Part shown: one piece after another, positions 1 to 64,000 of the stretch
Position numbering within the stretch: position 1 is the first letter of the stretch
Layout of the letters: every line of letters starts with the position of its first letter
Source of the DNA: Mesostigma viride
Taxonomy: Eukaryota; Streptophyta; Mesostigmatophyceae; Mesostigmatales; Mesostigmataceae
Direction: 5' to 3'
Assembly: GCA_009746045.1 (NCBI GenBank)
Contig: RPFO01000026.1
Location: forward strand, 1,403,515 to 1,467,514
Length of the DNA: 64,000 bases
The notes under the pieces: model-generated
The model's database searches: none
What the model was told of the DNA's origin: nothing
What the model saw: the letters and a program-made list of their open reading frames with translations, nothing else
Position numbers and translations under genes: made by a program

Positions 1-473
1 CTGCTGCTCGGCAGCCGCGCCGGCTGGGCCGGCTGCGGCGGCTGCGGCTGCAAACCGCCGGCGGACGTGCGGGGCACGGCGAGGGGGATGATGGCACTCG
101 CGCCGCCATCGCCGGCGAGCCTGAGCGTCCCGCCGGTGATGATGGCTTCCGCGCTGAGGCCCAGCACGGCGGGCCTTGCCCGGCCCCGGCGCACGGAGAC
201 CACGTCGCCGTCGCGCAAGAGAGAGATGTCCTGCAACGGAGGGAGGACGAACCCGTCCACGAGAAGTTGGATGCCCTCCGGCTGGGCGGACGCGGCCATC
301 GGGAATTCATGCAGAAGCCTTTGAATGAGGTCGCCTATAAGATGCAGCCGTGACGGGACTAGGTACCAACTTCGGCTGAAGTCTTGGGCGTCGGCCTCCA
401 GGAGACCTGCCTCGAACGTCAGCCTGATTCTTGGCTGCTGACCCGATGAACTCGCGAACGGCGTAGGCGCCAT
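1..473 (-). CDS. COIL: Coilin, N-terminal part (partial at window start)
   Basis: Coilin is the scaffold protein of nuclear Cajal bodies, where snRNPs and snoRNPs mature. An open frame starts at the ATG at 473-471 and runs without a stop to base 1, giving 157 residues. Residues about 15-100 look like the coilin N-terminal self-association domain: an IRLTFEAG opening strand, then SWYLVPS, a helix IGDLIQRLLHEF, then LLVDGFVLPPLQDISLLRDGD followed by VSVRRG. The block VDGFVLPP followed by a Leu-x-Asp-x-Asp segment is the clearest coilin signature and resembles plant coilin. After residue 100 the chain becomes low complexity (Pro/Gln/Ala), as in the disordered middle of coilin. The C-terminal Tudor-like part would lie outside the window. 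No intron is seen in this stretch. The family call rests on remembered motifs, not on a search. Confidence 0.8.
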   Translation of the reverse strand, partial: MAPTPFASSSGQQPRIRLTFEAGLLEADAQDFSRSWYLVPSRLHLIGDLIQRLLHEFPMAASAQPEGIQLLVDGFVLPPLQDISLLRDGDVVSVRRGRARPAVLGLSAEAIITGGTLRLAGDGGASAIIPLAVPRTSAGGLQPQPPQPAQPARLPSS

Positions 474-1348
474 TGCAGCCAAACTACACACACATAAATC
501 CAGCAATCAGCTGCCTACACATGTGCGGTAATCACGGCTCCACCCTTGGCGGGCCGGAGCTGGGACAGCATGAAGCGCATCCACGAGGAGGAGCGATGCG
601 AGAAATTACACGGGGTGAAATGTGTCACGAGTCTTCCTCAAGCTGCATTCACCCAGAAACCTGAACTACTCTAAAACGCAGTCTACTTTACATAACATTA
701 TCAGGAGTTTCATCCATCGTATTTGTTAATCAAAGTTGCCGTTTGTTGCGGCACATCTGCGCCACTAGCGACGAAACCGCCATGGCCGTGTTTCGCGACA
801 TTCTTTTCCCGGCAGTTCGATCTAGTACAAGTAGAGAGATATGAACCAGGTCAGGACCAGGTCTTTGCTTGCCGCTTGGCGTTCAATAATTATCTCATCA
901 ACCTGGGCAGGGTCCGTATTCAAGGGTCGTACCCCGAATGACTCTCTGCGGCCCATGTGCGGCGTGGGAAACAACTGAACTGAACTGAACCCCGCATGTA
1001 CAATTGCACAGTCATGGCGCGCATGCCGCAACTCCGCACATCCGCAAGCGAACTGGCACCTCGCAGCACGCCGCGCCGCGCCGCATGCAAGCTTGTTGTT
1101 GTTGTTGTTGCCCACGTCCCCACGCCGCACATGGGCTAACGACCGAGGGCCAGAACACTGAACAGCATGCCAGAGCACTGAACTACCTAGTCTATTATTT
1201 CTGACGATTAGTAGTACAAGAATGGTATGGTAGTAGTTGATATTATCCACGCGTCTGCTGCCCATGTGCAACAACAACAACAAAAGTTGGCGAGTTGGCG
1301 TGGGCAGCCAATAACAACAGCTGCTGCGCGTCTAGAAGCTTCTAGAAG
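474..1348. other. Intergenic, 5' side of coilin; no gene seen
   Basis: No supported gene. It must hold the coilin promoter, but no convincing core element can be named. Around 1084-1110 there is a short TTG run and around 1266-1285 a CAA run. With their flanks they form a loose inverted repeat about 200 bp apart. Confidence 0.5.
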
Positions 1349-2469
1349 TAGGGTTGTACCGAATAGCGTTTTGGCTTGCCGAATCGGATACTCGGACCAG
1401 GGGGGTGCCCCGAACCCGATGCCGAATATATTTGGAGCCTCCCGATACCGATACCGAATATGTTCGGAGCTGAAGGGCCCTTCCCGAATCGAACACCGAA
1501 TAGTTCTCCGAACTACACCCTCCGCATTGGTAGTTTTACTAAATAATTATGAGGCTGGGCGCCGGCCAGCTGCAAACGATAAATAAAACAAAAGAATTTT
1601 AATTAACTAATTCCCGAGTGTACTGACCTGTAGTTTTTGAAGCTACCAAACAAATAAAGAAAGTGTAAATAAATAATTTGACTGCCAAGAGCGCTTCTTT
1701 TGCGGTAAAAAACAAAGAAATATTAAATCTCTGGCTGAAAAATGTGCTTTTACTAGCCGTAAGAGCAGTGCATCCGGCTGGGTTATACAAAACAAACAAA
1801 GAATTATTAAATTTCGCAGCCGGTTTAACGGTTGTTCGGTAACCAAACAAACAAACTAATAATTAATTAATTGGGCGGACACAGTAACACTTTCAACCAA
1901 TAAAACGCTAATGTCTAATTCCGAAGGGCCTTTTGGCCGAACTGAATTAAAACTACCAATGCGGGGGGTGTATTCGGACGCCGATCGAATAATGACGACA
2001 GTAGCTACTATAACGTATTAGGTAGACAACTTGTATCATTTATATTAATGAGACTTATATTAATTATTTTGTATCAATTATATATTGAGATACACTTAGG
2101 CTCTTAGTGTTTAATACTTTAGACGAGCACAGTTGCCTTCCCTGCATAGTGCATTCAGCTTTTGGGCGTTGGCCTAACTCTGAGTCGGCGGAGGCATGAC
2201 CGCGCCAGCTGGTGAGTGGAGGCTGGAGGCTGCGCCGCCCGCTAGTAGGGGTACTACTATTCGATATTCGGAACTACGAATATATTCGTCGAATAGTAGG
2301 GTGTCCCGATTTCGATACCGAACATATTCGGAAGTAGAGCTTGCCTCCCGATACCGATACCGAATATGTTCAGACGGACAGACCGTTCTCCGTATACTGA
2401 ACATATTCGGTGTTCGGTTCGGTATTCGGGGGATATTCTGTATTCGGAACACTATTCGGTACAACCCTA
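1349..2469. mobile_element. Non-autonomous hAT-type DNA transposon
   Basis: The ends are terminal inverted repeats reading TAGGGTTGTACCGAATAG inward on both sides. They are flanked by an exact 8-bp target duplication TCTAGAAG (1341-1348 and 2470-2477). An 8-bp duplication and a TIR starting TAGGGTTG are typical of hAT elements. Subterminal regions (about 1380-1520 and 2260-2460) are packed with short palindromes of the CCGAATATATTCGG kind, likely transposase-binding repeats. The AT-rich middle (about 1560-2110) has no transposase reading frame, so the 1.12-kb element must have been mobilised in trans. Confidence 0.85.
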
Positions 2470-2678
2470 TCTAGAAGCATGCAGCTCTAGCTGCCCAGCT
2501 GCTAGCAGTTGAGTTGGGTTGAGTTCAGCTGCTAGCAGAAGGCAAGCAACGACTGACACTCGGGCATACAAAGTTACAAACCTTTTGGTCATGGCGTCTT
2601 GTTTGCCAGCGTAAAAACATAAAAATGCGTTGCTTCAAATCTGTTCCACCCGGCAACCCGCTGCATGCGGCATTATCA

Positions 2679-2879
2679 GGCGGAGCCAATTTTCGGAAGA
2701 ACCGTCAGGTTCGCCAGAATTGGCGAAGCTTATAAGGCCGTACACGTGAGAAAACATAGGAATAGGGGATGAAAATCCGTCAATCCATCCATACATACAT
2801 CCATCCATACATACATCCACCGAATTTGTCCCGAATTTGCAAGCATAAGGGTGAGGTTCTTCCGAAAATTGGCTCCGCC
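2679..2879. repeat. 25-bp perfect inverted repeat, 150-bp loop
   Basis: The arms are 2679-2703 (begins GGCGGAGCCAATTTTCGG) and 2855-2879 (its exact reverse complement). The loop holds an AT-rich (CATACATC)-like tract. No clear target duplication flanks it, so it may be a small foldback/MITE or just a hairpin. Immediately downstream (2978-3035) an 18-bp stretch around GTGCGATTGATTGCGCAA is repeated. Confidence 0.6.
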
Positions 2880-3249
2880 GTAGAGTTTCAACGGGCAAGT
2901 TGCAAACACGCACGTTACTTGATACCGTAAGAAAAAGCCAGTGTTTTCTGGTTTTGTGAGTGTTCTTGGGGGTCGATATCGAAAGCGCGATTGATTGCGC
3001 AAGGGTTAGATGTTGAAAGTGCGATTGATTGCGCAATTGATGCCCTACCAACATAATGGCCGGCCTTTGTAGATGGACTCCTAGGCTGTCATTGGATACT
3101 CATACTTTCCTGTCTTTGGCATGGTAGTAACTCATTGGTCACGCACTTCTTTGTAACTACCTCGATAGTCGCAGTAGCGAAGAAGCCATCTGCCCTTTCC
3201 TCAGTATTGCTGTCTGTGTATGCTAGATTGAGCTCCCATACGTGCCTGA

Positions 3250-5116
3250 ATGGAGAACAAAGGCGAGACGCCCGTAGACATCGCCACCGTCATGCGAGAT
3301 ATCGCCGCTAAAGCTAGCGAAGTCGAGCGCCTGATCGGCACTGGAAGGTTTGCCGAAGCGCTTAAGTCGTCTTTGGCTGATCCACCTTTGAGTATCTCAG
3401 ACCAACAATGCAAGGTAATGGGGTGACCCGATACGTTGCAGCGTGTGTTCTTCATCAAATCGTGCCATCGGGACCTGGCAAATGCAGAAAGTCTATAGGT
3501 AACTATAACCTGAAAGCTTTGCTGAAAGCGGATTAAATAACCTTACATCGTTACCGATGCTTTCCACGTATTCTCGCATGCAGACGGCCAACTTCGCTGC
3601 TGTCTACAGTGCTCTCTTGTCGCTCAAAGCCGAGAAGGACATCGATGCCGCTTTGGCGATCCTATCGGTGGATGAATACGATGTTCTCATGAAGTGAGTG
3701 ATTGCTCGTGCTCCTTCAGTGACGCACTGTTGCTCCGTGTGTGTGTGTTTCCCCCCCAATTGAACCTCCATGTAGGCAACATCTGTGTGGCGAGCTCTGC
3801 AATGAGCAGGTGCTCCTCAGAAACTCGATCTGCATCATGCCTGAACAAACAAACTCACCATGGTGGCACATTCTTGTTTATCTCTCGTGCAAATGGCAGT
3901 TTCAGCACGCGATCAGTTTTCAGCGCGCCATGATGCCCATGTTTCTTCTACTGATTTCTCCTTTTACTCACTGTCCTGCCAGTATAGTAAGCTTGTTAGC
4001 TTGCCCAAACTGTATTGCTTTGGATGACATAGTCACCGACCATTGATCCCCAAGCCCCCTCCCGGAGCCCATTACAAGCCCATGAAACAAGCCCCCTCCC
4101 GGAGCCCATTACAAGCCCTTCCCAGGCCGTTACTGCAAGAAGGCATGCTTGTGCGCATCTTCCTTTCACCACAGGTGCCCTCTATCGTGCCTTGCATTCC
4201 CAATTGCCTTGTAGAGCCATGGCTCCTTTTAAACATGTCCACTAAAAAGTATATATATATCTTTACGAGTGCAATGTTTGGCATCCATCCGTACAACGGT
4301 AAAGGGTCGGCGGTCCGCCCTGATGTATCAGTAATTGTTACTGAAAAATCTTAGATGTAAGGATCTTGGAGGTTTTAAGAATGAGGATTTCATCGGCCTC
4401 AAAGACCGGGAGTTGTCACCCCCGACATGGCCTCTGCTCTGGTAGCCAATACCAACGGTATCCAGCGACCCGAGAAAGGTGCAAAACAGTTATGATGTAG
4501 TGATATATCCCAGCATAGACAGGGGTACACGAGGGTATCCCTACCATGAGTAGCATGGAATGTTGTGACCTTGACCCTGCCATGGGCGGATGGGCCATCT
4601 TGACCCTGCCACGGGCCATCACTGCGTAACGGTGCAAGCATACTAAAATGTTGTTGTCACGATCATGGTTGGACTGCCATGACGGCAACTTGCTCCGGAC
4701 CTTTCCTTGTGCATGACTTGCATGTCTTCATTCCCACCTCCCTTTTTCCTTCACGTTTTTCTCTCGCCACTCTTTCCCCACTCCTTCCTGCCTCCCACCG
4801 TCTTCCCAACCTTTTTTCATCTCTTATCTTTTTATCTTGTAATTCATCTTCTCTTTTCCACTTGTCTTTTCATCTTCTCCTCCCCGTAATTATCTGTGCC
4901 TGCCTGTCCACGTGCTCCTTCCTCCTTCTTCCTTCCCCCTTCCCTCTTCCCCCTTCCCCCTTCCCCCTTGCCCCCTCCCCCAGGTACCTCTACCGCGCGC
5001 TGTCCATAGGGGAGAGCAACACGTCGGCCATCTGCTTTCGCCTTCATGAGAAGCTCACGGAGAAGGCCGGCGTGGGCACCATCATCCGCGCGCTGTCATC
5101 CGGCACGTCCGTCTGA
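3250..5116 (+). CDS. ARPC5: ARPC5, Arp2/3 complex subunit 5 (p16-Arc)
   Basis: This is the small subunit of the seven-protein Arp2/3 complex that nucleates branched actin filaments. It links ARPC4 and ARPC1 in the complex. Exons: 3250-3414, 3584-3693 and 4984-5116. Introns begin GTAATG and GTGAGT and end CAG; phases 0 and 2 match, giving a 134-residue protein (animal ARPC5 about 151, plant about 132). The N-terminal helix, ALKSSLADPP and DQQCKTANFAAV correspond to plant ARPC5. DEYDVLMKYLYRALS and FRLHEKLTEKAGVGTIIR are the strongly conserved C-terminal helices. The first ATG of the frame is used. The second intron (3694-4983) holds a duplicated block about 4043-4118 and ends in a long C/T tract. 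Identification is confident from family motifs. Confidence 0.93.
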
Positions 5117-7600
5117 CCGGTGATACCTGCCGCATGGGCGGGCACGACCGCCCGCGTTGTGATTCAGCCTTCTTATGGATGCAGCTGGCGTGATTGTCCA
5201 TTTATGCCATCCGGCGCGTCCGTGTGACGTCGCTGAATAGCTCCAGTCTCCGCTCAATAGCTCAGTAGCTTGCAGCGCCGGCGCATCACGCCACATGGGT
5301 GCACATGATCGCCAGCTCGTGATTGGCAAGCAGGTGTGATCGTCAGGCACCGGCAACGGGCAGCGAATTGTGTTCGTTACTTTGCTGGGGACTGGCAGCT
5401 GACACGATTGTCAAATATTACAGGTGACAAGCGTATGGCATGATGGCAGCATGAGGGGGAGCCCCACGGCTGAAAGCGACCTGCATGGCTGTACGTTGTT
5501 CTAATGTGGCTGGCCTTGGTTCCACATTTGGCTGTGGTTCCATGCATGCCATCCTTTCAGGGCCCACTTACGGCCTCAACATTTGCTCCGGCATGACCCG
5601 GCTTACGTCCCTGGATGACCTTTCGGTTGTGGCGTGTTGGACGAGCTGTGATGACGCATTTTCTTTTAGGTGGCACGGGTGCTTTTAGGTGCCTTTTTCT
5701 TTTAGGTGGCACGGGTGATGTTGTGGGCACTGTGATGGCCCATTGTACGCACCATTGCTAAATCTGCTGACAGTGGGATCAGCTTGTTAGGTTGCAGGAT
5801 AACCGGCTGCTGGAGTGGGCAGAAAGGACGGGCGGTTCTTGTTGGAATTCAGCAAACGCCGTCCTGGTTGGGAATGTCATCAAGGTGAGGGCAATGCAGA
5901 AATGGGACGGCTGGTTTTTGGAGGCGAGAGTAGGGATGGAGCCATGCACCCGATCACAGCAGTGTTCAGAGGTAGAAGTCTTCCACTGCTGTGCAGCAAT
6001 TGACTGGTGTTCATTGATGCATGGCAGCAGTGCGCCTTGGATTATTGTATCTGTTTGCTACCTTGGATTATAAACTTGGTTGTGTTGAACTGAACTATTG
6101 GGACAAATCACGGATTGTGCCAGCTGGAGTGCTGACGTTAGAGGGTTCTAGCTTGTGTTTGTTTTCACTTTCGATTTCGTTTTCGGTCGGTTGTTTATCG
6201 TTATGTCAGATGTCAGATGTTCAGGATCAGTTTTTAAAAGTAACGGGATTACGGGAAATAACGGTCATTTTTTTCAGGTTTTTCGCCTTTGTTTCGGCCA
6301 TAATGTGACTTTTTCAATTTCGCCCTTGATTTCTGGGTACGTGGCAAGTGCTGAAGGCATATGAAGAGGCAGATGCCAACGCAAGATCAGTTGTCGTTCG
6401 AAGGCTCGAAGCCCGTACGTCACGTGCGGTAAGCCTGTTGCAATTTTCGACCCCCGACCCGTTTGTTGGCGACCCGGGCCGTTGTCGCTAACATGTCATT
6501 ATGTCATCTCCTCTGACAGACGGTCATCAATAAGAAAATCTCAAGGAGACAACCAGCGCAGGCCAGAAATCGGGAGAATCCTGACCATACATGGTAGCTC
6601 GAGCCTGCCGTTATAACCCATGGCCCCGAACTCCTCCGAGACAAAGGGCACCACGTACCCGGTGGTGCCCGATGTTGCCATAGCCCGTGAGCTTGGCCCG
6701 CTCAGCCCGATCGATCCGACACGCCGAGTAGCCCGCGCCGCCTGGGATGCACCAACCACATGGCTAACTTCCAGCGTGCATAGCACGCGCAGCCTGCATT
6801 AGATGCACCAACCACATGGCTAAGAGCCATGCAAGGGGCAAGCCAAAGAAACGTCAATGAGTGCATGCAAGTGCCGGCCACCTCCCTCAAAGTCCAGAAC
6901 CACGATGTCAGGTCGGTGGTTGGGGGAGTACTTATAAAGCCGCGCCGTCCGCATCCTCAGACTGGATGTTCGCGGGGGGGGGAAACATACGGACCGGACC
7001 ATGGCGAGCACCAACGTCAGGAGGACCGTGTGCAAGTACAAGTACCAATTCTGACAAGTTGGCCACCCATGCGCATGACAGGTAGGGGGTCCCACCCAGG
7101 CCTGCCCACAGCTACCACACTGAGGTCCGCCCTGTGGGAACAAGAGGTTGCGGGGCAAACAGTTGGTGTCGCAGTGCCAGTGCGCCACCGGAAAGTGACT
7201 GGGCGCCAGCTAGGACAAATGGGGGGGCCATAGGGAGAGCGCGGAGGTAACCCGAGCCCACACTCCGCAACGAGAGTGAGAACAGCCACGCACGACCCTG
7301 GGCATTGAGGTCATCAGAAAGAGCCATGGATCCAATCCGCCGTCATTGTGCAGAATGCCCGCGCGTAGGTTTTCTGGTGTTTATATCGATGGCGTGGGCA
7401 GGGAATGCTGCGGGGCCGGGATACCTAGTACGGTGGCAACCGAGCTAGGAGTGCCCTGAGGAAGGCGGCGTATATGTTGGGCAGCGGCCTGCTCAAGCGG
7501 TGCGGATGGTAGTGCAGGCCTGCTGGATCTCAGCATAACTCATATGGATCCTGGATGGCGGTGATGAAAGGGTAGGAGCCCTATATATATTAAAAAATAA
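5117..7600. other. Intergenic after ARPC5; no gene recognised
   Basis: Short open frames exist but none looks like a protein family or has splice support. Visible features: a decayed copy at about 5204-5230 of the ARPC5 end (CATCCGGCxCGTCCGT), a repeated CTTTTAGGTGGCACGGGTG at about 5664 and 5697, a duplicated ATGCACCAACCACATGGCTAA at about 6747 and 6801, and a minus-strand piece of the dispersed CTCGAGCTACC repeat at about 6540-6610. Confidence 0.5.
6540..6612 (-). repeat. Dispersed CTCGAGCTACC repeat, right half
   Basis: Read on the minus strand it runs GGCTCGAGCTACCATG ... GGTTGTCTCCTTGA. It matches segments at 10168-10238, 20120-20177 and 59788-59850 on the plus strand. Confidence 0.7.
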
Positions 7601-7629
7601 TATTAATTAAATCCTTTACGTTAACTTAT

Positions 7630-7792
7630 ATATATTAAAAATATAATTACTTACAACAGAGTGAAATCACTCAAACCAAAGCAAACGCCCAGCTATAAAC
7701 CTATATACAGAGCCATGTCAAAGCTCTATACTACGATAAGACCAATGGAAACGCCTAACGGGAGGAACCTAATAGCCCTGCTGCACCGCAAA
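7630..7792 (-). mobile_element. Short interspersed element SINE-1, copy 1
   Basis: About 160 bp. On the minus strand it starts near TTGCGGTGCAGCAGGGC and ends in an AT-rich TTATATTTTTAATATATA tail. It is nearly identical to the element at 51904-52060, which has a clean target duplication. No target duplication could be fixed for this copy. It has no pol III box that I trust. Confidence 0.65.
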
Positions 7793-8129
7793 ATCAGCCC
7801 GCGTACGGCGGAGCATGATGTCAGCCATGGCCCGAGTCAGCGCCACCGACAAGCGCTGACGCCAATATGACGTCCAGGTCCGCGCCGACCATGGGGCCCG
7901 CTGGCCCTCCAGGTCCAGCCGGTCCTCCCGGAGCCGGCAACACTCCTTGAAGAAGGCGGAGGTCAGCCCTATATATACACAATCGGAAATCAGAAAATAC
8001 ATAACTTTCCCCACTGAGTCCACCCATCAAGTGCGAGGACGCGGATGGAGCCGCCAGGTCTTCCGGTTCACCCATGCAACCACCGCCCCGAAATTACCGT
8101 CATGCTTGACTACGACGGGTACGGGTTGC

Positions 8130-9990
8130 CACCGGCCTGCTCATCGGGTTCCACCGGCCAGCGTTTATTGCTGCGCGCCATCGATCGTCGACTGTATATG
8201 AGCTAGGGCTCCCAGGCAGTAGTGCGGACTGCGGAAGGCACCACCCGACCATTCCCCCTTCAGCTGACCACGGGGTGTCCTGTCCCCATGGATATCTGTA
8301 CTAATTCATTATTGTCGTGGACCAAGTCATGCGCCGGGCACGTGCGCGCTTTACGTATACTGCCTGGCTGGGGTTCGAGACTTCGAGCCCGGCTTGGACA
8401 TCCTTAACGAGCGAGAGCACGTCGGCGGGGTTGGCACTGGCTACCGCCTGGCCGACCTGATTTATGCGGACGACACCACCGGCTCATCGCGCGCCCCGAG
8501 CACATTCAGACCTGGCTGGACTGTCTGGGCTTGGGGGCGAGGGCGGTGGGTTTGGAGATGAGTGTCAAAACTGAGGCGATCGATGCCATTTGATTGGGGC
8601 CTCCAGTCGCCCAACGCTGCCGCGACTGCTTGACGGGACGGAGGTCCGTGGTTCCGTGATCGCTTCAAACTGTTGGGGAGCATGCTCCCCGACACCGCCG
8701 ACGGACGATGTGGACATCCGCATCGGCCTGGCCTGGGCCAGGCTCCGTTCGCTCAACACCTCTACTGGCGCTCGAAGGGCAGGCCTGGGCGTCGAGCACC
8801 GCAAGCGCATGCTCTTCAAGGTCCTCGTCCTAGCAAGGTGCTTGTACATATGGCGCCGAGACCGGCGTGGACACTCACGGACGTACACACTGGCGGCTAA
8901 GCTAGAAGGCACAGTTTACAGGATGCTCCGATAGGTCCTGAATGTAGGGCTTTCCAAGCGGCATAGGTCATTAGAGTCTTTGTATCAGGGTATGCCTCAT
9001 ATTTCGGACGATCTCGATTAGGCAGCGTAGGATAGCATTTGTAGGACATCTTGCTCGCACTAGCCAGGTCCGGACACCGCCCTTAATTGGTCTGGCCGGC
9101 CCCCAGCGCCACTTGGCCAATTACCAGGGCGGCATATCTTGACCTGGCCCGTGGCCCCAAGGCCGACATTCCTAGGAAGCTATAGGCAAACCTGCCATGA
9201 ACTACTACGTCTACACCCAGATGTTGCTGGCCGACCTAGTGGTCCCAGCTCAGTTTGAACACCGCATCCACTCCCTCTCCCTTCTTTGGACTGCCATGCA
9301 GAACAAGAAGCGGTGGCAGAAGATTGTCCAGGCCGGGCTCCAGCTAGGCGCACACGCCAGCCCCGGCCTGTGGGCAAGCCACCTCCCCCCAAGAGGAAGG
9401 GGCGTTTTGCTGAGTTACTAGTGTAGTTAAGATTTTCTTTAATACTAGAAAGAGCTTTAAAGGAGTTAGGTTAGTTAGTTCGATTCCGCGGCTTCGTCCA
9501 CCTCCATCCACTGATCCAGCAAGGAATATGTTCCCTTCAAAGAACAGCTGGTAGAGGACATGAGGGGCCTACTAGGCCTCTCCGTGATTTGGAAGATGAT
9601 GATGGACATGCAAGGCCAAGTGGGCCCAGGTCATAGAGGACATTAACGAGCCCCCCCCCGTGGGGAAGCGCCCGCGTCAGTGTGCAAACCCGCGGGAGGC
9701 ACGCCAGACATGCAGCTCCCCTAGGGTACCTAGCGTGGTGTTGTTTAGATAGATGTTGTAGTTAGTGATGTTGTTTAGATAGATGTTGTAGGTAGCTGAT
9801 AGTAGATAGATTAGACCGGTAGGACGGTTTGCACCCATCAATCCATCCATCGGATCACCCTGATCTAGTCCGTGACTCCCCAACGGGAGCACGAGTCTAA
9901 TTAATTAATAAATTAAGGAATATGTGCTACATGATCTCCCAACGGAGGCATGATGTTATAATTTAATTTAATTTTAATTTAATGCATGTT
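8130..9990 (+). pseudogene. 5'-truncated LINE, reverse-transcriptase 3' half, decayed
   Basis: The sequence matches the C-terminal half of the reverse transcriptase of the LINE at 38642-43797 at high identity. It covers the AFIAAIRRLY region, the YADDTT catalytic motif around 8450-8485, the later LLGS and AWTL segments, and the Pro/Lys C-terminus near 9420. Several stops and frameshifts break it. The 3' tail is split by a younger insertion at 9532-9914 and resumes at 9926 with the hairpin TCTCC-CAAC-GGAGG and a TTTAA-rich tail to about 9985. The 5' limit near 8130 is approximate. Confidence 0.8.
9532..9914 (+). mobile_element. LINE 3' fragment, CCAT-tail family, with TSD
   Basis: This is a 383-bp 5'-truncated insertion flanked by an 11-bp duplication AAGGAATATGT (9521-9531 and 9915-9925). 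It contains the C-terminal coding remnant seen in other copies ([17 protein letters not shown]), a short CCAT run, the hairpin CTCCC-CAAC-GGGAG and an ATTA-rich tail. It sits inside the tail of the older LINE copy at 8130-9990. Confidence 0.85.
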
Positions 9991-10699
9991 GTGTGTCGCA
10001 CCTGGAGGTATGACTGCATGCTCACTTCGATCTACCGACCATGCAAGTAGTCAGTCATATATGCAGTACTTTATATGCACTAAACACATTTTACTCCGCA
10101 CCGCGCGATCTATTATATACCTCTTATTATAGACAGTTGTCTCATAAAACAAGCAAGATTGCATGAGCAGGCTCGAGCTACCATGGTCCGGATTCTCCCG
10201 ATTTCTGCATGGCCTGCGCTGGTTGTCTCCTTGATGAGATTGCATGATATTTAAAAATCACAAGTTGCTTGAACATGTTGTGGTATAGCACTTGAAGCTT
10301 ACCTCGAAGTATACACCCTGTTACTGATATAGATGGTTCTATATAGCTAGCTCAGTCAATGGTCTTTTCTTTCGTCTTCACTTTCACTTTGTCAATCAAT
10401 GTTAGAACATATGCTAGGAGCGTACCTTTTCTACTAATTCTACTTTGTTTTCTGTCTAGCAATATTTAATTTGCATTTTCCAGCAGCCTCCTACATACTC
10501 TCAACGTCGCTTCCCAGCTCTACCGGTCGGGATGCCTCCACACACCTTTGGTAACCCTTGTTAACATGCATCTTTGGGCTGCATGCTCCCTCTTCGTCAC
10601 TTCTACTTGTAAGTAAGTTCTCACACCTCACACACTAGGCCTGTTTTTTTTTTTGTGTGTGTGTGTTGTCATGTTGTTGTTGTTGTCATGTTGTACGTC
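9991..10699. other. Intergenic; no gene seen
   Basis: Apart from the dispersed repeat at 10168-10238 and T/GT-rich sequence running into the GGT array, nothing recognisable. Confidence 0.5.
10168..10238 (+). repeat. Dispersed CTCGAGCTACC repeat, right half
   Basis: Begins GCAGGCTCGAGCTACCATGG and ends GGTTGTCTCCTTGATG. It is shared with 6540-6612 (minus), 20120-20177 and 59788-59850. Confidence 0.7.
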
Positions 10700-12204
10700 G
10701 TGGTGGTGGTGGTGGTGGTGGTGGTGGTGGTGGTGGTGGTGGTGGTGGTGGTGGTGGTGGTGGTGGTGGTGGTGGTGGTGGTGGTGGTGGTGGTGGTGGT
10801 GGTGGTGGTGGTGGTGGTGGTGGTGGTGGTGGTGGTGGTGGTGGTGGTGGTGGTGGTGGTGGTGGTGGTGGTGGTGGTGGTGGTGGTGGTGGTGGTGGTG
10901 GTGGTGGTGGTGGTGGTGGTGGTGGTGGTGGTGGTGGTGGTGGTGGTGGTGGTGGTGGTGGTGGTGGTGGTGGTGGTGGTGGTGGTGGTGGTGGTGGTGG
11001 TGGTGGTGGTGGTGGTGGTGGTGGTGGTGGTGGTGGTGGTGGTGGTGGTGGTGGTGGTGGTGGTGGTGGTGGTGGTGGTGGTGGTGGTGGTGGTGGTGGT
11101 GGTGGTGGTGGTGGTGGTGGTGGTGGTGGTGGTGGTGGTGGTGGTGGTGGTGGTGGTGGTGGTGGTGGTGGTGGTGGTGGTGGTGGTGGTGGTGGTGGTG
11201 GTGGTGGTGGTGGTGGTGGTGGTGGTGGTGGTGGTGGTGGTGGTGGTGGTGGTGGTGGTGGTGGTGGTGGTGGTGGTGGTGGTGGTGGTGGTGGTGGTGG
11301 TGGTGGTGGTGGTGGTGGTGGTGGTGGTGGTGGTGGTGGTGGTGGTGGTGGTGGTGGTGGTGGTGGTGGTGGTGGTGGTGGTGGTGGTGGTGGTGGTGGT
11401 GGTGGTGGTGGTGGTGGTGGTGGTGGTGGTGGTGGTGGTGGTGGTGGTGGTGGTGGTGGTGGTGGTGGTGGTGGTGGTGGTGGTGGTGGTGGTGGTGGTG
11501 GTGGTGGTGGTGGTGGTGGTGGTGGTGGTGGTGGTGGTGGTGGTGGTGGTGGTGGTGGTGGTGGTGGTGGTGGTGGTGGTGGTGGTGGTGGTGGTGGTGG
11601 TGGTGGTGGTGGTGGTGGTGGTGGTGGTGGTGGTGGTGGTGGTGGTGGTGGTGGTGGTGGTGGTGGTGGTGGTGGTGGTGGTGGTGGTGGTGGTGGTGGT
11701 GGTGGTGGTGGTGGTGGTGGTGGTGGTGGTGGTGGTGGTGGTGGTGGTGGTGGTGGTGGTGGTGGTGGTGGTGGTGGTGGTGGTGGTGGTGGTGGTGGTG
11801 GTGGTGGTGGTGGTGGTGGTGGTGGTGGTGGTGGTGGTGGTGGTGGTGGTGGTGGTGGTGGTGGTGGTGGTGGTGGTGGTGGTGGTGGTGGTGGTGGTGG
11901 TGGTGGTGGTGGTGGTGGTGGTGGTGGTGGTGGTGGTGGTGGTGGTGGTGGTGGTGGTGGTGGTGGTGGTGGTGGTGGTGGTGGTGGTGGTGGTGGTGGT
12001 GGTGGTGGTGGTGGTGGTGGTGGTGGTGGTGGTGGTGGTGGTGGTGGTGGTGGTGGTGGTGGTGGTGGTGGTGGTGGTGGTGGTGGTGGTGGTGGTGGTG
12101 GTGGTGGTGGTGGTGGTGGTGGTGGTGGTGGTGGTGGTGGTGGTGGTGGTGGTGGTGGTGGTGGTGGTGGTGGTGGTGGTGGTGGTGGTGGTGGTGGTGG
12201 TGGT
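10700..12204 (+). repeat. Perfect (GGT)n array, about 501 units
   Basis: 1505 bp of uninterrupted GGT trinucleotide. It produces giant artificial reading frames (polyGly, polyVal, polyTrp; polyPro and polyHis on the other strand) that are not genes. The G-rich strand could form quadruplexes. The absence of a single variant in 1.5 kb implies very recent growth or an assembly collapse or expansion. Confidence 0.97.
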
Positions 12205-12339
12205 TCCACCGCGCCACAGGCATGACTAAGCCGTCGCCGCCCATTTCCGGTGGCTTGCGCCACCTTTACCCCAGTCAACCTGACCCGTCGCCCCTCGTGT
12301 TGGGCCGGGGACAACGCCTCCACCATCCGACGGCCCCAA

Positions 12340-12482
12340 TCCCTCGCGTCGCGTCTATGCGGTTTTTCAGTTCGGTTCCCTCGCGTCCGGTCACGTCTAT
12401 GCGTTTTTTCGGTTCCCTCGCGTCGCTTCTATGCGTTTTTTCGGTTCCTCGCGTCGCGTCTATATACTATGCGTTTTTTCGG
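12340..12482 (+). repeat. Short tandem repeat, about 31 bp x 4
   Basis: Units share TCTATGCGTTTTTTCGG followed by TTCCCTCGCGTCGC, with small length changes. Confidence 0.75.
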
Positions 12483-12559
12483 GTGCGGTACCTGTCAGTC
12501 GGGCCGTTTGATTCACACATCTGACGGTCGTAAATTGCCGGTGGGAGAGTAAATGGGTG

Positions 12560-13719
12560 GGAGAGAGGAGCATTCTTGTTGTTGTAAAATTTTTGTAAAA
12601 AAAATTGTACACTTTTTTATTCCAACTTTGGATTGGCAAAATATAAAATTTATTCCTTTTTTATCAATTTCTCTTTTGTAATAAATTGGCACTTTAGGCA
12701 TTATTTTCTTTGCAACTGATTTTCTTTAGAGAACCTCCTAGAATTATTAATGTTTCCAAAGAATCATTTTGAATTTAAATTTCTTGATAAAGAAAAGGTA
12801 CCTAATAAAGTTAAAAAGCGTGCTTGTTTTGTTGTGTTCTTGTTGTTGTGGTGGTGTGAGTGGTGGTTGTGCGCGGGTGGTGGACTGGTGGTGGTGGTGG
12901 TGCCCCCCGGTCGCGAAGTTGTTTGTCGTAACTTGGTCGTAAAGTGATTTTGACAACTACGACATAACGGCGTGGGATTAAACTAACTAACTAACTAACG
13001 ACATATAGGATTCCTCTGAATTGCCACGTGGCAAGAAGGCTGACATAACAAGCCAAAGTGTACACGTGGCAGTAAAGAGTGGACTTGGGCTCAGGGTACA
13101 GCCGCCGACAGCTCTTTCAGCTGCAGCCCCGGGCAAGACCCTGTTACCAGAAAAATTTCTCTGGGTACATCTAAAGGGAGGCCCGGAGTATACGGATAAC
13201 CGTACAAGTTGTATCTTTCCTAACTGGCCACTTTCCTAACTGACTGCGGCGTGGGACACAACAACAACAACAACAACAACAACACACTGGCCACAGAAGA
13301 TTCTGATTCGTCTTGTCACGATGTGGATGTCCAACTTGGGGGATCTTCTTGAACGACACGTGTCAAATGCCACATGTTCCGTGTTTTGCTCTGTAAAACG
13401 TTTTCGTTTAGGGAATTACGTGGTTTTGGGACAAAGATCTTCTGACGGCAGCCATGGCCCTCGGTAAATATGCGCTGTGATGCACTGCAGTGGCGTAAAG
13501 GTAGCCAACTATGAGGCGTCTAGCGTTGATGGAAGCAGTGACACATTAGGCGGAGCTTAGCAGGTGGCCAGGTGCCACTCAGCGGGGTAACTTGGGTTGG
13601 GGCTTGAATAAGGCAGCCTTTGGTTGTAAAGTAGTGAGCAGACGAAACGTAATTCTAGCCTTGCTGGCAAGAAAGAATCGAAAAGCTCTGCTTAGATTAT
13701 AATCTGACTGTTGGCAGCG
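12560..13719. other. Upstream region of the copper ATPase; no gene seen
   Basis: It contains an AT-rich patch (about 12580-12830), a CTAA run near 12980 and a CAA run at 13258-13283. The promoter and 5' leader of the copper ATPase must lie here, but no core promoter element or copper-response site can be assigned with confidence. Confidence 0.5.
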
Positions 13720-16700
13720 ATGGGGTCAGACAACAAGGAACGACACCAGGAGCTGGTGCCTTTGACGCTTGGGCAGCCTTCCTCTACGAAAGCGCCGGGG
13801 AAGGCCAGGCAGATAACTTCTGTGAGGATTATGGGGATGACATGCGGCGCTTGCAGCACTAGTGTCGAGAATGCGCTAAAAGCTGTTCCTGGAGTGCACG
13901 CGGCATCTGTCTCGCTGATTCAGAACCAAGCAAGCATCACGTATGATCCCAGCGTTGCCAGTGTAAGCAGGGCTGTCTTGCTTTGCCAGTCATGCCGGGT
14001 TGTAAAAGGATAGCTCTCGCCACCCTTACGCAGTATTACTGAGTGCACATCTACATGGCTGCAATAATAGAGTTGCTGTTTGCTTCCCGGCGCCTCGCTG
14101 AGCGTGCCATGGCACTCGGGGCTTATTAATCAGGAGATGCAGCCACGCGTATTCCGCATGGTATAGTTGAAGCGGATGGAATATTTAAATCATCCGAAAG
14201 AAGCTCCCCTTGGATGTTGGCTGCACGTGCAGTCTATTAGCGCCGTTTGCACGTTGGTTAGGGTCACCCTGCGTCACAGTCCCTTGAATGCAGCACGGCC
14301 GACCCCATACCAACGTCTGGCCAGGGCACACTAATCACTTCGGCTGCATGTGGCAGTTGCTCTTGCTGAAGGGGCTCGTGAATGCGTAGTAGGTTGTGCT
14401 AGAACGGGCTTTTGTGGGGGGTAGAGGTAACGGACATGCACTGCGGGCTACGCTTTCCTTTGCATCATTTCCCTATTTGTTCATGTTTCTTACTTATCTA
14501 TGCCATGTTGCTTTATGTATGGAATCTCCTGGCAATCTTCAGACAGCTTGGCATTGTGCACACAGCGTTGCCAACAGTATTGTTGACACTCACCGGTGCT
14601 TTTGTGATGCCGTCGGGCTAGCTGTACCTAAAATGGATCACCCCTTTGATGGCTACCTGCTGCTGATGGAAGGAAGGTCCTATCCACCCCCCTCTCCTGG
14701 CATCTTATTTGGGCAGTCTGTGTCATACGCTTTGAAGGTAAGTGGCCTGCTGCTGTTTTCTTTCAACCGTGGAATGCTCAGCATAACTTTGCGAGTTATC
14801 CTGCTCTTCCTATCTATGCTGCAAATACTGGCTTCAATTTCTATTTCATTTTCTCTCTATTCCTGAACTATGCAAGGTACCCCGTCTCTTTCTATCTATG
14901 CTGCAAATACTGGCTTCAATTTCTGTTTCATTTTCTCTCTATTCCTGAACTTGTTTTCCACTTTTGTTTTTGTAGTTTTCTCGTCAGTACCGTCCATTGG
15001 GGCCACCCATCATAACGGATATGCCCACGACCGCCTGAAATAGTAATGCCCACTGCCTAAAGAAGCATTGCCCGCCTGACATAGCCAATGTCCGCCGCCG
15101 CCTACTACACTAATTGTGGCCACACCTGATATACTATGGTAATGCCTCCCACCGCCTCATATTCACCGACCCATCTCACACCCTGCCGCCTTACACGTAC
15201 TAATTCACGCCTCCGCCACACTAACCTTGACGCTCCACTTACATCGACTTTCATAAACATACAATATATTTTCAATGCATATTAACTCTGTCATATATTC
15301 TCAATTAATTTAATACTCACGCCTGCCCCCCACCAGGATGCCACCCTGCTAGAGGCGATTGAGGACTCTGGTTTTGAGGCCGAGGTGCTCCCCGGTGGGG
15401 GCTCGTGCGTCTACCACACGCTCGAGGTGGGCAGCTTCAGCGTGCCCGGGCTGTCGTCGGGCCATGACGCGCGCATGCTGGCGGACGCGGCGCGCCAGCT
15501 GGCGGGCGTGTTCTCGGTGACGGCATTTCCCGAGGCAGAGAAAGTGGAGATGGAGTTTGACCCTCAGGTAAGGTCGCTCTTTATAGTGAACTTGTAGTAA
15601 GATCTGCTGATGGTGTGGTTAGTGGCACAGAGAGTGGAGATGGGGTTTTGCCCGCAGGTAAGGCCGTTTGTTCGAGTTTGAAAGATGCCCTTGTGGGGGT
15701 GGTGGGAGGGAGAAAGTGGAGATATAGTTGTCTCACTTTTGGTGCCTCCCCCCCCCCGGTCACCAACATGCTTTTTTCCCTTACGTACAGGCAGCTGTCT
15801 GTCTCAGTTAATGCCTATCAAATGCTACCCCCCTTTCCCCCTTTCCCCCCTTCCCCAACCTGGACCACTAGGCCAACCCATGGCCACGGCATACGTATGG
15901 TTTTCTCACTCAATGCGTATAAAGAACTCTCTTCCCAGTCCCCCCCAACACAAGACGACACGATGCGACGCGACGCAGCACAGCACAGCACAGCACAGCA
16001 CAGCACAGCACAGCACAGCACAGCACAGCACAGCACAGCACAGCACAGCACAGCACAGCACAGCACAGCACAGCACAGCACAGCACAGCACAGCACAGCA
16101 CAGCACAGCACAGCACAGCACAGCACAGCACAGCACAGCACAGCACAGCACAGCACAGCACAGCACAGCACAGCACAGCACAATCCAGCGCAACACAACA
16201 CAATGCAGCACAATCCCCAGGTCCCCAACGACCACGGCATACATGTGGATGTCTCACTTGATGCCTATTGACCTCTTGATGCCTATTGAAAACTCTCCTC
16301 CCTCCCCCCCCCCCCCCGCACCACCACCACCACCCCCTCCCGCCAGGTGACGGATGGCCACGGCATCGTCGCGACGATGGAGTCGATGGGTTTTGAGCTG
16401 GAGCTGCTCACCCACAGCGCCCAAGAGGTGACCACGCTGCTCGTGTCCGGCATGACGTGCGCATCCTGCACCTCCAGCGTGGAGCAGGCCATCCGAGGAA
16501 TACAAGGGGTGCTCTCGGTGGACGTCAGCCTGATGACGGAGCAGGTATACGTCGTGATCATGAATGTGGTCAGGTGTTCGCTATTACGAATGTGGTCAGG
16601 TGTTCGCTATTACGAATGTGGTCAGGTGTTCAATATCATGAATGTGGTCAGGTGTTTGCTATTACGAATGTGGTCAGGTGTTCAATATCATGAATGTGGT

Positions 16701-19700
16701 CAGGTGTTTGCTATTATGAAGGTGGTCAGGTGTTCGCTAGTGTGAATGTGGTCAAGTGTTTACTATTACGAATGTGGTCAGGTGTTCAATATCATGAATG
16801 TGGTCAGGTGTTCGCTATTATGAATGTGGTCAGGTGTTTGCTAGTGTGAATGTGGTCTGGTGTGCACTAGTGTGAATGTGGTCAGGTGTTCGCTAGTGTG
16901 AATGTGGTCAGGTGTTCACTAAAAGGCACAGCACTTGAGTGCTCCGCGAATGTCTGCCTGACGATTGAGCACGTAGGGTCCATTGACAACCTTGTCAGTA
17001 TAAACATACTAGTTTGTAATAACAGGCATGTGCGAAGCCTGCGGCGGCGTCCATGTCCATGTGGACGAACCTGCAGCTAGATCAGGTATTTTTCGTGGCT
17101 TGTTTTACTACTTTATGCTCGTTTTGCTAATATTTTCGGTGAGGCAATGTGTGCCCCTCATTGCACCTGTTGCGCATTCCTCGCCCATGTAAGACTACCT
17201 CAGCGCCTTATTGGGATCCATCACCCCTTATTTCCCATTGTATTGCCCCTATACTACGGGCCTCTTTGCCCCGCCCCCCACCCCCCCACCCCCACCCCTG
17301 TGTACCTGTATTGTGCGCTTATTCCCCCTATTACACACACCCTGGTCTCGTCCCCCCCCGGCCCTGCCCGCTCCTGGCCCCTCAACCTTCTCGCCCTTCA
17401 TCCCCCCGGCCTACACCCCTCAACCCCGCCGCAGCGACTTTACCCCCCCTCTTCCTGACCCTGCAACGTCTTTGCCCCTCAACTTCCTGACTCCGCAACG
17501 TCTTTGCCCCCCAACTTCCTGGCCCCGCAGGCGGTGATTCGTTTCAACCCCAACGTGACCGGCCCCCGGTCGCTCATCCAGGCGGTGTCAGACGCCGGCT
17601 TCACTGCGCGGCTGTACCTGGAGGATGAGCGCACGTTGGGGCCGGCGGCCAGCTCCCACCTGCAGGAGATGCAGCGCTGGCGGTCACTCACCATCATGAG
17701 TGCACTATACACGGTGTGTGGGTGCGCGGTGATCTTTGGGCCTTGACTGGGGTGGTGGTGTATTGTTGAGGCTTAAGTTTAGGTGCATTGCGTGTGTGCT
17801 AGCTGGAGCGGCCTCCAGCTCCCCAACCCGCGGGAGATGCAGTTCTGGCGGTGACTCACGCCCCCACAAGTGCTCTCTGGATAGTGGGGTATCGGGAGTA
17901 GGTTAAGTTCCGCATGAAGTTGCCTTCACAAGCAAGTCGAACGAGTTGAACATAAGATAGCGCAGCTTGCTGATGAGTTTCAGGCTGTGAGTAGCACGTG
18001 GAGTCGTGGACGTCCGACACAAGAACGGCATTGGCGTGAAAAGGACTGGGGAAGCAAATGCGGGGCGGAGGCTTCACTGTTCTTTTTTTGGGGGGGGGGG
18101 TGGAAGGGGGGGGGGAGAGATTACTGGGTAGGAGGGGGGTCAGCCGGGGGGGTAACCCAATGTTGTAGGTGTCTGCAAATGCTGCACTCTTTGCTCTCTC
18201 GCCTACAGCTTGCAAGCTATAGGTGCAAGCTTCACAACTGTCTTGAATCCCGTACGCTTGTGTTTGTGTCCTGTGAGCTCAGTAGCCCCAAAGTCAGGTG
18301 CGTTTAGTTGAACAAAGAAACTCCCCCCCTTTCAATTATACCTCCTGGGCTTGAGCTTTTGACGTGTTCTTAGGACATCATTTTTGTGTCACTCTTGGCT
18401 GATTTTCGGCCTAATGATTGCTCTCTTTGCCCGAGCCACCCCACAAAGATCCCCCCACGGGTCTGCCCTTTGCCTAGCAGCCACTCCCACCCAATTTGGT
18501 CCCCATACTTACTCGCATCCCTTCCGGCACCTCTTCCGTGCCCCGGTATGCCCCTCCTCCTCCCCCCGCCCCCCCCCTCCAGGCGCCCCTCTTCCTGATC
18601 GCCATGGTTCTCCCCCACATCCCCGGCCTCTGCGCCCTCCTTGAGTACAAGCTCTGGATGGTCGGGCTCGGTGACCTGTTCAAGTGGGCGCTCTCCACCC
18701 ACGTTCAGTTTGTCGTCGGCTGGCGCTTCTACGTCGGCGCCGTCAAGTCGCTGTCCCACGGCGCCGCCAACATGGATGTGCTGGTTGCGCTGGGAACAAA
18801 CGCGTCCTATTTCTACTCGGTCTTCTCGGTGCTCTATGGGGCTATCTATCCGGACTACCACGGCACCGATTTCTTCGAGACGTGAGTGTTTGGGTGGATG
18901 CGGGTGGGGTAGATTGACCACCTGGCTGGCTGGTTTTGACTGCCGGTTATTTAGGTGGGGTTATCTCGGCTGAGAGACCACCTGACTGCCTGATTTGTTC
19001 GAGACATGAGTGGGCTCTAGAAGCTGGGGACATGGGTTATGTAGGTAGGGTTATTTAGGCTGAGAGACCATGTAGCTGCCTGATTTGTTCGAGGCGCGAG
19101 TGGGTTAGAGAGACTTCATTGTCAGTGGGCTTGAGAGGCCTGATTATGTCAAGATGTGAGCCTTTGGATGGACCATGTGACTGCTTGAGCCTTAACAGTA
19201 CGCTTTTAAAAGTACACCTATTACGTAGACCTGTGTAGGTTAGGGAGGCTTGTGTTATTCCCTTATTATTTTAAGACTTGAGTGGGTTAGGACTTGCATA
19301 TGTGACATGAGCTTGTCTAGTGTGTCTTGATAGTGTCTAGTGCTGGGATCCATCCAGGATACCACCGTGGGATATCAGCAGTCTGTACCCTGCCCTTGCG
19401 TCCATCACAAGCTGCCACAGAGTCTTCTTCGGTTTGAGGTATCCCTCTGTGCTTATTCTATCACCTCCCCCATGCCCTGTCCCTGCCCCACTCATTTCAC
19501 CCCATGGCTGTTTTCAACCTTCAGGTGTCATCCGGCTTCCTGCCCCCTTCCCTGCCCCCTTTGCTGCCCTCCTCCCTACCCCCCTCCCTTCCCCCCTCGC
19601 TGCCCCCTTTGCTGCCCTCATGCCTACCCCCTTCCCTGCCCTCCTCCCCGCCCCCTTCCCTGCCCTCATTGAAAATGCCTGCCCACCTTCAGCTTTGCGA

Positions 19701-22700
19701 TGCTGATCACATTTGTCCTGCTCGCCGCTCCCTACCCCTTTCCCTTCCCTCTTCCCTGCCCCCTTTCCTCAATGGAACAGTTTCCTGTTAGCTGGGCAAT
19801 GCTGATAACGGTCGTCCTGCCTCCTTCCCCCTTCCCTACCCCTTTTGATTGCCCTGTTTCCTTGTCGGCATATTCTCTGGTATTTCCTTCTAAATGGTGG
19901 GAGAGCGATTGCAGCAATGGTGCTCACCACTAGACACTCCCAGCCAGTTAGGCTCGAAACACACGCCCTGATCACGCAAGATGTTTCCGGCCCCACCATC
20001 TAGGTCATCTAGTTGCTCTTAGCGTTCGCAAGCCATGATTTCAACGAACAAGCCTACACATTTCCATCTCCATTCATATCCATCATCATGAACGACTTGA
20101 AAACGCGGATAAGAGAATGGCAGGCTCGAGCTACCTTGGTCCGGATTCTCCAGATTTATGGCCTTCTCTGGTTGTCTCATTGATATCCCTTCAGCTCTCT
20201 CTGATGCTGATCGCGTTCATCCTGCTTCCTCCCCCCTATCCTGCCCCTTTCGCTGCCCTATTTCCTTATCGACACATCCCTTCAGCTCGGCGATGCTGAT
20301 CACGTTCATCCTGCTGGGCAAGTGCCTCGAGTGCCTGGCCAAGCATAAGACGAGCGAGGCCATCTCGAAGCTGATGCAGTTGGTGCCACCGTCCGCCACG
20401 CTCATCACGGTCGACGTGGATGGCAACGTGGTCACCGAGGAGGAGATCGACTCCACACTGGTGCAGCGGGGGGACCTGCTCAAGGTAGGACGAGAACGGC
20501 TCATAGAATAGCAATCTGGGTCGTTGGCGTGGGTAGTGTGGCAATGTGTTGATGGAGGAGGAGATGGACTCCACGCTGGTGCAGCAGGCGGACCTGCTCG
20601 AGGTAGGAGGAGAACGGTTCATAGAATAGCAACCGCGGTGGGGTGTTGTTGGTGTGGGTGCTTTTAAACCTGGGTAACGGAGGAGGAGATGGACTCCTAG
20701 GTCTAAGATACAGGGTATGAACGTACATAGTGAGAGTACGGGCACGGGTGGGTGCGTAAATACGTTAGGTACGTGATGCGGAGGAGATCGGATGCACGCT
20801 GGTGCAGAGGCGGGACCTGCGCAAGGTATCAAGCCGATGGGCCGAGGGGCGGTAGCATTAGGTGGGAACAAGTCCCGTGACGCCTGCCCGGCTCTGACGT
20901 GTTTTATCGAGCACCTCCTCAATAGCTATATCGTATAGCATAGCTGCGACGAGCGCTGTCTAAGTGTGCTTGTCCCAGCTGTGCTAACTTCAATGGTTGC
21001 CCTGGAGCCTCCATGCTGGCTGCTTCTCCCCCTCTCCGCCCCCTCCCCCCCCTCTCTTTGATCATGCCGGGCACCGGAATGTTCGCCTAACTGACGTATT
21101 CATGCCACCCAGCTCCGCCCGCCCGGCCGCCCCTTGTTGTTTGCCTCCCCCCCATCCCCCCAAAAATCCTACCAGGCCCTCTACCAGGCCCTCTATGGAT
21201 GCTACTACTGAAATAAGTCATGGTTTCCCCTCCGCCATAAGTCATGCTGATTGCCTGACCCCCACACCAGATCCTTCCCGGCGATGCTGCGGTGTTGCAT
21301 CTACTACGCCTTTGGCCCCCCACGCTGCGTCTCGGGGTCTGCCTCTCCCCCCCCCTACCTCCCTTTATTCCTACATGACGCAAAGAGACATTTCAGTCAT
21401 AAGTAATAGCAATGCCTTTATTGATACTACTGGCCCTTTTATTTACACTACTGGCCCTCCTTTATTCCTACATGACGCAAAGAGACATTTCAGTCATAAG
21501 TAATAGCAATGCCTTTATTTATACTACTGGCCCTTTTATTTACACTACTGGCCCTCCTTTATTCCTACATGACGCAAAGAGACATTTCAGTCATAAGTAA
21601 TAGCAATGCCTTTATTAATACTACTGGCCCTTTTATTTACACTACTGGCCCTCCTTTATTCCTACATGACGCAAAGAGACATTTCAGTCATAAGTAATAG
21701 CAATGCCTTTATTTATACTACTGGCCCTTTTGTTTACACTACTGGTCCTCCTTTATTCCTACATGACGCAAAGAGACATTTGAGTCATAAGTAATAGCAA
21801 TGTCTTTATTGATACTACTGGCCCTTTTATTTACACTACTGGCCCTCCTTGTGCCTCCCCTTCGTGTTTGCCTCCTCTTCCCTCCCCCCCCCCCCCCCCC
21901 CCCCCTTTTTTCTAAATCCTGCCCGGTGCCAAGATGTTTTCTTGGCTACTTGGTGCTTGCCATGCTCTATTTTTACTGCTGGAACCCGCCCCAAATATGG
22001 ACCCCAGATCCTACCCGGCGCCAAGATCCCGGCGGATGGGACCGTTGAATGGGGCCACTCGTACGTCGACGAGTCGATGCTCACCGGCGAGAGCGTCCCC
22101 GTGGGCAAGCGGCCCAAGGACCGCGTCATCGGCGGCACGGTGAACACCACGGGCATGCTGCACGTGAAAGCAGAGCATGTGGGCAGTGACACGGCGCTGT
22201 CGCACATCGTGAGGCTCGTGGAGGCGGCGCAGATGAACAAGGCGCCGATCCAGGGGTTTGCCGACAAGATCTCCAGCTGGTACGTGCTGGGTGGGCCCGC
22301 ATGCGTGTATCCTTTTTCTTGTTAGAAGCAGCGTTGCAGGGTCGCTGGGTGTTGGAGAGGCATTTTATTGAGCCAAGCACCGACAAGGTCTCCAGCGCGT
22401 GCGGGGTTCATGGTCCTGCTTACGTGTGTATTGCTATCTGTTACGCGGCTATATCGCTATCGTTTGCGTGGCTGTATCGCTATCGTTTACGCGGCTATAT
22501 CGCTATCGTTTACGTGGCTATGTCGCTATCGTTTACGTGGATATATCGCTATCGTTTACGTGGCTATGTCGCTATCGTTTACGTGGATATATCGCTATCG
22601 TTTACGTGGCTATATGGCTATCGTTTACGTGGCTGTATCGCTATCGTTTACGTGGCTGTATCGGTCTCATTGGTGTCAGTGCAGGGAAATAAGCACCTGA

Positions 22701-25700
22701 CTTTGATGCCATCTCCAGCTGGTACATGGTTGCAGGCCTGGTGATGGTTATTTTAAAAGAGCGTTTCGACCGTACAGGCACTGACACGATGTCCAGCTGG
22801 TGCATGGTACATGGTTTTTGTATCCATATTTTATGATTACCACTACATATCATATAACTAGAATATTACGACCACGATCGCAGCGGTTCCTAGTGAACAT
22901 GTAAAAACGGGTGGTCCCTGGCGCACTTGATGCATCGAGCATATTATTACTACCATTAGTTTAGCTACCTTTGCTATCGGATAAGCACCAACACGATCTC
23001 TCTAGCGGGTGCATTATGACCTAAGGCCCAGCTATGTGTTTAGGTGCGGTCCGTGAATAATATGCGCTACTTGGGCGGTTCCTTGTAAGTCTTGGCACAA
23101 ACAGCACCCCCAGCAGTGCCTTTTCCCTCCCTCGGCACGCTTTCCGCCATTTCCCCCCGACTTTTCACCCCCTCCTTTACCCCCCTCCCCCTCGCCCCAT
23201 CCCCCTCCATGTCCCCCCCCCCCCCCTTTCCCCCCTTCTCCTCCCCCTCTCCCCTCCCTGAAACCCTTCCCCCCTCCAAAACCTTTCTTCCCCTCCCTCG
23301 TCCAAATCCCCCCCCCCCCCAAACCCCAGGTTTGTCCCCGCGGTCGTCGTGCTGGCGTTCTTCACCTGGCTTGTCTGGTACATCTGCGGCCGCATGCGCA
23401 TGTACCCGGCCTCGTGGCTGCCGGAGCACACGGACGACTTCCTGCTGGCGCTCCTGTTCGGCATCGCCGTGTTGGTGATCGCGTGCCCGTGCGCGCTGGG
23501 CCTGGCCACGCCCACCGCGGTCATGGTGGGCACGGGGGTGGGCGCGATGCAGGGGATTCTGATCAAGGGAGGGGACGCGCTGGAGCGCACGTACAAGGTG
23601 GGTGGTGGTCCATGGTCCGTGGAGGGCAGGGTCTACATGGGAAGGCGGTGGTGGTCCACGTTGGTTGCGGTCAAGGTGGGCGGCGGGCTGCTTACATGGG
23701 AATAAGGCACGGTGGATTAGGGCGGCATGCAGGAGTTCTTAGTCAAGGGAGGGGACGCGAGGGAACGCACGTACCAAGTTGGGTGGTCGATGCTCCGTCG
23801 GGGGCAAGGTGGGCGGCTTTTCTCCTACGAAACCAGCTCTTGATGCGGATCCCAACAACAGCCGCGCCAACATCTTGCAACGTCACCAACAACTGCAACG
23901 GCACCGACATCCCGCAACGTCTGTGATGTTTCACGATGACAGCAGCACCTCCTAGCAAGACTTTGACATCTCGTGATTTTACTGTTGTAAGTAACATACT
24001 GTTATAATAATGTACTTCTAGTAGAAGTACCATTTGCTAACAGCATGGAAATGCCCCTTTCTCTCCGGTGGCTGGTCCTTCTGGCCTTGGTCACATATCC
24101 TCTGGTCCCGCAGATCTCATGCGGCGTGTTGGACGAATATGTATGGTTTGTAATGTTACCCACTCGACAGCACAGACGAACTCAGGGGGTTGGACTGTGA
24201 AAGTCTTGGCTGAAACGTTCCACTTCTCTCGTGGCAACGCGCGCAGGTCTCGTGCGTCGTATTTGACAAGACGGGCACGCTCACGCAGGGGCGGCCCGAG
24301 GTCACCTCCCACAAGCTGGTGCACGCCTCGCTCAAGATGAACGACGTGCTGCCGCTGGTCGCCGCGGCGGAGGTAGGAGGACCGCCACTCGTAGCGTACT
24401 GCTCTACATATCGGCGCTAGCCAGCATTTAGTTTACCATTACCATTTAGTTTGCTGCTTGCCTTGACGATATGTATAGTCGTGTAGGAGCACTCAAATAC
24501 CAGCTCAAGCGCCACACGGTGACGCTGTTGATGTCGTGGCAGAAGGGCATGCAGCTGCTGGTGGCCGCGGCAGAGGTTATGTGGTCGCGCTGCCAGCCAG
24601 ATTGTCATGGCCAAAGATGCCGGCTTGCTTACCCGGGTGGGATATCATAAGCATGCGGGTGCCCAGTGCCAGCCTACCTACTCCCACCAACCTTGATGGT
24701 GATAGCAGCATGCGAGAGCCCTGTGCCAGCCTACCTACTCCCACCTACATTTTGCGGTGAGCAAATGGCCCCCCATGGTAGTTGTCCCGTCTGAGGTGCG
24801 TGGCGGATCTAAACTAGCAGCTGTGGTTCAAAGCGTCGATCATCGAGAAGATAAATCTAAGACAAGAGATAAATTCTGTGAGTTTCAAAACGCGGTAATG
24901 GAATCTTAATCATAACTGTTTATCTAATTCACTTTGGGAGACCCATGGACCTATTTTCCTACTCATTTGCGCGAATATGCTTTCCTCATGTGGCGCTTGA
25001 TAGACTTTGGCTTGGCTTTTTGGCTTTGGCTTCGGCTTTGGCTTTTCGGCTTTGGCTGCTTTGCTTGGCCTTTTTGGCTTTGGCTTTGGCTTTGGCTTTT
25101 TGGCTTTTTGGCTTTGGCTGCTTTGCTTGGGCTTTTTGGTTTTGGCTTTGGCTTTGGCTTTGGCTTTTCGGCTTTGGCTTTTTGGCTTTGGCTGCTTTGC
25201 TTGGGCTTTTTGGTTTTGGCTTTGGCTTTGCACATGCATCTCAGGAAACACTATGCAGTAGTTAATTGCAATGTTCTGTGATGTGTTAGTTTCAACGCTT
25301 GGGCTTTTTGGTGTTGGCTTTGGCTTTGCACATGCATTTCAGGAAACACTATGTAGTAGTAAATTGCAATGTTCTCAGGATACACTATGTAGTAGTAAAT
25401 TGCAATGGTCTGTGATGTGTTAGTTTCAACGTTCTGTGATGTGTGCCTCTTGACCGCCACGCTTCCCGGATGAGTGCTAGTGGGCAGTCTCCATCCGTTG
25501 TTTTGTCTATTGGGCAGCCGTGTGGCGGCGGCGCCACTTTCCCCAAACCTCCCCCCTCTAACCGCCTCCCCCCCATCCTCCCCCTCTTTAACCGCCTCCC
25601 CTCCCCCCCCCCCCCCCCCGCGCCCGGGTATGCGGACGATTGGGCCCCACCAGGCGTGCAGCGAACACCCACTGGCCCAAGCCATCATGTCATTCGCGCG

Positions 25701-28700
25701 GCTGCAAGTATTGGGACCCAGCGAGGGCAGCCAGTCCAGCCACCGGGGTGGTTCGGGCCAAGGTGCGGAGTGGGGGGCCTACTGTCAATTTCCCATAGCT
25801 TGCAATAGGGAGGTTTGCCGGATGCTCGTGTTTCCACTACTACATCAGTTTTGCATATTTTCTATTGATTTCCCGTTGCCACGTTCCTTGCCGCGTTCCT
25901 TTGGTTGTGAAAGGTGCCACCTGAGACTTGTTACTAGGTGTACGTACCGCCCTCTGAAACGGCCGAAACTGGTACGCTGCCACGATTCAAGCGCAGGACC
26001 TCTGGCAGACGTTCCGCTACTGCATGGGTCTCTCGATCCAAAGGCATCCCAAACCTCTGCCTGTTGCCAATCGTCTGCATGCTCATGCCCATCTCAATGT
26101 TTGGCTCGGTCAGTTGTATGCCTTCTTTGTTGATCGTATGATCCGATGAGCGCTTTTCTTGAGCTGCGCTGTGTACTCGGTTGACAAAATTGGACATTTC
26201 CCTGACACCCCTCCACCCTACTACCTTGCGACCCTGCAACGCCCTGCACCCCCGACACCCCCTGGCTACACCCCGCTAATCCCGCACAGGCAGCAGTAAC
26301 CGCGCCAACGGTGCCACTCCACCCCCCGCAGGCACCACCACCAACAAGCCCTCCCCATCCAGCAACCCCACCTCCCAAGCCACCGGTGGGAGCAACCGAG
26401 GCAAGCCAGGCGGCGGGGCAGGCAAATCCGGGGTCGGGGGAGGAAGCGCCCACGGCAGTGTGGCCAGCCAAGATGTGTCGTGGTACCCTCGTGCTGAGGA
26501 GGTCGTGGTGGAGACGGGCAAGGGCATCCGCTGCCGCGTGAACGGGGCCAGAGTGTTGGTGGGCAACCGGATTCTGCTCGTCGAGAATGGGATCCCGGTC
26601 CCGCCAGAGGCCGAGCATTTCCTGACCGACGTGAGTCCAGGCATGGCTAGTCACTACACCCTAGACCTTGTACCCTAGACCTCATACCCTAGACCTCATT
26701 CCCTAGACCTTGTACCCTAGACCTTATACCCTAGACATTATACCCTAGACATTATACCCTAGACCATATACCCTGGACCTTTTACCCTAGACCTCCTATC
26801 CTAGACCTCATACCCTACACCCCAGAGCACGAAATGGGATATCTGTCTAGGATGCCGAGCACTCTATAACCAACGTGAGTATATGCGCGCTACAGGTAAG
26901 ACCTGGTCTTCAGACCTAGGCAGTGGATGGTAGCATTATAGTCGGGGCACCTTGAACCAGCGTGAGTATAGAACATGCTGGAATCTAGACTGTTGGCTGT
27001 TTCAATTCACTTCCTTGACCCCGCCCTTTTCCCCACAATTTCCCCATGCCCCCCCCCCCCCCGCCGCCCTCCTCGTACCCCCAGGTCGAAAGCCGTGCGC
27101 ACAAATTACCTCGCCAATCTAACCTTCCCGTATATTCTTCATGCCGCCAACTTTTGTCCACCATTCTTCTTTGTCCTCAATTCCTCCCCCCCCGCCCCAG
27201 GCCGAGAGCCGCGCACGCACGGGCGTGCTTGTTGCCATCGATGGCACTGTCGCTCTGGTGCTGGCGGTGTCGGACCCGCTCAAACCGGAGGCCGCGATGG
27301 TGGTGGCCGCGCTGCACCAGATGCGCATCACGGTCTTCCTTGTCACGGGGGACAACAAGCGCACCGCGGCCGCGATTGCAGAGGAGGTGAGGGGCTTTCT
27401 TACGCGAGGATCCAAAGAGGAGGTGGGGGAGGTTCATGCTGAGGAGGGGCATCTTCTACGTGGCCGACACTGCTGTTCTGTAACATGCTACTCCGATGCC
27501 CGAAGTCTATCTATCTGAAGTCTATCTGTGCAATGTCTCGACCCAACCGCCAGCCCAGGGGGCATCTTCAATGTGGCTGCCATCCTGCTACCTGACATTC
27601 TACCCCTAGTGTTTTGAATCTATCTGTACATGATTATTCACTAGACACTTCGGCTTCTTCCATAGGCCTCCGACCAACCCCCGGTGACATCTTCAATGTG
27701 GCGGCCATTGTGTCACCTAATACTCTGTTCCTAGTGTTGGAATCCATGTTGTGTCACCTAGCACTCTGCTCCTAGTATTGCAACCCATGTGTAATTTTGT
27801 ACCTGCACCCGCCCCCAGGTGCGCATTTTCAACGTGGCGGCCCATGTGTCACCTAACCATGTGTTCCTAGTGTTGGAATCCCTGTGTGATGAATTGAATC
27901 CATGTGTTCGTACCTGCACCCGCCCCCAGGTTGGCATCTTCAACGTGGCGGCCGAGGTCCTCCCCGCCGGCAAGGCCCAAAAGGTGAAGGAGCTCCAAAG
28001 CGACGGCTTTGTGGTGGCCATGGTGGGAGATGGCGTGAACGACTCGCCCGCGCTGGCGGCCGCGGATGTGGGCATGGCGCTCGGGGCGGGGACTGATATC
28101 GCGATGGAGGTAGGCTATATTGTAATTGTAGTATAGAACAAGAGGCCAAAAAGCGATATGAGTGGGTAAGTGTTATTTCTCAAACATGGGCATCACGATG
28201 GAGGTGGGTTCTTTATTATATAGAGCAACAGGCCAAACACAGCGCTAGGATGCGTTATTTCTTATACATGGGCATAACGATGGAGGTGGGTTCTTCTTAT
28301 ATAGAACAACAGGCCAAACATGGCGAGAGGATGCATTATTTCTTATAGTAGTGCATGAGCATCGCGATGGAGGTGGGGTGCTCTGCATCAAATGACAGGC
28401 TGGCATAGCGATTTGGATGGGCCATTCCCTTAGTCATAATTTTGTCATTCCCTTATCATGGACCCACATGGCGATGGAGTCGGTTAACATATAGAATGGA
28501 CATGAAGCGAATCAAGTGGTGTTTTCTATTTATTAGTTGGATTGACACTGTGAAAGACGTGGGTTATATTTAGACTGGGAGTATATGGATGGGTCGGCAT
28601 GGGTAAGGAAAGGGGTTGGCGTTTATAGACCAACATAGCATCTCCTGCCCCCTGTCTCCTGCCCCTTGTTCCCTGCCCCCTTTCCCTGCCCACCTTCCCC

Positions 28701-29069
28701 CTGCCCCCCGCCTCGTATCCCCCCCATCCCCCCCCGGTGCAGGCGGCGGATTTCGTGCTCATGCGCAGCAACCTGGAGGATGTGATCACCGCGATCGACC
28801 TCTCCCGCAAAACCTTCCTCCGCATCTGCCTCAACTACATCTGGGCGCTCGGCTACAACGTGCTCTCCATCCCGATCGCCGCCGGCTTGCTCTACCCATC
28901 ACTCCGCTTCCGGCTGCCCCCATGGGTTGCTGGCCTGGCCATGGCCTTCTCTAGCGTCTCCGTCGTGTGCTCCTCCCTATTGCTGCGCTATTACCAGCGG
29001 CCCACATTCCCAAGTTCGGTCCCCCGGAGGCCCGAGGTGCCTACCAGACGGGGGAGTGACAGTGTGTGA
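13720..29069 (+). CDS. Cu(+)-transporting P1B-type ATPase (RAN1/HMA7-HMA5 type)
   Basis: This pump moves Cu(+) out of the cytosol, in plants into secretory compartments or across the plasma membrane. Exons: 13720-13962, 15337-15567, 16347-16544, 17531-17713, 18583-18881, 20286-20484, 22008-22279, 23330-23597, 24247-24372, 25654-25762, 26290-26630, 27201-27386, 27930-28109, 28743-29069. All joins keep phase, giving about 1053 residues (plant homologues about 1000). Domains in order: metal-binding domain with MTCGAC (exon 1), a second HMA-like fold lacking CxxC (exons 2-3), a third with MTCASC (exon 3), membrane helices, TGES actuator loop (exon 7), [12 protein letters not shown] metal channel (exon 8), DKTGTLT phosphorylation site (exon 9), SEHPLA nucleotide-binding motif (exon 10), [14 protein letters not shown] hinge, and final helices YNxxxxP and [12 protein letters not shown]. 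The exon 10/11 join encodes a Gly/Ser/Pro linker inside the nucleotide domain; this join is the least certain. Introns make up most of the gene. Confidence 0.95.
15618..15735 (+). repeat. Echoes of exon 2 end in intron 2
   Basis: Two decayed copies of the exon 2 3' edge lie here. The copy at about 15623-15668 includes GAGAGTGGAGATGGGG and its own CAGGTAAGG donor. A shorter one at about 15706 has GAGAAAGTGGAGAT. The source is 15531-15575. Confidence 0.8.
15976..16182 (+). repeat. (CAGCA)41 microsatellite in intron 2
   Basis: A near-perfect pentanucleotide array that keeps several frames open on both strands (repeats of S-T-A-Q-H); it is not coding. Confidence 0.95.
16562..16925 (+). repeat. 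26-bp x 14 minisatellite in intron 3
   Basis: The unit is GAATGTGGTCAGGTGTTCGC plus a variable six bases (TATTAC, AATATCAT-type or TAGTGT). It starts 17 bp after the exon 3 donor. Every unit carries an internal CAGGTGTT, a cryptic donor-like string. Confidence 0.9.
17801..17890 (+). repeat. Echo of exon 4 end in intron 4
   Basis: It resembles 17640-17720: GGGAGATGCAG, CTGGCGGT and ACTCAC are conserved in order, then AGTGCTCT against AGTGCACT. It is diverged and not open in frame. Confidence 0.7.
18991..19110 (+). repeat. Echoes of exon 5 donor in intron 5
   Basis: TGATTTGTTCGAGACATGAG (18991) and TGATTTGTTCGAGGCGCGAG (19081) copy the exon 5 edge at 18866-18887 (GATTTCTTCGAGAC then GTGAGT). 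Confidence 0.8.
19687..20230 (+). repeat. Three echoes of exon 6 start in intron 5
   Basis: Copies at about 19687-19724, 19783-19820 and 20187-20230 each repeat the exon 6 acceptor edge, CTTCAGC followed by GATGCTGATCACGTTCATCC with changes. Each is followed by a C/T-rich tract. The real edge is 20280-20318. The dispersed repeat at 19898-20180 lies between copies 2 and 3. Confidence 0.85.
19898..20180 (+). repeat. Dispersed CTCGAGCTACC repeat, longest copy
   Basis: The left half (GCGATTGCAGCAATGGTGCT ... TAGGCTCGAAACAC) matches 56697-56830. The right half (CATTTCCATCTCC ... GGCTCGAGCTACC ... GGTTGTCTCATTGAT) matches 59728-59852 and the shorter copies at 6540 and 10168. The left half has a loose B-box-like TAGGCTCGAAAC, so a SINE is possible, but no target duplication was found. 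Confidence 0.65.
20537..20830 (+). repeat. Three echoes of exon 6 end in intron 6
   Basis: The first (20540-20628) is about 90% like the real edge (20437-20515), including GTGCAGC, GACCTGCTC, the AGGTAGGA donor and 25 bp of intron beyond it. Weaker copies lie near 20677-20700 and 20777-20828. Confidence 0.88.
21364..21848 (+). repeat. 97-bp x 5 tandem repeat in intron 6
   Basis: Units begin TTTATTCCTACATGACGC and end near CTACTGGCCC. They are almost identical at an exact 97-bp period. They lie just upstream of two echoes of the exon 7 start (about 21266-21292 and 21914-21940). Confidence 0.93.
22439..22668 (+). repeat. 23-bp x 10 minisatellite in intron 7
   Basis: The unit is close to TATCGCTATCGTTTACGTGG plus CTA. 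The 23-bp period leaves all three plus frames open, so the resulting frames are not genes. Echoes of the exon 7 end flank it (22376, 22702, 22776, 22978). Confidence 0.9.
23723..23800 (+). repeat. Echo of exon 8 end in intron 8
   Basis: Copies 23543-23614: GCATGCAGG..TTCT, then TCAAGGGAGGGGACGCG, GAACGCACGTAC and GGGTGGT, including the donor region. It has a frame-breaking insertion and no function as an exon. Confidence 0.82.
25006..25327 (+). repeat. (GGCTTT)n-like minisatellite in intron 9
   Basis: A hexamer-based array (TTGGCTTTGGCTTTGGC) with TTTTT and CTGC interruptions. The main block is 25006-25230, with a small block near 25296-25327. It is followed by a repeated GCACATGCATxTCAGGAAACA segment. 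Confidence 0.9.
26659..26820 (+). repeat. 14-bp x 11 minisatellite in intron 11
   Basis: The unit is CCCTAGACCTTGTA with minor variants. It resembles a telomere-like CCCTA core but is interstitial and 14 bp long. Confidence 0.9.
27555..27860 (+). repeat. Three echoes of exon 13 start in intron 12
   Basis: GGCATCTTCAATGTGGCTGC (about 27560), GACATCTTCAATGTGGCGGC (about 27686) and CGCATTTTCAACGTGGCGGC (about 27822) precede the true GGCATCTTCAACGTGGCGGC at 27933. The third carries a good CCCCCAG acceptor. Segments around them (ACCTGCACCCGCCCCCAG, TGTCACCTAA) are duplicated too. Confidence 0.88.
28185..28480 (+). repeat. Echoes of exon 13 end in intron 13
   Basis: GGCATCACGATGGAGGTGGG, GGCATAACGATGGAGGTGGG and GAGCATCGCGATGGAGGTGG repeat the exon 13 donor edge (GATATCGCGATGGAG then GTAGGC) at roughly 80-100-bp spacing, with the following TATAGAACAACAGGCC also copied. 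Confidence 0.85.
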
Positions 29070-29485
29070 TCCAGATCCCGGGTTGATTCTCGTGGTAAAA
29101 CTAGAGACATTCATCTGAATCCTAGCGAATGAGGCAATTGTTAGCTAACAACCTTTGTTGCGCGCAGGTCCGGTCAGCTGTGTAACTTTATCATCGTTCC
29201 CTTTCATTTAATATTTACTGGCGTTACCCATAGCAAACAGAGAAGTGCACGTGTTTAATGTACGAGTACATTCTGCATGCTTTCAATTGAGACAACTCTG
29301 CGTCACATACTACTATAGCAATAAATATATGCTATATCGATCCACTGATGTTTCATGTCACGTACCAAGTAATATATATCGTTCTAGCACAGTTTCCGAA
29401 TCACTGGCACCACTAGTTATCCTGGTTATGAAGAGTTTTTTTTTGCGATTGGGCTGTTGCTTGGGATGCCTAGCTACGGATCAGG
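29070..29485. other. 3' flank of copper ATPase; no gene
   Basis: Presumably the 3' untranslated region and terminator region. It contains AATAAATATATG near 29331 but no polyadenylation signal that can be assigned. Confidence 0.4.
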
Positions 29486-29797
29486 AGAGTACCCATATTA
29501 ATTAATTAATCAATTAATTAATTAATTAGGAACATAAATCCGTTGGGAGTATCTGTAGCACATAGCCCTTGAGAAGGGGCATATGGCCTATAATACATTC
29601 TAAGCTACTTCCTGCAAGGGTGGGAATGTAAACAACACTTGCTCTAGGTGCCCTAGGGCACCTGCACCACCCAGAGTCTCGGGCAACTCCCAGCTAAGGG
29701 GAGCCCGTCATAGGTGGGGAAGATCATCATAGCTATACAAAAGCTAAAGCGTGAGCCCTCTCAGCAGAGAGCAGCTCTCTGCATGGGCACAGCTTAA

Positions 29798-31571
29798 CCA
29801 GTGTTTTTTTACAACGCGATACATCGCGTACGTTGTAGGGTTAGAACGCGATGTATCGCGTTGTAATCTGACACGTGGCAAACCTATTCAAGATGCGATT
29901 TTTGGTCTGAAACTTTCAACATAGGTCAGAAACATCTCATAGAATTCAAGAAAAAATCCTGGTATTTTTGGTATTTTTTTTTGTGACAGCTGCAAACAAA
30001 TACGTACCACTGAAATCAGGCATTTTCGCGGGACGAAGGTGAAGACGACGGCGATGGCGGCAGGTAGATCTTGCCAGTTTTCGCGCGAAATTCAGTGGCT
30101 GTTGGGTAGCACGACCATGATGCCATGACAGTGATGCGTTCAAAGGTTGATAATTATGTTTCTACGAGTTTGTTGAGGTACTGGGGCAAAGGAAACGTAG
30201 TTTTTTCCAGTTTCTCACCCAACTTTCATGCGAAACCGGCATACATATTATTACGTCAAGACTCGGGTCTGCTGCGGCACCATGCTTGGTATTTCCATGC
30301 TTTCGACTTCTTAGCACATGTTTATTCATTCCGAACGCCCGGCCGACTCTCGGCTAAACTGAGATTTGTGCAGACTTTTATTGGGTTGCTCCGGGCATGA
30401 TGGTGCCTGCAAATAGCGTAAGGCGTGACCGTGGCTATTGCTACGGTATGCTGTATTTTCCTGGAAATGGCCTCTGCCCCCGGCTCAATAGTGCTTGCAG
30501 GCGTAAGTATATCGTGTTTCTACCTAGTTTCTGCCAGTTTTCCACTTATTTCTACCGACCTCTGCCCAGCCTCTCTAAGACCGCCATCCTACTCGACGTT
30601 GCTTGCATGTCAGCCATAGCAGGTTGCAGTTGTGCAGTATTTAGGTGCTGTATACGTCGTCAAGCCGTGCATATATCGTGAGCCTGGATTGGATGTTGAT
30701 GGTTTATACTGCGTTGATTGTGCAAGAAGATCAGCTAGACCTGTGCCCATAATCATGGTGTATAATCATGTGTTGTTAGCATCTTGCCACATGCATTTGC
30801 TAGCATGCATATTCCAGCGTCATCTTTGCCTGCATGTAAGCTCATGGATGACTCAACCTATCCAAGCCTTGCATTATACACGTGCCTCTTTCTTTCAGTA
30901 TTCACACGCGTAATGTGGAATGAAAACCCAGCACCTCCGTTCCCACGAGGCATGTGCTCAACACGTTGTGAGAGTGGATGATGCTTTGGCTATGGCTGCC
31001 TGATTCAGTCATATTAGGTCATCCAGTCATGATGTTTGATGCATGTTTGATGCTGTGTAACTGATACAACACCTATTTTCAACGTTTTGACCCTCCAAGC
31101 TCACTATGGCCCCGTTTATGGGGCTCGTGTCGTTGCGTAGTGTTGTGGAGGGCTCTCATGTTTCCCACTGCGTTGTACTGCATTGTAATTGTGATGCTAA
31201 TGAAAAATAGCTCCAGTGGCCCAATGGGCCTGAGTTTTGTTTTACAGAGCCTGCATATGTTGCCCATAGCTCGTGCAAGAAGCCAGATTTTTTTCATGAA
31301 CCATTTGTGAATAAGCACACGACTTGTGACCTATAGTAGGGTCAAGAAATCGCGGTCATGGTCAGACCCCCCTGTATTCAAACCAGTGTATCTCTCTAAT
31401 GAATAAGCACATTGTCTACAGGTCTGAGTAGCTCAAAAAATCCTTTGATTTATGGGCTTTGAACAGGAAAGTATATACATGACCATGAAAAAAAATTTTC
31501 CTTAGGTGCTATACGCGTTCTAAAAAAAGCTTACAACGCGATATATCGCGTTCTAATTAAAAAAACACGGG
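29798..31571. mobile_element. TTAA-target (piggyBac-like) element, family 1, copy 1
   Basis: 1774 bp between TTAA duplications (29794-29797, 31572-31575), with inverted ends CCAGTGTTTTTTTA and CCCGTGTTTTTTTA. Each end carries the palindrome AACGCGATRYATCGCGTT (two at the left, one at the right). The empty site is confirmed by comparison with ORF1-only copy D, which reads through CAGCATAACTAAG at the same place. No transposase frame is recognised. It is nearly collinear with 46035-49134 in the opposite orientation. Confidence 0.87.
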
Positions 31572-31703
31572 TTAACTAAATAAATCTAGGCATCATCTGG
31601 GGTGTGGCACATCATAGGCACACATGTACATGGCTAAATAATGCTCGTGAATCAGCTGGTATAGTGCCTCTAGGAGGCGTACATGTACATGGCCACGGTC
31701 TAT

Positions 31704-33146
31704 CTATTCTATAATACTACTGCTGTATTCACCTAAGCTGGGGCGTGTGGAGTCGTTGGGGCCGCGGGGGTCGCATGCCAGGGCTTGTGGCCGACGTAGA
31801 TCGATGGCCGCCCCCTTCCAGTACACCGGCTGCCCCGCCTTGGTCTGCCGGAGCTGGAGGTAGGTCGGCCATAGCCCCCGTCGCCGTTGTTGCTGCGCCA
31901 GGGTCAAGTCGTCGTCAAGGGTGAAGTGAGTCTTCTCGAGCCGCTTGCGGCGTCTGAGGAAAGAAATCTTGTCTGCCGGTTTCTGAAAGGTGAGAAGGAG
32001 CGGGGGCGCCCCTGCCTTACCCCGCGCGCGGGGAAGGCGGTGGGCGACCAGCTCGATCTCACCATTCAGGCCCATGCGACCAAGGATTTCTCTCTCAAAC
32101 GCACGCGTAAGCTTGCTTCTCGGAATTCTCACCCGTCCTCCATGTCGAAGTTCCTGACAATGAGGTTTAGGCTGCGCTTGGCAAGCTCGGCCTCCTCGCG
32201 GAGGTCAAGCGTCTGCCTCTGGAGCTGGGCTGCGACGGCGGAGGTGGTGGAGGTGGTATGCTGCTTAAGCATGTCCGCCCAGGTCGTGATGGGGGGAGCA
32301 TCGCCGGCCAGGCCAGCAGGGGCTGGCTTGGCGGCAATGTCCTTCACCGCCTGGGCGGTGAGGGCCGCGGTGTTCTGCAGGACCTCGATAGCGATGGCAT
32401 TATCCTTAAGACGCTGGTCAATGTCGCGGAGCTGGGCGGTGATGGAGTCGGTGGAGGCGGAGCGGGAGGGGCCGGTGGAGGCGAGGAGGGTGGCGGTGGT
32501 GGTGGGGATGGTGCATGGGGAGCTCAGCAGCCAGCGTGCGACCCACAGCTGCCACATCTGCAGTTAGGGGCGTCACGTGCTGTGAGATGGCTTCTTGGAG
32601 GTGGAGGAGGAAGGTGGATTCGGCCAAGGGGGAGGGGGTCGGGCCAGAGGTCCGTGACAGAGCGCTGAAGGATGGAAAAGAGGGCGGCGAGCTGAAGACG
32701 GGGGCAAGACCAGTGGGCCAGGTTCTCAGGTCGGTGAGTAAACCGGCCGTCAGGTCCAGTGCGGAGGCGACTATGGCTTTGAAGGCGCTGGCACAGGTCG
32801 AAAATGGAGGCGTATGACCCATAAAATACGAGCTCCAGTATCCTGATATGGGCGGCATGTCAAAATAGCTGGGTCTGGCGTCGTCGAAGGTGAAAAATAA
32901 CCCGTCGACGTCAAAGTCGCGCTCAGACCAGCTCGGTTCGGCTGGCGGCTGCGTTTGGGCTCAGGCGAGGCTGAGGGCGAGGCATGAAGCCCGGGAGGGT
33001 GCTGGGCGACCACCAGTGCGCGACTAGTGTCACTGCTGCCGGCTGCCGGGCTTGAGGGCAAAGCTGCAGCCGGAGCTGCAGACGTATTTTCATTGCATGC
33101 GGAGCGCAGCCGTCAGGCTGCGTTTCGTCGATGGGCGTTTGCTCAT
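31704..33146 (-). pseudogene. ORF1-like protein of ORF1-only element A
   Basis: About 480 codons, broken by frameshifts. The C-terminal part is well preserved: a coiled-coil segment (QLRDIDQRLKDNAIAIEVLQ), a Leu/Glu-rich helix (TLDLREEAELAKRSLNL), then IVxNFDME, KLTRAFEREILGRMG and a basic region with DKISFLRRRKRLEK, LDDDLTLAQQQRR and YWKGAAIDL. Coiled coil, RRM-like core and basic end match the layout of LINE-1 type ORF1 RNA-binding chaperones. The N-terminal third is Ser/Pro-rich. Confidence 0.75.
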
Positions 33147-33345
33147 CGTATATTGCGTAATAGCTGCGGAAAATTATATCAGCATGTGCGTCGTAGAAAG
33201 ACGCGTCGATTGTGATATTCACAGCTAAATTCGGTGCTCAAACGTGAAAGTTATGAGCTCCGCCGTCAGCCATGGCTACCTCGTTTTACTCTTTGGACTG
33301 AGCTAGCTTTACACCTGCTGTTTGTAGACATTAGAGTACCCATAT

Positions 33346-33548
33346 AGCTGCACGGAATCATTCATGCAGAGGTCCTTGTTCGCCGGAATATACGTGCTGG
33401 AGCCACGTTTGAACGTACTTCATTCGCGCTTTCGCGTCCCGGCGTTCGGCAGCATTTAGTTTACTAACATATATTTTGCGTCGACAATGTGCGATTTCCA
33501 TATTGTGATCGATGTGCGGGTCAATGGGTATGGTGATCCATCCAACAC
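33346..33548. other. Intergenic, nothing recognised
   Basis: A short unique stretch between ORF1-only copy A and the nested LINE fragments. Confidence 0.4.
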
Positions 33549-34125
33549 ACAGAGGATATGGGGGGCCTCTCCGTGATTTAATTGGAAAAATTAATTAATT
33601 AATTAATTAGACTCGTGCTCCCGTTGGGGAGTCACGGAGCATTAACCCCGAGGGATGGATGGATGGGAGCAAACAGTCCTACCGGTCTAATCTATCTACA
33701 TCGGCTACATACTACATCTATCTAACAGCATTCTAACTACAACATCTATCTAGACAGCCGCACGCTGCCCTAGGGGAGCTGTCTGGCGTGCCTCCCACGG
33801 GATTGCACACGCGGGCGCTTCCCCACTGGGGGGGGCTCGTTGTCCTCTATGACCTGGGCCCACTTGGCCTTGTCCATCATCTTCTTCCAAATCACAGAGA
33901 GGCCGAGGCCCCCCATGTCCTCTACTAGCTGTTCTTTGAAGGTGCGAAGTGCGGCGTCTTTAAAATTGGAAAAAGATGCGGGACAAGGCCAAGTGGGTCC
34001 AGGTAGACGAGGACAATGACCCCCCCGCTGTATGGAAGAAGCGTGCTAATTTGCACTTAGTGGTCAAGAATGCTAGAAGAGACAGCTAGAGTCTGGCTCC
34101 CTCTAATTTAATTAAGAACATACCT
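33549..34125 (+). mobile_element. Old LINE 3' fragment, split by another
   Basis: The plus-strand remnant GGGGGGCCTCTCCGTGATT (about 33560) resumes at 33975 with GATGCGGGACAAGGCCAAGTGG, the same C-terminal coding remnant as in the other CCAT-tail copies. It ends near TAATTTAATTAAG. The minus-strand fragment 33591-33964 is inserted in it. Confidence 0.7.
33591..33964 (-). mobile_element. LINE 3' fragment, CCAT-tail family, nested
   Basis: Flanked by a 10-bp duplication ATTGGAAAAA (33581-33590 and 33965-33974). On the minus strand it holds the coding remnant, CCAT run, hairpin CTCCC-CAAC-GGGAG and an ATTA tail. Confidence 0.85.
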
Positions 34126-34429
34126 CCGTAGACTTGCTCTACATCTAGTCACCCCCCCGAGCGCCGCCGCCCCTGCCCCCGCCCTGATTGGACCTGCCTA
34201 CGCGCCCCGTCTGCGGGCGCCGGGAGAAGTGGTCCGAGGAGGAGACGCGCCGCGACGCACTCAGGTCTGCCTTCGTGGCGAGCTGCGCAACCTTTGATGC
34301 ACCTGGATGCCGAATGCGGCATGGATCTCACGCCACCCTACGAACTGTTCTGCATGGAACTACAACATGCAACATAAGTGAGGTTGTCTCCTTGATAAGT
34401 GTGTACATATCGACGTCATACACACATAG

Positions 34430-35427
34430 CTCGCACCAGCCAGGTAGACACCTCACGTGGCCCCTCCGCAGGGCTGCGCCCCGCTCAGCCGGGCAGTCAC
34501 CTCCTCACGTGGGCCGGGCCCAGCCAGGTTAGACGCCGCAAGGCCCGCGCACCTTCAAAGCTACAGCAGCTCGTAGAGGACATGGGGGGCCTAGGCCTCT
34601 CTGTGATTTGGAAACAGATGATGGACAAGGCCAAGTGGGCTCAGGTCATAGAGGACAACGACCCCCCTGCAGTGGGGAAGCCGCGCGTTTGCTCACGTGG
34701 GAAGCATGACAAGACCCCTAGGGTCGCGGGCACTATAGATCTAGAGTAGGACTGGTTTTGTAGATAGCTTAATCCGGTAGGATTGCGTGTACCCATCCAT
34801 CCATCCATCCATCCATCCATCCATCCATCCACCCACCCACCCACCCACCCACCCACCCACCCACCCACCCACCCACCCACCCACCCACCCACCCACCCAC
34901 CCACCCACCCACCCACCCACCCACCCACCCACCCACCCACCCACCCACCCACCCACCCACCCACCCACCCACCCACCCACCCACCCACCCACCCACCCAC
35001 CCACCCACGCACCCACGCACCCACGCACCCACGCACCCACGCACCCACGCACCCACGCACCCACGCACCCACGCACCCACGCACCCACGCACCCACGCAC
35101 CCACCCACCCACCCACCCACCCACCCACCCACCCACCCACCCACCCACCCACCCACCCACCCACCCACCCACCCACCCACCCACCCACCCACCCACCCAC
35201 CCACCCACCCACCCACCCACCCACCCACCCACCCACCCACCCACCCACCCACCCACCCACCCACCCACCCACCCACCCACCCACCCACCCACCCACCCAC
35301 CCATCCATCCATCCATCCATCCATCCATCCATCCATCCATCCATCCATCCATCCATCCATCCATCCATCCATCCATCCATCCATCCATCCATCCATCCAT
35401 CCATCCATCCATCCATCCATCCATCCA
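34430..35427 (+). mobile_element. LINE 3' fragment with hugely expanded tail
   Basis: 34430-34790 carries the same coding remnant ([22 protein letters not shown]) as 9532-9914 and 49440-49980. Where those have a few CCAT units before the hairpin, this copy has a 0.6-kb CCAT/CCAC array (34793-35427), and the terminal hairpin is missing. Confidence 0.75.
34793..35427 (+). repeat. CCAT/CCAC tetranucleotide array with block structure
   Basis: Blocks in order: CCAT (to about 34830), CCAC (to about 35007), alternating GCAC-CCAC (to about 35100), CCAC (to about 35302), CCAT (to 35427). Long frames reading THPP or GWVG are by-products. Confidence 0.95.
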
Positions 35428-35683
35428 AATAAGTAAGTACTTGTGTGCCATGCATGGGGCCATGTCTTGGAGTACTACACTAATTATAGGCTGCGCTAAG
35501 CGCTGTAACACATGAAGGGGGCAGAGACACCAGGCCTTCTCTCACGTGCTGAATTATCACATGCTTATATGACCAATATATGGGTAAGACACTGTATAAA
35601 TCAACGACATGCACCCTTGTGCATGGATGAAAGTGCTTACTGACAAACTTGAACAGAAATCGTGGCTACAATACCTGCTATGG

Positions 35684-37394
35684 TCATGAGCGGGCCTTTA
35701 TCTGGCTGGCTACGTACTCCTCATAATCCGTGAGAAACCGTACCGGGTCCGCATCAAACACGTTTCCTTTCCCAATCAGATAAAACTGATGGCCTTTCAG
35801 CCCGTCCGACTCCTGCCGCGTGAGCTTGGTCCCATAGTAATCCTGGGGCCCGACCGCGGCTTCAATAACCCCTCCGCTCTGGAAGCTCGCCAGCGCCGCC
35901 GCCGCGCACGTCCCGTGCAGCGCGGTCATATTCCCACCGACAAAAGCCAGCGCAGGTTCCGCGCATTGCAAAGGCAGGGTGTTCTCGATCACTTGCTTCA
36001 GGAAAGTGGCGCGCGCGAACGCCATCACGTTGGCGACTGTGAGCGGGAGGCCCTGAGCGGCGACCGCGTCAATCGTGTCATTTGTGAGCTGCTCGAAGAT
36101 GATGTCATCCTCCAGGCCCGCGTACAGTACAATAGGACTGCCATCCCCGTCCACCGGGTCATTAAACGTGATTTGGACGGTGTTGGCGGTCGGCTTGACG
36201 ACGGATAGCGACTCGCCCAGTGGGGAGAAGAAGGTGACGTTGCCGGAACCTAGCCACTGGAAGCCTTCCACTTGCATGGATCGTAGGGAACGCTGTTGCA
36301 GGAAGGAGATGGACTGAATCATCGACAGCTCGTCAAAGGGGAGGAAGCCGATGCGGGTGAGGCGGAACTCTGTATAACAATCAGGTGCGCAGTAAAAAAA
36401 AGTCATGAGAGTTTGAGTAAGAATATGGAGGATGGAGTAAGAAGATTCAGAGACAGCTGTGTGCTACAATGCCTGCTACAGTGACCATGGGTACAGTGAC
36501 CATGGGTACGATGGGAGCAATGGGTACAGTGAACGCACGCTCGCTATATGATGGGCAACACCATCAGCCTCCTGCGGGCTACTAGGTCCGCCACCTAGCT
36601 GGGGCCTGGGTGGTCCGCCACAGCTCGATCCTCATTAGCTCTGCCGGTTAACCGGCATGGGGATAGTCTGAATGTTTGACTGGCTTCACAGGATCTTGAC
36701 AAGAGCTCAACAAGATGTTTTGACACCATCCCAACAAGATCTGCACAAGCCTTTGTCAACATCTCGACAAGATGTCCCCAGTAATTTCACAGATCTTCGC
36801 AACAGCTTCCAATATGTCAGAAACAGATGGCCAGACTTCATGACAAAGCTTTGTTTGCCATTAGGAGCAAAAACACATGCCACTGCAAGGCGGAATCACT
36901 GTAGAGACTGCCCGGGGCATGGACTTACCATACAATGCCGTCCCCGTCTTCACCACTGCAGCGCTGCCCTTCTCCCTTAGAGTAAAGCCACCTAGATCCC
37001 CTCTCGACTCCACGTCGGCCTCGTTGGTGACGTCATTCGCCCACACGCTAATCCCTAGGATAATCGCGAAGCAGCACACTGCGAGTATGATCAGACCTGT
37101 CAAGTACATGCCCCTTCTCTTATTGTCGAGCTGAAGCTTTGCGTGCTCCATCGCCGCACCCTTCATTTCCAAACGGCTGATTATACCGTCGCCGTCCGTG
37201 TCCCACTTTTTCAGCCAGTCAACGGCATTTCTACGTGTTTTGCCCGGATCGCTCGCACCCGTGCCCACGCCTGAAAAGATCTTCTCGAATTTGCTGTCGA
37301 GGAGAGAATGAGCCACTGCCTTCAATTGATCATTGTCGGCATTTTCCAGATCATGGGCCGTAGATAACGGTGTTTGGGTTTTCGAAGCCTCCAT
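35684..37394 (-). CDS. EF-hand single-span membrane protein of unknown function
   Basis: Two exons, 37394-36929 and 36369-35684, joined across an intron beginning GTAAGT and ending ATACAG; phase 1 fits, giving 383 residues. The start is the ATG at 37394-37392. Residues about 70-85 hold one canonical calcium-binding EF loop, DTDGDGIISRLE. A hydrophobic span (YLTGLIILAVCCFAIILGIS) follows at about residues 115-135. The remainder, about 245 residues, is likely on the far side of the membrane and contains several N-x-S/T sites and Cys pairs (CAEP, GTCAA). With no signal peptide seen, the EF-hand should face the cytosol. I do not recognise the C-terminal domain. The intron contains CAACAAGATGTT-like repeats. 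The gene structure is well supported; the role is unknown. Confidence 0.82.
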
Positions 37395-37757
37395 ACCTAC
37401 AAGATATGCAATCAGCTGGATTTGCGATTGAGGAACCGAGTCCGGCAATACAAAGGTTTTAGTTTAGAAAATCTGGCCCGCCCTGATCGAGGTCCTTCAG
37501 ACAACGCAAAGCCGTTTCTGAAAATAAAAAACAGTCGAAAGCGATTTAAAATCAGTCGCACAAGCTGATTGGCGGCGCCGCATCTCGTTTCGCATAATTA
37601 TGTTGCAGCAAGAGAAAAAATGATAACCACGACGGCGACGAAGGGTTCCTTTCTCGAGAGAAATTTTCCTCTCGTTGCCATCGTACGTTATTTAGCAGGC
37701 TGCTTGTGCATGAGCTACTGATATACACAATGACGAAGTCAGTAAAATGACCTAACC

Positions 37758-38186
37758 GGCTGTTTGCGACACGCCCGGAGCGACTACAGTACTGTAGCGA
37801 GTGTGGGCACTACCCGCCCCCCCTGACCAGGGGTGGGGGGGTGGGGGGCGTCTGACCCCGCCCCCCCACCCCCCCCTCGAGGGGGGGGGAGGGGGGGGCG
37901 GGGTCTCAACCCACCCCCTCACCCTCACCCCCTACTGTACAAGGGGGTGGGAGGGTTCGGACCCTCAACCCCCCCACACCCACCCCTATTTCCCCTGCCA
38001 GTACTGCAGAATGGGGGCAAGGGGGGGGGGGATCTCGACCCGCACCTACCCCCTCGACTAGTACTAGGGGGGGGGGGGTTCGGACCCTCAACCCCCCCCC
38101 CCCCGACAAGGGGTCCACCGCGGGGCGGGGGGGTTCTGACCCCGCCACCCCCTTGCACACTCGCTCCGGGCTTGTCGCAAACAGCC
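37758..38186. mobile_element. Small inverted-repeat element with C/G-striped core
   Basis: The ends are inverted copies of GGCTGTTTGCGACAxGCCCG followed by GAGCGA. The core (37815-38155) is alternating runs of C and G with a loose 70-90-bp repeat (TTCGGACCCTCAACCCCC), prone to quadruplexes and hairpins. No clear target duplication was found, so MITE status is tentative. Confidence 0.6.
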
Positions 38187-38631
38187 AGTTTAGATTAGCG
38201 TCTGGATCCAGCTTTTGCTCTGTAATGTGCAGCTGGTAGGAATCTCCGCGTCGCCGTGCTCATTCTCTCATACAAACGTCTCCTGTATCGTACTAGTAAC
38301 GACGAAATTATAGTTTTATCTACACCGTATGAAATATGTTGAGTTGAGTCCAGTTTATTTAAGGTGAGGGTCCTATGCCAGACCCCCCAAAACCATAATA
38401 TGGAATAAGATGCTGGCCTTGGGGCACCCAAACTATGATTTTGCCATGTAAATGGGATGTGTGGGGGTCCATCCCACCCACTGATGGGGGGTATATACCC
38501 CTTTTAGTGACCGGTATTACGCAAAAACGGACAAAAGACGCTACTCTAGGGGCATATCCCCTAGGACAATGGGGGCACAATTACTCATGTTTCAATATAT
38601 TCCCATATAAAATCGTATATGGTGAGGTTGC
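38187..38631. other. Intergenic, nothing recognised
   Basis: Non-repetitive sequence with small frames only; it ends at the LINE target duplication. Confidence 0.4.
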
Positions 38632-38785
38632 CTACCTAATTAAAAAAATTAAATTAAATTATAACATGTCTCCGTTGGGAGATCATGTAGCACATATTCC
38701 AGGTTGGATGGGTGGTGTGGAGGAAGCCGCGTAATCGAACTAACCTAACTCTAAGCTATATCTAGTCTAGAAAAGCCTATCTACG

Positions 38786-41700
38786 CTACTCATCAAAACG
38801 GCTCCTCCGTTTGGGGGGAGGCGGCTTGCCCACAGGGGCTGGCGTGTGCGCCTTGACAATCTTCTTCCACCGCGTCTTGTCCTGCATGGCAGTCCAAAGA
38901 CGGGAGAGAGAGTGGATGCGGTACTCAAACTGGGCTGGGACCACTAGGTCGTCCAGCAACATCTGGGTATAGGTCATGGCATGTTTCCCTACCTTTTTAG
39001 GAATGTTCTTGGGGCCAGGCCAGGTCAAAATGTGCCGCCCCGGTTGGCCGAGCCGCTGGGGACCGGCCAGACCAAGGGCGGTGTCGACCTGGCTGGTGCG
39101 AGCAAGATGTCCTACAAATGCTATCCTACGCTGTCTAATCTCGTCCGAAATACGCGGCATACCGTGATACAAAGACTCTAAGGACCTACGCTGAGAAAAC
39201 CCGACATTCAGGACCTGTCGGAGCATCCGGGTTACCGTGCCGTCTAGCTTGGCTGCCAGTGTTGCCGTGAGTGTCCATGCCTCGGCGCCATACGTGAGCA
39301 CCGTGAGGACGAGGACCTTGAAGAGCATGCGCTTGCGGTGCTCGTCCAGGCCCTTGGAGCGCCAGTAGGTGTTGAGCGAACGGAGCTTGGCCCAGGAAAG
39401 GCCGATGCGGGTGTCCACATCGTCGGCAGTGTCCGGAAGCCAACTCCCCAACAGCTTGAAGCGGTCGCGGAGTGGGACCTCCGTCCCGTCTAGCAGGCGC
39501 GGCAGCGGTGGGCGACTGGAGGCCCCAATCACCATCGCCTCAGTTTTGACACTAATCTCCAACCCCACCGCCCTCGCCTCCAGGCCCAGACAGTCCAGCC
39601 AGGTCTGAATGTGCTCGGGGCGCGCGATGAGGGTGGTGTCGTCCGCATAAATCAGGTCAGCCAGGCGGTAACCCGTGCTAACCCCGCCGTGCCCACGCTC
39701 GTTAAGGATGTCCAAGCCTGGCTCGAACCCCTTAAGAGCAGTAAAGCGCGCACGTGCCTGGCGCATGACGTGGTCCACGACAATAATGAACAGGTATGGA
39801 GACAGGACACAACCTTGCCACACCCCGTGGTGAAGGGGGAATGGTGGGGTGGTGCCTTCCGCAGTCCGCACTACTGCCTGTGAGCCCTCATACAGTCGGC
39901 GAATGGCAGCAATAAACGCTGGTGGCACGCGGTCCAGAGCTAGGATGGCCCAAAGAGCCTCCCAGAGGACCGTGTCAAAGGCCTTGATATAGTCAACAAA
40001 AATGAGGACCAGCGGCAAACTGTCAGGGGGAAGGCGACGCACCTCCTCCATCAACCGGCGCGCGACAAACACAGCCATGACAGTGTTACGACCACTACGG
40101 AAACCCATCTGAGACTCACCCAGGTGTGGGTCCAGCGCGGCGCGGAGCCTGTGCAGCATCATGCGCATGAAGACCTTCAGCGCGGCGCTCTGGAGGCAGA
40201 CACCCCGGTAGTTACCGGGGTCAGCAGCAGAGCCCTTCTTGTACAGCATGACGCGGATGGCCGTCTGCCACTCAGCAGGCGGAGGCTCGTCAGAGAGCAG
40301 GACACGGTTGCAGAACGCCAGCAGAAGATCCCTAACCGCCAGATCAGGGGTCTTCAGCAGCTCAGCAGAAAGGTGGTCGGCACCGACCGCCGCATCGTAC
40401 CGCAGGCGAGCAAGGGCGCCGTCCAATTCCTCCAAAGTGAAGGGGTGGACGACGTCGTTGGTGGCAAGGCAGCCCTCCTTCAAGGCGGGGACTTGGTAGT
40501 CCGCGGCCGAGGAGGGGGGCGCTGGCGGCGGCGGGGGTCCGGCGACCCCGAGGCGGGCGGCCGTCTCGGGGTGAAGCGGCGGGGGGGGGCGCGAGCCCCA
40601 CCGGTCAAGGAAACATTGTGGGCCAACCAGCGGTCAAGGCTTACCGGCGCCGTGCCGTCCCCCGTGTGCTCCACCGGGGTGCGCTGCCGCCGGCCGCCGA
40701 GCCGGTCGAGGTGGTACCACATGTCCTTGCCCTGGTTGCGAGCCTGGCAGGCCTTGGCATCCGCGATGCACTGGGCCGCCTCCGCGTCCTGAGCGTGCTC
40801 GTAGGCCTCCACAAGGGCGGCCTTGAGCAATGGTTTCTGCAGCGGGTCCCGGTTACGCTTGAGGCGGTGCCGGGCGGCCAAGACCTTGGGGTCCTGGCGG
40901 TAGAGCGGGCCGGGGCGGCGGCGGGGCATGACCGGCAGGTGCCGGGCCGCCAGCAACGGGGCACGGGCCGCAAAGCCCGCAAAAATGGCTGCGTTGGGGG
41001 CACCATTGTCCAGCTCGTCGACGTCCGCCCGGGCGTCCAGTGCCGACAGGTACTTCCGTCGGCACCAGTTCCGCTCGTGCTCGGCGTCCGTCCAGTCCTC
41101 AGGATCTCCCTTGACCGGACGTAGAGCAGACCAGTCAGGGCGGACCACTGGGGCGCGGCGCGCGGGGACGTGGAACCGGAGCCGAAGGGTCGCGCGCACC
41201 AACCGGTGGTCAGAGCACACCGTGGGCGTGTCAAACACTCGGGTGTCCAGAACCGAGGTACACCTGGGCTGCCGTACCACCACGTAGTCCAGACAGGCCT
41301 GACGGCCGTTAGGGCCACGAAAAGTGACCAAGTCCTGGGAGGGACGTTGGAAGTGGCAGTTGACAGCAACCATCCCGCTATCCCGCAAAAAGGCAGAAAA
41401 CAGGGGAGTGTTGTCATTAGCAGCAGTGTCAGCAGGCGCAAAGCGACTGCCAGCAGTACCCACGGGGAGCGTGGCATTGGCGTCTAGCAGCATAACCAAA
41501 AAGTGGCGGGCCGGGGTGGCCCCCTCAAGGCTATGCAAGTCCTCGAAGAACTTCTGGCGTTCCAACGCAGGTAGACCACTATGGGGTGCGTAGCCCACCC
41601 CCACCGTGAGGTGGTGTTTAGACCGCCCCTCGACGGAGGTGAAGTGTGCTACCATAAGGCGTGGCGTTAGAAACTTAAGCGTGCTGAGGCTAGCAACTGC

Positions 41701-42261
41701 CAGCGGCGAACACAAAAGACCAACACCACCTTGGCCAGACGTACCGCTGCCAGCGAAGAAAAACCGCCAGCCACCCGCCAAGCGATCAGTGCTCACCATG
41801 CCAAGTGGCACCGTGCGGCGGTGTTCCTGGACGCCTAATATAGACACACGATGCTCAATGCAGAATGCGACTAGCTCCTCTACCCGGCAGCTATGGTCGT
41901 CATCTAGCAATGTGCGGGTGTTAAAAGTGGCAAGGGCCAAGGATGCCTGCTGGCCCACCAGGGGAGGACGACGATGGGTGATGGGGGTGGATGCGGCGGG
42001 GGGTGGAGGTGGGGGTGAAACGGAGGGGGGAAGGGAAGCGGTAGAAATAGTGCTTTTCATCGCATTTATTTTGTCCTGCAAGCGTAGGATGCGAGCCTGC
42101 CGCTTGCTCGGGGTATTCGGGGTTGGGGCTGATTGCACAACGCCGAGGCGTAGGTAATCTAGCAAACGTTGGGTTTTACGAATCTGACATTTGACAGATG
42201 AGGTTGTGGCCCGAAATACCGGCACCACCATGGCTTTCACCCGACGGTTAGGTCGAGGCAT
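38786..42261 (-). pseudogene. LINE ORF2: AP-endonuclease plus reverse transcriptase, frameshifted
   Basis: ORF2 nicks target DNA and copies element RNA by target-primed reverse transcription. The endonuclease part (42261-about 41000) shows TFNTRTL, GVQEHR, LLDANA, CLDYVVV and CSDHRLV, the metal and catalytic set of APE-type nucleases. The reverse transcriptase (from about 40480 down) shows YRGVCL, MGFRSGRN, VLIFVDYIKAFD, GVWQGCVLSP and LIYADDT, all expected motifs. The two parts lie in different frames. The shift falls near a run of nine C (minus strand) at about 40581-40589, so it may be one indel or a sequencing slip. The product ends with a Pro/Lys-rich tail and has no obvious zinc knuckle. 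Confidence 0.9.
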
Positions 42262-42303
42262 GGTAGTGGAACGGGACTGTTTAGAGGCTGTCTCCGAAGC
42301 CTG

Positions 42304-43513
42304 TTAGCCGCGAGCCGACGAGGAAGGTTGTCTACCTACGTCACCACCGAGGCAGCACCTTCCTGCTAGACACCTCACGAGACTCCGCTCCGGGGGTGTT
42401 AATCTGAACACCTTTAAGCTGCTTCCCTCAAAGAATGCTGCAAAGGAGCCATCCTGAAGCAGACGCAGCTTAATGCGCTTACCCGGGGCCTCTTGCTCCT
42501 TGGTTGCCTGGACGATGGGGCTGTTCCACACCGCGCTCCTCGCCTTCAGTTGAGCCGTCGTGTAGTCCTCGTCGAGGCTGAACTCACCGCGCTGGAGCAG
42601 ACGACGTGCTCCCAGAACGAGGCGTTTGTCGTGCATGGAGGCCATGGTGACGACGACCAGGCCCATAGGGCCTGGCAGCCGAATGGCACGTTCAATGGCA
42701 ACACGGTTCTGGAGCTGCAGCTTCCCAGAAACGCTGGGCCGCGCAGCACCTCGGTAAGTGAGTGTGCTGTCTCATGGGCCTCGCCTTTCTGGAAGTTCTT
42801 GATTACCATATTGCGTTGGCGTTGCTGCACTGCATTCTGGGTGACCGCAGCGGTAGCGGCAGACTTGGCCGCCTGTTGAACAATGGTGGTCAACTGCTTG
42901 CCGGTAACGTCGGCAAACGTGGTCGTTTTGGCGGGGGCTGCCATGGCTTTCTTCAGCTCCAGCAATGGTGCTGTCGCAGCTGCAGACGCCTCTGTCAGGA
43001 CCTTAATTTCGCCCTGCACGGTCGTAAAAGACTGTGCAAGGTTCTGCAGTTGCCCGGTAATATCGGACGCGGGGGCTGGCCCGGCGATGGCTGTCGCCGG
43101 CAGCTCGACAAGCGCAGGGCAGCACGAAATAAGACAGGCAAGCCGACGCTGGTCCGGCTCAAACCCACCCCACTCATCCTCAGGAGCGGCCATAATCTTG
43201 CCTGTGGTAGGGTGGCGAACCGGGCGTCGTTGTCTCTGCGGAGCTTCAGCACGCTGGTTACGGCGGCGTCGTTGTAGGCGAGTAAGGTAGCGATGTTGGT
43301 CAGGCTCAAACGCTGTTCGGGAATGTAGAATGCTGAGGGAATGGCTTCCGGCAAGGAGGTTTCAGTATCTATCGGAGTTGCTTCCGAAGTCTTGGGCCGC
43401 TTTTGAGCGGCGTTCTCGGCGGCGACATGGCTGTCGTTGGCGATTTTGTTTGCAGCAAGCTGGGCATCGGTAGACTCGGCGACAGAAGCTGAAGACGATG
43501 CGGGGGCCTCCAT
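42304..43513 (-). pseudogene. LINE ORF1-like RNA-binding protein, two frameshifts
   Basis: It starts at ATG 43513 (MEAPASSSASVAEST) and shifts frame near 43190 and again between about 42730 and 42790. The first third is Ala/Ser/Glu-rich, then a helical region (LQNLAQSFTTVQGEIKVLTEAS), then QRNMVIKNFQ and a C-terminal part with RLPGPMGLVVVTMAS, DKRLVLGARRLL and LDEDYTTAQLKARSAVW. This layout is like LINE-1 type ORF1: coiled coil, RRM-like fold, basic end. It is related in plan, not closely in sequence, to the ORF1-only elements. Confidence 0.75.
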
Positions 43514-43807
43514 ATCTACGTTTAATCACACCTAGACGAGGGCAGGGGGCGCAGGCACACGGTTCACGTGCGTGGTGCCGCCATATCGTGCAGAAAATAG
43601 CGATATCTGCTGGGCAGGCCGCTGGCGATAACTTGCGAAATCCTGGGCGATGGCTGCCAAAAATTAGATCAGCGTGTTCGTCATCAAAAAGCGAGTCTGT
43701 TGCAATTTACCCGACCAAATTTCACGCCCGGAGTCAAAAGTTATGAGCATTCTCGGCATCCATAGCTCGACGCACCAAATCCATACGATAGGCAGGTCTA
43801 CCTAATT

Positions 43808-45453
43808 GGAGCCCCGGAATGATGAGTATTATTGAAGTTATTAATTTTCCCCTAAAAACCGTACTTTTCTAGGCTGAAAAAAATAAATCAAATAAAAAAC
43901 ACATATTTAGAGCCTGGGGAGATATACATAAATACTACACATATCGACAATTAATGCCACAAAATCTGAGCTCATTCTGAGTACAAACGTAGAAGTTATA
44001 GCGTTTGGCAGTTTGCCACCTGTGCAGACGCTAAGGAAGGCAATAGTGAGTATTAAGGCACACTAACACTTCCTATGCCATCCAAAAGGCTCCTCACCAT
44101 GCCCAATTTGACCACCATGTACAAGGAGGTGGCTGGGCACGTCATGTGCCCTTGCCTTACCTCGACACTGGCAACCTGTTGCGTGTGTGCACAACAATGA
44201 GGCAGGTAGCTCTGCATGCCTAGCCAACACTTCTAATGCATATTCCAGGTTCATGGTGTGGGCATCATCCCAAAACCAAGCTGTCCGAATTCAAACACAC
44301 CCTGGAAAGCCATATCCACTAATTGCCCAACCAAGGGTAACAACAGACAGTCCACAGAGAAAGCATAAGTATCATACATGCTGCTTGCCAAGGCTTCTTA
44401 CCATGGTTACCTTGCCTTGCTAGCATATGAATTAGGTCTCTCCCATTAGCGGGAGAAAGGCCAACAAGACAAAGATAACCCCTACCTACGTGCAGTTCCA
44501 CCCATGCAGTATGGCCCTCAGAACAACCACTGCCACCTTTCTTTCCAGCGCAATTGTTTGCCAAGAAACAACCTCAAGCTTGTGAGCCTCTAACCACAAT
44601 GAGGCCGCTGCTAAGAAAGGCTGCGTCAATATTCACACAAAACTGAGTGCTGTTAGCAATCTCCTTCCAAGAAACCACTCAGCAAATCCCTGACAACTTG
44701 ACGGCATGCCACGGCTCACGCTTTGACACGTCCCAGCCATGCAACGTACATAAAAACCACTAAAAGGTGCCAGGACTTTGGCGATGCGCAGCACGGAATG
44801 GCATTCTACCTGGCGCTAACTGCACGGAAAGAAGCCGAAAACTTGCGTTGATAACCCATAAAGGAAGCGAAACATCCATAGGGTGACGCTGAGCACACGA
44901 TCGTACCATTACCGGCGTTGTCCTTCGCCCAGCGGCGCAGGAAAGAACAACCTTCCATGGAATAATAAGACGCGCATCCCGCGAGCCTGGAGAGTGTCTT
45001 ACCGATCATGAAGGAAATCTTGCCGAAACCCGGCATTTTTTTAAAAGCTTTACCAATAACAATTTAAACGCATCCTTGATGCTAGGTAAAGCCCATAAAA
45101 CCTGACAATCACCGCCGTCAGCGTGCATTCTAATTTATTCCTCTCGATGAAAACTTCAGATTGGACCCCCGTGGCGATGGTCATCAATAAAATCATCGAC
45201 ACTGCAAAAAACGCGAACTCCGCTGAGAAGTAATATCATTTACTCATCGTCTTTAACCCCTCATTGGTGGGGATTCGCTCAGTTTCTCTGCATGCCGCGA
45301 GCTATCTTTTTCTACTCTGCCTGAAACCACGTCGCCATGGCCAGCTCCGGTAGTGGTGCGCGCACCGTGCACCACTTTTTCACGGTACGGACGGGTACCG
45401 CGAATTTTTTTTTTTCGGCGCCAAAAAATTCGCGCCGGGACCGTCACCTTAAT
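43808..45453. other. Unexplained intergenic stretch
   Basis: No gene family, clear TIR or target duplication found. It includes CGTAGAAGTTATAGC near 43988 and a strong AT-rich palindrome near 45400-45436 (CGCGAATTTTTTT against AAAAAATTCGCG). It is probably another mobile element of unknown type. Confidence 0.35.
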
Positions 45454-45464
45454 CCGCGCATTAA

Positions 45465-45703
45465 TTAATTAATTAATTAATTAGACTCGTGCTCCCGTTG
45501 GGGAGTCACGGAGCATTAACCCCGATGGATGGATGGATGGGTGCAAACAGTCCTACCGGTCTAATCTATCTACATCGGCTACATACTACATCTATCTAAT
45601 CTATCTAACAGCATTCTAACTACAACATCTATCTAGGCAGCCGCACGCTGCCCTAGGGGAGCTATCTGGCGTGCCTCCCACGGGATTGCACGCGCGGGCG
45701 CTT
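45465..45703 (-). mobile_element. LINE 3' fragment, CCAT-tail family, with TSD
   Basis: 239 bp flanked by an 11-bp duplication CCGCGCATTAA (45454-45464 and 45704-45714). The minus strand carries the CCAT run, the hairpin CTCCC-CAAC-GGGAG and an ATTA tail; it is severely 5'-truncated. Confidence 0.85.
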
Positions 45704-46034
45704 CCGCGCATTAAGTTATATATTTAGGATTTGTTGATACTCATTCCCCATTTCACATCTCTGGTCTATCATAATTGGATAATAAATATACCCATTTCCC
45801 CCGAAAAAGTTTATTTCCGCGCCGGTGGGTGGTCCGACAGGGTTATTAATTGTGGATCCATAGGCTGGTCCGACCTTATGGGGGTGGGGCTTGAGGTCCG
45901 GTGGGGCTTGAGGCCCGTGCAGTGGATGGGGCTTGAGGTTAGCAAGAAGACAGAGGCCCTGGCGATTGGGCTCACCCACCCGCCAGCCCTCTTCTCCTTG
46001 ACGGCTCTCGAGTCCTATATCGGGACCGCGTTAA

Positions 46035-49000
46035 CCCGTGTTTTTTTAATTAGAACGCGATATATCGCGTTGTAAGCTTTTTTTAGAACGCGTATAGCAC
46101 CTAAGGAAAATTTTTTTTCATGGTCATGTATATACTTTCCTGTTCAAAGCCCATAAATCAAAGGATTTTTTGAGCTACTCAGACCTACAAAATGCTTATT
46201 CATTAGAGAGATACACTGGTTTGAATAAGGGGGGTCTGACCATGACCGCGATTTCTTGACCCTAGGTCACAAGTCATGTGCTTATTCACAAATGGTTCAT
46301 GAAAAAAATCTGGCTTCTTGCACGAGCTATGGGCAACATATGCAGGCTCTGTGAAACAAAACTCAGGCCCATTGGGCCACTGGAGCTATTTTTCATTAGC
46401 ATCACAATTACAACGCAGTACAACGCAGTGGGAAACATGAGAGCCCTCCACAACATTACGCAACGACACGAGCCCCATAAACGGGGCCATAGTGAGCTTG
46501 GAGGGTCAAAACGTTGAAAATAGGTGTTGTATAAGTTATACTGCATCAAACATGCATCAAACATCATGACTAGATGACCTAATATGACTGAATCATGCAG
46601 CCATAGCCAAAGCATCATCCACTCTCACAACGTGTTGAGCACATGCCTCGTGGGAACGGAGGTGCTGGGTTTTCATTCCATAACGCGTGCAATACTGAAA
46701 GAAAGAGGCACGTGTAATGCAAGGCTTGGATAGGTTGAGTGATCCATGAGCTTACATGCAGGCAAAGATGACGCTGGAATATGCATGCTAGCAAATGGTG
46801 GCAAGATGCTAACAACACATGATTATACACCATGATTATGGGCACCTAGCTGATCTTCTTGCACAATCAACGCAGTATAAACCATCAACATCCAATCCTC
46901 ACGATATATGCACGGCTTGACGACGTATACAGCACCTAAATACTGCACAACTGCAACCTGCTATGGCTGACATGCAAGCAACGTCGAGTAGGATGGCGGT
47001 CTTAGAGAGGCTGGCTGGGCAGAGGTCGGTAGAAATAAGTGGAAAACTGGCAGAAACTAGGTAGAAACACGATATACATACGCCTGCAAGCACTATTGAG
47101 CCGGTGGCAGAGGCCATTTCCAGGAAAATACAGCATACCGTAGCAATAGCCACGGTCACGCCTTACGCTATTTGCAGGCACCATCATGCCCGGAGCTACC
47201 CAATAAAAGTCTGCACAAATCTCGGTTTAGCCGAGAGTCGGCCGGGCGTTCGGAATGAATAAACATGTGTTAAGAAGTCGAAACACCATGGAAATACCAA
47301 GCATGGTGCCGCAGCAGACCCGAGTCTTGACGTAATAATATGTATGCCGGTTTCCAGGGTTTCCGCATGAAAGTTGGGTGAGAAACTGGGAAAAACTACG
47401 TTTCCTTTGCCCCAGTACCTCAACAAACTCGTAGAAACATAATTATCAACCTTTGAACGCATCATCATGGTCGTGCTATACCCAACAGCCACTGAATTTC
47501 GCGCGAAAACTGGCAAGATCTACCTGCCGCCATCGCCGTCGTCTTCACCTTCGTCCCGCGAAAATGCCTGATTTCAGTGGTACATATTTGTTTGCAGCTG
47601 TCACAAAAAAAAATACCAAAAATACCAGGATTTTTTCTTGAATTCTATGAGATGTTTCTGACCTATTTTGAAAGTTTCAGGCCAAAAATCGCATGTTTAA
47701 CCCATAGTCCGTAAACACTATCGTATACGATAGTGTTTGGGTTCCCGCCAGAAACGGCGCGGCGCCGGTAGCGCCGCGCCACTTCTGACGGAGGACACGT
47801 GTCCGGTGGGTCTGGGAACACTTAGGGACGAAGGTGGTGCATAGGTTTGGGGGGTATATTCGCCATAGCCTGGTTATTACAACGTGAATTGAGAATGTAT
47901 CACGTGACTTTGGCGGGAAATTTTCACTCGCGCGCGCGCGTATCGAGATATGGCTGCAAACGTGCCGTTATCACGGAAATTTTTGCGTCTCCCGGCCTGA
48001 GACGGTTCAGAATGTCGCTCAGAATGACGATGCGTGTTTTTCCTAGGTCAGGCATGGCCAGATTGGTAGGACTAGGAAAATACAGGTAGGAAAATACTGC
48101 CTTCTTGGTCGTCAGTGCCATATGAGTTATAGCTTACCATATTTCGATTTTCTCTGTATGGCCGAGCAGTCTGCGCCAGCCCGAGCATCCAGGTTTGGTA
48201 CGGGACATCTGCTGCAAGGTTTGCTGGGATTGCGGACGCGTTTGTAGGTCATCTTTGCACGGAATATCAACGTAGTAACCATAGCGGATGCATGCATGAT
48301 GCGGCTATGGCGGCCTATGCCTGTAGCGCACTAGTATGTGTGAGATATGAGGGTCCCGGCCAGCAGAATCCGGGCGGGACGTGAATGAGCCAGGTACGGC
48401 AACGTGTTTGCATGTTGTTTGCCGCGGAATACGCCTGCCATGCATTATAGTTGACGAGTTTATTGGTGCAGCATTTAGCAAGCTTCCATGCCTGCTGTAA
48501 AGAGTGGTATCAGCCCTGTGAGTGCTCAGTTTATGGCATTTCCTTAGAGTATACCACCCCGTTAGTTCAGGTAGGCAACCCGTTTGCATTCCAGCACTTT
48601 TTCCAGTCTTTTGTAGCTTGTTATAATGCATTGCTGTGTTGCATGTCATAGATGGCTGTCTACGCGCGCGTAACCCACACACATATATGAGCGTGGTGCC
48701 ATGTGCAAAACTCAATTCTGAGTGGCCCCCCTGGTATGGGGATGCCTGAACTACCTAATAAAATTATCCAACCTTGACATTGGTGTTTACAACCCTCCCC
48801 TGAAAAAAAGGGGGGGGTTCCATGGTGTGATGCATGAAAATGTTCGTCTTTTGTCCAACTTTGACTGAGAATATCATGCAACCCACTTACGGGACTCAAG
48901 ATATTATTGCATATTCTGAAAGCCCTTGAAGTGTAGATATTCCTGGCATCTTGGTTGAGGGTATTTGGAGTAGCGGTCTGGGAGTTATGATTTTTTTAAT

Positions 49001-49134
49001 TTTAGGGGGTATGAAAGTGCCAAAAATGGCTCTACGGACTATGGGTTAATAGGTTTGCCACGTGTCAGATTACAACGCGATACATCGCGTTCTAACCCTA
49101 CAACGCGATGTATCGCGTTGTAAAAAAACACAGG
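46035..49134. mobile_element. TTAA-target element, family 1, copy 2
   Basis: Ends CCCGTGTTTTTTTA and CCTGTGTTTTTTTA (inverted), with TTAA at 46031-46034 and 49135-49138. Without the nested element (47701-49045) it is about 1.75 kb and collinear with 29798-31571 read in reverse. AACGCGATATATCGCGTT-type palindromes lie at both ends. No transposase frame is recognised. Confidence 0.88.
47701..49045. mobile_element. TTAA-target element, family 2, nested
   Basis: 1345 bp with inverted ends CCCATAGTCCGTA, between TTAA at 47697-47700 and 49046-49049. The empty site is visible in copy 1 (about 29880-29900, minus strand), where the flanks run on directly. The left end also holds a hairpin around ACACTATCGTATACGATAGT and a GC palindrome GGCGCGGCGCCGG. 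No transposase seen. Confidence 0.88.
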
Positions 49135-50291
49135 TTAAGCTGCTAGGCAGCCTGCTCCCCAGCTGCGAGGTTGATGTGGACCATCGCATCTCCCTCGCCT
49201 GGCACGCTTTACGCCAATACCCGGCCCTGTGGCGCAAGCCCCTTTGCAAGATAGAGAAACATGACCTGTTTAAGGTCCTCGTCCTTCCTGTTCTTACCTA
49301 TGGGGCCGAGACGTGGCAAGCTGGACGGCGCGGTCACCAACATGCTGCGATCCATTTTCAGATCGAGTAGGATATGCTGCTCATGTCCGCAATGAGGACC
49401 TGTACCTTGGCATGCCATATATCACCAGCACCAAGGGTTAAGCAAGTTACGGCGCCTAGCTGCAGCTCGTAGGGCACCTAGCTCGCACCAACCAGGTATA
49501 GACACCTCACGTGGCCCCCCCGCGGGACTGCGCCCAGGTCAGCCCGGCCGGCACCTCCTGATGTGGGCCGGGCCCCGTGATGTTAGACGCCGAAAGGCCC
49601 GCACCTTCATCAAAGAACAGCTAGTAGTAGAGGACATGGATGGGGGCCGGGCCTAGGCCTCTCCGTGATTTGGAAAAAGATGATGGACAAGGCCAAGTGG
49701 GCCGAGGTCATAGAGGACACCGAGCCCCCCCCCGTGGGGAAGCGCCCGCGGGTCGGTGCAATTGGTCTGCAAACCCGCGGGAGGCACGCCAGGCAGATCC
49801 CCTAGGGTAGAGTTGATGTTGATAGATTTTGTAGATAGATGTTGTAGATAGCTGTTGTAGATAGATTAGACCGGTAGGACTGTTTGCACCCATCCATCCA
49901 TCCATCCATCCATCCATCGGGGTTAATGGTTGATCACTGACTCCCCAACGGGAGCACGAGTCTAATTAATTAATTAACTAATTATGGGGGTGGCAATCAG
50001 GTGAGAAAGGAACTTGACCCCTACATAGTACGTAAGCCCCGTTACATGCGGACACACAAGTTTTGCTACGGAAAATATGGTCACGACTGAACACTACCGT
50101 ATGCGGTCGTATTCACGCGGCCACGAGCCACGAGCCATGAGGTAGCCATGGCTGACCGGACGGCGGAGCTCATAACTTTCACGTTTGGGCACTAACTTCG
50201 GCCGTGAATATCACAATCGCTTCGTCTTTCTAATAAGACGCACACACTGATGCATGGAATTTTCCGAAGCTATGACGCAATATTTGACGAG

Positions 50292-51811
50292 CAAACGCTA
50301 CTCCACGCAACGCAGCCTGGCGGCTGCGCTAAGCCCTGAAACTACGTCTGCACTGCTCCGGCTGCAGCCTCGCCCTCAGGTTCGGAAGGCAGTGGTGACA
50401 CTATAGTCGCGCACTGGTGGTCGCCCAGATCCCTCCCGGGCTTTCCTCGCCCTCTGCATCGCCTGAGCCCAAGCGCAGTCGCCAAGAAGGCGAACCTGGC
50501 TGGTCTGAGAGCGATATTTTGACGTCGACAGGCTATTTTCCACCTGTGACGACAACAGGCCGGGCCTTTTCGACATGCCACCCATCAAGATACGGTGAGC
50601 TCGTGTTTTACGGGTCACATGCCTCGCTGCTGCATGGCCCTGTGCCACCACCTCACCAAATTCAATTTTTTCCGCAACGGAGCTGACGGCAGGTTTTCCC
50701 ACCGCGCATGTGGCATGCCGACCCACCTCTCCGGCTGGTCTCGCCCCCGCCTTCAGCTCGTCGCTCTCTTACCCATCCTTAAGCGCGCTCGATCTGCCGA
50801 GGACCTTCTGAACCCAGTCCCCTTAATTGACCGAATCCACCTTCCTCCTCCATGCACCTCCAAGACGCCAGATCTCACAGCAGGTGACGCCCCTCGCTGC
50901 AGATGTGCATGGCAGCCGTGTGGGCCGCACGTTGGCTGCTGAGCTCGATCCCGGCCCGCCATTTCCACCGCCACCTCCACTCCTTTTCGCCTCCAACCCC
51001 ACCCGGCCCCCACACCGCCTCCACCGACGACATCACCGCCCAGCTCCGCGACATCAACAAGCAAGCGCCTCCAAGACAACGCCATCGCCGTTGAGTGCCT
51101 GCAAAACACCGCAGGCCTCATGCACCGCCCAGGCGGTGAAGGACATTGCCGCCATTGAAGCCAGCCACCGCTGGCCCGGCTGGCGATGCCCCTCCCTTCC
51201 AGACCTGGGCGGAGATGCTCAAGCAACACACCACCTCCACCACCTAGCTCCGCCGACGGTCGCAGCACGTACATGCAGCCGCTACAGCAGCAGACGCTCG
51301 ACCTCTGCGAGGAGGCCGAGCTCGCCAAGCGCGGCCTCTGAAACGTCATCGTAAAGAACTCGGCGACCTGGTGGAACTGGTGAGAATTCCGTGACGCTTG
51401 CACAGGCGTTTGAGAGAGAAATCCTTGGTCACATGGGCCTTCTTGGTGAGATCAAGCTGGTCGCCCACCGCCTTCCCCGCTCGCGGGGTAAGGCAGGGGC
51501 GCCCCCGCTTCTTCTACCCCCGCCGGCGGACAAGATTTCTTTTCTTAGACGCCGCAAGCTCGGCACTCTCGAGAGAAGAATCCCTTCACATGGAGGACGA
51601 CTTGACCCTGGCGCAGCAGCAACGGCGACGCCGGGGAGCTAATAATGGCCGACCTACCTCCTGCTCCGGCAGACCACGGCGGGGAAGCCAGTGTACTGGA
51701 AGGGGGCGGCCATCTACGTCGCCCACAAGCCCTGGCTCGCGACCCCCGCGGCCCCAGCGACTCCAGGCGCCCCACCTCAGGGGAATACAGCAGTACTTAG
51801 TAGTGTAGAAT
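50292..51811 (+). pseudogene. ORF1-like protein of ORF1-only element B
   Basis: The same protein as in copy A, with many frameshifts. The original ATG appears mutated to TTG. Recognisable blocks are the Ser/Pro-rich start, helices around 51020-51330, and the C-terminal IKLVAHRLPR, KAGAPPLLL, DKISFLRRRK and LTLAQQQRR blocks. Confidence 0.7.
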
Positions 51812-51903
51812 AGTCAGGCGCCCTGTACGGCCACCGTGGCCTTGTTGTACATGTACGCCTATATTATACTATTATAAAAAGGCACTATCTATATATACCA
51901 GCT

Positions 51904-52060
51904 TTGCGGTGCAGCAGGGCTATTAGGTTCCTCCCGTTAGGCGTTTCCATTGGTCTTATCGTAGTATAGAGCTTTGACATGGCTCTGTATATAGGTTTAT
52001 AGCTGGGCGTTTGCTTTGGTTTGAGTGATTTCACTCTGCTGTAAGTAATTATATTTTTAA
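51904..52060 (+). mobile_element. SINE-1, copy 2, with TSD
   Basis: 157 bp flanked by a 12-bp duplication TATATACCAGCT (51892-51903, 52061-52072). It starts TTGCGGTGCAGCAGGGCTAT and ends TATTTTTAA. It is nearly identical to 7630-7792. Confidence 0.82.
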
Positions 52061-52090
52061 TATATACCAGCTGATGCATGAGCATTATAT

Positions 52091-52317
52091 TCTGATCAGA
52101 CACTCCGCAAAGGTGAAAACCTTTACGTTCAGTGCCAGGCCGCGGAAAACGCGGAAAACGCGATCTGCAAATGAATCCGACCGGAATCGAACTGGGGACC
52201 TCTCGCACCAATTTTGCTGACTATAGGACGGACGTCTCCGGATACCATGGCATCGCCAACTTACACCTACAGTCATCCGCAAAAGTTCTCCTGTCCGGGG
52301 AGTGATGCAAGCCTTTC
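52091..52317 (-). mobile_element. SINE-2, tRNA-related, with 18-bp TSD
   Basis: 227 bp flanked by an exact 18-bp duplication GATGCATGAGCATTATAT (52073-52090, 52318-52335). On the minus strand the segment 52250-52175 reads like a decayed tRNA, ending in a B-box-like CCAGTTCGATTCCGG with an A-box-like TGGTATCCGGAGAC upstream. The T-stem pairs poorly, so it is not a functional tRNA gene. Confidence 0.78.
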
Positions 52318-52916
52318 GATGCATGAGCATTATATAGTCATGTACATATAGTACATGTGCATGTGCCTATTATTGATGTGCCACACACCAGATGATGCCT
52401 AGCTAGCTTTATTTATAGTTATGATGTGACCCCATGCAGGGAGTTACTCTCTGCTGAGAAGCCATGCCCTAGCTCGCCTTTGTATAGCCATGCTGCTCTT
52501 CCCCCCCTATACCTATGCCAGCGCCTTTCGTTACTGTGCTAGGATAATCATAGCACTTGGTGTGCCGGTGCACTTTGTGCATGCCCAGAGCAGGTGTGCA
52601 TGTTTACACCCTACCCTTGCAGGAAGTAGCCCAGAGTGTATAAAAAGCCATATGCCCCTTCTCAGGGATATGTGCTACATATACTCCCAACGGAGTTATA
52701 TGTTCCAATTCAATTCAATCCAATTTAATTCACGCGGCCGGCCTACCTATCGATCGGGCGGGCTCCTCAGCCATCACTGACTACGCTGCATTTCACCGCA
52801 CGCTATTTACCCCCGGCATCATTTCGGCGCGTGCAACTAAAGTACTGTAGCGTGACCCGCTGGCTTTGCCCAGCAAATAAATGTCACTTTTGGGCGGTAG
52901 AGAGAGAGAGTCCACG

Positions 52917-54470
52917 GAGGGACTGCCCGCTGCCCGCTGCGGCCCGCTGCCCGCGGCTAGCTGCCCTCTCACTGCCCGCTGCATGCCCGCTCGGCTGCCC
53001 GCCGGGCCGGCATGCCCGCCGGCTGCCCGCTCAGCTGCCCGCTGCCCGCTGTGCATGGCGCCCGCTGCCCCGGCCAGCCGGCTCAGCCTGCTGCCCGGCC
53101 GCTGATCGTACAGCTCGTTCTCACCAGTAAGAAGGCGCGCGCGCCCACGCGACCAAGAATTAATTTCTCGCTCAAACGCACGCGCAAGCTTCTCGGAATT
53201 CTCACCTTCCTCCACTTCGAAGTGCTTGACGATGACGTTGAGGCTGCGCTTGGCGAGCTCGGCCTCCTCGCGGAGGTCGAGCGTCTGCTGCTGGAGCTGT
53301 GCAGAGACGCGGCGGAGGTGGTGGAGGTGGTGTGCTGGATGTCCGCCCAGGTCGGGATGGGAGGAGCACCGCCGGCCATGCAGACCAGCACGGGGCTTGG
53401 CTTGGCGGCAATGTCCTTCACCGCCTGGGCGGTGAGGCCTGCGGTGTTCTGCAGGACCTCGATAGCGATGGCATTGTCCTTGAGGCGCTGGTCGATGTCG
53501 CGGAGCTGCATGGGCGGTGATGGAGTAGGTGGAGGCGGAGGGGGGGGGGGGGGGGGGGGGCGAGGAGGGTGGCGGTACGTGGCGGTGGGGATGCATGGTG
53601 CATGGGGAGCTCAGCAGCCAGTTGACGCGTGCGGCCCACAGCTGCCACATCTACGGCTATAGGGGCTTCCCGTGCTGTGAGAGCTAGGGCTTCTTGGAGG
53701 TGGGTGACAAAGGTGGATTCGGTCAAGGGGGTGGGTTTCCAGAGGTCCGCGGCACTGCGCTGAAGGATGGAAAAAAAGAGGGCAGCAAGCTGAAGGCGCG
53801 GTTGGGACCAGCCGGTCCTGCAGGGCAGGTCCGCGCGGTGAGACTGAAACTGCGTGGCCATCAGTTTGGCTGCGGAAGCAATTATGGCGTTGGAGGCGCT
53901 GGCACAGGTCAAGAAGGGAGGCGTACGACCCATAAAACAAGAGCTCCAGTATCCGGATGCACATCCGGATACTGGAGATACACAGTACGTACGTGGCCAG
54001 TCGAAAAAGCCGGGTCTGTGGACGTCAAAGGTGAAAAATAACCCGTCAACGTCAAAGTCGTGCTCAGACCAGCTAGGTTCGGCTGGGCGGCTGCGTATAG
54101 GCTCAGGCGATGCAGAAGGCGAGGCAGAAGGCCCGGGAGGCTTCGAGGCGACCACCAGTGCGCGACTACTAGTGTCACCGCTGCCTGCCGGACCTGAGGG
54201 CGAAGCTGCAGCCGGAGCTGCAGACGTATTTTCATGGCCTAGCGCAGCCGCCAGGCTGCGTTGCGTCGAGGAGCGTTTGATCGTCATATATTGCGTAACG
54301 GCTTTGGAAAATTGTATCAGCCGGCATGTGCGTCTTAGAAAGACGAAGTGATTGTGATATTCACAGCTGAATTTGGTGCTCAAACGTGACAGTTATATGA
54401 GCTCCGCCGTCAGCCATGGCTACGTCGTGGCTCGATCATGGCTCGTGGCTCGTCTCACGGAATATGTGCC
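52917..54470 (-). mobile_element. ORF1-only retroelement, copy C, rearranged 3' end
   Basis: The 5' leader (54470-54290) and ORF1 (ATG near 54287) match copies A, B and D down to about 53150. There the 3' third of ORF1 gives way to a GC-rich CTGCCCG-based repeat (52922-53100). No hairpin tail and no target duplication are found. The ORF1 frame is broken several times. Confidence 0.75.
52922..53100 (+). repeat. CTGCCCG-based GC-rich repeat
   Basis: Irregular heptamer CTGCCCG/GCTGCCC with insertions of GCATGC and CGGCC. It replaces the 3' part of ORF1-only copy C. Confidence 0.85.
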
Positions 54471-54585
54471 ACCATTCCTGCCACGAACCCAGTTGCTGCC
54501 GGCACCAGACGACTTGTGCGACCCCAAACAATCGGTGGAGGGCATGCACGGAGCCCTAGCAATTGAACCCAGCTCCAACCTTTAA

Positions 54586-56284
54586 CCCCTAAATGGGCAG
54601 AAATACTGCCGATGCATCGGCTGTAACTTCACAATTTTGCAAACCAAATGCCATCCAACCCACCCATATCCAATGGCTGTCCTTGGGGGCCAAGCATGTC
54701 CATGAGTTGCCCTTCGGGTTGGTATATCACAACCTTACATATATGCAGGGTAGGCCATGTATAACTGCCGTCAAAGTCAGGGGGGTCAAGACGAGCGTTT
54801 TCATTTTTGGTAGAATGTGCATTTTGAATTAGGTTGTAAGAGCTAGGCACCTACCACTTCAGGGATGATAAACAATTAGTTGCTGAACAGTTTGAGCCAT
54901 TGGGGTCATCATTTGGGTGGGTATACCAGCAGTTACACCCAGTACAGCCCATAGGGGTACCGTTGGTAAAAAGCAACCAAGGGGGTAGGAGTGGGCATAC
55001 TACCTACTAATACCTACTAATATGGCCCCCAACCATGCCACACAATACATTTCCCTTCCACAATGATGGGGAAACATAACTGCATCATCACACTGCCCTT
55101 ACATGGCACCTATGTGCAGGTGCCAGCTTGTCCATGCACGTAGGTAACGTGGTACGGATACCCTACGCAAGGCATGCATTCTAGGAGGCAGCCACCAACA
55201 AACTAGTGATTTTAAGCCTATTTCAGCTTGCCCTAGCAAGGATAAACTAGGCCTAAGCTGCTATAGCTTGCCAGGTGATGGCCAGCACACCTGGTGGCAC
55301 ATGCTGACAATGGGAAGCTTCTACTCACCGGTTACATGCTTGATGATGCCACAGAGACCAGCCAACTGCCTCACACTCATGCAATATGTGTGTGGGAAAT
55401 GTATAACAAACATATATGGAGGTATTCAAACCCATACAGCCTCTGAAACTTATCACCATCACCCTGTGGCAGGTCAACTGACTGAGGGAAGCATCTAAGA
55501 AGGGTGTTTTAGAAAGGGGCCAGGCCAGGGTCAACAAAGAGCATGAATAATGCAAAAAGAATGTGCTACACAAGCTAGAACGTATATATAAACGTCAAAC
55601 ATCGACAAGAAAACGATAACTCAGCTTTACCTGGCATGGCTGGCATTACCTTGGCCCAGGCGGTGGCCGCAAAATGGCGCATTTCGGCACACCAAAGTTG
55701 TGCAGCATGGTCGCTGGATTCGGCGATTTCTGGCCACCCTTGCACGTTTACGACTACTATGTATCATAAAAAGTACAAAGAAACCAATATATCCTTTAAA
55801 ATACGCCGGAAAGGTATTGCTGTCAACGTTTCTATCGTCCGGCCTGATCGCATTTTTTTCCAGCAAGAACGCTGCCGACACCTATCAAATGGCATTCCCG
55901 CGAACCAAAAATTGGCCTGTATCATCTTTAGGACGTATAAAATCAATTTCCTGAGTTTGGTCAGAAAATTCGAACGAAAACGTAAATGCCATGCGTGGGC
56001 GCAAGCCGCCATGGCCAGGTCGTCGTTTTCCGGAATGCACGTTGTACGTGAAAAAGTACCCTGACCCCTTGTACTTTGACCGGCCAGAACACCTCTATAA
56101 CTTTGTCAGAAGTATGCAAACCCTAGTACCATGCTGTGAGGAAAATTATAAACTTTCGATCTTCTCAGCTAAACTTTTCCTAATTCTCAATAGTTTTCGC
56201 GGCATTTGGTCCCCCGAGAAGGGGCCGACGTGTCGGCTGTAACTCAGTTTTAGGCGGAAAATCGGCAGCCAGACCATTTAGGGG
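54586..56284. mobile_element. TTAA-target element, family 3
   Basis: 1699 bp with inverted ends CCCCTAAATGG, between TTAA at 54582-54585 and 56285-56288. Subterminal sequences also mirror each other loosely (TCGGCTGTAACT at both ends). The interior has a 142-codon frame (55636-56064) and a 76-codon frame (55268-55498), neither resembling a DDE transposase. Confidence 0.83.
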
Positions 56285-56288
56285 TTAA

Positions 56289-57006
56289 GCATCGGGATCT
56301 CCAGTTGAATTGGCCGGCGTCCCATCTTGCTCATGTTATTACTGAGATGGCACGGAAACTGCCGGCCGTCGCTATAAGCTAGGATTCAATTTCCTGTGCT
56401 ACGCCACAGTACAGTACTACTCTGAATAACCCTGTCGGTACACCGGCGCGTGAATTAACTCAACTCAACTCTGACAACAGTAACCTGATGTTTTCTGGCA
56501 TATACTGTACGCGGGCTTTTGCATGGTTCCCGTCGCACATTTGAAAGTGATGTCCTCCGGATTTTTGCCTTTGCACCGTGTGCAGCTCTTGGCTGCATGT
56601 GGAAACATGGCATGGCTAACGTAATGACTGACTATACTGTAGCTAGCTAGACCTTTTCAGTGGTTTCCCGTTTGCGGGTATTTCCTCGTTAATCGGGTGG
56701 GCGAGCGATCGCAGCAATGGTGCTCATCACTAGACACTCCCGGACAGAACTTTAGGCTCGAAACACACGCTCTGATCAAGCTAGCTGTTTACGGACCCAC
56801 CGTCTAGGCCGGTCATCTTGTCGCTCTTCGCGTAAGCCAGACATAGTTTCCGAAACTATGTCTGGCAATGATGAACAAGGCTATATACTGAATGTTAGCA
56901 ATGCCTAGCCTTGCCACCATACCTAGTCACGCCGCACCGCAAATTAACGCAAGGTATTAAAACAGCCAACCATAGCCTTTAAGCCTAGCATAATAGCATT
57001 AGTATA
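56289..57006. other. Intergenic; includes left half of the dispersed repeat
   Basis: 56697-56830 matches the left half of the repeat at 19898-20180 (GCGATCGCAGCAATGGTGCT ... TAGGCTCGAAACACACGC). A short palindrome CATAGTTTCCGAAACTATG occurs near 56841. No gene. Confidence 0.6.
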
Positions 57007-57017
57007 CAGCCAGCCAT

Positions 57018-59238
57018 TAATTAATTAGGAACATCACTCCGTTGGGATCGAGTATATGTAGCACATATAGCCCAGAGAAGGGGCATATGGCCTATAATAC
57101 AATCTAAGCTACTTCCTGCAAGGGTGGGAATGTACTAAACGACACTTGCTCTGGCACGCTGGGTGCGCCAAAGGGCACCTGCACCCCCCAGAGTCTCGGG
57201 TTCAACCCAACTATAAGGGGATCCTGTCATGGGGGGGGAAGATCAACATCAGTGGCTATACAAAAGCTAAGGCATGGCTTCTCAGCAGAGAGTGGCCACT
57301 GTCTGCGTAGTCACAGCATAACTAAGTAATAAAGCTAGGCATCTGACATCTGGTGGGTGGCGCGTCATGGGCACACATGTACATGACTAATTAATTGTTC
57401 ATAAGTCAGCTGGTATAGTGCTTGTTGTAGTAGGCGTGCATGTACAAGGCCACTGTCTAACTATTCTACACTACTACTGCTGTATTCACCTAAGCTGCAT
57501 GGGGTGTCTGGAGTCGCTGGGGCCGCGGTGTTTGCTGGGGTCGCGTGCCAGGGCTATGTGGCCGACGTAGATGGCCGCCCCCTTCCAGTACACCGGCTCG
57601 GTCCCGCCTTGGTCTGCCGGAGCTGGAGGTAGGTCGGCCATAGCTCCCGTCGCCGTTGTTGCTGCGCCAGGGTCAAGTCGTCGTCCACGGTGAAGTGATG
57701 ATTATTCTCCAGCCGCTTGCGGTGTCTGAGAAACGAAATCTTGTCCGCGGGGCTCTTAAAGATGAGAAGAAGCGGGGGCGCCCCTGCCTTACCCCGCGCG
57801 CGGGGAAGGCGGAGGGCGAACAGCTTAATCTCACCAAGAAGGCCCATGCGATCAAGGATTTTGCTCTCAAACGCACGTGCAAGCTTCTCGGAATTCTCAC
57901 CTTCCTCCATGTCGAAGTTCTTGAGTATGACGTTAAGGCTGCGCTTGGCGAGCTCGGCCTCCTCGCGGAGGTCGGGCTTCTGCTGCTGGAGCTGGGCTGC
58001 GACGGCGGATCGAGGTGGTGGAGGTGGTGTGCTGCTTAAGCATATCCGCACCCAGCTAGGTCTGGGTGGAAGGAGCAGCGCCGGCCAGCCAAGCCAGCGG
58101 GGGCTGGCTTGGCGGTGATGTCCTTCACCGCCTGGGCGGTGAGGCCTGCGGTGTTTCGCAGGACCTCGATGGCGATGGCATTGTCCTTGAGGCGCTGGTC
58201 GATGTCGCGGAGCTGGGCGGTGATCATGCAATGGTGCAGCGGAGGAGGGGGGGGTGGCGGTGGAGGAGGCGAGGAGGGTGGCGGAGGCGGCACCTGGAGA
58301 TGGTGGATCTAGGAGGGGGAGCTCGGCAGTCAGCGTGCTGCCCATGGCCGCCACATCTGCAGCGATGAGGGCCACGTGCTGCTCGAGGGCCTCCTGTTAA
58401 GGAGTGAGCGGATGGAGGATTCGGTCAACTAGGTGGTGGTGATGGGCTTGTGGGGCCAGAGCTTCCCCATGGAGCGGCCAAGGAGGGAGAAGAGGGCGTA
58501 TGTTTGCATGCAGCCGGGGGCGGGGGGCGGTGAGGATGTATTCGTATGGGCGCTTCCGAAGGCAGGAATCAACGAGGCGACCCTGGTGGAAGAGCTGTTT
58601 GCACACTTCGATAACGGCGAGGCGTGTGATCCCCAGAACACGTAGCTCAGGATGCGGTCTTCGTTGAGCTTGTCAAAAAAGCCGGGCTGGCTGGCGTCAA
58701 AGTCGAGCTCGTCCCAGCTCGACGGCTCGGCAGGGCGACTGCGCTTGGGCTCAGGCGACGCTGCGGGCGAGGCGAGCCCGGAAGGGGGCTGGGCGACCAC
58801 CGGCTAGCTAGAGCTCGGCTAGTGGCGCCACTGCCTTCTGGGCCGGTGGGCGAAGCTGAAGCCGGAGCTGCAGACGTATTTTCAGGGCCGAGCGCAGCCG
58901 CCAGGCTGCGTTGCGCGGAGGAGCGTTTGCTGGCCATAATAGTGCGTAATGGCGTCGGGAAAATATATCAGCGTATGCGTCTTAGAAAGACACCATGGTG
59001 CTTTGCGCAATAGCTGCAGGCTGGTCACAATACTGCATTACAGCTGTAACCGATGGTAGTAGCACGGATGCGCCTAAAAAAGACGCATCGGTTGCAAGTG
59101 ATCTGACTGCATTTGGGGCTCAGACGCAAAAGTTCTGAGCTCCGCCGTCAGCCATGTCCGCTCGTGGCTCGTGGCTACACGGATGGCTCGTGGCTACACG
59201 GATGTCAACAGCCACGCTACACACTAGCTATGCTCCGC
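57018..59238 (-). mobile_element. ORF1-only retroelement, copy D (full length)
   Basis: 2221 bp flanked by an exact 11-bp duplication CAGCCAGCCAT (57007-57017, 59239-59249). On the minus strand: leader with tandem GTAGCCACGAGCC, ORF1 (58937-57461), 3' untranslated region, hairpin region ATCC-CAAC-GGAG, and an AATTAATTAA tail. This is the cleanest evidence that the family has no ORF2. Confidence 0.9.
57461..58937 (-). pseudogene. ORF1-like protein of ORF1-only element D
   Basis: It starts MASKRSSAQRSLAAALG at 58937. The best preserved block is 58270-57560: QLRDIDQRLKDNAIAIEVLR, the Leu/Glu helix with EEAELAKRSLNVILKNFDME, KLARAFESKI, GKAGAPPLLL, DKISFLRHRKRLE and DDDLTLAQQQRR. Frameshifts break it at least three times. 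The layout is coiled coil, RRM-like core, basic C-terminus. Confidence 0.75.
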
Positions 59239-59446
59239 CAGCCAGCCATGCTACACCCTAGCTATGCTCCGCTTGCTTGGCCACGTTCCTGGCCATGACG
59301 GATATCAAAGAGACAACCATATATGCTCACGCGGGTCTTATTGCACCCACAGAAATTGCCCGATCGTCTATCGTGTCCGATTGCTGCTGTGGCATGCCTC
59401 TGGCATGAAGGAGAAAGGGGGTCTCTGCCCTTTCTTTCTGTTGTGC

Positions 59447-59500
59447 TTAATTAATTAATTAATTAATTAATTAATTAATTAATTAATTAATTAATTAATA
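59447..59500 (+). repeat. (TTAA)n microsatellite
   Basis: About 13 TTAA units. It may be the tail of a lost retroelement. Long TTAA runs are also targets for TTAA elements. Confidence 0.9.
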
Positions 59501-59619
59501 AGCACGTGACTGCGTCTCGTGGGTGCCATTACAGAGTAAGGGAACCTTCGATGTTGTGCATATGCATCAGAATAAGAAATACATGTTGTGCAATATTGTG
59601 CAATGTTGTGCATATACAG

Positions 59620-59695
59620 GGATTAAACGCACTCCGGTGCTCCGTGACTCCCAGCCCAACGGGAGCACGTGTAATTTTATTAATAAATAGTTAAT
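59620..59695 (+). mobile_element. Retroelement 3' end remnant
   Basis: Only the terminal signal remains: GTGACTCCCAG, CCCAACGGGAGCACG and an AT-rich TTTTATTAATAAATA tail, matching the CCAT-tail LINE ends. Confidence 0.6.
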
Positions 59696-59727
59696 CAAAA
59701 TTAGTTAAGGCTACGTGCATTCCATCT

Positions 59728-59852
59728 CCGTTCATATTCATCATCCTTCAAACGACTGAAAACGCGCGGGGCAGATATAACCGCCGGCTCGAGCTACCAT
59801 GGTCCCAATTCTCCCGCGATTTCAGGCCTGCGCTGGTTGTCTCCTTGATAAA
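59728..59852 (+). repeat. Dispersed CTCGAGCTACC repeat, right half
   Basis: CATTCCATCTCCGTTCATAT ... GGCTCGAGCTACCATGGTCC ... GGTTGTCTCCTTGATAA matches 20060-20177. Confidence 0.7.
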
Positions 59853-61489
59853 TATGCATGGTTGGCCACGGCTCATAAGTTAGTGAGTACTTGCGTGTCA
59901 TGCGCATCTTTCGGCATGCCACGGATTACAATGCTAATCTCATTAGAAAAATAATTACACAAAAGTTTGAACAAACAGACAAATATTGTCTGCATCATGC
60001 CCCAACCATCATGCCCCAAGCCACGGCACATGCTCGGGCACCATGTCAAGGCAATGCACAGGCTAACTGTCACACATCAGCAGCCTGGGCCATGTCATAT
60101 GGTTATTTGACATCGAAATCTGAGCTATTTTCTATCCCTAAACCATGTGCGCTATAGTCAATCATAGACATCTGTCATCGACGACTATAGCTCAAATGAG
60201 CTTGGAACGCCGTGTGCATGTTGCGCATATTTCGCATAACTTGGTGCGAACTACAACCCTAAAATAATTGGGTTTCCGAGTGATTGATCAGCCTAGATCT
60301 GCCAGCACATGCAGTCAGTTTCTAACTCATACTTCCACCGCACTGCTGCTGGGATGCTCTGTTAAAACCTATATACTATCACATGTGGACAAAAATCAAA
60401 TATCATGAGCATGGCCAACACCCATGGCCCATGAGCAGTCAATCGTCGCAGCTCGATGCTGATCGAGGGTGATGGCTCGCGACTAGGGCTCCCTCGTCGT
60501 TGGTGTTGCAGCAAACTCCCAACCCAGCTATGAACTGGGCTCGCCATTCTCACTGGTCGCAGGTGCCCCCGGGATCATGGAAGGCAGCCTCCTTGATTGC
60601 TAGGCCTCGTAGCAGTGATGCAACCAAAGTTGCCAAAATTGCAGAGCGTCGCCTATCTCGCCCTCCTCCACCACGGAGGAATCCACGGTGCAGGTTACAG
60701 AATCCTATGTTGCCACGGATTTTCCTTTTCGGAGCGGATTCCCCTCTTGCCGCGGCAAATCCACGCCGCACGCTCACTACTATCCCAGGCTCTTGTCACG
60801 CGGCACCCGCCCGCACCCACAGGCGGCAGCAGGAAACGTCGCCACTTGTCACTGTGTCTCTGATGCCAAGCCGTAGGTTCATGATACCTACCAGTATGTC
60901 GGGTGATATCTGCCGCACCATGCATAGAGCCAGCCCATCCTCTGGGCCTTCCTCAGAGAGAAGTCCTCACTGGGCCTCACTCCCACCATCTCGTTGCCTT
61001 GGCAAGGCACCCACTCCACGGACGCGTGGGTTCTGATGATCCCTAGGAGGCGGGGCAAAGCCGCCCCCCCCCTAGGCAGCAGCGTGCTGGCAGTTACCAT
61101 AACGTCCCCTCCCATAACAGTAAGGCGACCAGTGTGGACCGGAAATCTGAGAATCCAGACCATTCACCCAATTATGCAGGTGTATCTGTCCACCGCCGGG
61201 GGGCGTACGCCCGGCGCCAACCGTACGCCACCGCGAGGCAAACATTCGTCAGGACACTGGTACAGCATCGACTAGACACTGGTACAGTGATAGGAGCTAC
61301 TTTACTGTTGATGGCTCTGCGAGGCAACCGCTCCAAACGTATCTGGACCCCAAGTCAAATACCACGGCGGTCACACACCATCTCCTCAACAAGCCGTATG
61401 GATCGCCTGGGCCTTCAACAGCCCGGCGGTGCGAAACCAACCGGACCCTAGACTAGCCTGTCTGTGCAAATCCACTGGGCCCTCTCCGC
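59853..61489. other. Between repeat region and channel gene; no gene supported
   Basis: It contains a 178-codon plus-strand frame (60500-61036) rich in Arg, Ser and Pro without family features. Nothing else is recognisable. The 3' untranslated region of the channel gene should lie just below 61490. Confidence 0.45.
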
Positions 61490-64000
61490 CTACACCATGC
61501 GACTTCTCTCCGGGGGCAACGCGGTAGAACCTTCTCGTATGGCCGCAGCGGACGCTGGCACACTCTCCTCCCGTGCAGCTCGTCCCTCGTCCCGATCAAG
61601 TGTCAGGGAGTGGGAGGAATGACCCCCCCGTGCCTCCTGCATGAGGCGTAAGGCTCGACGCGCCTTCCAGCCGCGCACCCTGGCAGGCATGGGCACGATG
61701 CCAAAACAAAGGATGGTTGGCGAGGTCAGCATACCGGCTTACTATGGTAGTTGATAGGGTACTTGGTGGTGGGGCCAGGCGTATTAGGGTAGTTGGTGTG
61801 AGACCAGGCTCTCATAGGGTAGTTGGTGGTGGGACCAGGCTTAACATAGTAGTCCATCGGGTGAGTGAGCAAAAAGCATGCTCAGACAACAGCACGCCAC
61901 GTTAAAAAAAGTCTGCTAGCATGCTGGAAGTTCCGTGCGCGAAATGCCTGACCCCCAACCCTATCTCCCCCCCCTCCCCCGCCACTTCCTCCCCCAAATC
62001 CCCTCATCCCATCCTGGGAGAAGACGGGCTCAGTATAGTAGTGACTAAACTCGAATGATCGTGACTGCTTACGATCCGTGATTCAGGATCTATAGTGCCA
62101 CCCAGCCCCCCCCCCCCCCCCTCCCCCTCCCTGGTGGGCAAAAACACTGGCGTCGTCGTCATGCGGGCGACAGAATTTAATATCGCATTGACTGCATGTG
62201 CATGGATGACTGCCTGCATGCGCATTGTCTGCGTGCCCGTGAACAAAACATTTTCATCGCCTCCACGTGGATGCCAACGATGGCGTCATAGGTGAGCAGA
62301 TGAGCGACCCACGCAGAGCATGCGTATGCAGCTGCCTGAAACCACTCCTGTTGACTAAGTGCTGAAACCGCCACAAACTGACGAACTGCTGAAAGCGCGC
62401 ACATTGCCTATACGGCGAAACCGACCGCATTGCTATGCGGCGAAACCGATCCCATTGGGGATCCTGTCAATCCTGTCTTTGCCGCATGGATGAAGAAAGA
62501 TACTCAGATCGTCTGAACGCAGATAACACATACACTCCCATTGCCTGGATGCAAAAATGACACTCTCACCCACATTGTCTGAATGCAAGAGTGGCAAACC
62601 CACCCGCGTTGTCTAGACACAGCCGACTAGAAACTTTCAATGTCTGTACAAGGTTGAAGCGAAGAACTCACATGGTCTGAATGCGGATGATCGCGACCAC
62701 CTTCCAGAGCGGCTGCAGGCTGTTGCGCTGAATCTTCTTCAACCCAGGGAACACCTTGAAGCTCTGCCGTCGCAGCCGATGCTCCAGCCTGGCTGGCAGC
62801 GGCGCGCCACACACCCGGAACGCCAGCGCGTGTAACAGCTGCAAGTAATGAATCCTCCCATCGGCCTGAACCTCCACGTCAAGCTGAGCCAGATACGCCA
62901 TGCTCGCACGCCGCAAGGACGCGCAGGGCGTCCCACGGGCGCTCCGCGCGTAGCCCGTTCGGAGCAGCCGGTCCAGGTTAGAGAAGGCACGACCCGAGGT
63001 GACCGCTGCCAGATGGTACAAGGCGGTCTTGAGCCGGTCCCGCATGCTGACATGTTTCTTGGCGGAATGCGCCGGGGTGGTCGGGGTGGTGGGGGATAGA
63101 GGCGAGAGGGGGGATAGCGGGGAGAGGGTCACTCCGTGGTGGCTGTTGGGAGACGAGAGCCCGCCCACCGAGCTGAGAGGGCTAAATGGGCTGCCAGGCG
63201 TGCTGACCCCGCTGTCTTGTCGGTACAAGCGGGACCGCCGACGGGACAGGTGACGTTTTGCAGGGGGTTCTGCGAGGCCTAGCGGGGCGCCGAGCTCAGC
63301 CAGCAGGCTCACGGCATCCTGGCCGCTGATGAGGAGGGTCCCGTACGGGTCGTATTTCTCCCACAGGTGTGTGAATTCGGAGAAGTGGGAGTGCGTGAGC
63401 ACGCCCACGTTCACGGTGGCAATCTCGCTGAAATGGTCGAGGATGACGGCGATGATGAGGTTGAGGAGGATGAAGTAGACTGGGGGTGGTGGGGAACAGG
63501 AGTTGTTGCAATGCATGGGCAGGGGGCGGGTGTGGTAGGGAAGACTAGGTGTTAGAGTGGCAGAGGATGGCGACGATGATGAGGTTGAGGATGAGTAGAC
63601 TGGTGGTGGTGGTGGGGTGGGGCTGGGGGAGGACGAGGGGTTGCAATGCAGGGGCGGGGTGGGGGAGTGGAGTGTTTGTGTGTGGGGTTAGAGGAGGGAC
63701 GGGGAAGAGGGTAAGAAATTGAACAGGGAAAGGGCAAGGATCACCTTTGGACCTTTGGACCAGAAAACAAGAAACGGAGACGGGTTCTCGACGTGTTGAT
63801 CGTAGGGTCTGGGGGCATGGAGGATGGAGAGCAGTTGGTTCATAATCCAATCTTGCGAAGCCGAAAGAAAGGAGTGACTTTGGTGCCGAGGATTGGGGTG
63901 GTCAAAGGACAGAGGCAGCAAGGGGAGGGCATGTGCATGTGCGTGCATCGCCATGGGTACAAGCCAAGGGGTCGTGGAGAGCACTGGCGACTTACCCTAG
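61490..64000 (-). CDS. Voltage-gated Ca/Na-type channel, C-terminal exons (partial)
   Basis: Ion channel of the four-repeat voltage-gated family in the plasma or flagellar membrane; only the end is in the window. Exons: 63479-62672 and 61679-61490 (stop), plus a donor-like GTAAG at 63995-63991 marking the end of an upstream exon. The first exon opens with the end of helix S6 (YFILLNLIIAVILDHFSE). It runs through an EF-hand-like segment (HFSEFTHLWEKYDP and a following helix), then a Ser/Pro linker with SPLSPLSP repeats. It ends in a pre-IQ region (GRIHYLQLLHALAFRV). The exon join, GTGAGT donor and CCAG acceptor in matching phase, completes IQTMVRGWKARR, a consensus calmodulin-binding IQ motif. 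The tail ends about 50 residues later. Whether it is a Cav, Nav or NALCN-like channel cannot be told from this part. Confidence 0.88.
61756..61845 (+). repeat. 30-bp x 3 tandem repeat in channel intron
   Basis: The unit is AGGGTAGTTGGTGGTGGGAC plus CAGGCTxxxx. It lies just inside the acceptor side of the intron (minus strand). Confidence 0.85.
62470..62672 (-). repeat. Echoes of channel exon end in its intron
   Basis: On the minus strand, GCATTCAGACCATGTGAG at the true donor is followed by GCATTCAGACAATGTGGGTG (about 62585), GCATCCAGGCAATGGGAGTG (about 62545) and GCGTTCAGACGATCTGAG (about 62515), plus a looser copy near 62620. Confidence 0.82.
63540..63660 (-). repeat. Echo of channel exon start in upstream intron
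   Basis: On the minus strand, TTGCAACCCCTCGTCC ... CACCAGTCTACTCATCCTC, then AACCTCATCATCGTCGCCAT, repeats the true edge (63520-63420) including about 40 bp of intron, the acceptor and about 45 bp of exon. A stop soon follows, so it is not an exon. Confidence 0.88.

Follow-up and report, generated by a model that had tools for sequence, protein, structure and literature searches.

Introns of a copper-transporting P1B-type ATPase gene of Mesostigma viride contain decayed copies, or echoes, of the exon edges that adjoin them. These echoes are real and extend beyond the copper-ATPase gene to other genes of the genome. Some duplicated units overlap the exon-intron junction, by which the exon edge, the splice site and the flanking intron land inside the intron, and such junction-overlapping tandem duplication is one ordinary route of intron lengthening. 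The best explanation, to which we assign a probability of about three in four, is that local tandem duplication is frequent in introns and sometimes overlaps a splice junction, the copy then decaying as intron.

Echoes in the introns of the copper-ATPase gene

The gene lies in a window of 64,000 nucleotides, which is the whole stretch of DNA analysed. Its model forms a single open frame of 1053 amino acids plus the stop, its introns are all of the GT..AG type (13/13), and its protein contains the Pfam domains HMA, E1-E2_ATPase and Hydrolase. In 2-kb bins of the window, coverage by local duplicates is 0.04-0.47 in the eight bins from 14001 to 30000 and 0-0.10 in the other 24.

Echoes were sought with 55-nt junction-spanning probes against 300 shuffles; in 26 tests, about 0.26 results with p≤0.01 are expected. 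This level was reached by the donors of 10 of the 13 introns (2, 3, 4, 5, 6, 7, 8, 9, 11 and 13) and by the acceptors of five (5, 6, 8, 11 and 12), and 11 of the 13 introns carry at least one echo (Table 1). Donor 12 and acceptor 2 were borderline (p=0.013), and introns 1 and 10 had no echoes with these probes at either edge. A preliminary description of this DNA had reported echoes in at least nine introns, at donors 2, 4, 5, 6, 7, 8, 9, 11 and 13 and at acceptors 5, 6, 11 and 12. All of these recur here at p≤0.01, among them the acceptor site near 27080 (27067-27103), and donor 3 and acceptor 8 are additional. A stricter test used 40 exon bases and no intron bases, and asked whether an edge outscored every one of 100 dinucleotide-shuffled versions of its own intron. 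It was passed by seven of 13 donor edges (introns 2, 4, 6, 7, 8, 9 and 13) and four of 13 acceptor edges (introns 2, 5, 6 and 12). Donors 3, 5 and 11 and acceptors 8 and 11 failed it, so their support comes partly from intron bases. The shuffle controls rule out base composition as the source of the echoes. In this gene, a score of 24 was reached neither by donor tiles at least 75 nt from the junction nor by acceptor tiles at least 30 nt from it. It is important to note that the alignments cross the donor into intron sequence, which rules out retroposed mRNA as the source and bears out the earlier statement that the copies are genomic duplications.

Table 1. The copper-ATPase gene and the echoes in its introns (window positions; p from junction-spanning probes; exon-only, the 40-base test)
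Feature	Position	Strand	Remarks
Copper-transporting P1B-type ATPase gene	13720..29069	+	14 exons, 13 introns; stop included
Intron 2, two donor echoes	15624-15666, 15706-15729	+	p=0.003; exon-only passed
Intron 3, two donor echoes	16942-16975, 17061-17097	+	p=0.003; exon-only failed; absent from preliminary description
Intron 4, donor echo	17845..17876	+	p=0.007; exon-only passed
Intron 5, three donor echoes	18976-19012, 19082-19102, 19137-19170	+	p=0.003; exon-only score 24, best shuffle not exceeded
Intron 5, three acceptor echoes	19686-19722, 19777-19820, 20185-20226	+	p=0.003; exon-only passed
Intron 6, two donor echoes	20563-20617, 20786-20828	+	p≤0.01; exon-only passed
Intron 6, two acceptor echoes	21264-21283, 21916-21935	+	p=0.007; exon-only passed
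Intron 7, three donor echoes	22380-22407, 22711-22728, 22783-22806	+	p=0.003; exon-only passed
Intron 8, donor echo	23737..23787	+	p=0.003; exon-only passed
Intron 8, acceptor echo	24109..24134	+	p=0.003; exon-only failed; absent from preliminary description
Intron 9, donor echo	24542..24577	+	p=0.003; exon-only passed
Intron 11, donor echo	26851..26880	+	p=0.010; exon-only failed
Intron 11, acceptor echo (example near 27080)	27067..27103	+	p=0.007; exon-only failed
Intron 12, four acceptor echoes	27448-27464, 27544-27581, 27673-27706, 27804-27847	+	p=0.003; exon-only passed
Intron 13, donor echoes	28192-28220, 28361-28377	+	within array of 82-bp units; p≤0.01; exon-only passed

Echoes in other genes and the form of the copies

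The comparison sample consisted of 42 introns of kinesin (26), chaperonin (13) and myosin (3) genes of the same genome. For kinesin, 30 introns were derived and 26 kept (two pairs had no boundary; scores refer to the kept rows); for chaperonin, 13 of 14 were kept (one without boundary); for myosin, three of five (two without boundary; the donor of L048, one of the dropped rows, scored 25). In these 42 introns, 14 donor and four acceptor exon edges have copies in their own intron, which brings the four gene sets to 22/55 donors and 8/55 acceptors. By set, donor and acceptor copies number 8 and 4 of 13 in the copper-ATPase gene, 11 and 3 of 26 in kinesin, 2 and 1 of 13 in chaperonin, and 1 and 0 of 3 in myosin. 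The chaperonin set is weaker, at its donors, than the discovery gene. Donors with copies outnumber acceptors (p=0.005 over the full 55; p=0.015 when the discovery gene is left out).

Echoes could have scored no higher than matches between introns and exon edges of unrelated genes, or could have been equally common in exon interiors, and the finding survived both checks. Introns of other genes give an expectation of only 0.36 donor and 0.60 acceptor copies per 55 edges, with a score of at least 24 in 18/2752 cross-gene donor pairs and 30/2752 acceptor pairs. In the kinesin genes, none of 109 tiles from exon interiors, situated 80 nt or more from the junction, matched the own intron, and random intron pairs gave no local-copy match (0/3802). 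Inverted or dispersed copying is ruled out, as none of 52 kinesin edges had a reverse-complement match of 24 or more.

Original and copy have the same orientation and in most cases lie head-to-tail, with lags of 47-263 bp at donors and 89-542 bp at acceptors; four acceptor echoes with lags of 224-542 sit well within the intron. The best donor-edge copies begin 28-251 nt into introns of median length 646 nt. In 11 of 17 exon-overlapping full-length alignments, original and copy are separated by at most 12 nt, and in the other six by 21-89; long alignments in L013, L019 and copper-ATPase intron 9 are only 55-60% identical, so their unit ends are unreliable. For instance, the first donor copy of copper-ATPase intron 6 has a lag of 118 bp and aligns at 82% over 114 bp, while at kinesin intron L002 a 70-bp unit, which begins 20 nt within the exon and ends 50 nt into the intron, is perfectly duplicated in tandem, with identity at the duplication lag extending 12 bp past the unit. 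Tandem arrays of imperfect units are numerous in the introns of the genome. Perfect repeats number 107 in 324,361 bp; most lie within longer arrays and hence give no clean microhomology distribution.

The age of the copies varies widely, from 100% identical to barely detectable. The earlier proposal that echo duplication lengthens introns is supported. The perfect identity of L002, the best case, could also be expected if haplotype copies or long-read errors had been joined in tandem during assembly, and some contigs are indeed near-identical duplicates: L014 and L036, compared for polymorphic duplications, are 99.95% identical besides array-internal matches. Such an artefact is nevertheless very improbable, since the majority of copies have diverged from the exon by 5-30% and echoes turn up in four gene sets and on many contigs. 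Hardly more credible is an insertion of introners or other transposable elements with duplication of the target edges. According to one account, such elements invade the introns of many algae (PMC9860276), but the edge copies are private to their own intron, as the few cross-gene donor pairs show, and the copy adjoins its original instead of lying at the far end of an insert. Moreover, in genome searches that skip common words, the intron 6 donor-echo region has a single locus, its sole other match being the parental exon edge, and a 1001-bp stretch over intron 2 is likewise single-locus.

Origin of the copies

Under the proposed local tandem duplication, introns would undergo frequent head-to-tail duplication in units of roughly 50-200 bp. 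The original splice site would stay in use and the exon member of the pair would be frozen by purifying selection, while the copy would decay neutrally as intron and sometimes be amplified again. Duplications that break splicing or the reading frame would be lost, from which the lack of copies of exon interiors would follow. The prevalence of donors would follow as well, as the correct donor is transcribed first and at acceptors the wrong site comes first.

The preliminary description held that the junction itself is repeatedly duplicated. As stated, this finds no support, because intron interiors also carry local direct copies and the process is thus not junction-specific. A related possibility is that splice-donor DNA is a hot spot of duplication, owing for example to transcription, R-loops or splicing-coupled breaks. 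In this lineage, tandem duplication would then recur preferentially at splice junctions, and at donors most of all; introns would grow from the 5' end, or more generally from the ends inward, with older copies pushed inward, and the shortness of the exon piece would reflect either the footprint of the event or the amount of exon that makes a decoy work as a splice site. In the 40 of 42 comparison introns with at least 330 nt, local direct copies were found for a fraction of 0.258 of tiles at the donor exon edge and 0.233 in the first 30 intron nt, against about 0.06-0.14 beyond; this two- to threefold excess of the donor exon edge over the intron interior runs counter to our preferred explanation. 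The nearest copy is also top-scoring at eight of nine copper-ATPase junctions with two or more copies, with one tie (intron 6 acceptor). Thus the earlier claim that the nearest copy is best preserved holds in direction, but some margins are only 1-2 points and its strength is weak to moderate. Against targeting, wholly intronic tiles at 30-60 nt have no clear peak (7/39 introns versus 4-7 of 34-40 deeper), acceptor copies occur too, and the copper-ATPase gene has no donor peak (0.41, 0.23, 0.21 and 0.44 in successive bins). The flank baseline is 0.036 (range 0 to 0.118), from one chromosome region of mixed content. It can be argued that an exon-edge excess of roughly twofold would arise in any case, the exon copy of each pair being spared from decay, and that most of the apparent focus on junctions may therefore be a matter of visibility. 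Taken together, a targeting of junctions appears unlikely.

Copies tend to include only a short piece of exon, which also speaks for targeting, although this bias weakened on a gapped recheck. Without gaps, three of 22 donor echoes have more than 45 nt of exon. With gaps, the exon reach is clearly at least 60 nt in four of 22 (L021 and copper-ATPase introns 4, 6 and 8), and weak isolated tiles in four further donors would bring this to up to eight, versus 11.8 of 22 expected under random placement of units; with lags of at most 130 bp only, the count is 2/14 versus 5.9. The short-piece bias was therefore given less weight. Even so, short pieces make purely random duplication insufficient without added selection, and may come from the loss of duplications that break splicing or the frame. 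Both the donor excess and the short piece would fit a filtering by splice-site choice.

Retention of the copies for a regulatory role in splicing, as decoys or spare sites, is improbable, if somewhat less so than an artefact or an element. GT is kept in 17 of 20 scorable copies, but 14.9 are expected from identity alone and the count depends on the alignment, so that the copied GT is neither clearly preserved nor clearly purged. In eight of 20 the copied donor equals or exceeds the score of the real donor (six equal, two higher), and in 12 it is weaker; in addition, copies decay to background, and their number and position vary between introns.

Intron lengthening is usually ascribed to transposons, whereas here a visible share of introns grew by duplicating their own junction. 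Through these junction duplications the growth of introns is recorded, and dated, at the level of sequence. As every event places another splice site, identical at first, a known distance from the original, the surviving cases form a natural experiment in how splice sites are chosen: it asks which member of an equal pair of donors or acceptors is affordable, and how much exon is tolerable in a decoy. The donor-acceptor asymmetry makes this question directly testable.

Comparison with known systems

Minisatellite arrays in introns expand in tandem and have imperfect units. The echoes share these features, being direct, head-to-tail and private to the locus, but here the first unit can include constrained coding sequence. 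As in introners, repetition supplies intron sequence; introners, as described in the accounts cited, are multi-copy across genes, while the echoes are private to each intron and similar sequence was not found in the introns of many genes (PMC7789003, PMC9860276). Rogers and Bendich (2025) describe direct repeats of 4-30 bp associated with splice sites, one per intron end, which they read as insertion footprints (PMC11782384). The repeats reported here are also direct and splice-site-associated, but they are longer, form head-to-tail units, and have original and copy at the same intron end.

The preliminary description reasonably stated that it knew of no standard name for the pattern, but published work covers both tandem repeats at exon-intron boundaries and the gain of introns through tandem duplication (PMC2812944, PMC4974935). 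In human segmental-duplication genes, internal tandem repeats likewise straddle exon-intron boundaries and are spliced out or alternatively used; the cases set out there concern recent primate paralogs, with 27 intron modifications, and are tied to alternative transcripts (PMC2812944), whereas here 40% of sampled donors in four gene sets are affected and most copies are old. In the RdRp gene of potato, as reported in PMC4974935, an 83-bp tandem duplication in the first intron left the gene structure unchanged, and a local head-to-tail duplication of exonic sequence created a new intron with splice sites from a duplicated AGGT. In both systems a duplicated exon piece becomes intron; unlike that potato intron, in M. 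viride an existing intron grows, with the copy inside it and the working splice sites unmoved.

Exon-edge echoes in the copper-ATPase gene and in other genes

The introns of the rebuilt copper-ATPase gene are all GT..AG, HMA, E1-E2_ATPase and Hydrolase domains are encoded, and the model agrees with the intron numbering of the preliminary description (introns 2 to 13). Probes of 40 exon bases, compared with 100 dinucleotide shuffles of their own intron, exceeded the best shuffle at 7/13 donor and 4/13 acceptor edges. When 55-nt probes spanning the junction were compared with 300 shuffles, p≤0.01 was obtained for 10/13 donors and 5/13 acceptors; at least one echo (a decayed copy of the adjoining exon edge) is found in 11 of the 13 introns, and by this test introns 1 and 10 have none. 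The signal of donors 3, 5 and 11 and of acceptors 8 and 11 depends on the probe's intron bases. Similarity fades into the exon, as no 30-nt donor tile at least 75 nt from the junction attains a score of 24, the match threshold. The presence of echoes in this gene is confirmed, and every intron named in the preliminary description is among those with p≤0.01.

Searching this genome for kinesin-family exons gave 34 loci and 26 usable introns, in which an own-intron copy scoring at least 24 occurs at 11/26 donor and 3/26 acceptor edges (0.17 and 0.50 edges expected from the introns of other genes). At the same score, none of the 52 kinesin edges matched its own intron in reverse orientation. Chaperonin genes show echoes at 2/13 donors and 1/13 acceptors, myosin genes at 1/3 and 0/3, and the copper-ATPase gene lies at the upper end of the range (8/13 and 4/13). 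Pooling the four gene sets, 22/55 donors and 8/55 acceptors have an own-intron copy. The claim had been staked on two comparisons, and it withstands both: these counts are far above the 0.36 and 0.60 expected from unrelated introns, and 0/109 kinesin exon-interior tiles are copied in their own intron. It is thus confirmed that echoes extend beyond the copper-ATPase gene.

Local tandem duplication and donor bias

Extended alignments present the copies as head-to-tail units. The gap between original and copy is at most 12 nt in 11 of the 17 exon-including alignments and 21-89 nt in the other 6; lags, the distances from original edge to copy, lie between 47 and 263 bp with a median of 118.5, and the largest may be multiples of a unit. 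The clearest case is an intron of the kinesin locus L002, where a 70-bp block, from 20 nt in the exon to 50 nt in the intron, is immediately repeated with 100% identity; identity at this lag continues for 12 bp, which resembles slippage begun at a short repeat. Elsewhere, copies match the exon at 70-95% identity. A genome search (439.9 Mb, 2243 contigs) with the intron-6 echo region matched nothing beyond the parental exon edge. Mobile elements as the source are ruled out by the adjoining head-to-tail units and the single occurrence of this echo, and retrocopies by alignments that cross from exon into intron, as in L002. Therefore, judged from the alignments, the copies are local tandem duplications.

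GT is retained in 17/20 scorable donor copies (identity predicts 14.9), and, compared with the real donor, the copy scores lower in 12 cases, the same in 6 and higher in 2, as neutral decay would produce.

Donors exceed acceptors (22 vs 8 of 55, Fisher p=0.005), also without the copper-ATPase gene (14 vs 4 of 42, p=0.015). A donor-spanning duplication leaves the correct donor as the first to be transcribed, and an acceptor-spanning one puts the wrong acceptor ahead of the correct one; therefore, a splice-choice filter would favour donor duplications. The copied exon piece, by ungapped extension, has a median of 26 nt, exceeds 45 nt in 3/22 donors and measures 17-30 nt in 8/8 acceptors. A gapped recheck found a clear reach of at least 60 nt in 4/22 donors, and weak isolated tiles in 4 more, where random placement predicts 11.8/22 (1% quantile 7); for lags of at most 130 bp the figures are 2/14 vs 5.9 (1% quantile 2). 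This is suggestive of a short copied piece.

Junctions and intron interiors

Local copying was measured as the frequency of 30-nt tiles that recur in direct orientation in the 300 nt that follow. In 40 introns outside the copper-ATPase gene it is 0.258 for the last 30 exon bases, 0.233 for the first 30 intron bases, 0.137 for the next 30, 0.059-0.120 deeper in the intron and about zero in the deeper exon. Measured likewise over 39 introns, the exon edge stood at 0.325 and roughly 97 kb of flanking sequence at 0.036, an uneven baseline (0 to 0.118 by region); random intron pairs yielded 0/3802. TRF arrays of periods 30-250 cover 10.2% of copper-ATPase introns, 4.3% of other introns and 1.6% of flanks, and local direct duplicates occupy 0.04-0.47 of the eight 2-kb bins in 14001-30000 and, in the window's remaining 24 bins, 0-0.10. 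Intron interiors are therefore duplicated too. The earlier proposal that the junction itself is what is repeatedly duplicated is not supported in that form: the interior duplication speaks against it. With its exon-edge excess over deep intron, the junction is partly special. The excess is probably at least partly a matter of visibility, because selection freezes the exon copy and divergence builds on one side only.

Genomic setting and known systems

Features of the window
Feature	Position	Strand	Details
Copper-ATPase gene	13720-29069		14 exons; single open frame, 1053 residues + stop
CAGCA pentanucleotide array	15976-16182		41 copies, within intron 2
97-bp unit	21362-21850		five copies 97% alike; young intron-internal tandem array, intron 6
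(TGG)n trinucleotide array	10613-12229		uninterrupted, ~1.5 kb; open in all frames listed
Inverted repeat	33650-34809		arms ~200 bp, 82.7% alike, ~570 bp apart; second outer pair 51 bp
Two overlapping long frames	38789-42303	minus	RVT_1 (reverse transcriptase) and Exo_endo_phos (endonuclease) domain matches; probably a non-LTR retrotransposon
Frame with weak GPHH match (voltage-gated calcium channel IQ-associated domain)	62671-63687	minus	possible start of a calcium channel gene

Elsewhere in the genome, two neighbouring exon matches of the kinesin locus L008 lie ~8 kb apart, with a 60-bp minisatellite filling much of the gap. LHCII-type light-harvesting proteins near those of green plants are encoded; four light-harvesting genes on contig C1457 (2.34-2.88 Mb) share one profile score, which suggests recent copies or gene conversion. 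Near-identical gene copies on the short contigs C2/C622 and C887/C1641 probably reflect uncollapsed duplicate contigs; loci L014 and L036 are 99.95% alike, and chaperonin matches on duplicate contigs score equally. The published assembly of Mesostigma viride comprises 441.8 Mb in 2363 scaffolds with a mean intron length of 1142 bp, and the available portion of that paper's main text does not describe junction duplications (PMC6947507).

The accessible parts of the literature describe intron gain through tandem duplication (PMC4974935), tandem repeats at the exon-intron boundaries of duplicated human genes (PMC2812944), short direct repeats at the ends of introns (PMC11782384) and introner elements (PMC7789003, PMC9860276). 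Among the open-access papers listed in the searches, none reports that existing introns have grown across a genome through tandem duplications that span their junctions, subscription journals being mostly outside this scope. Ordinary tandem duplication in introns plus selection would give exon-edge echoes and is the most likely mechanism. What makes the finding valuable is how frequent the echoes are, together with their bias towards donors and the clean test they allow of splice-site choice; given that mechanism, the echoes would be a striking variant of something already known.
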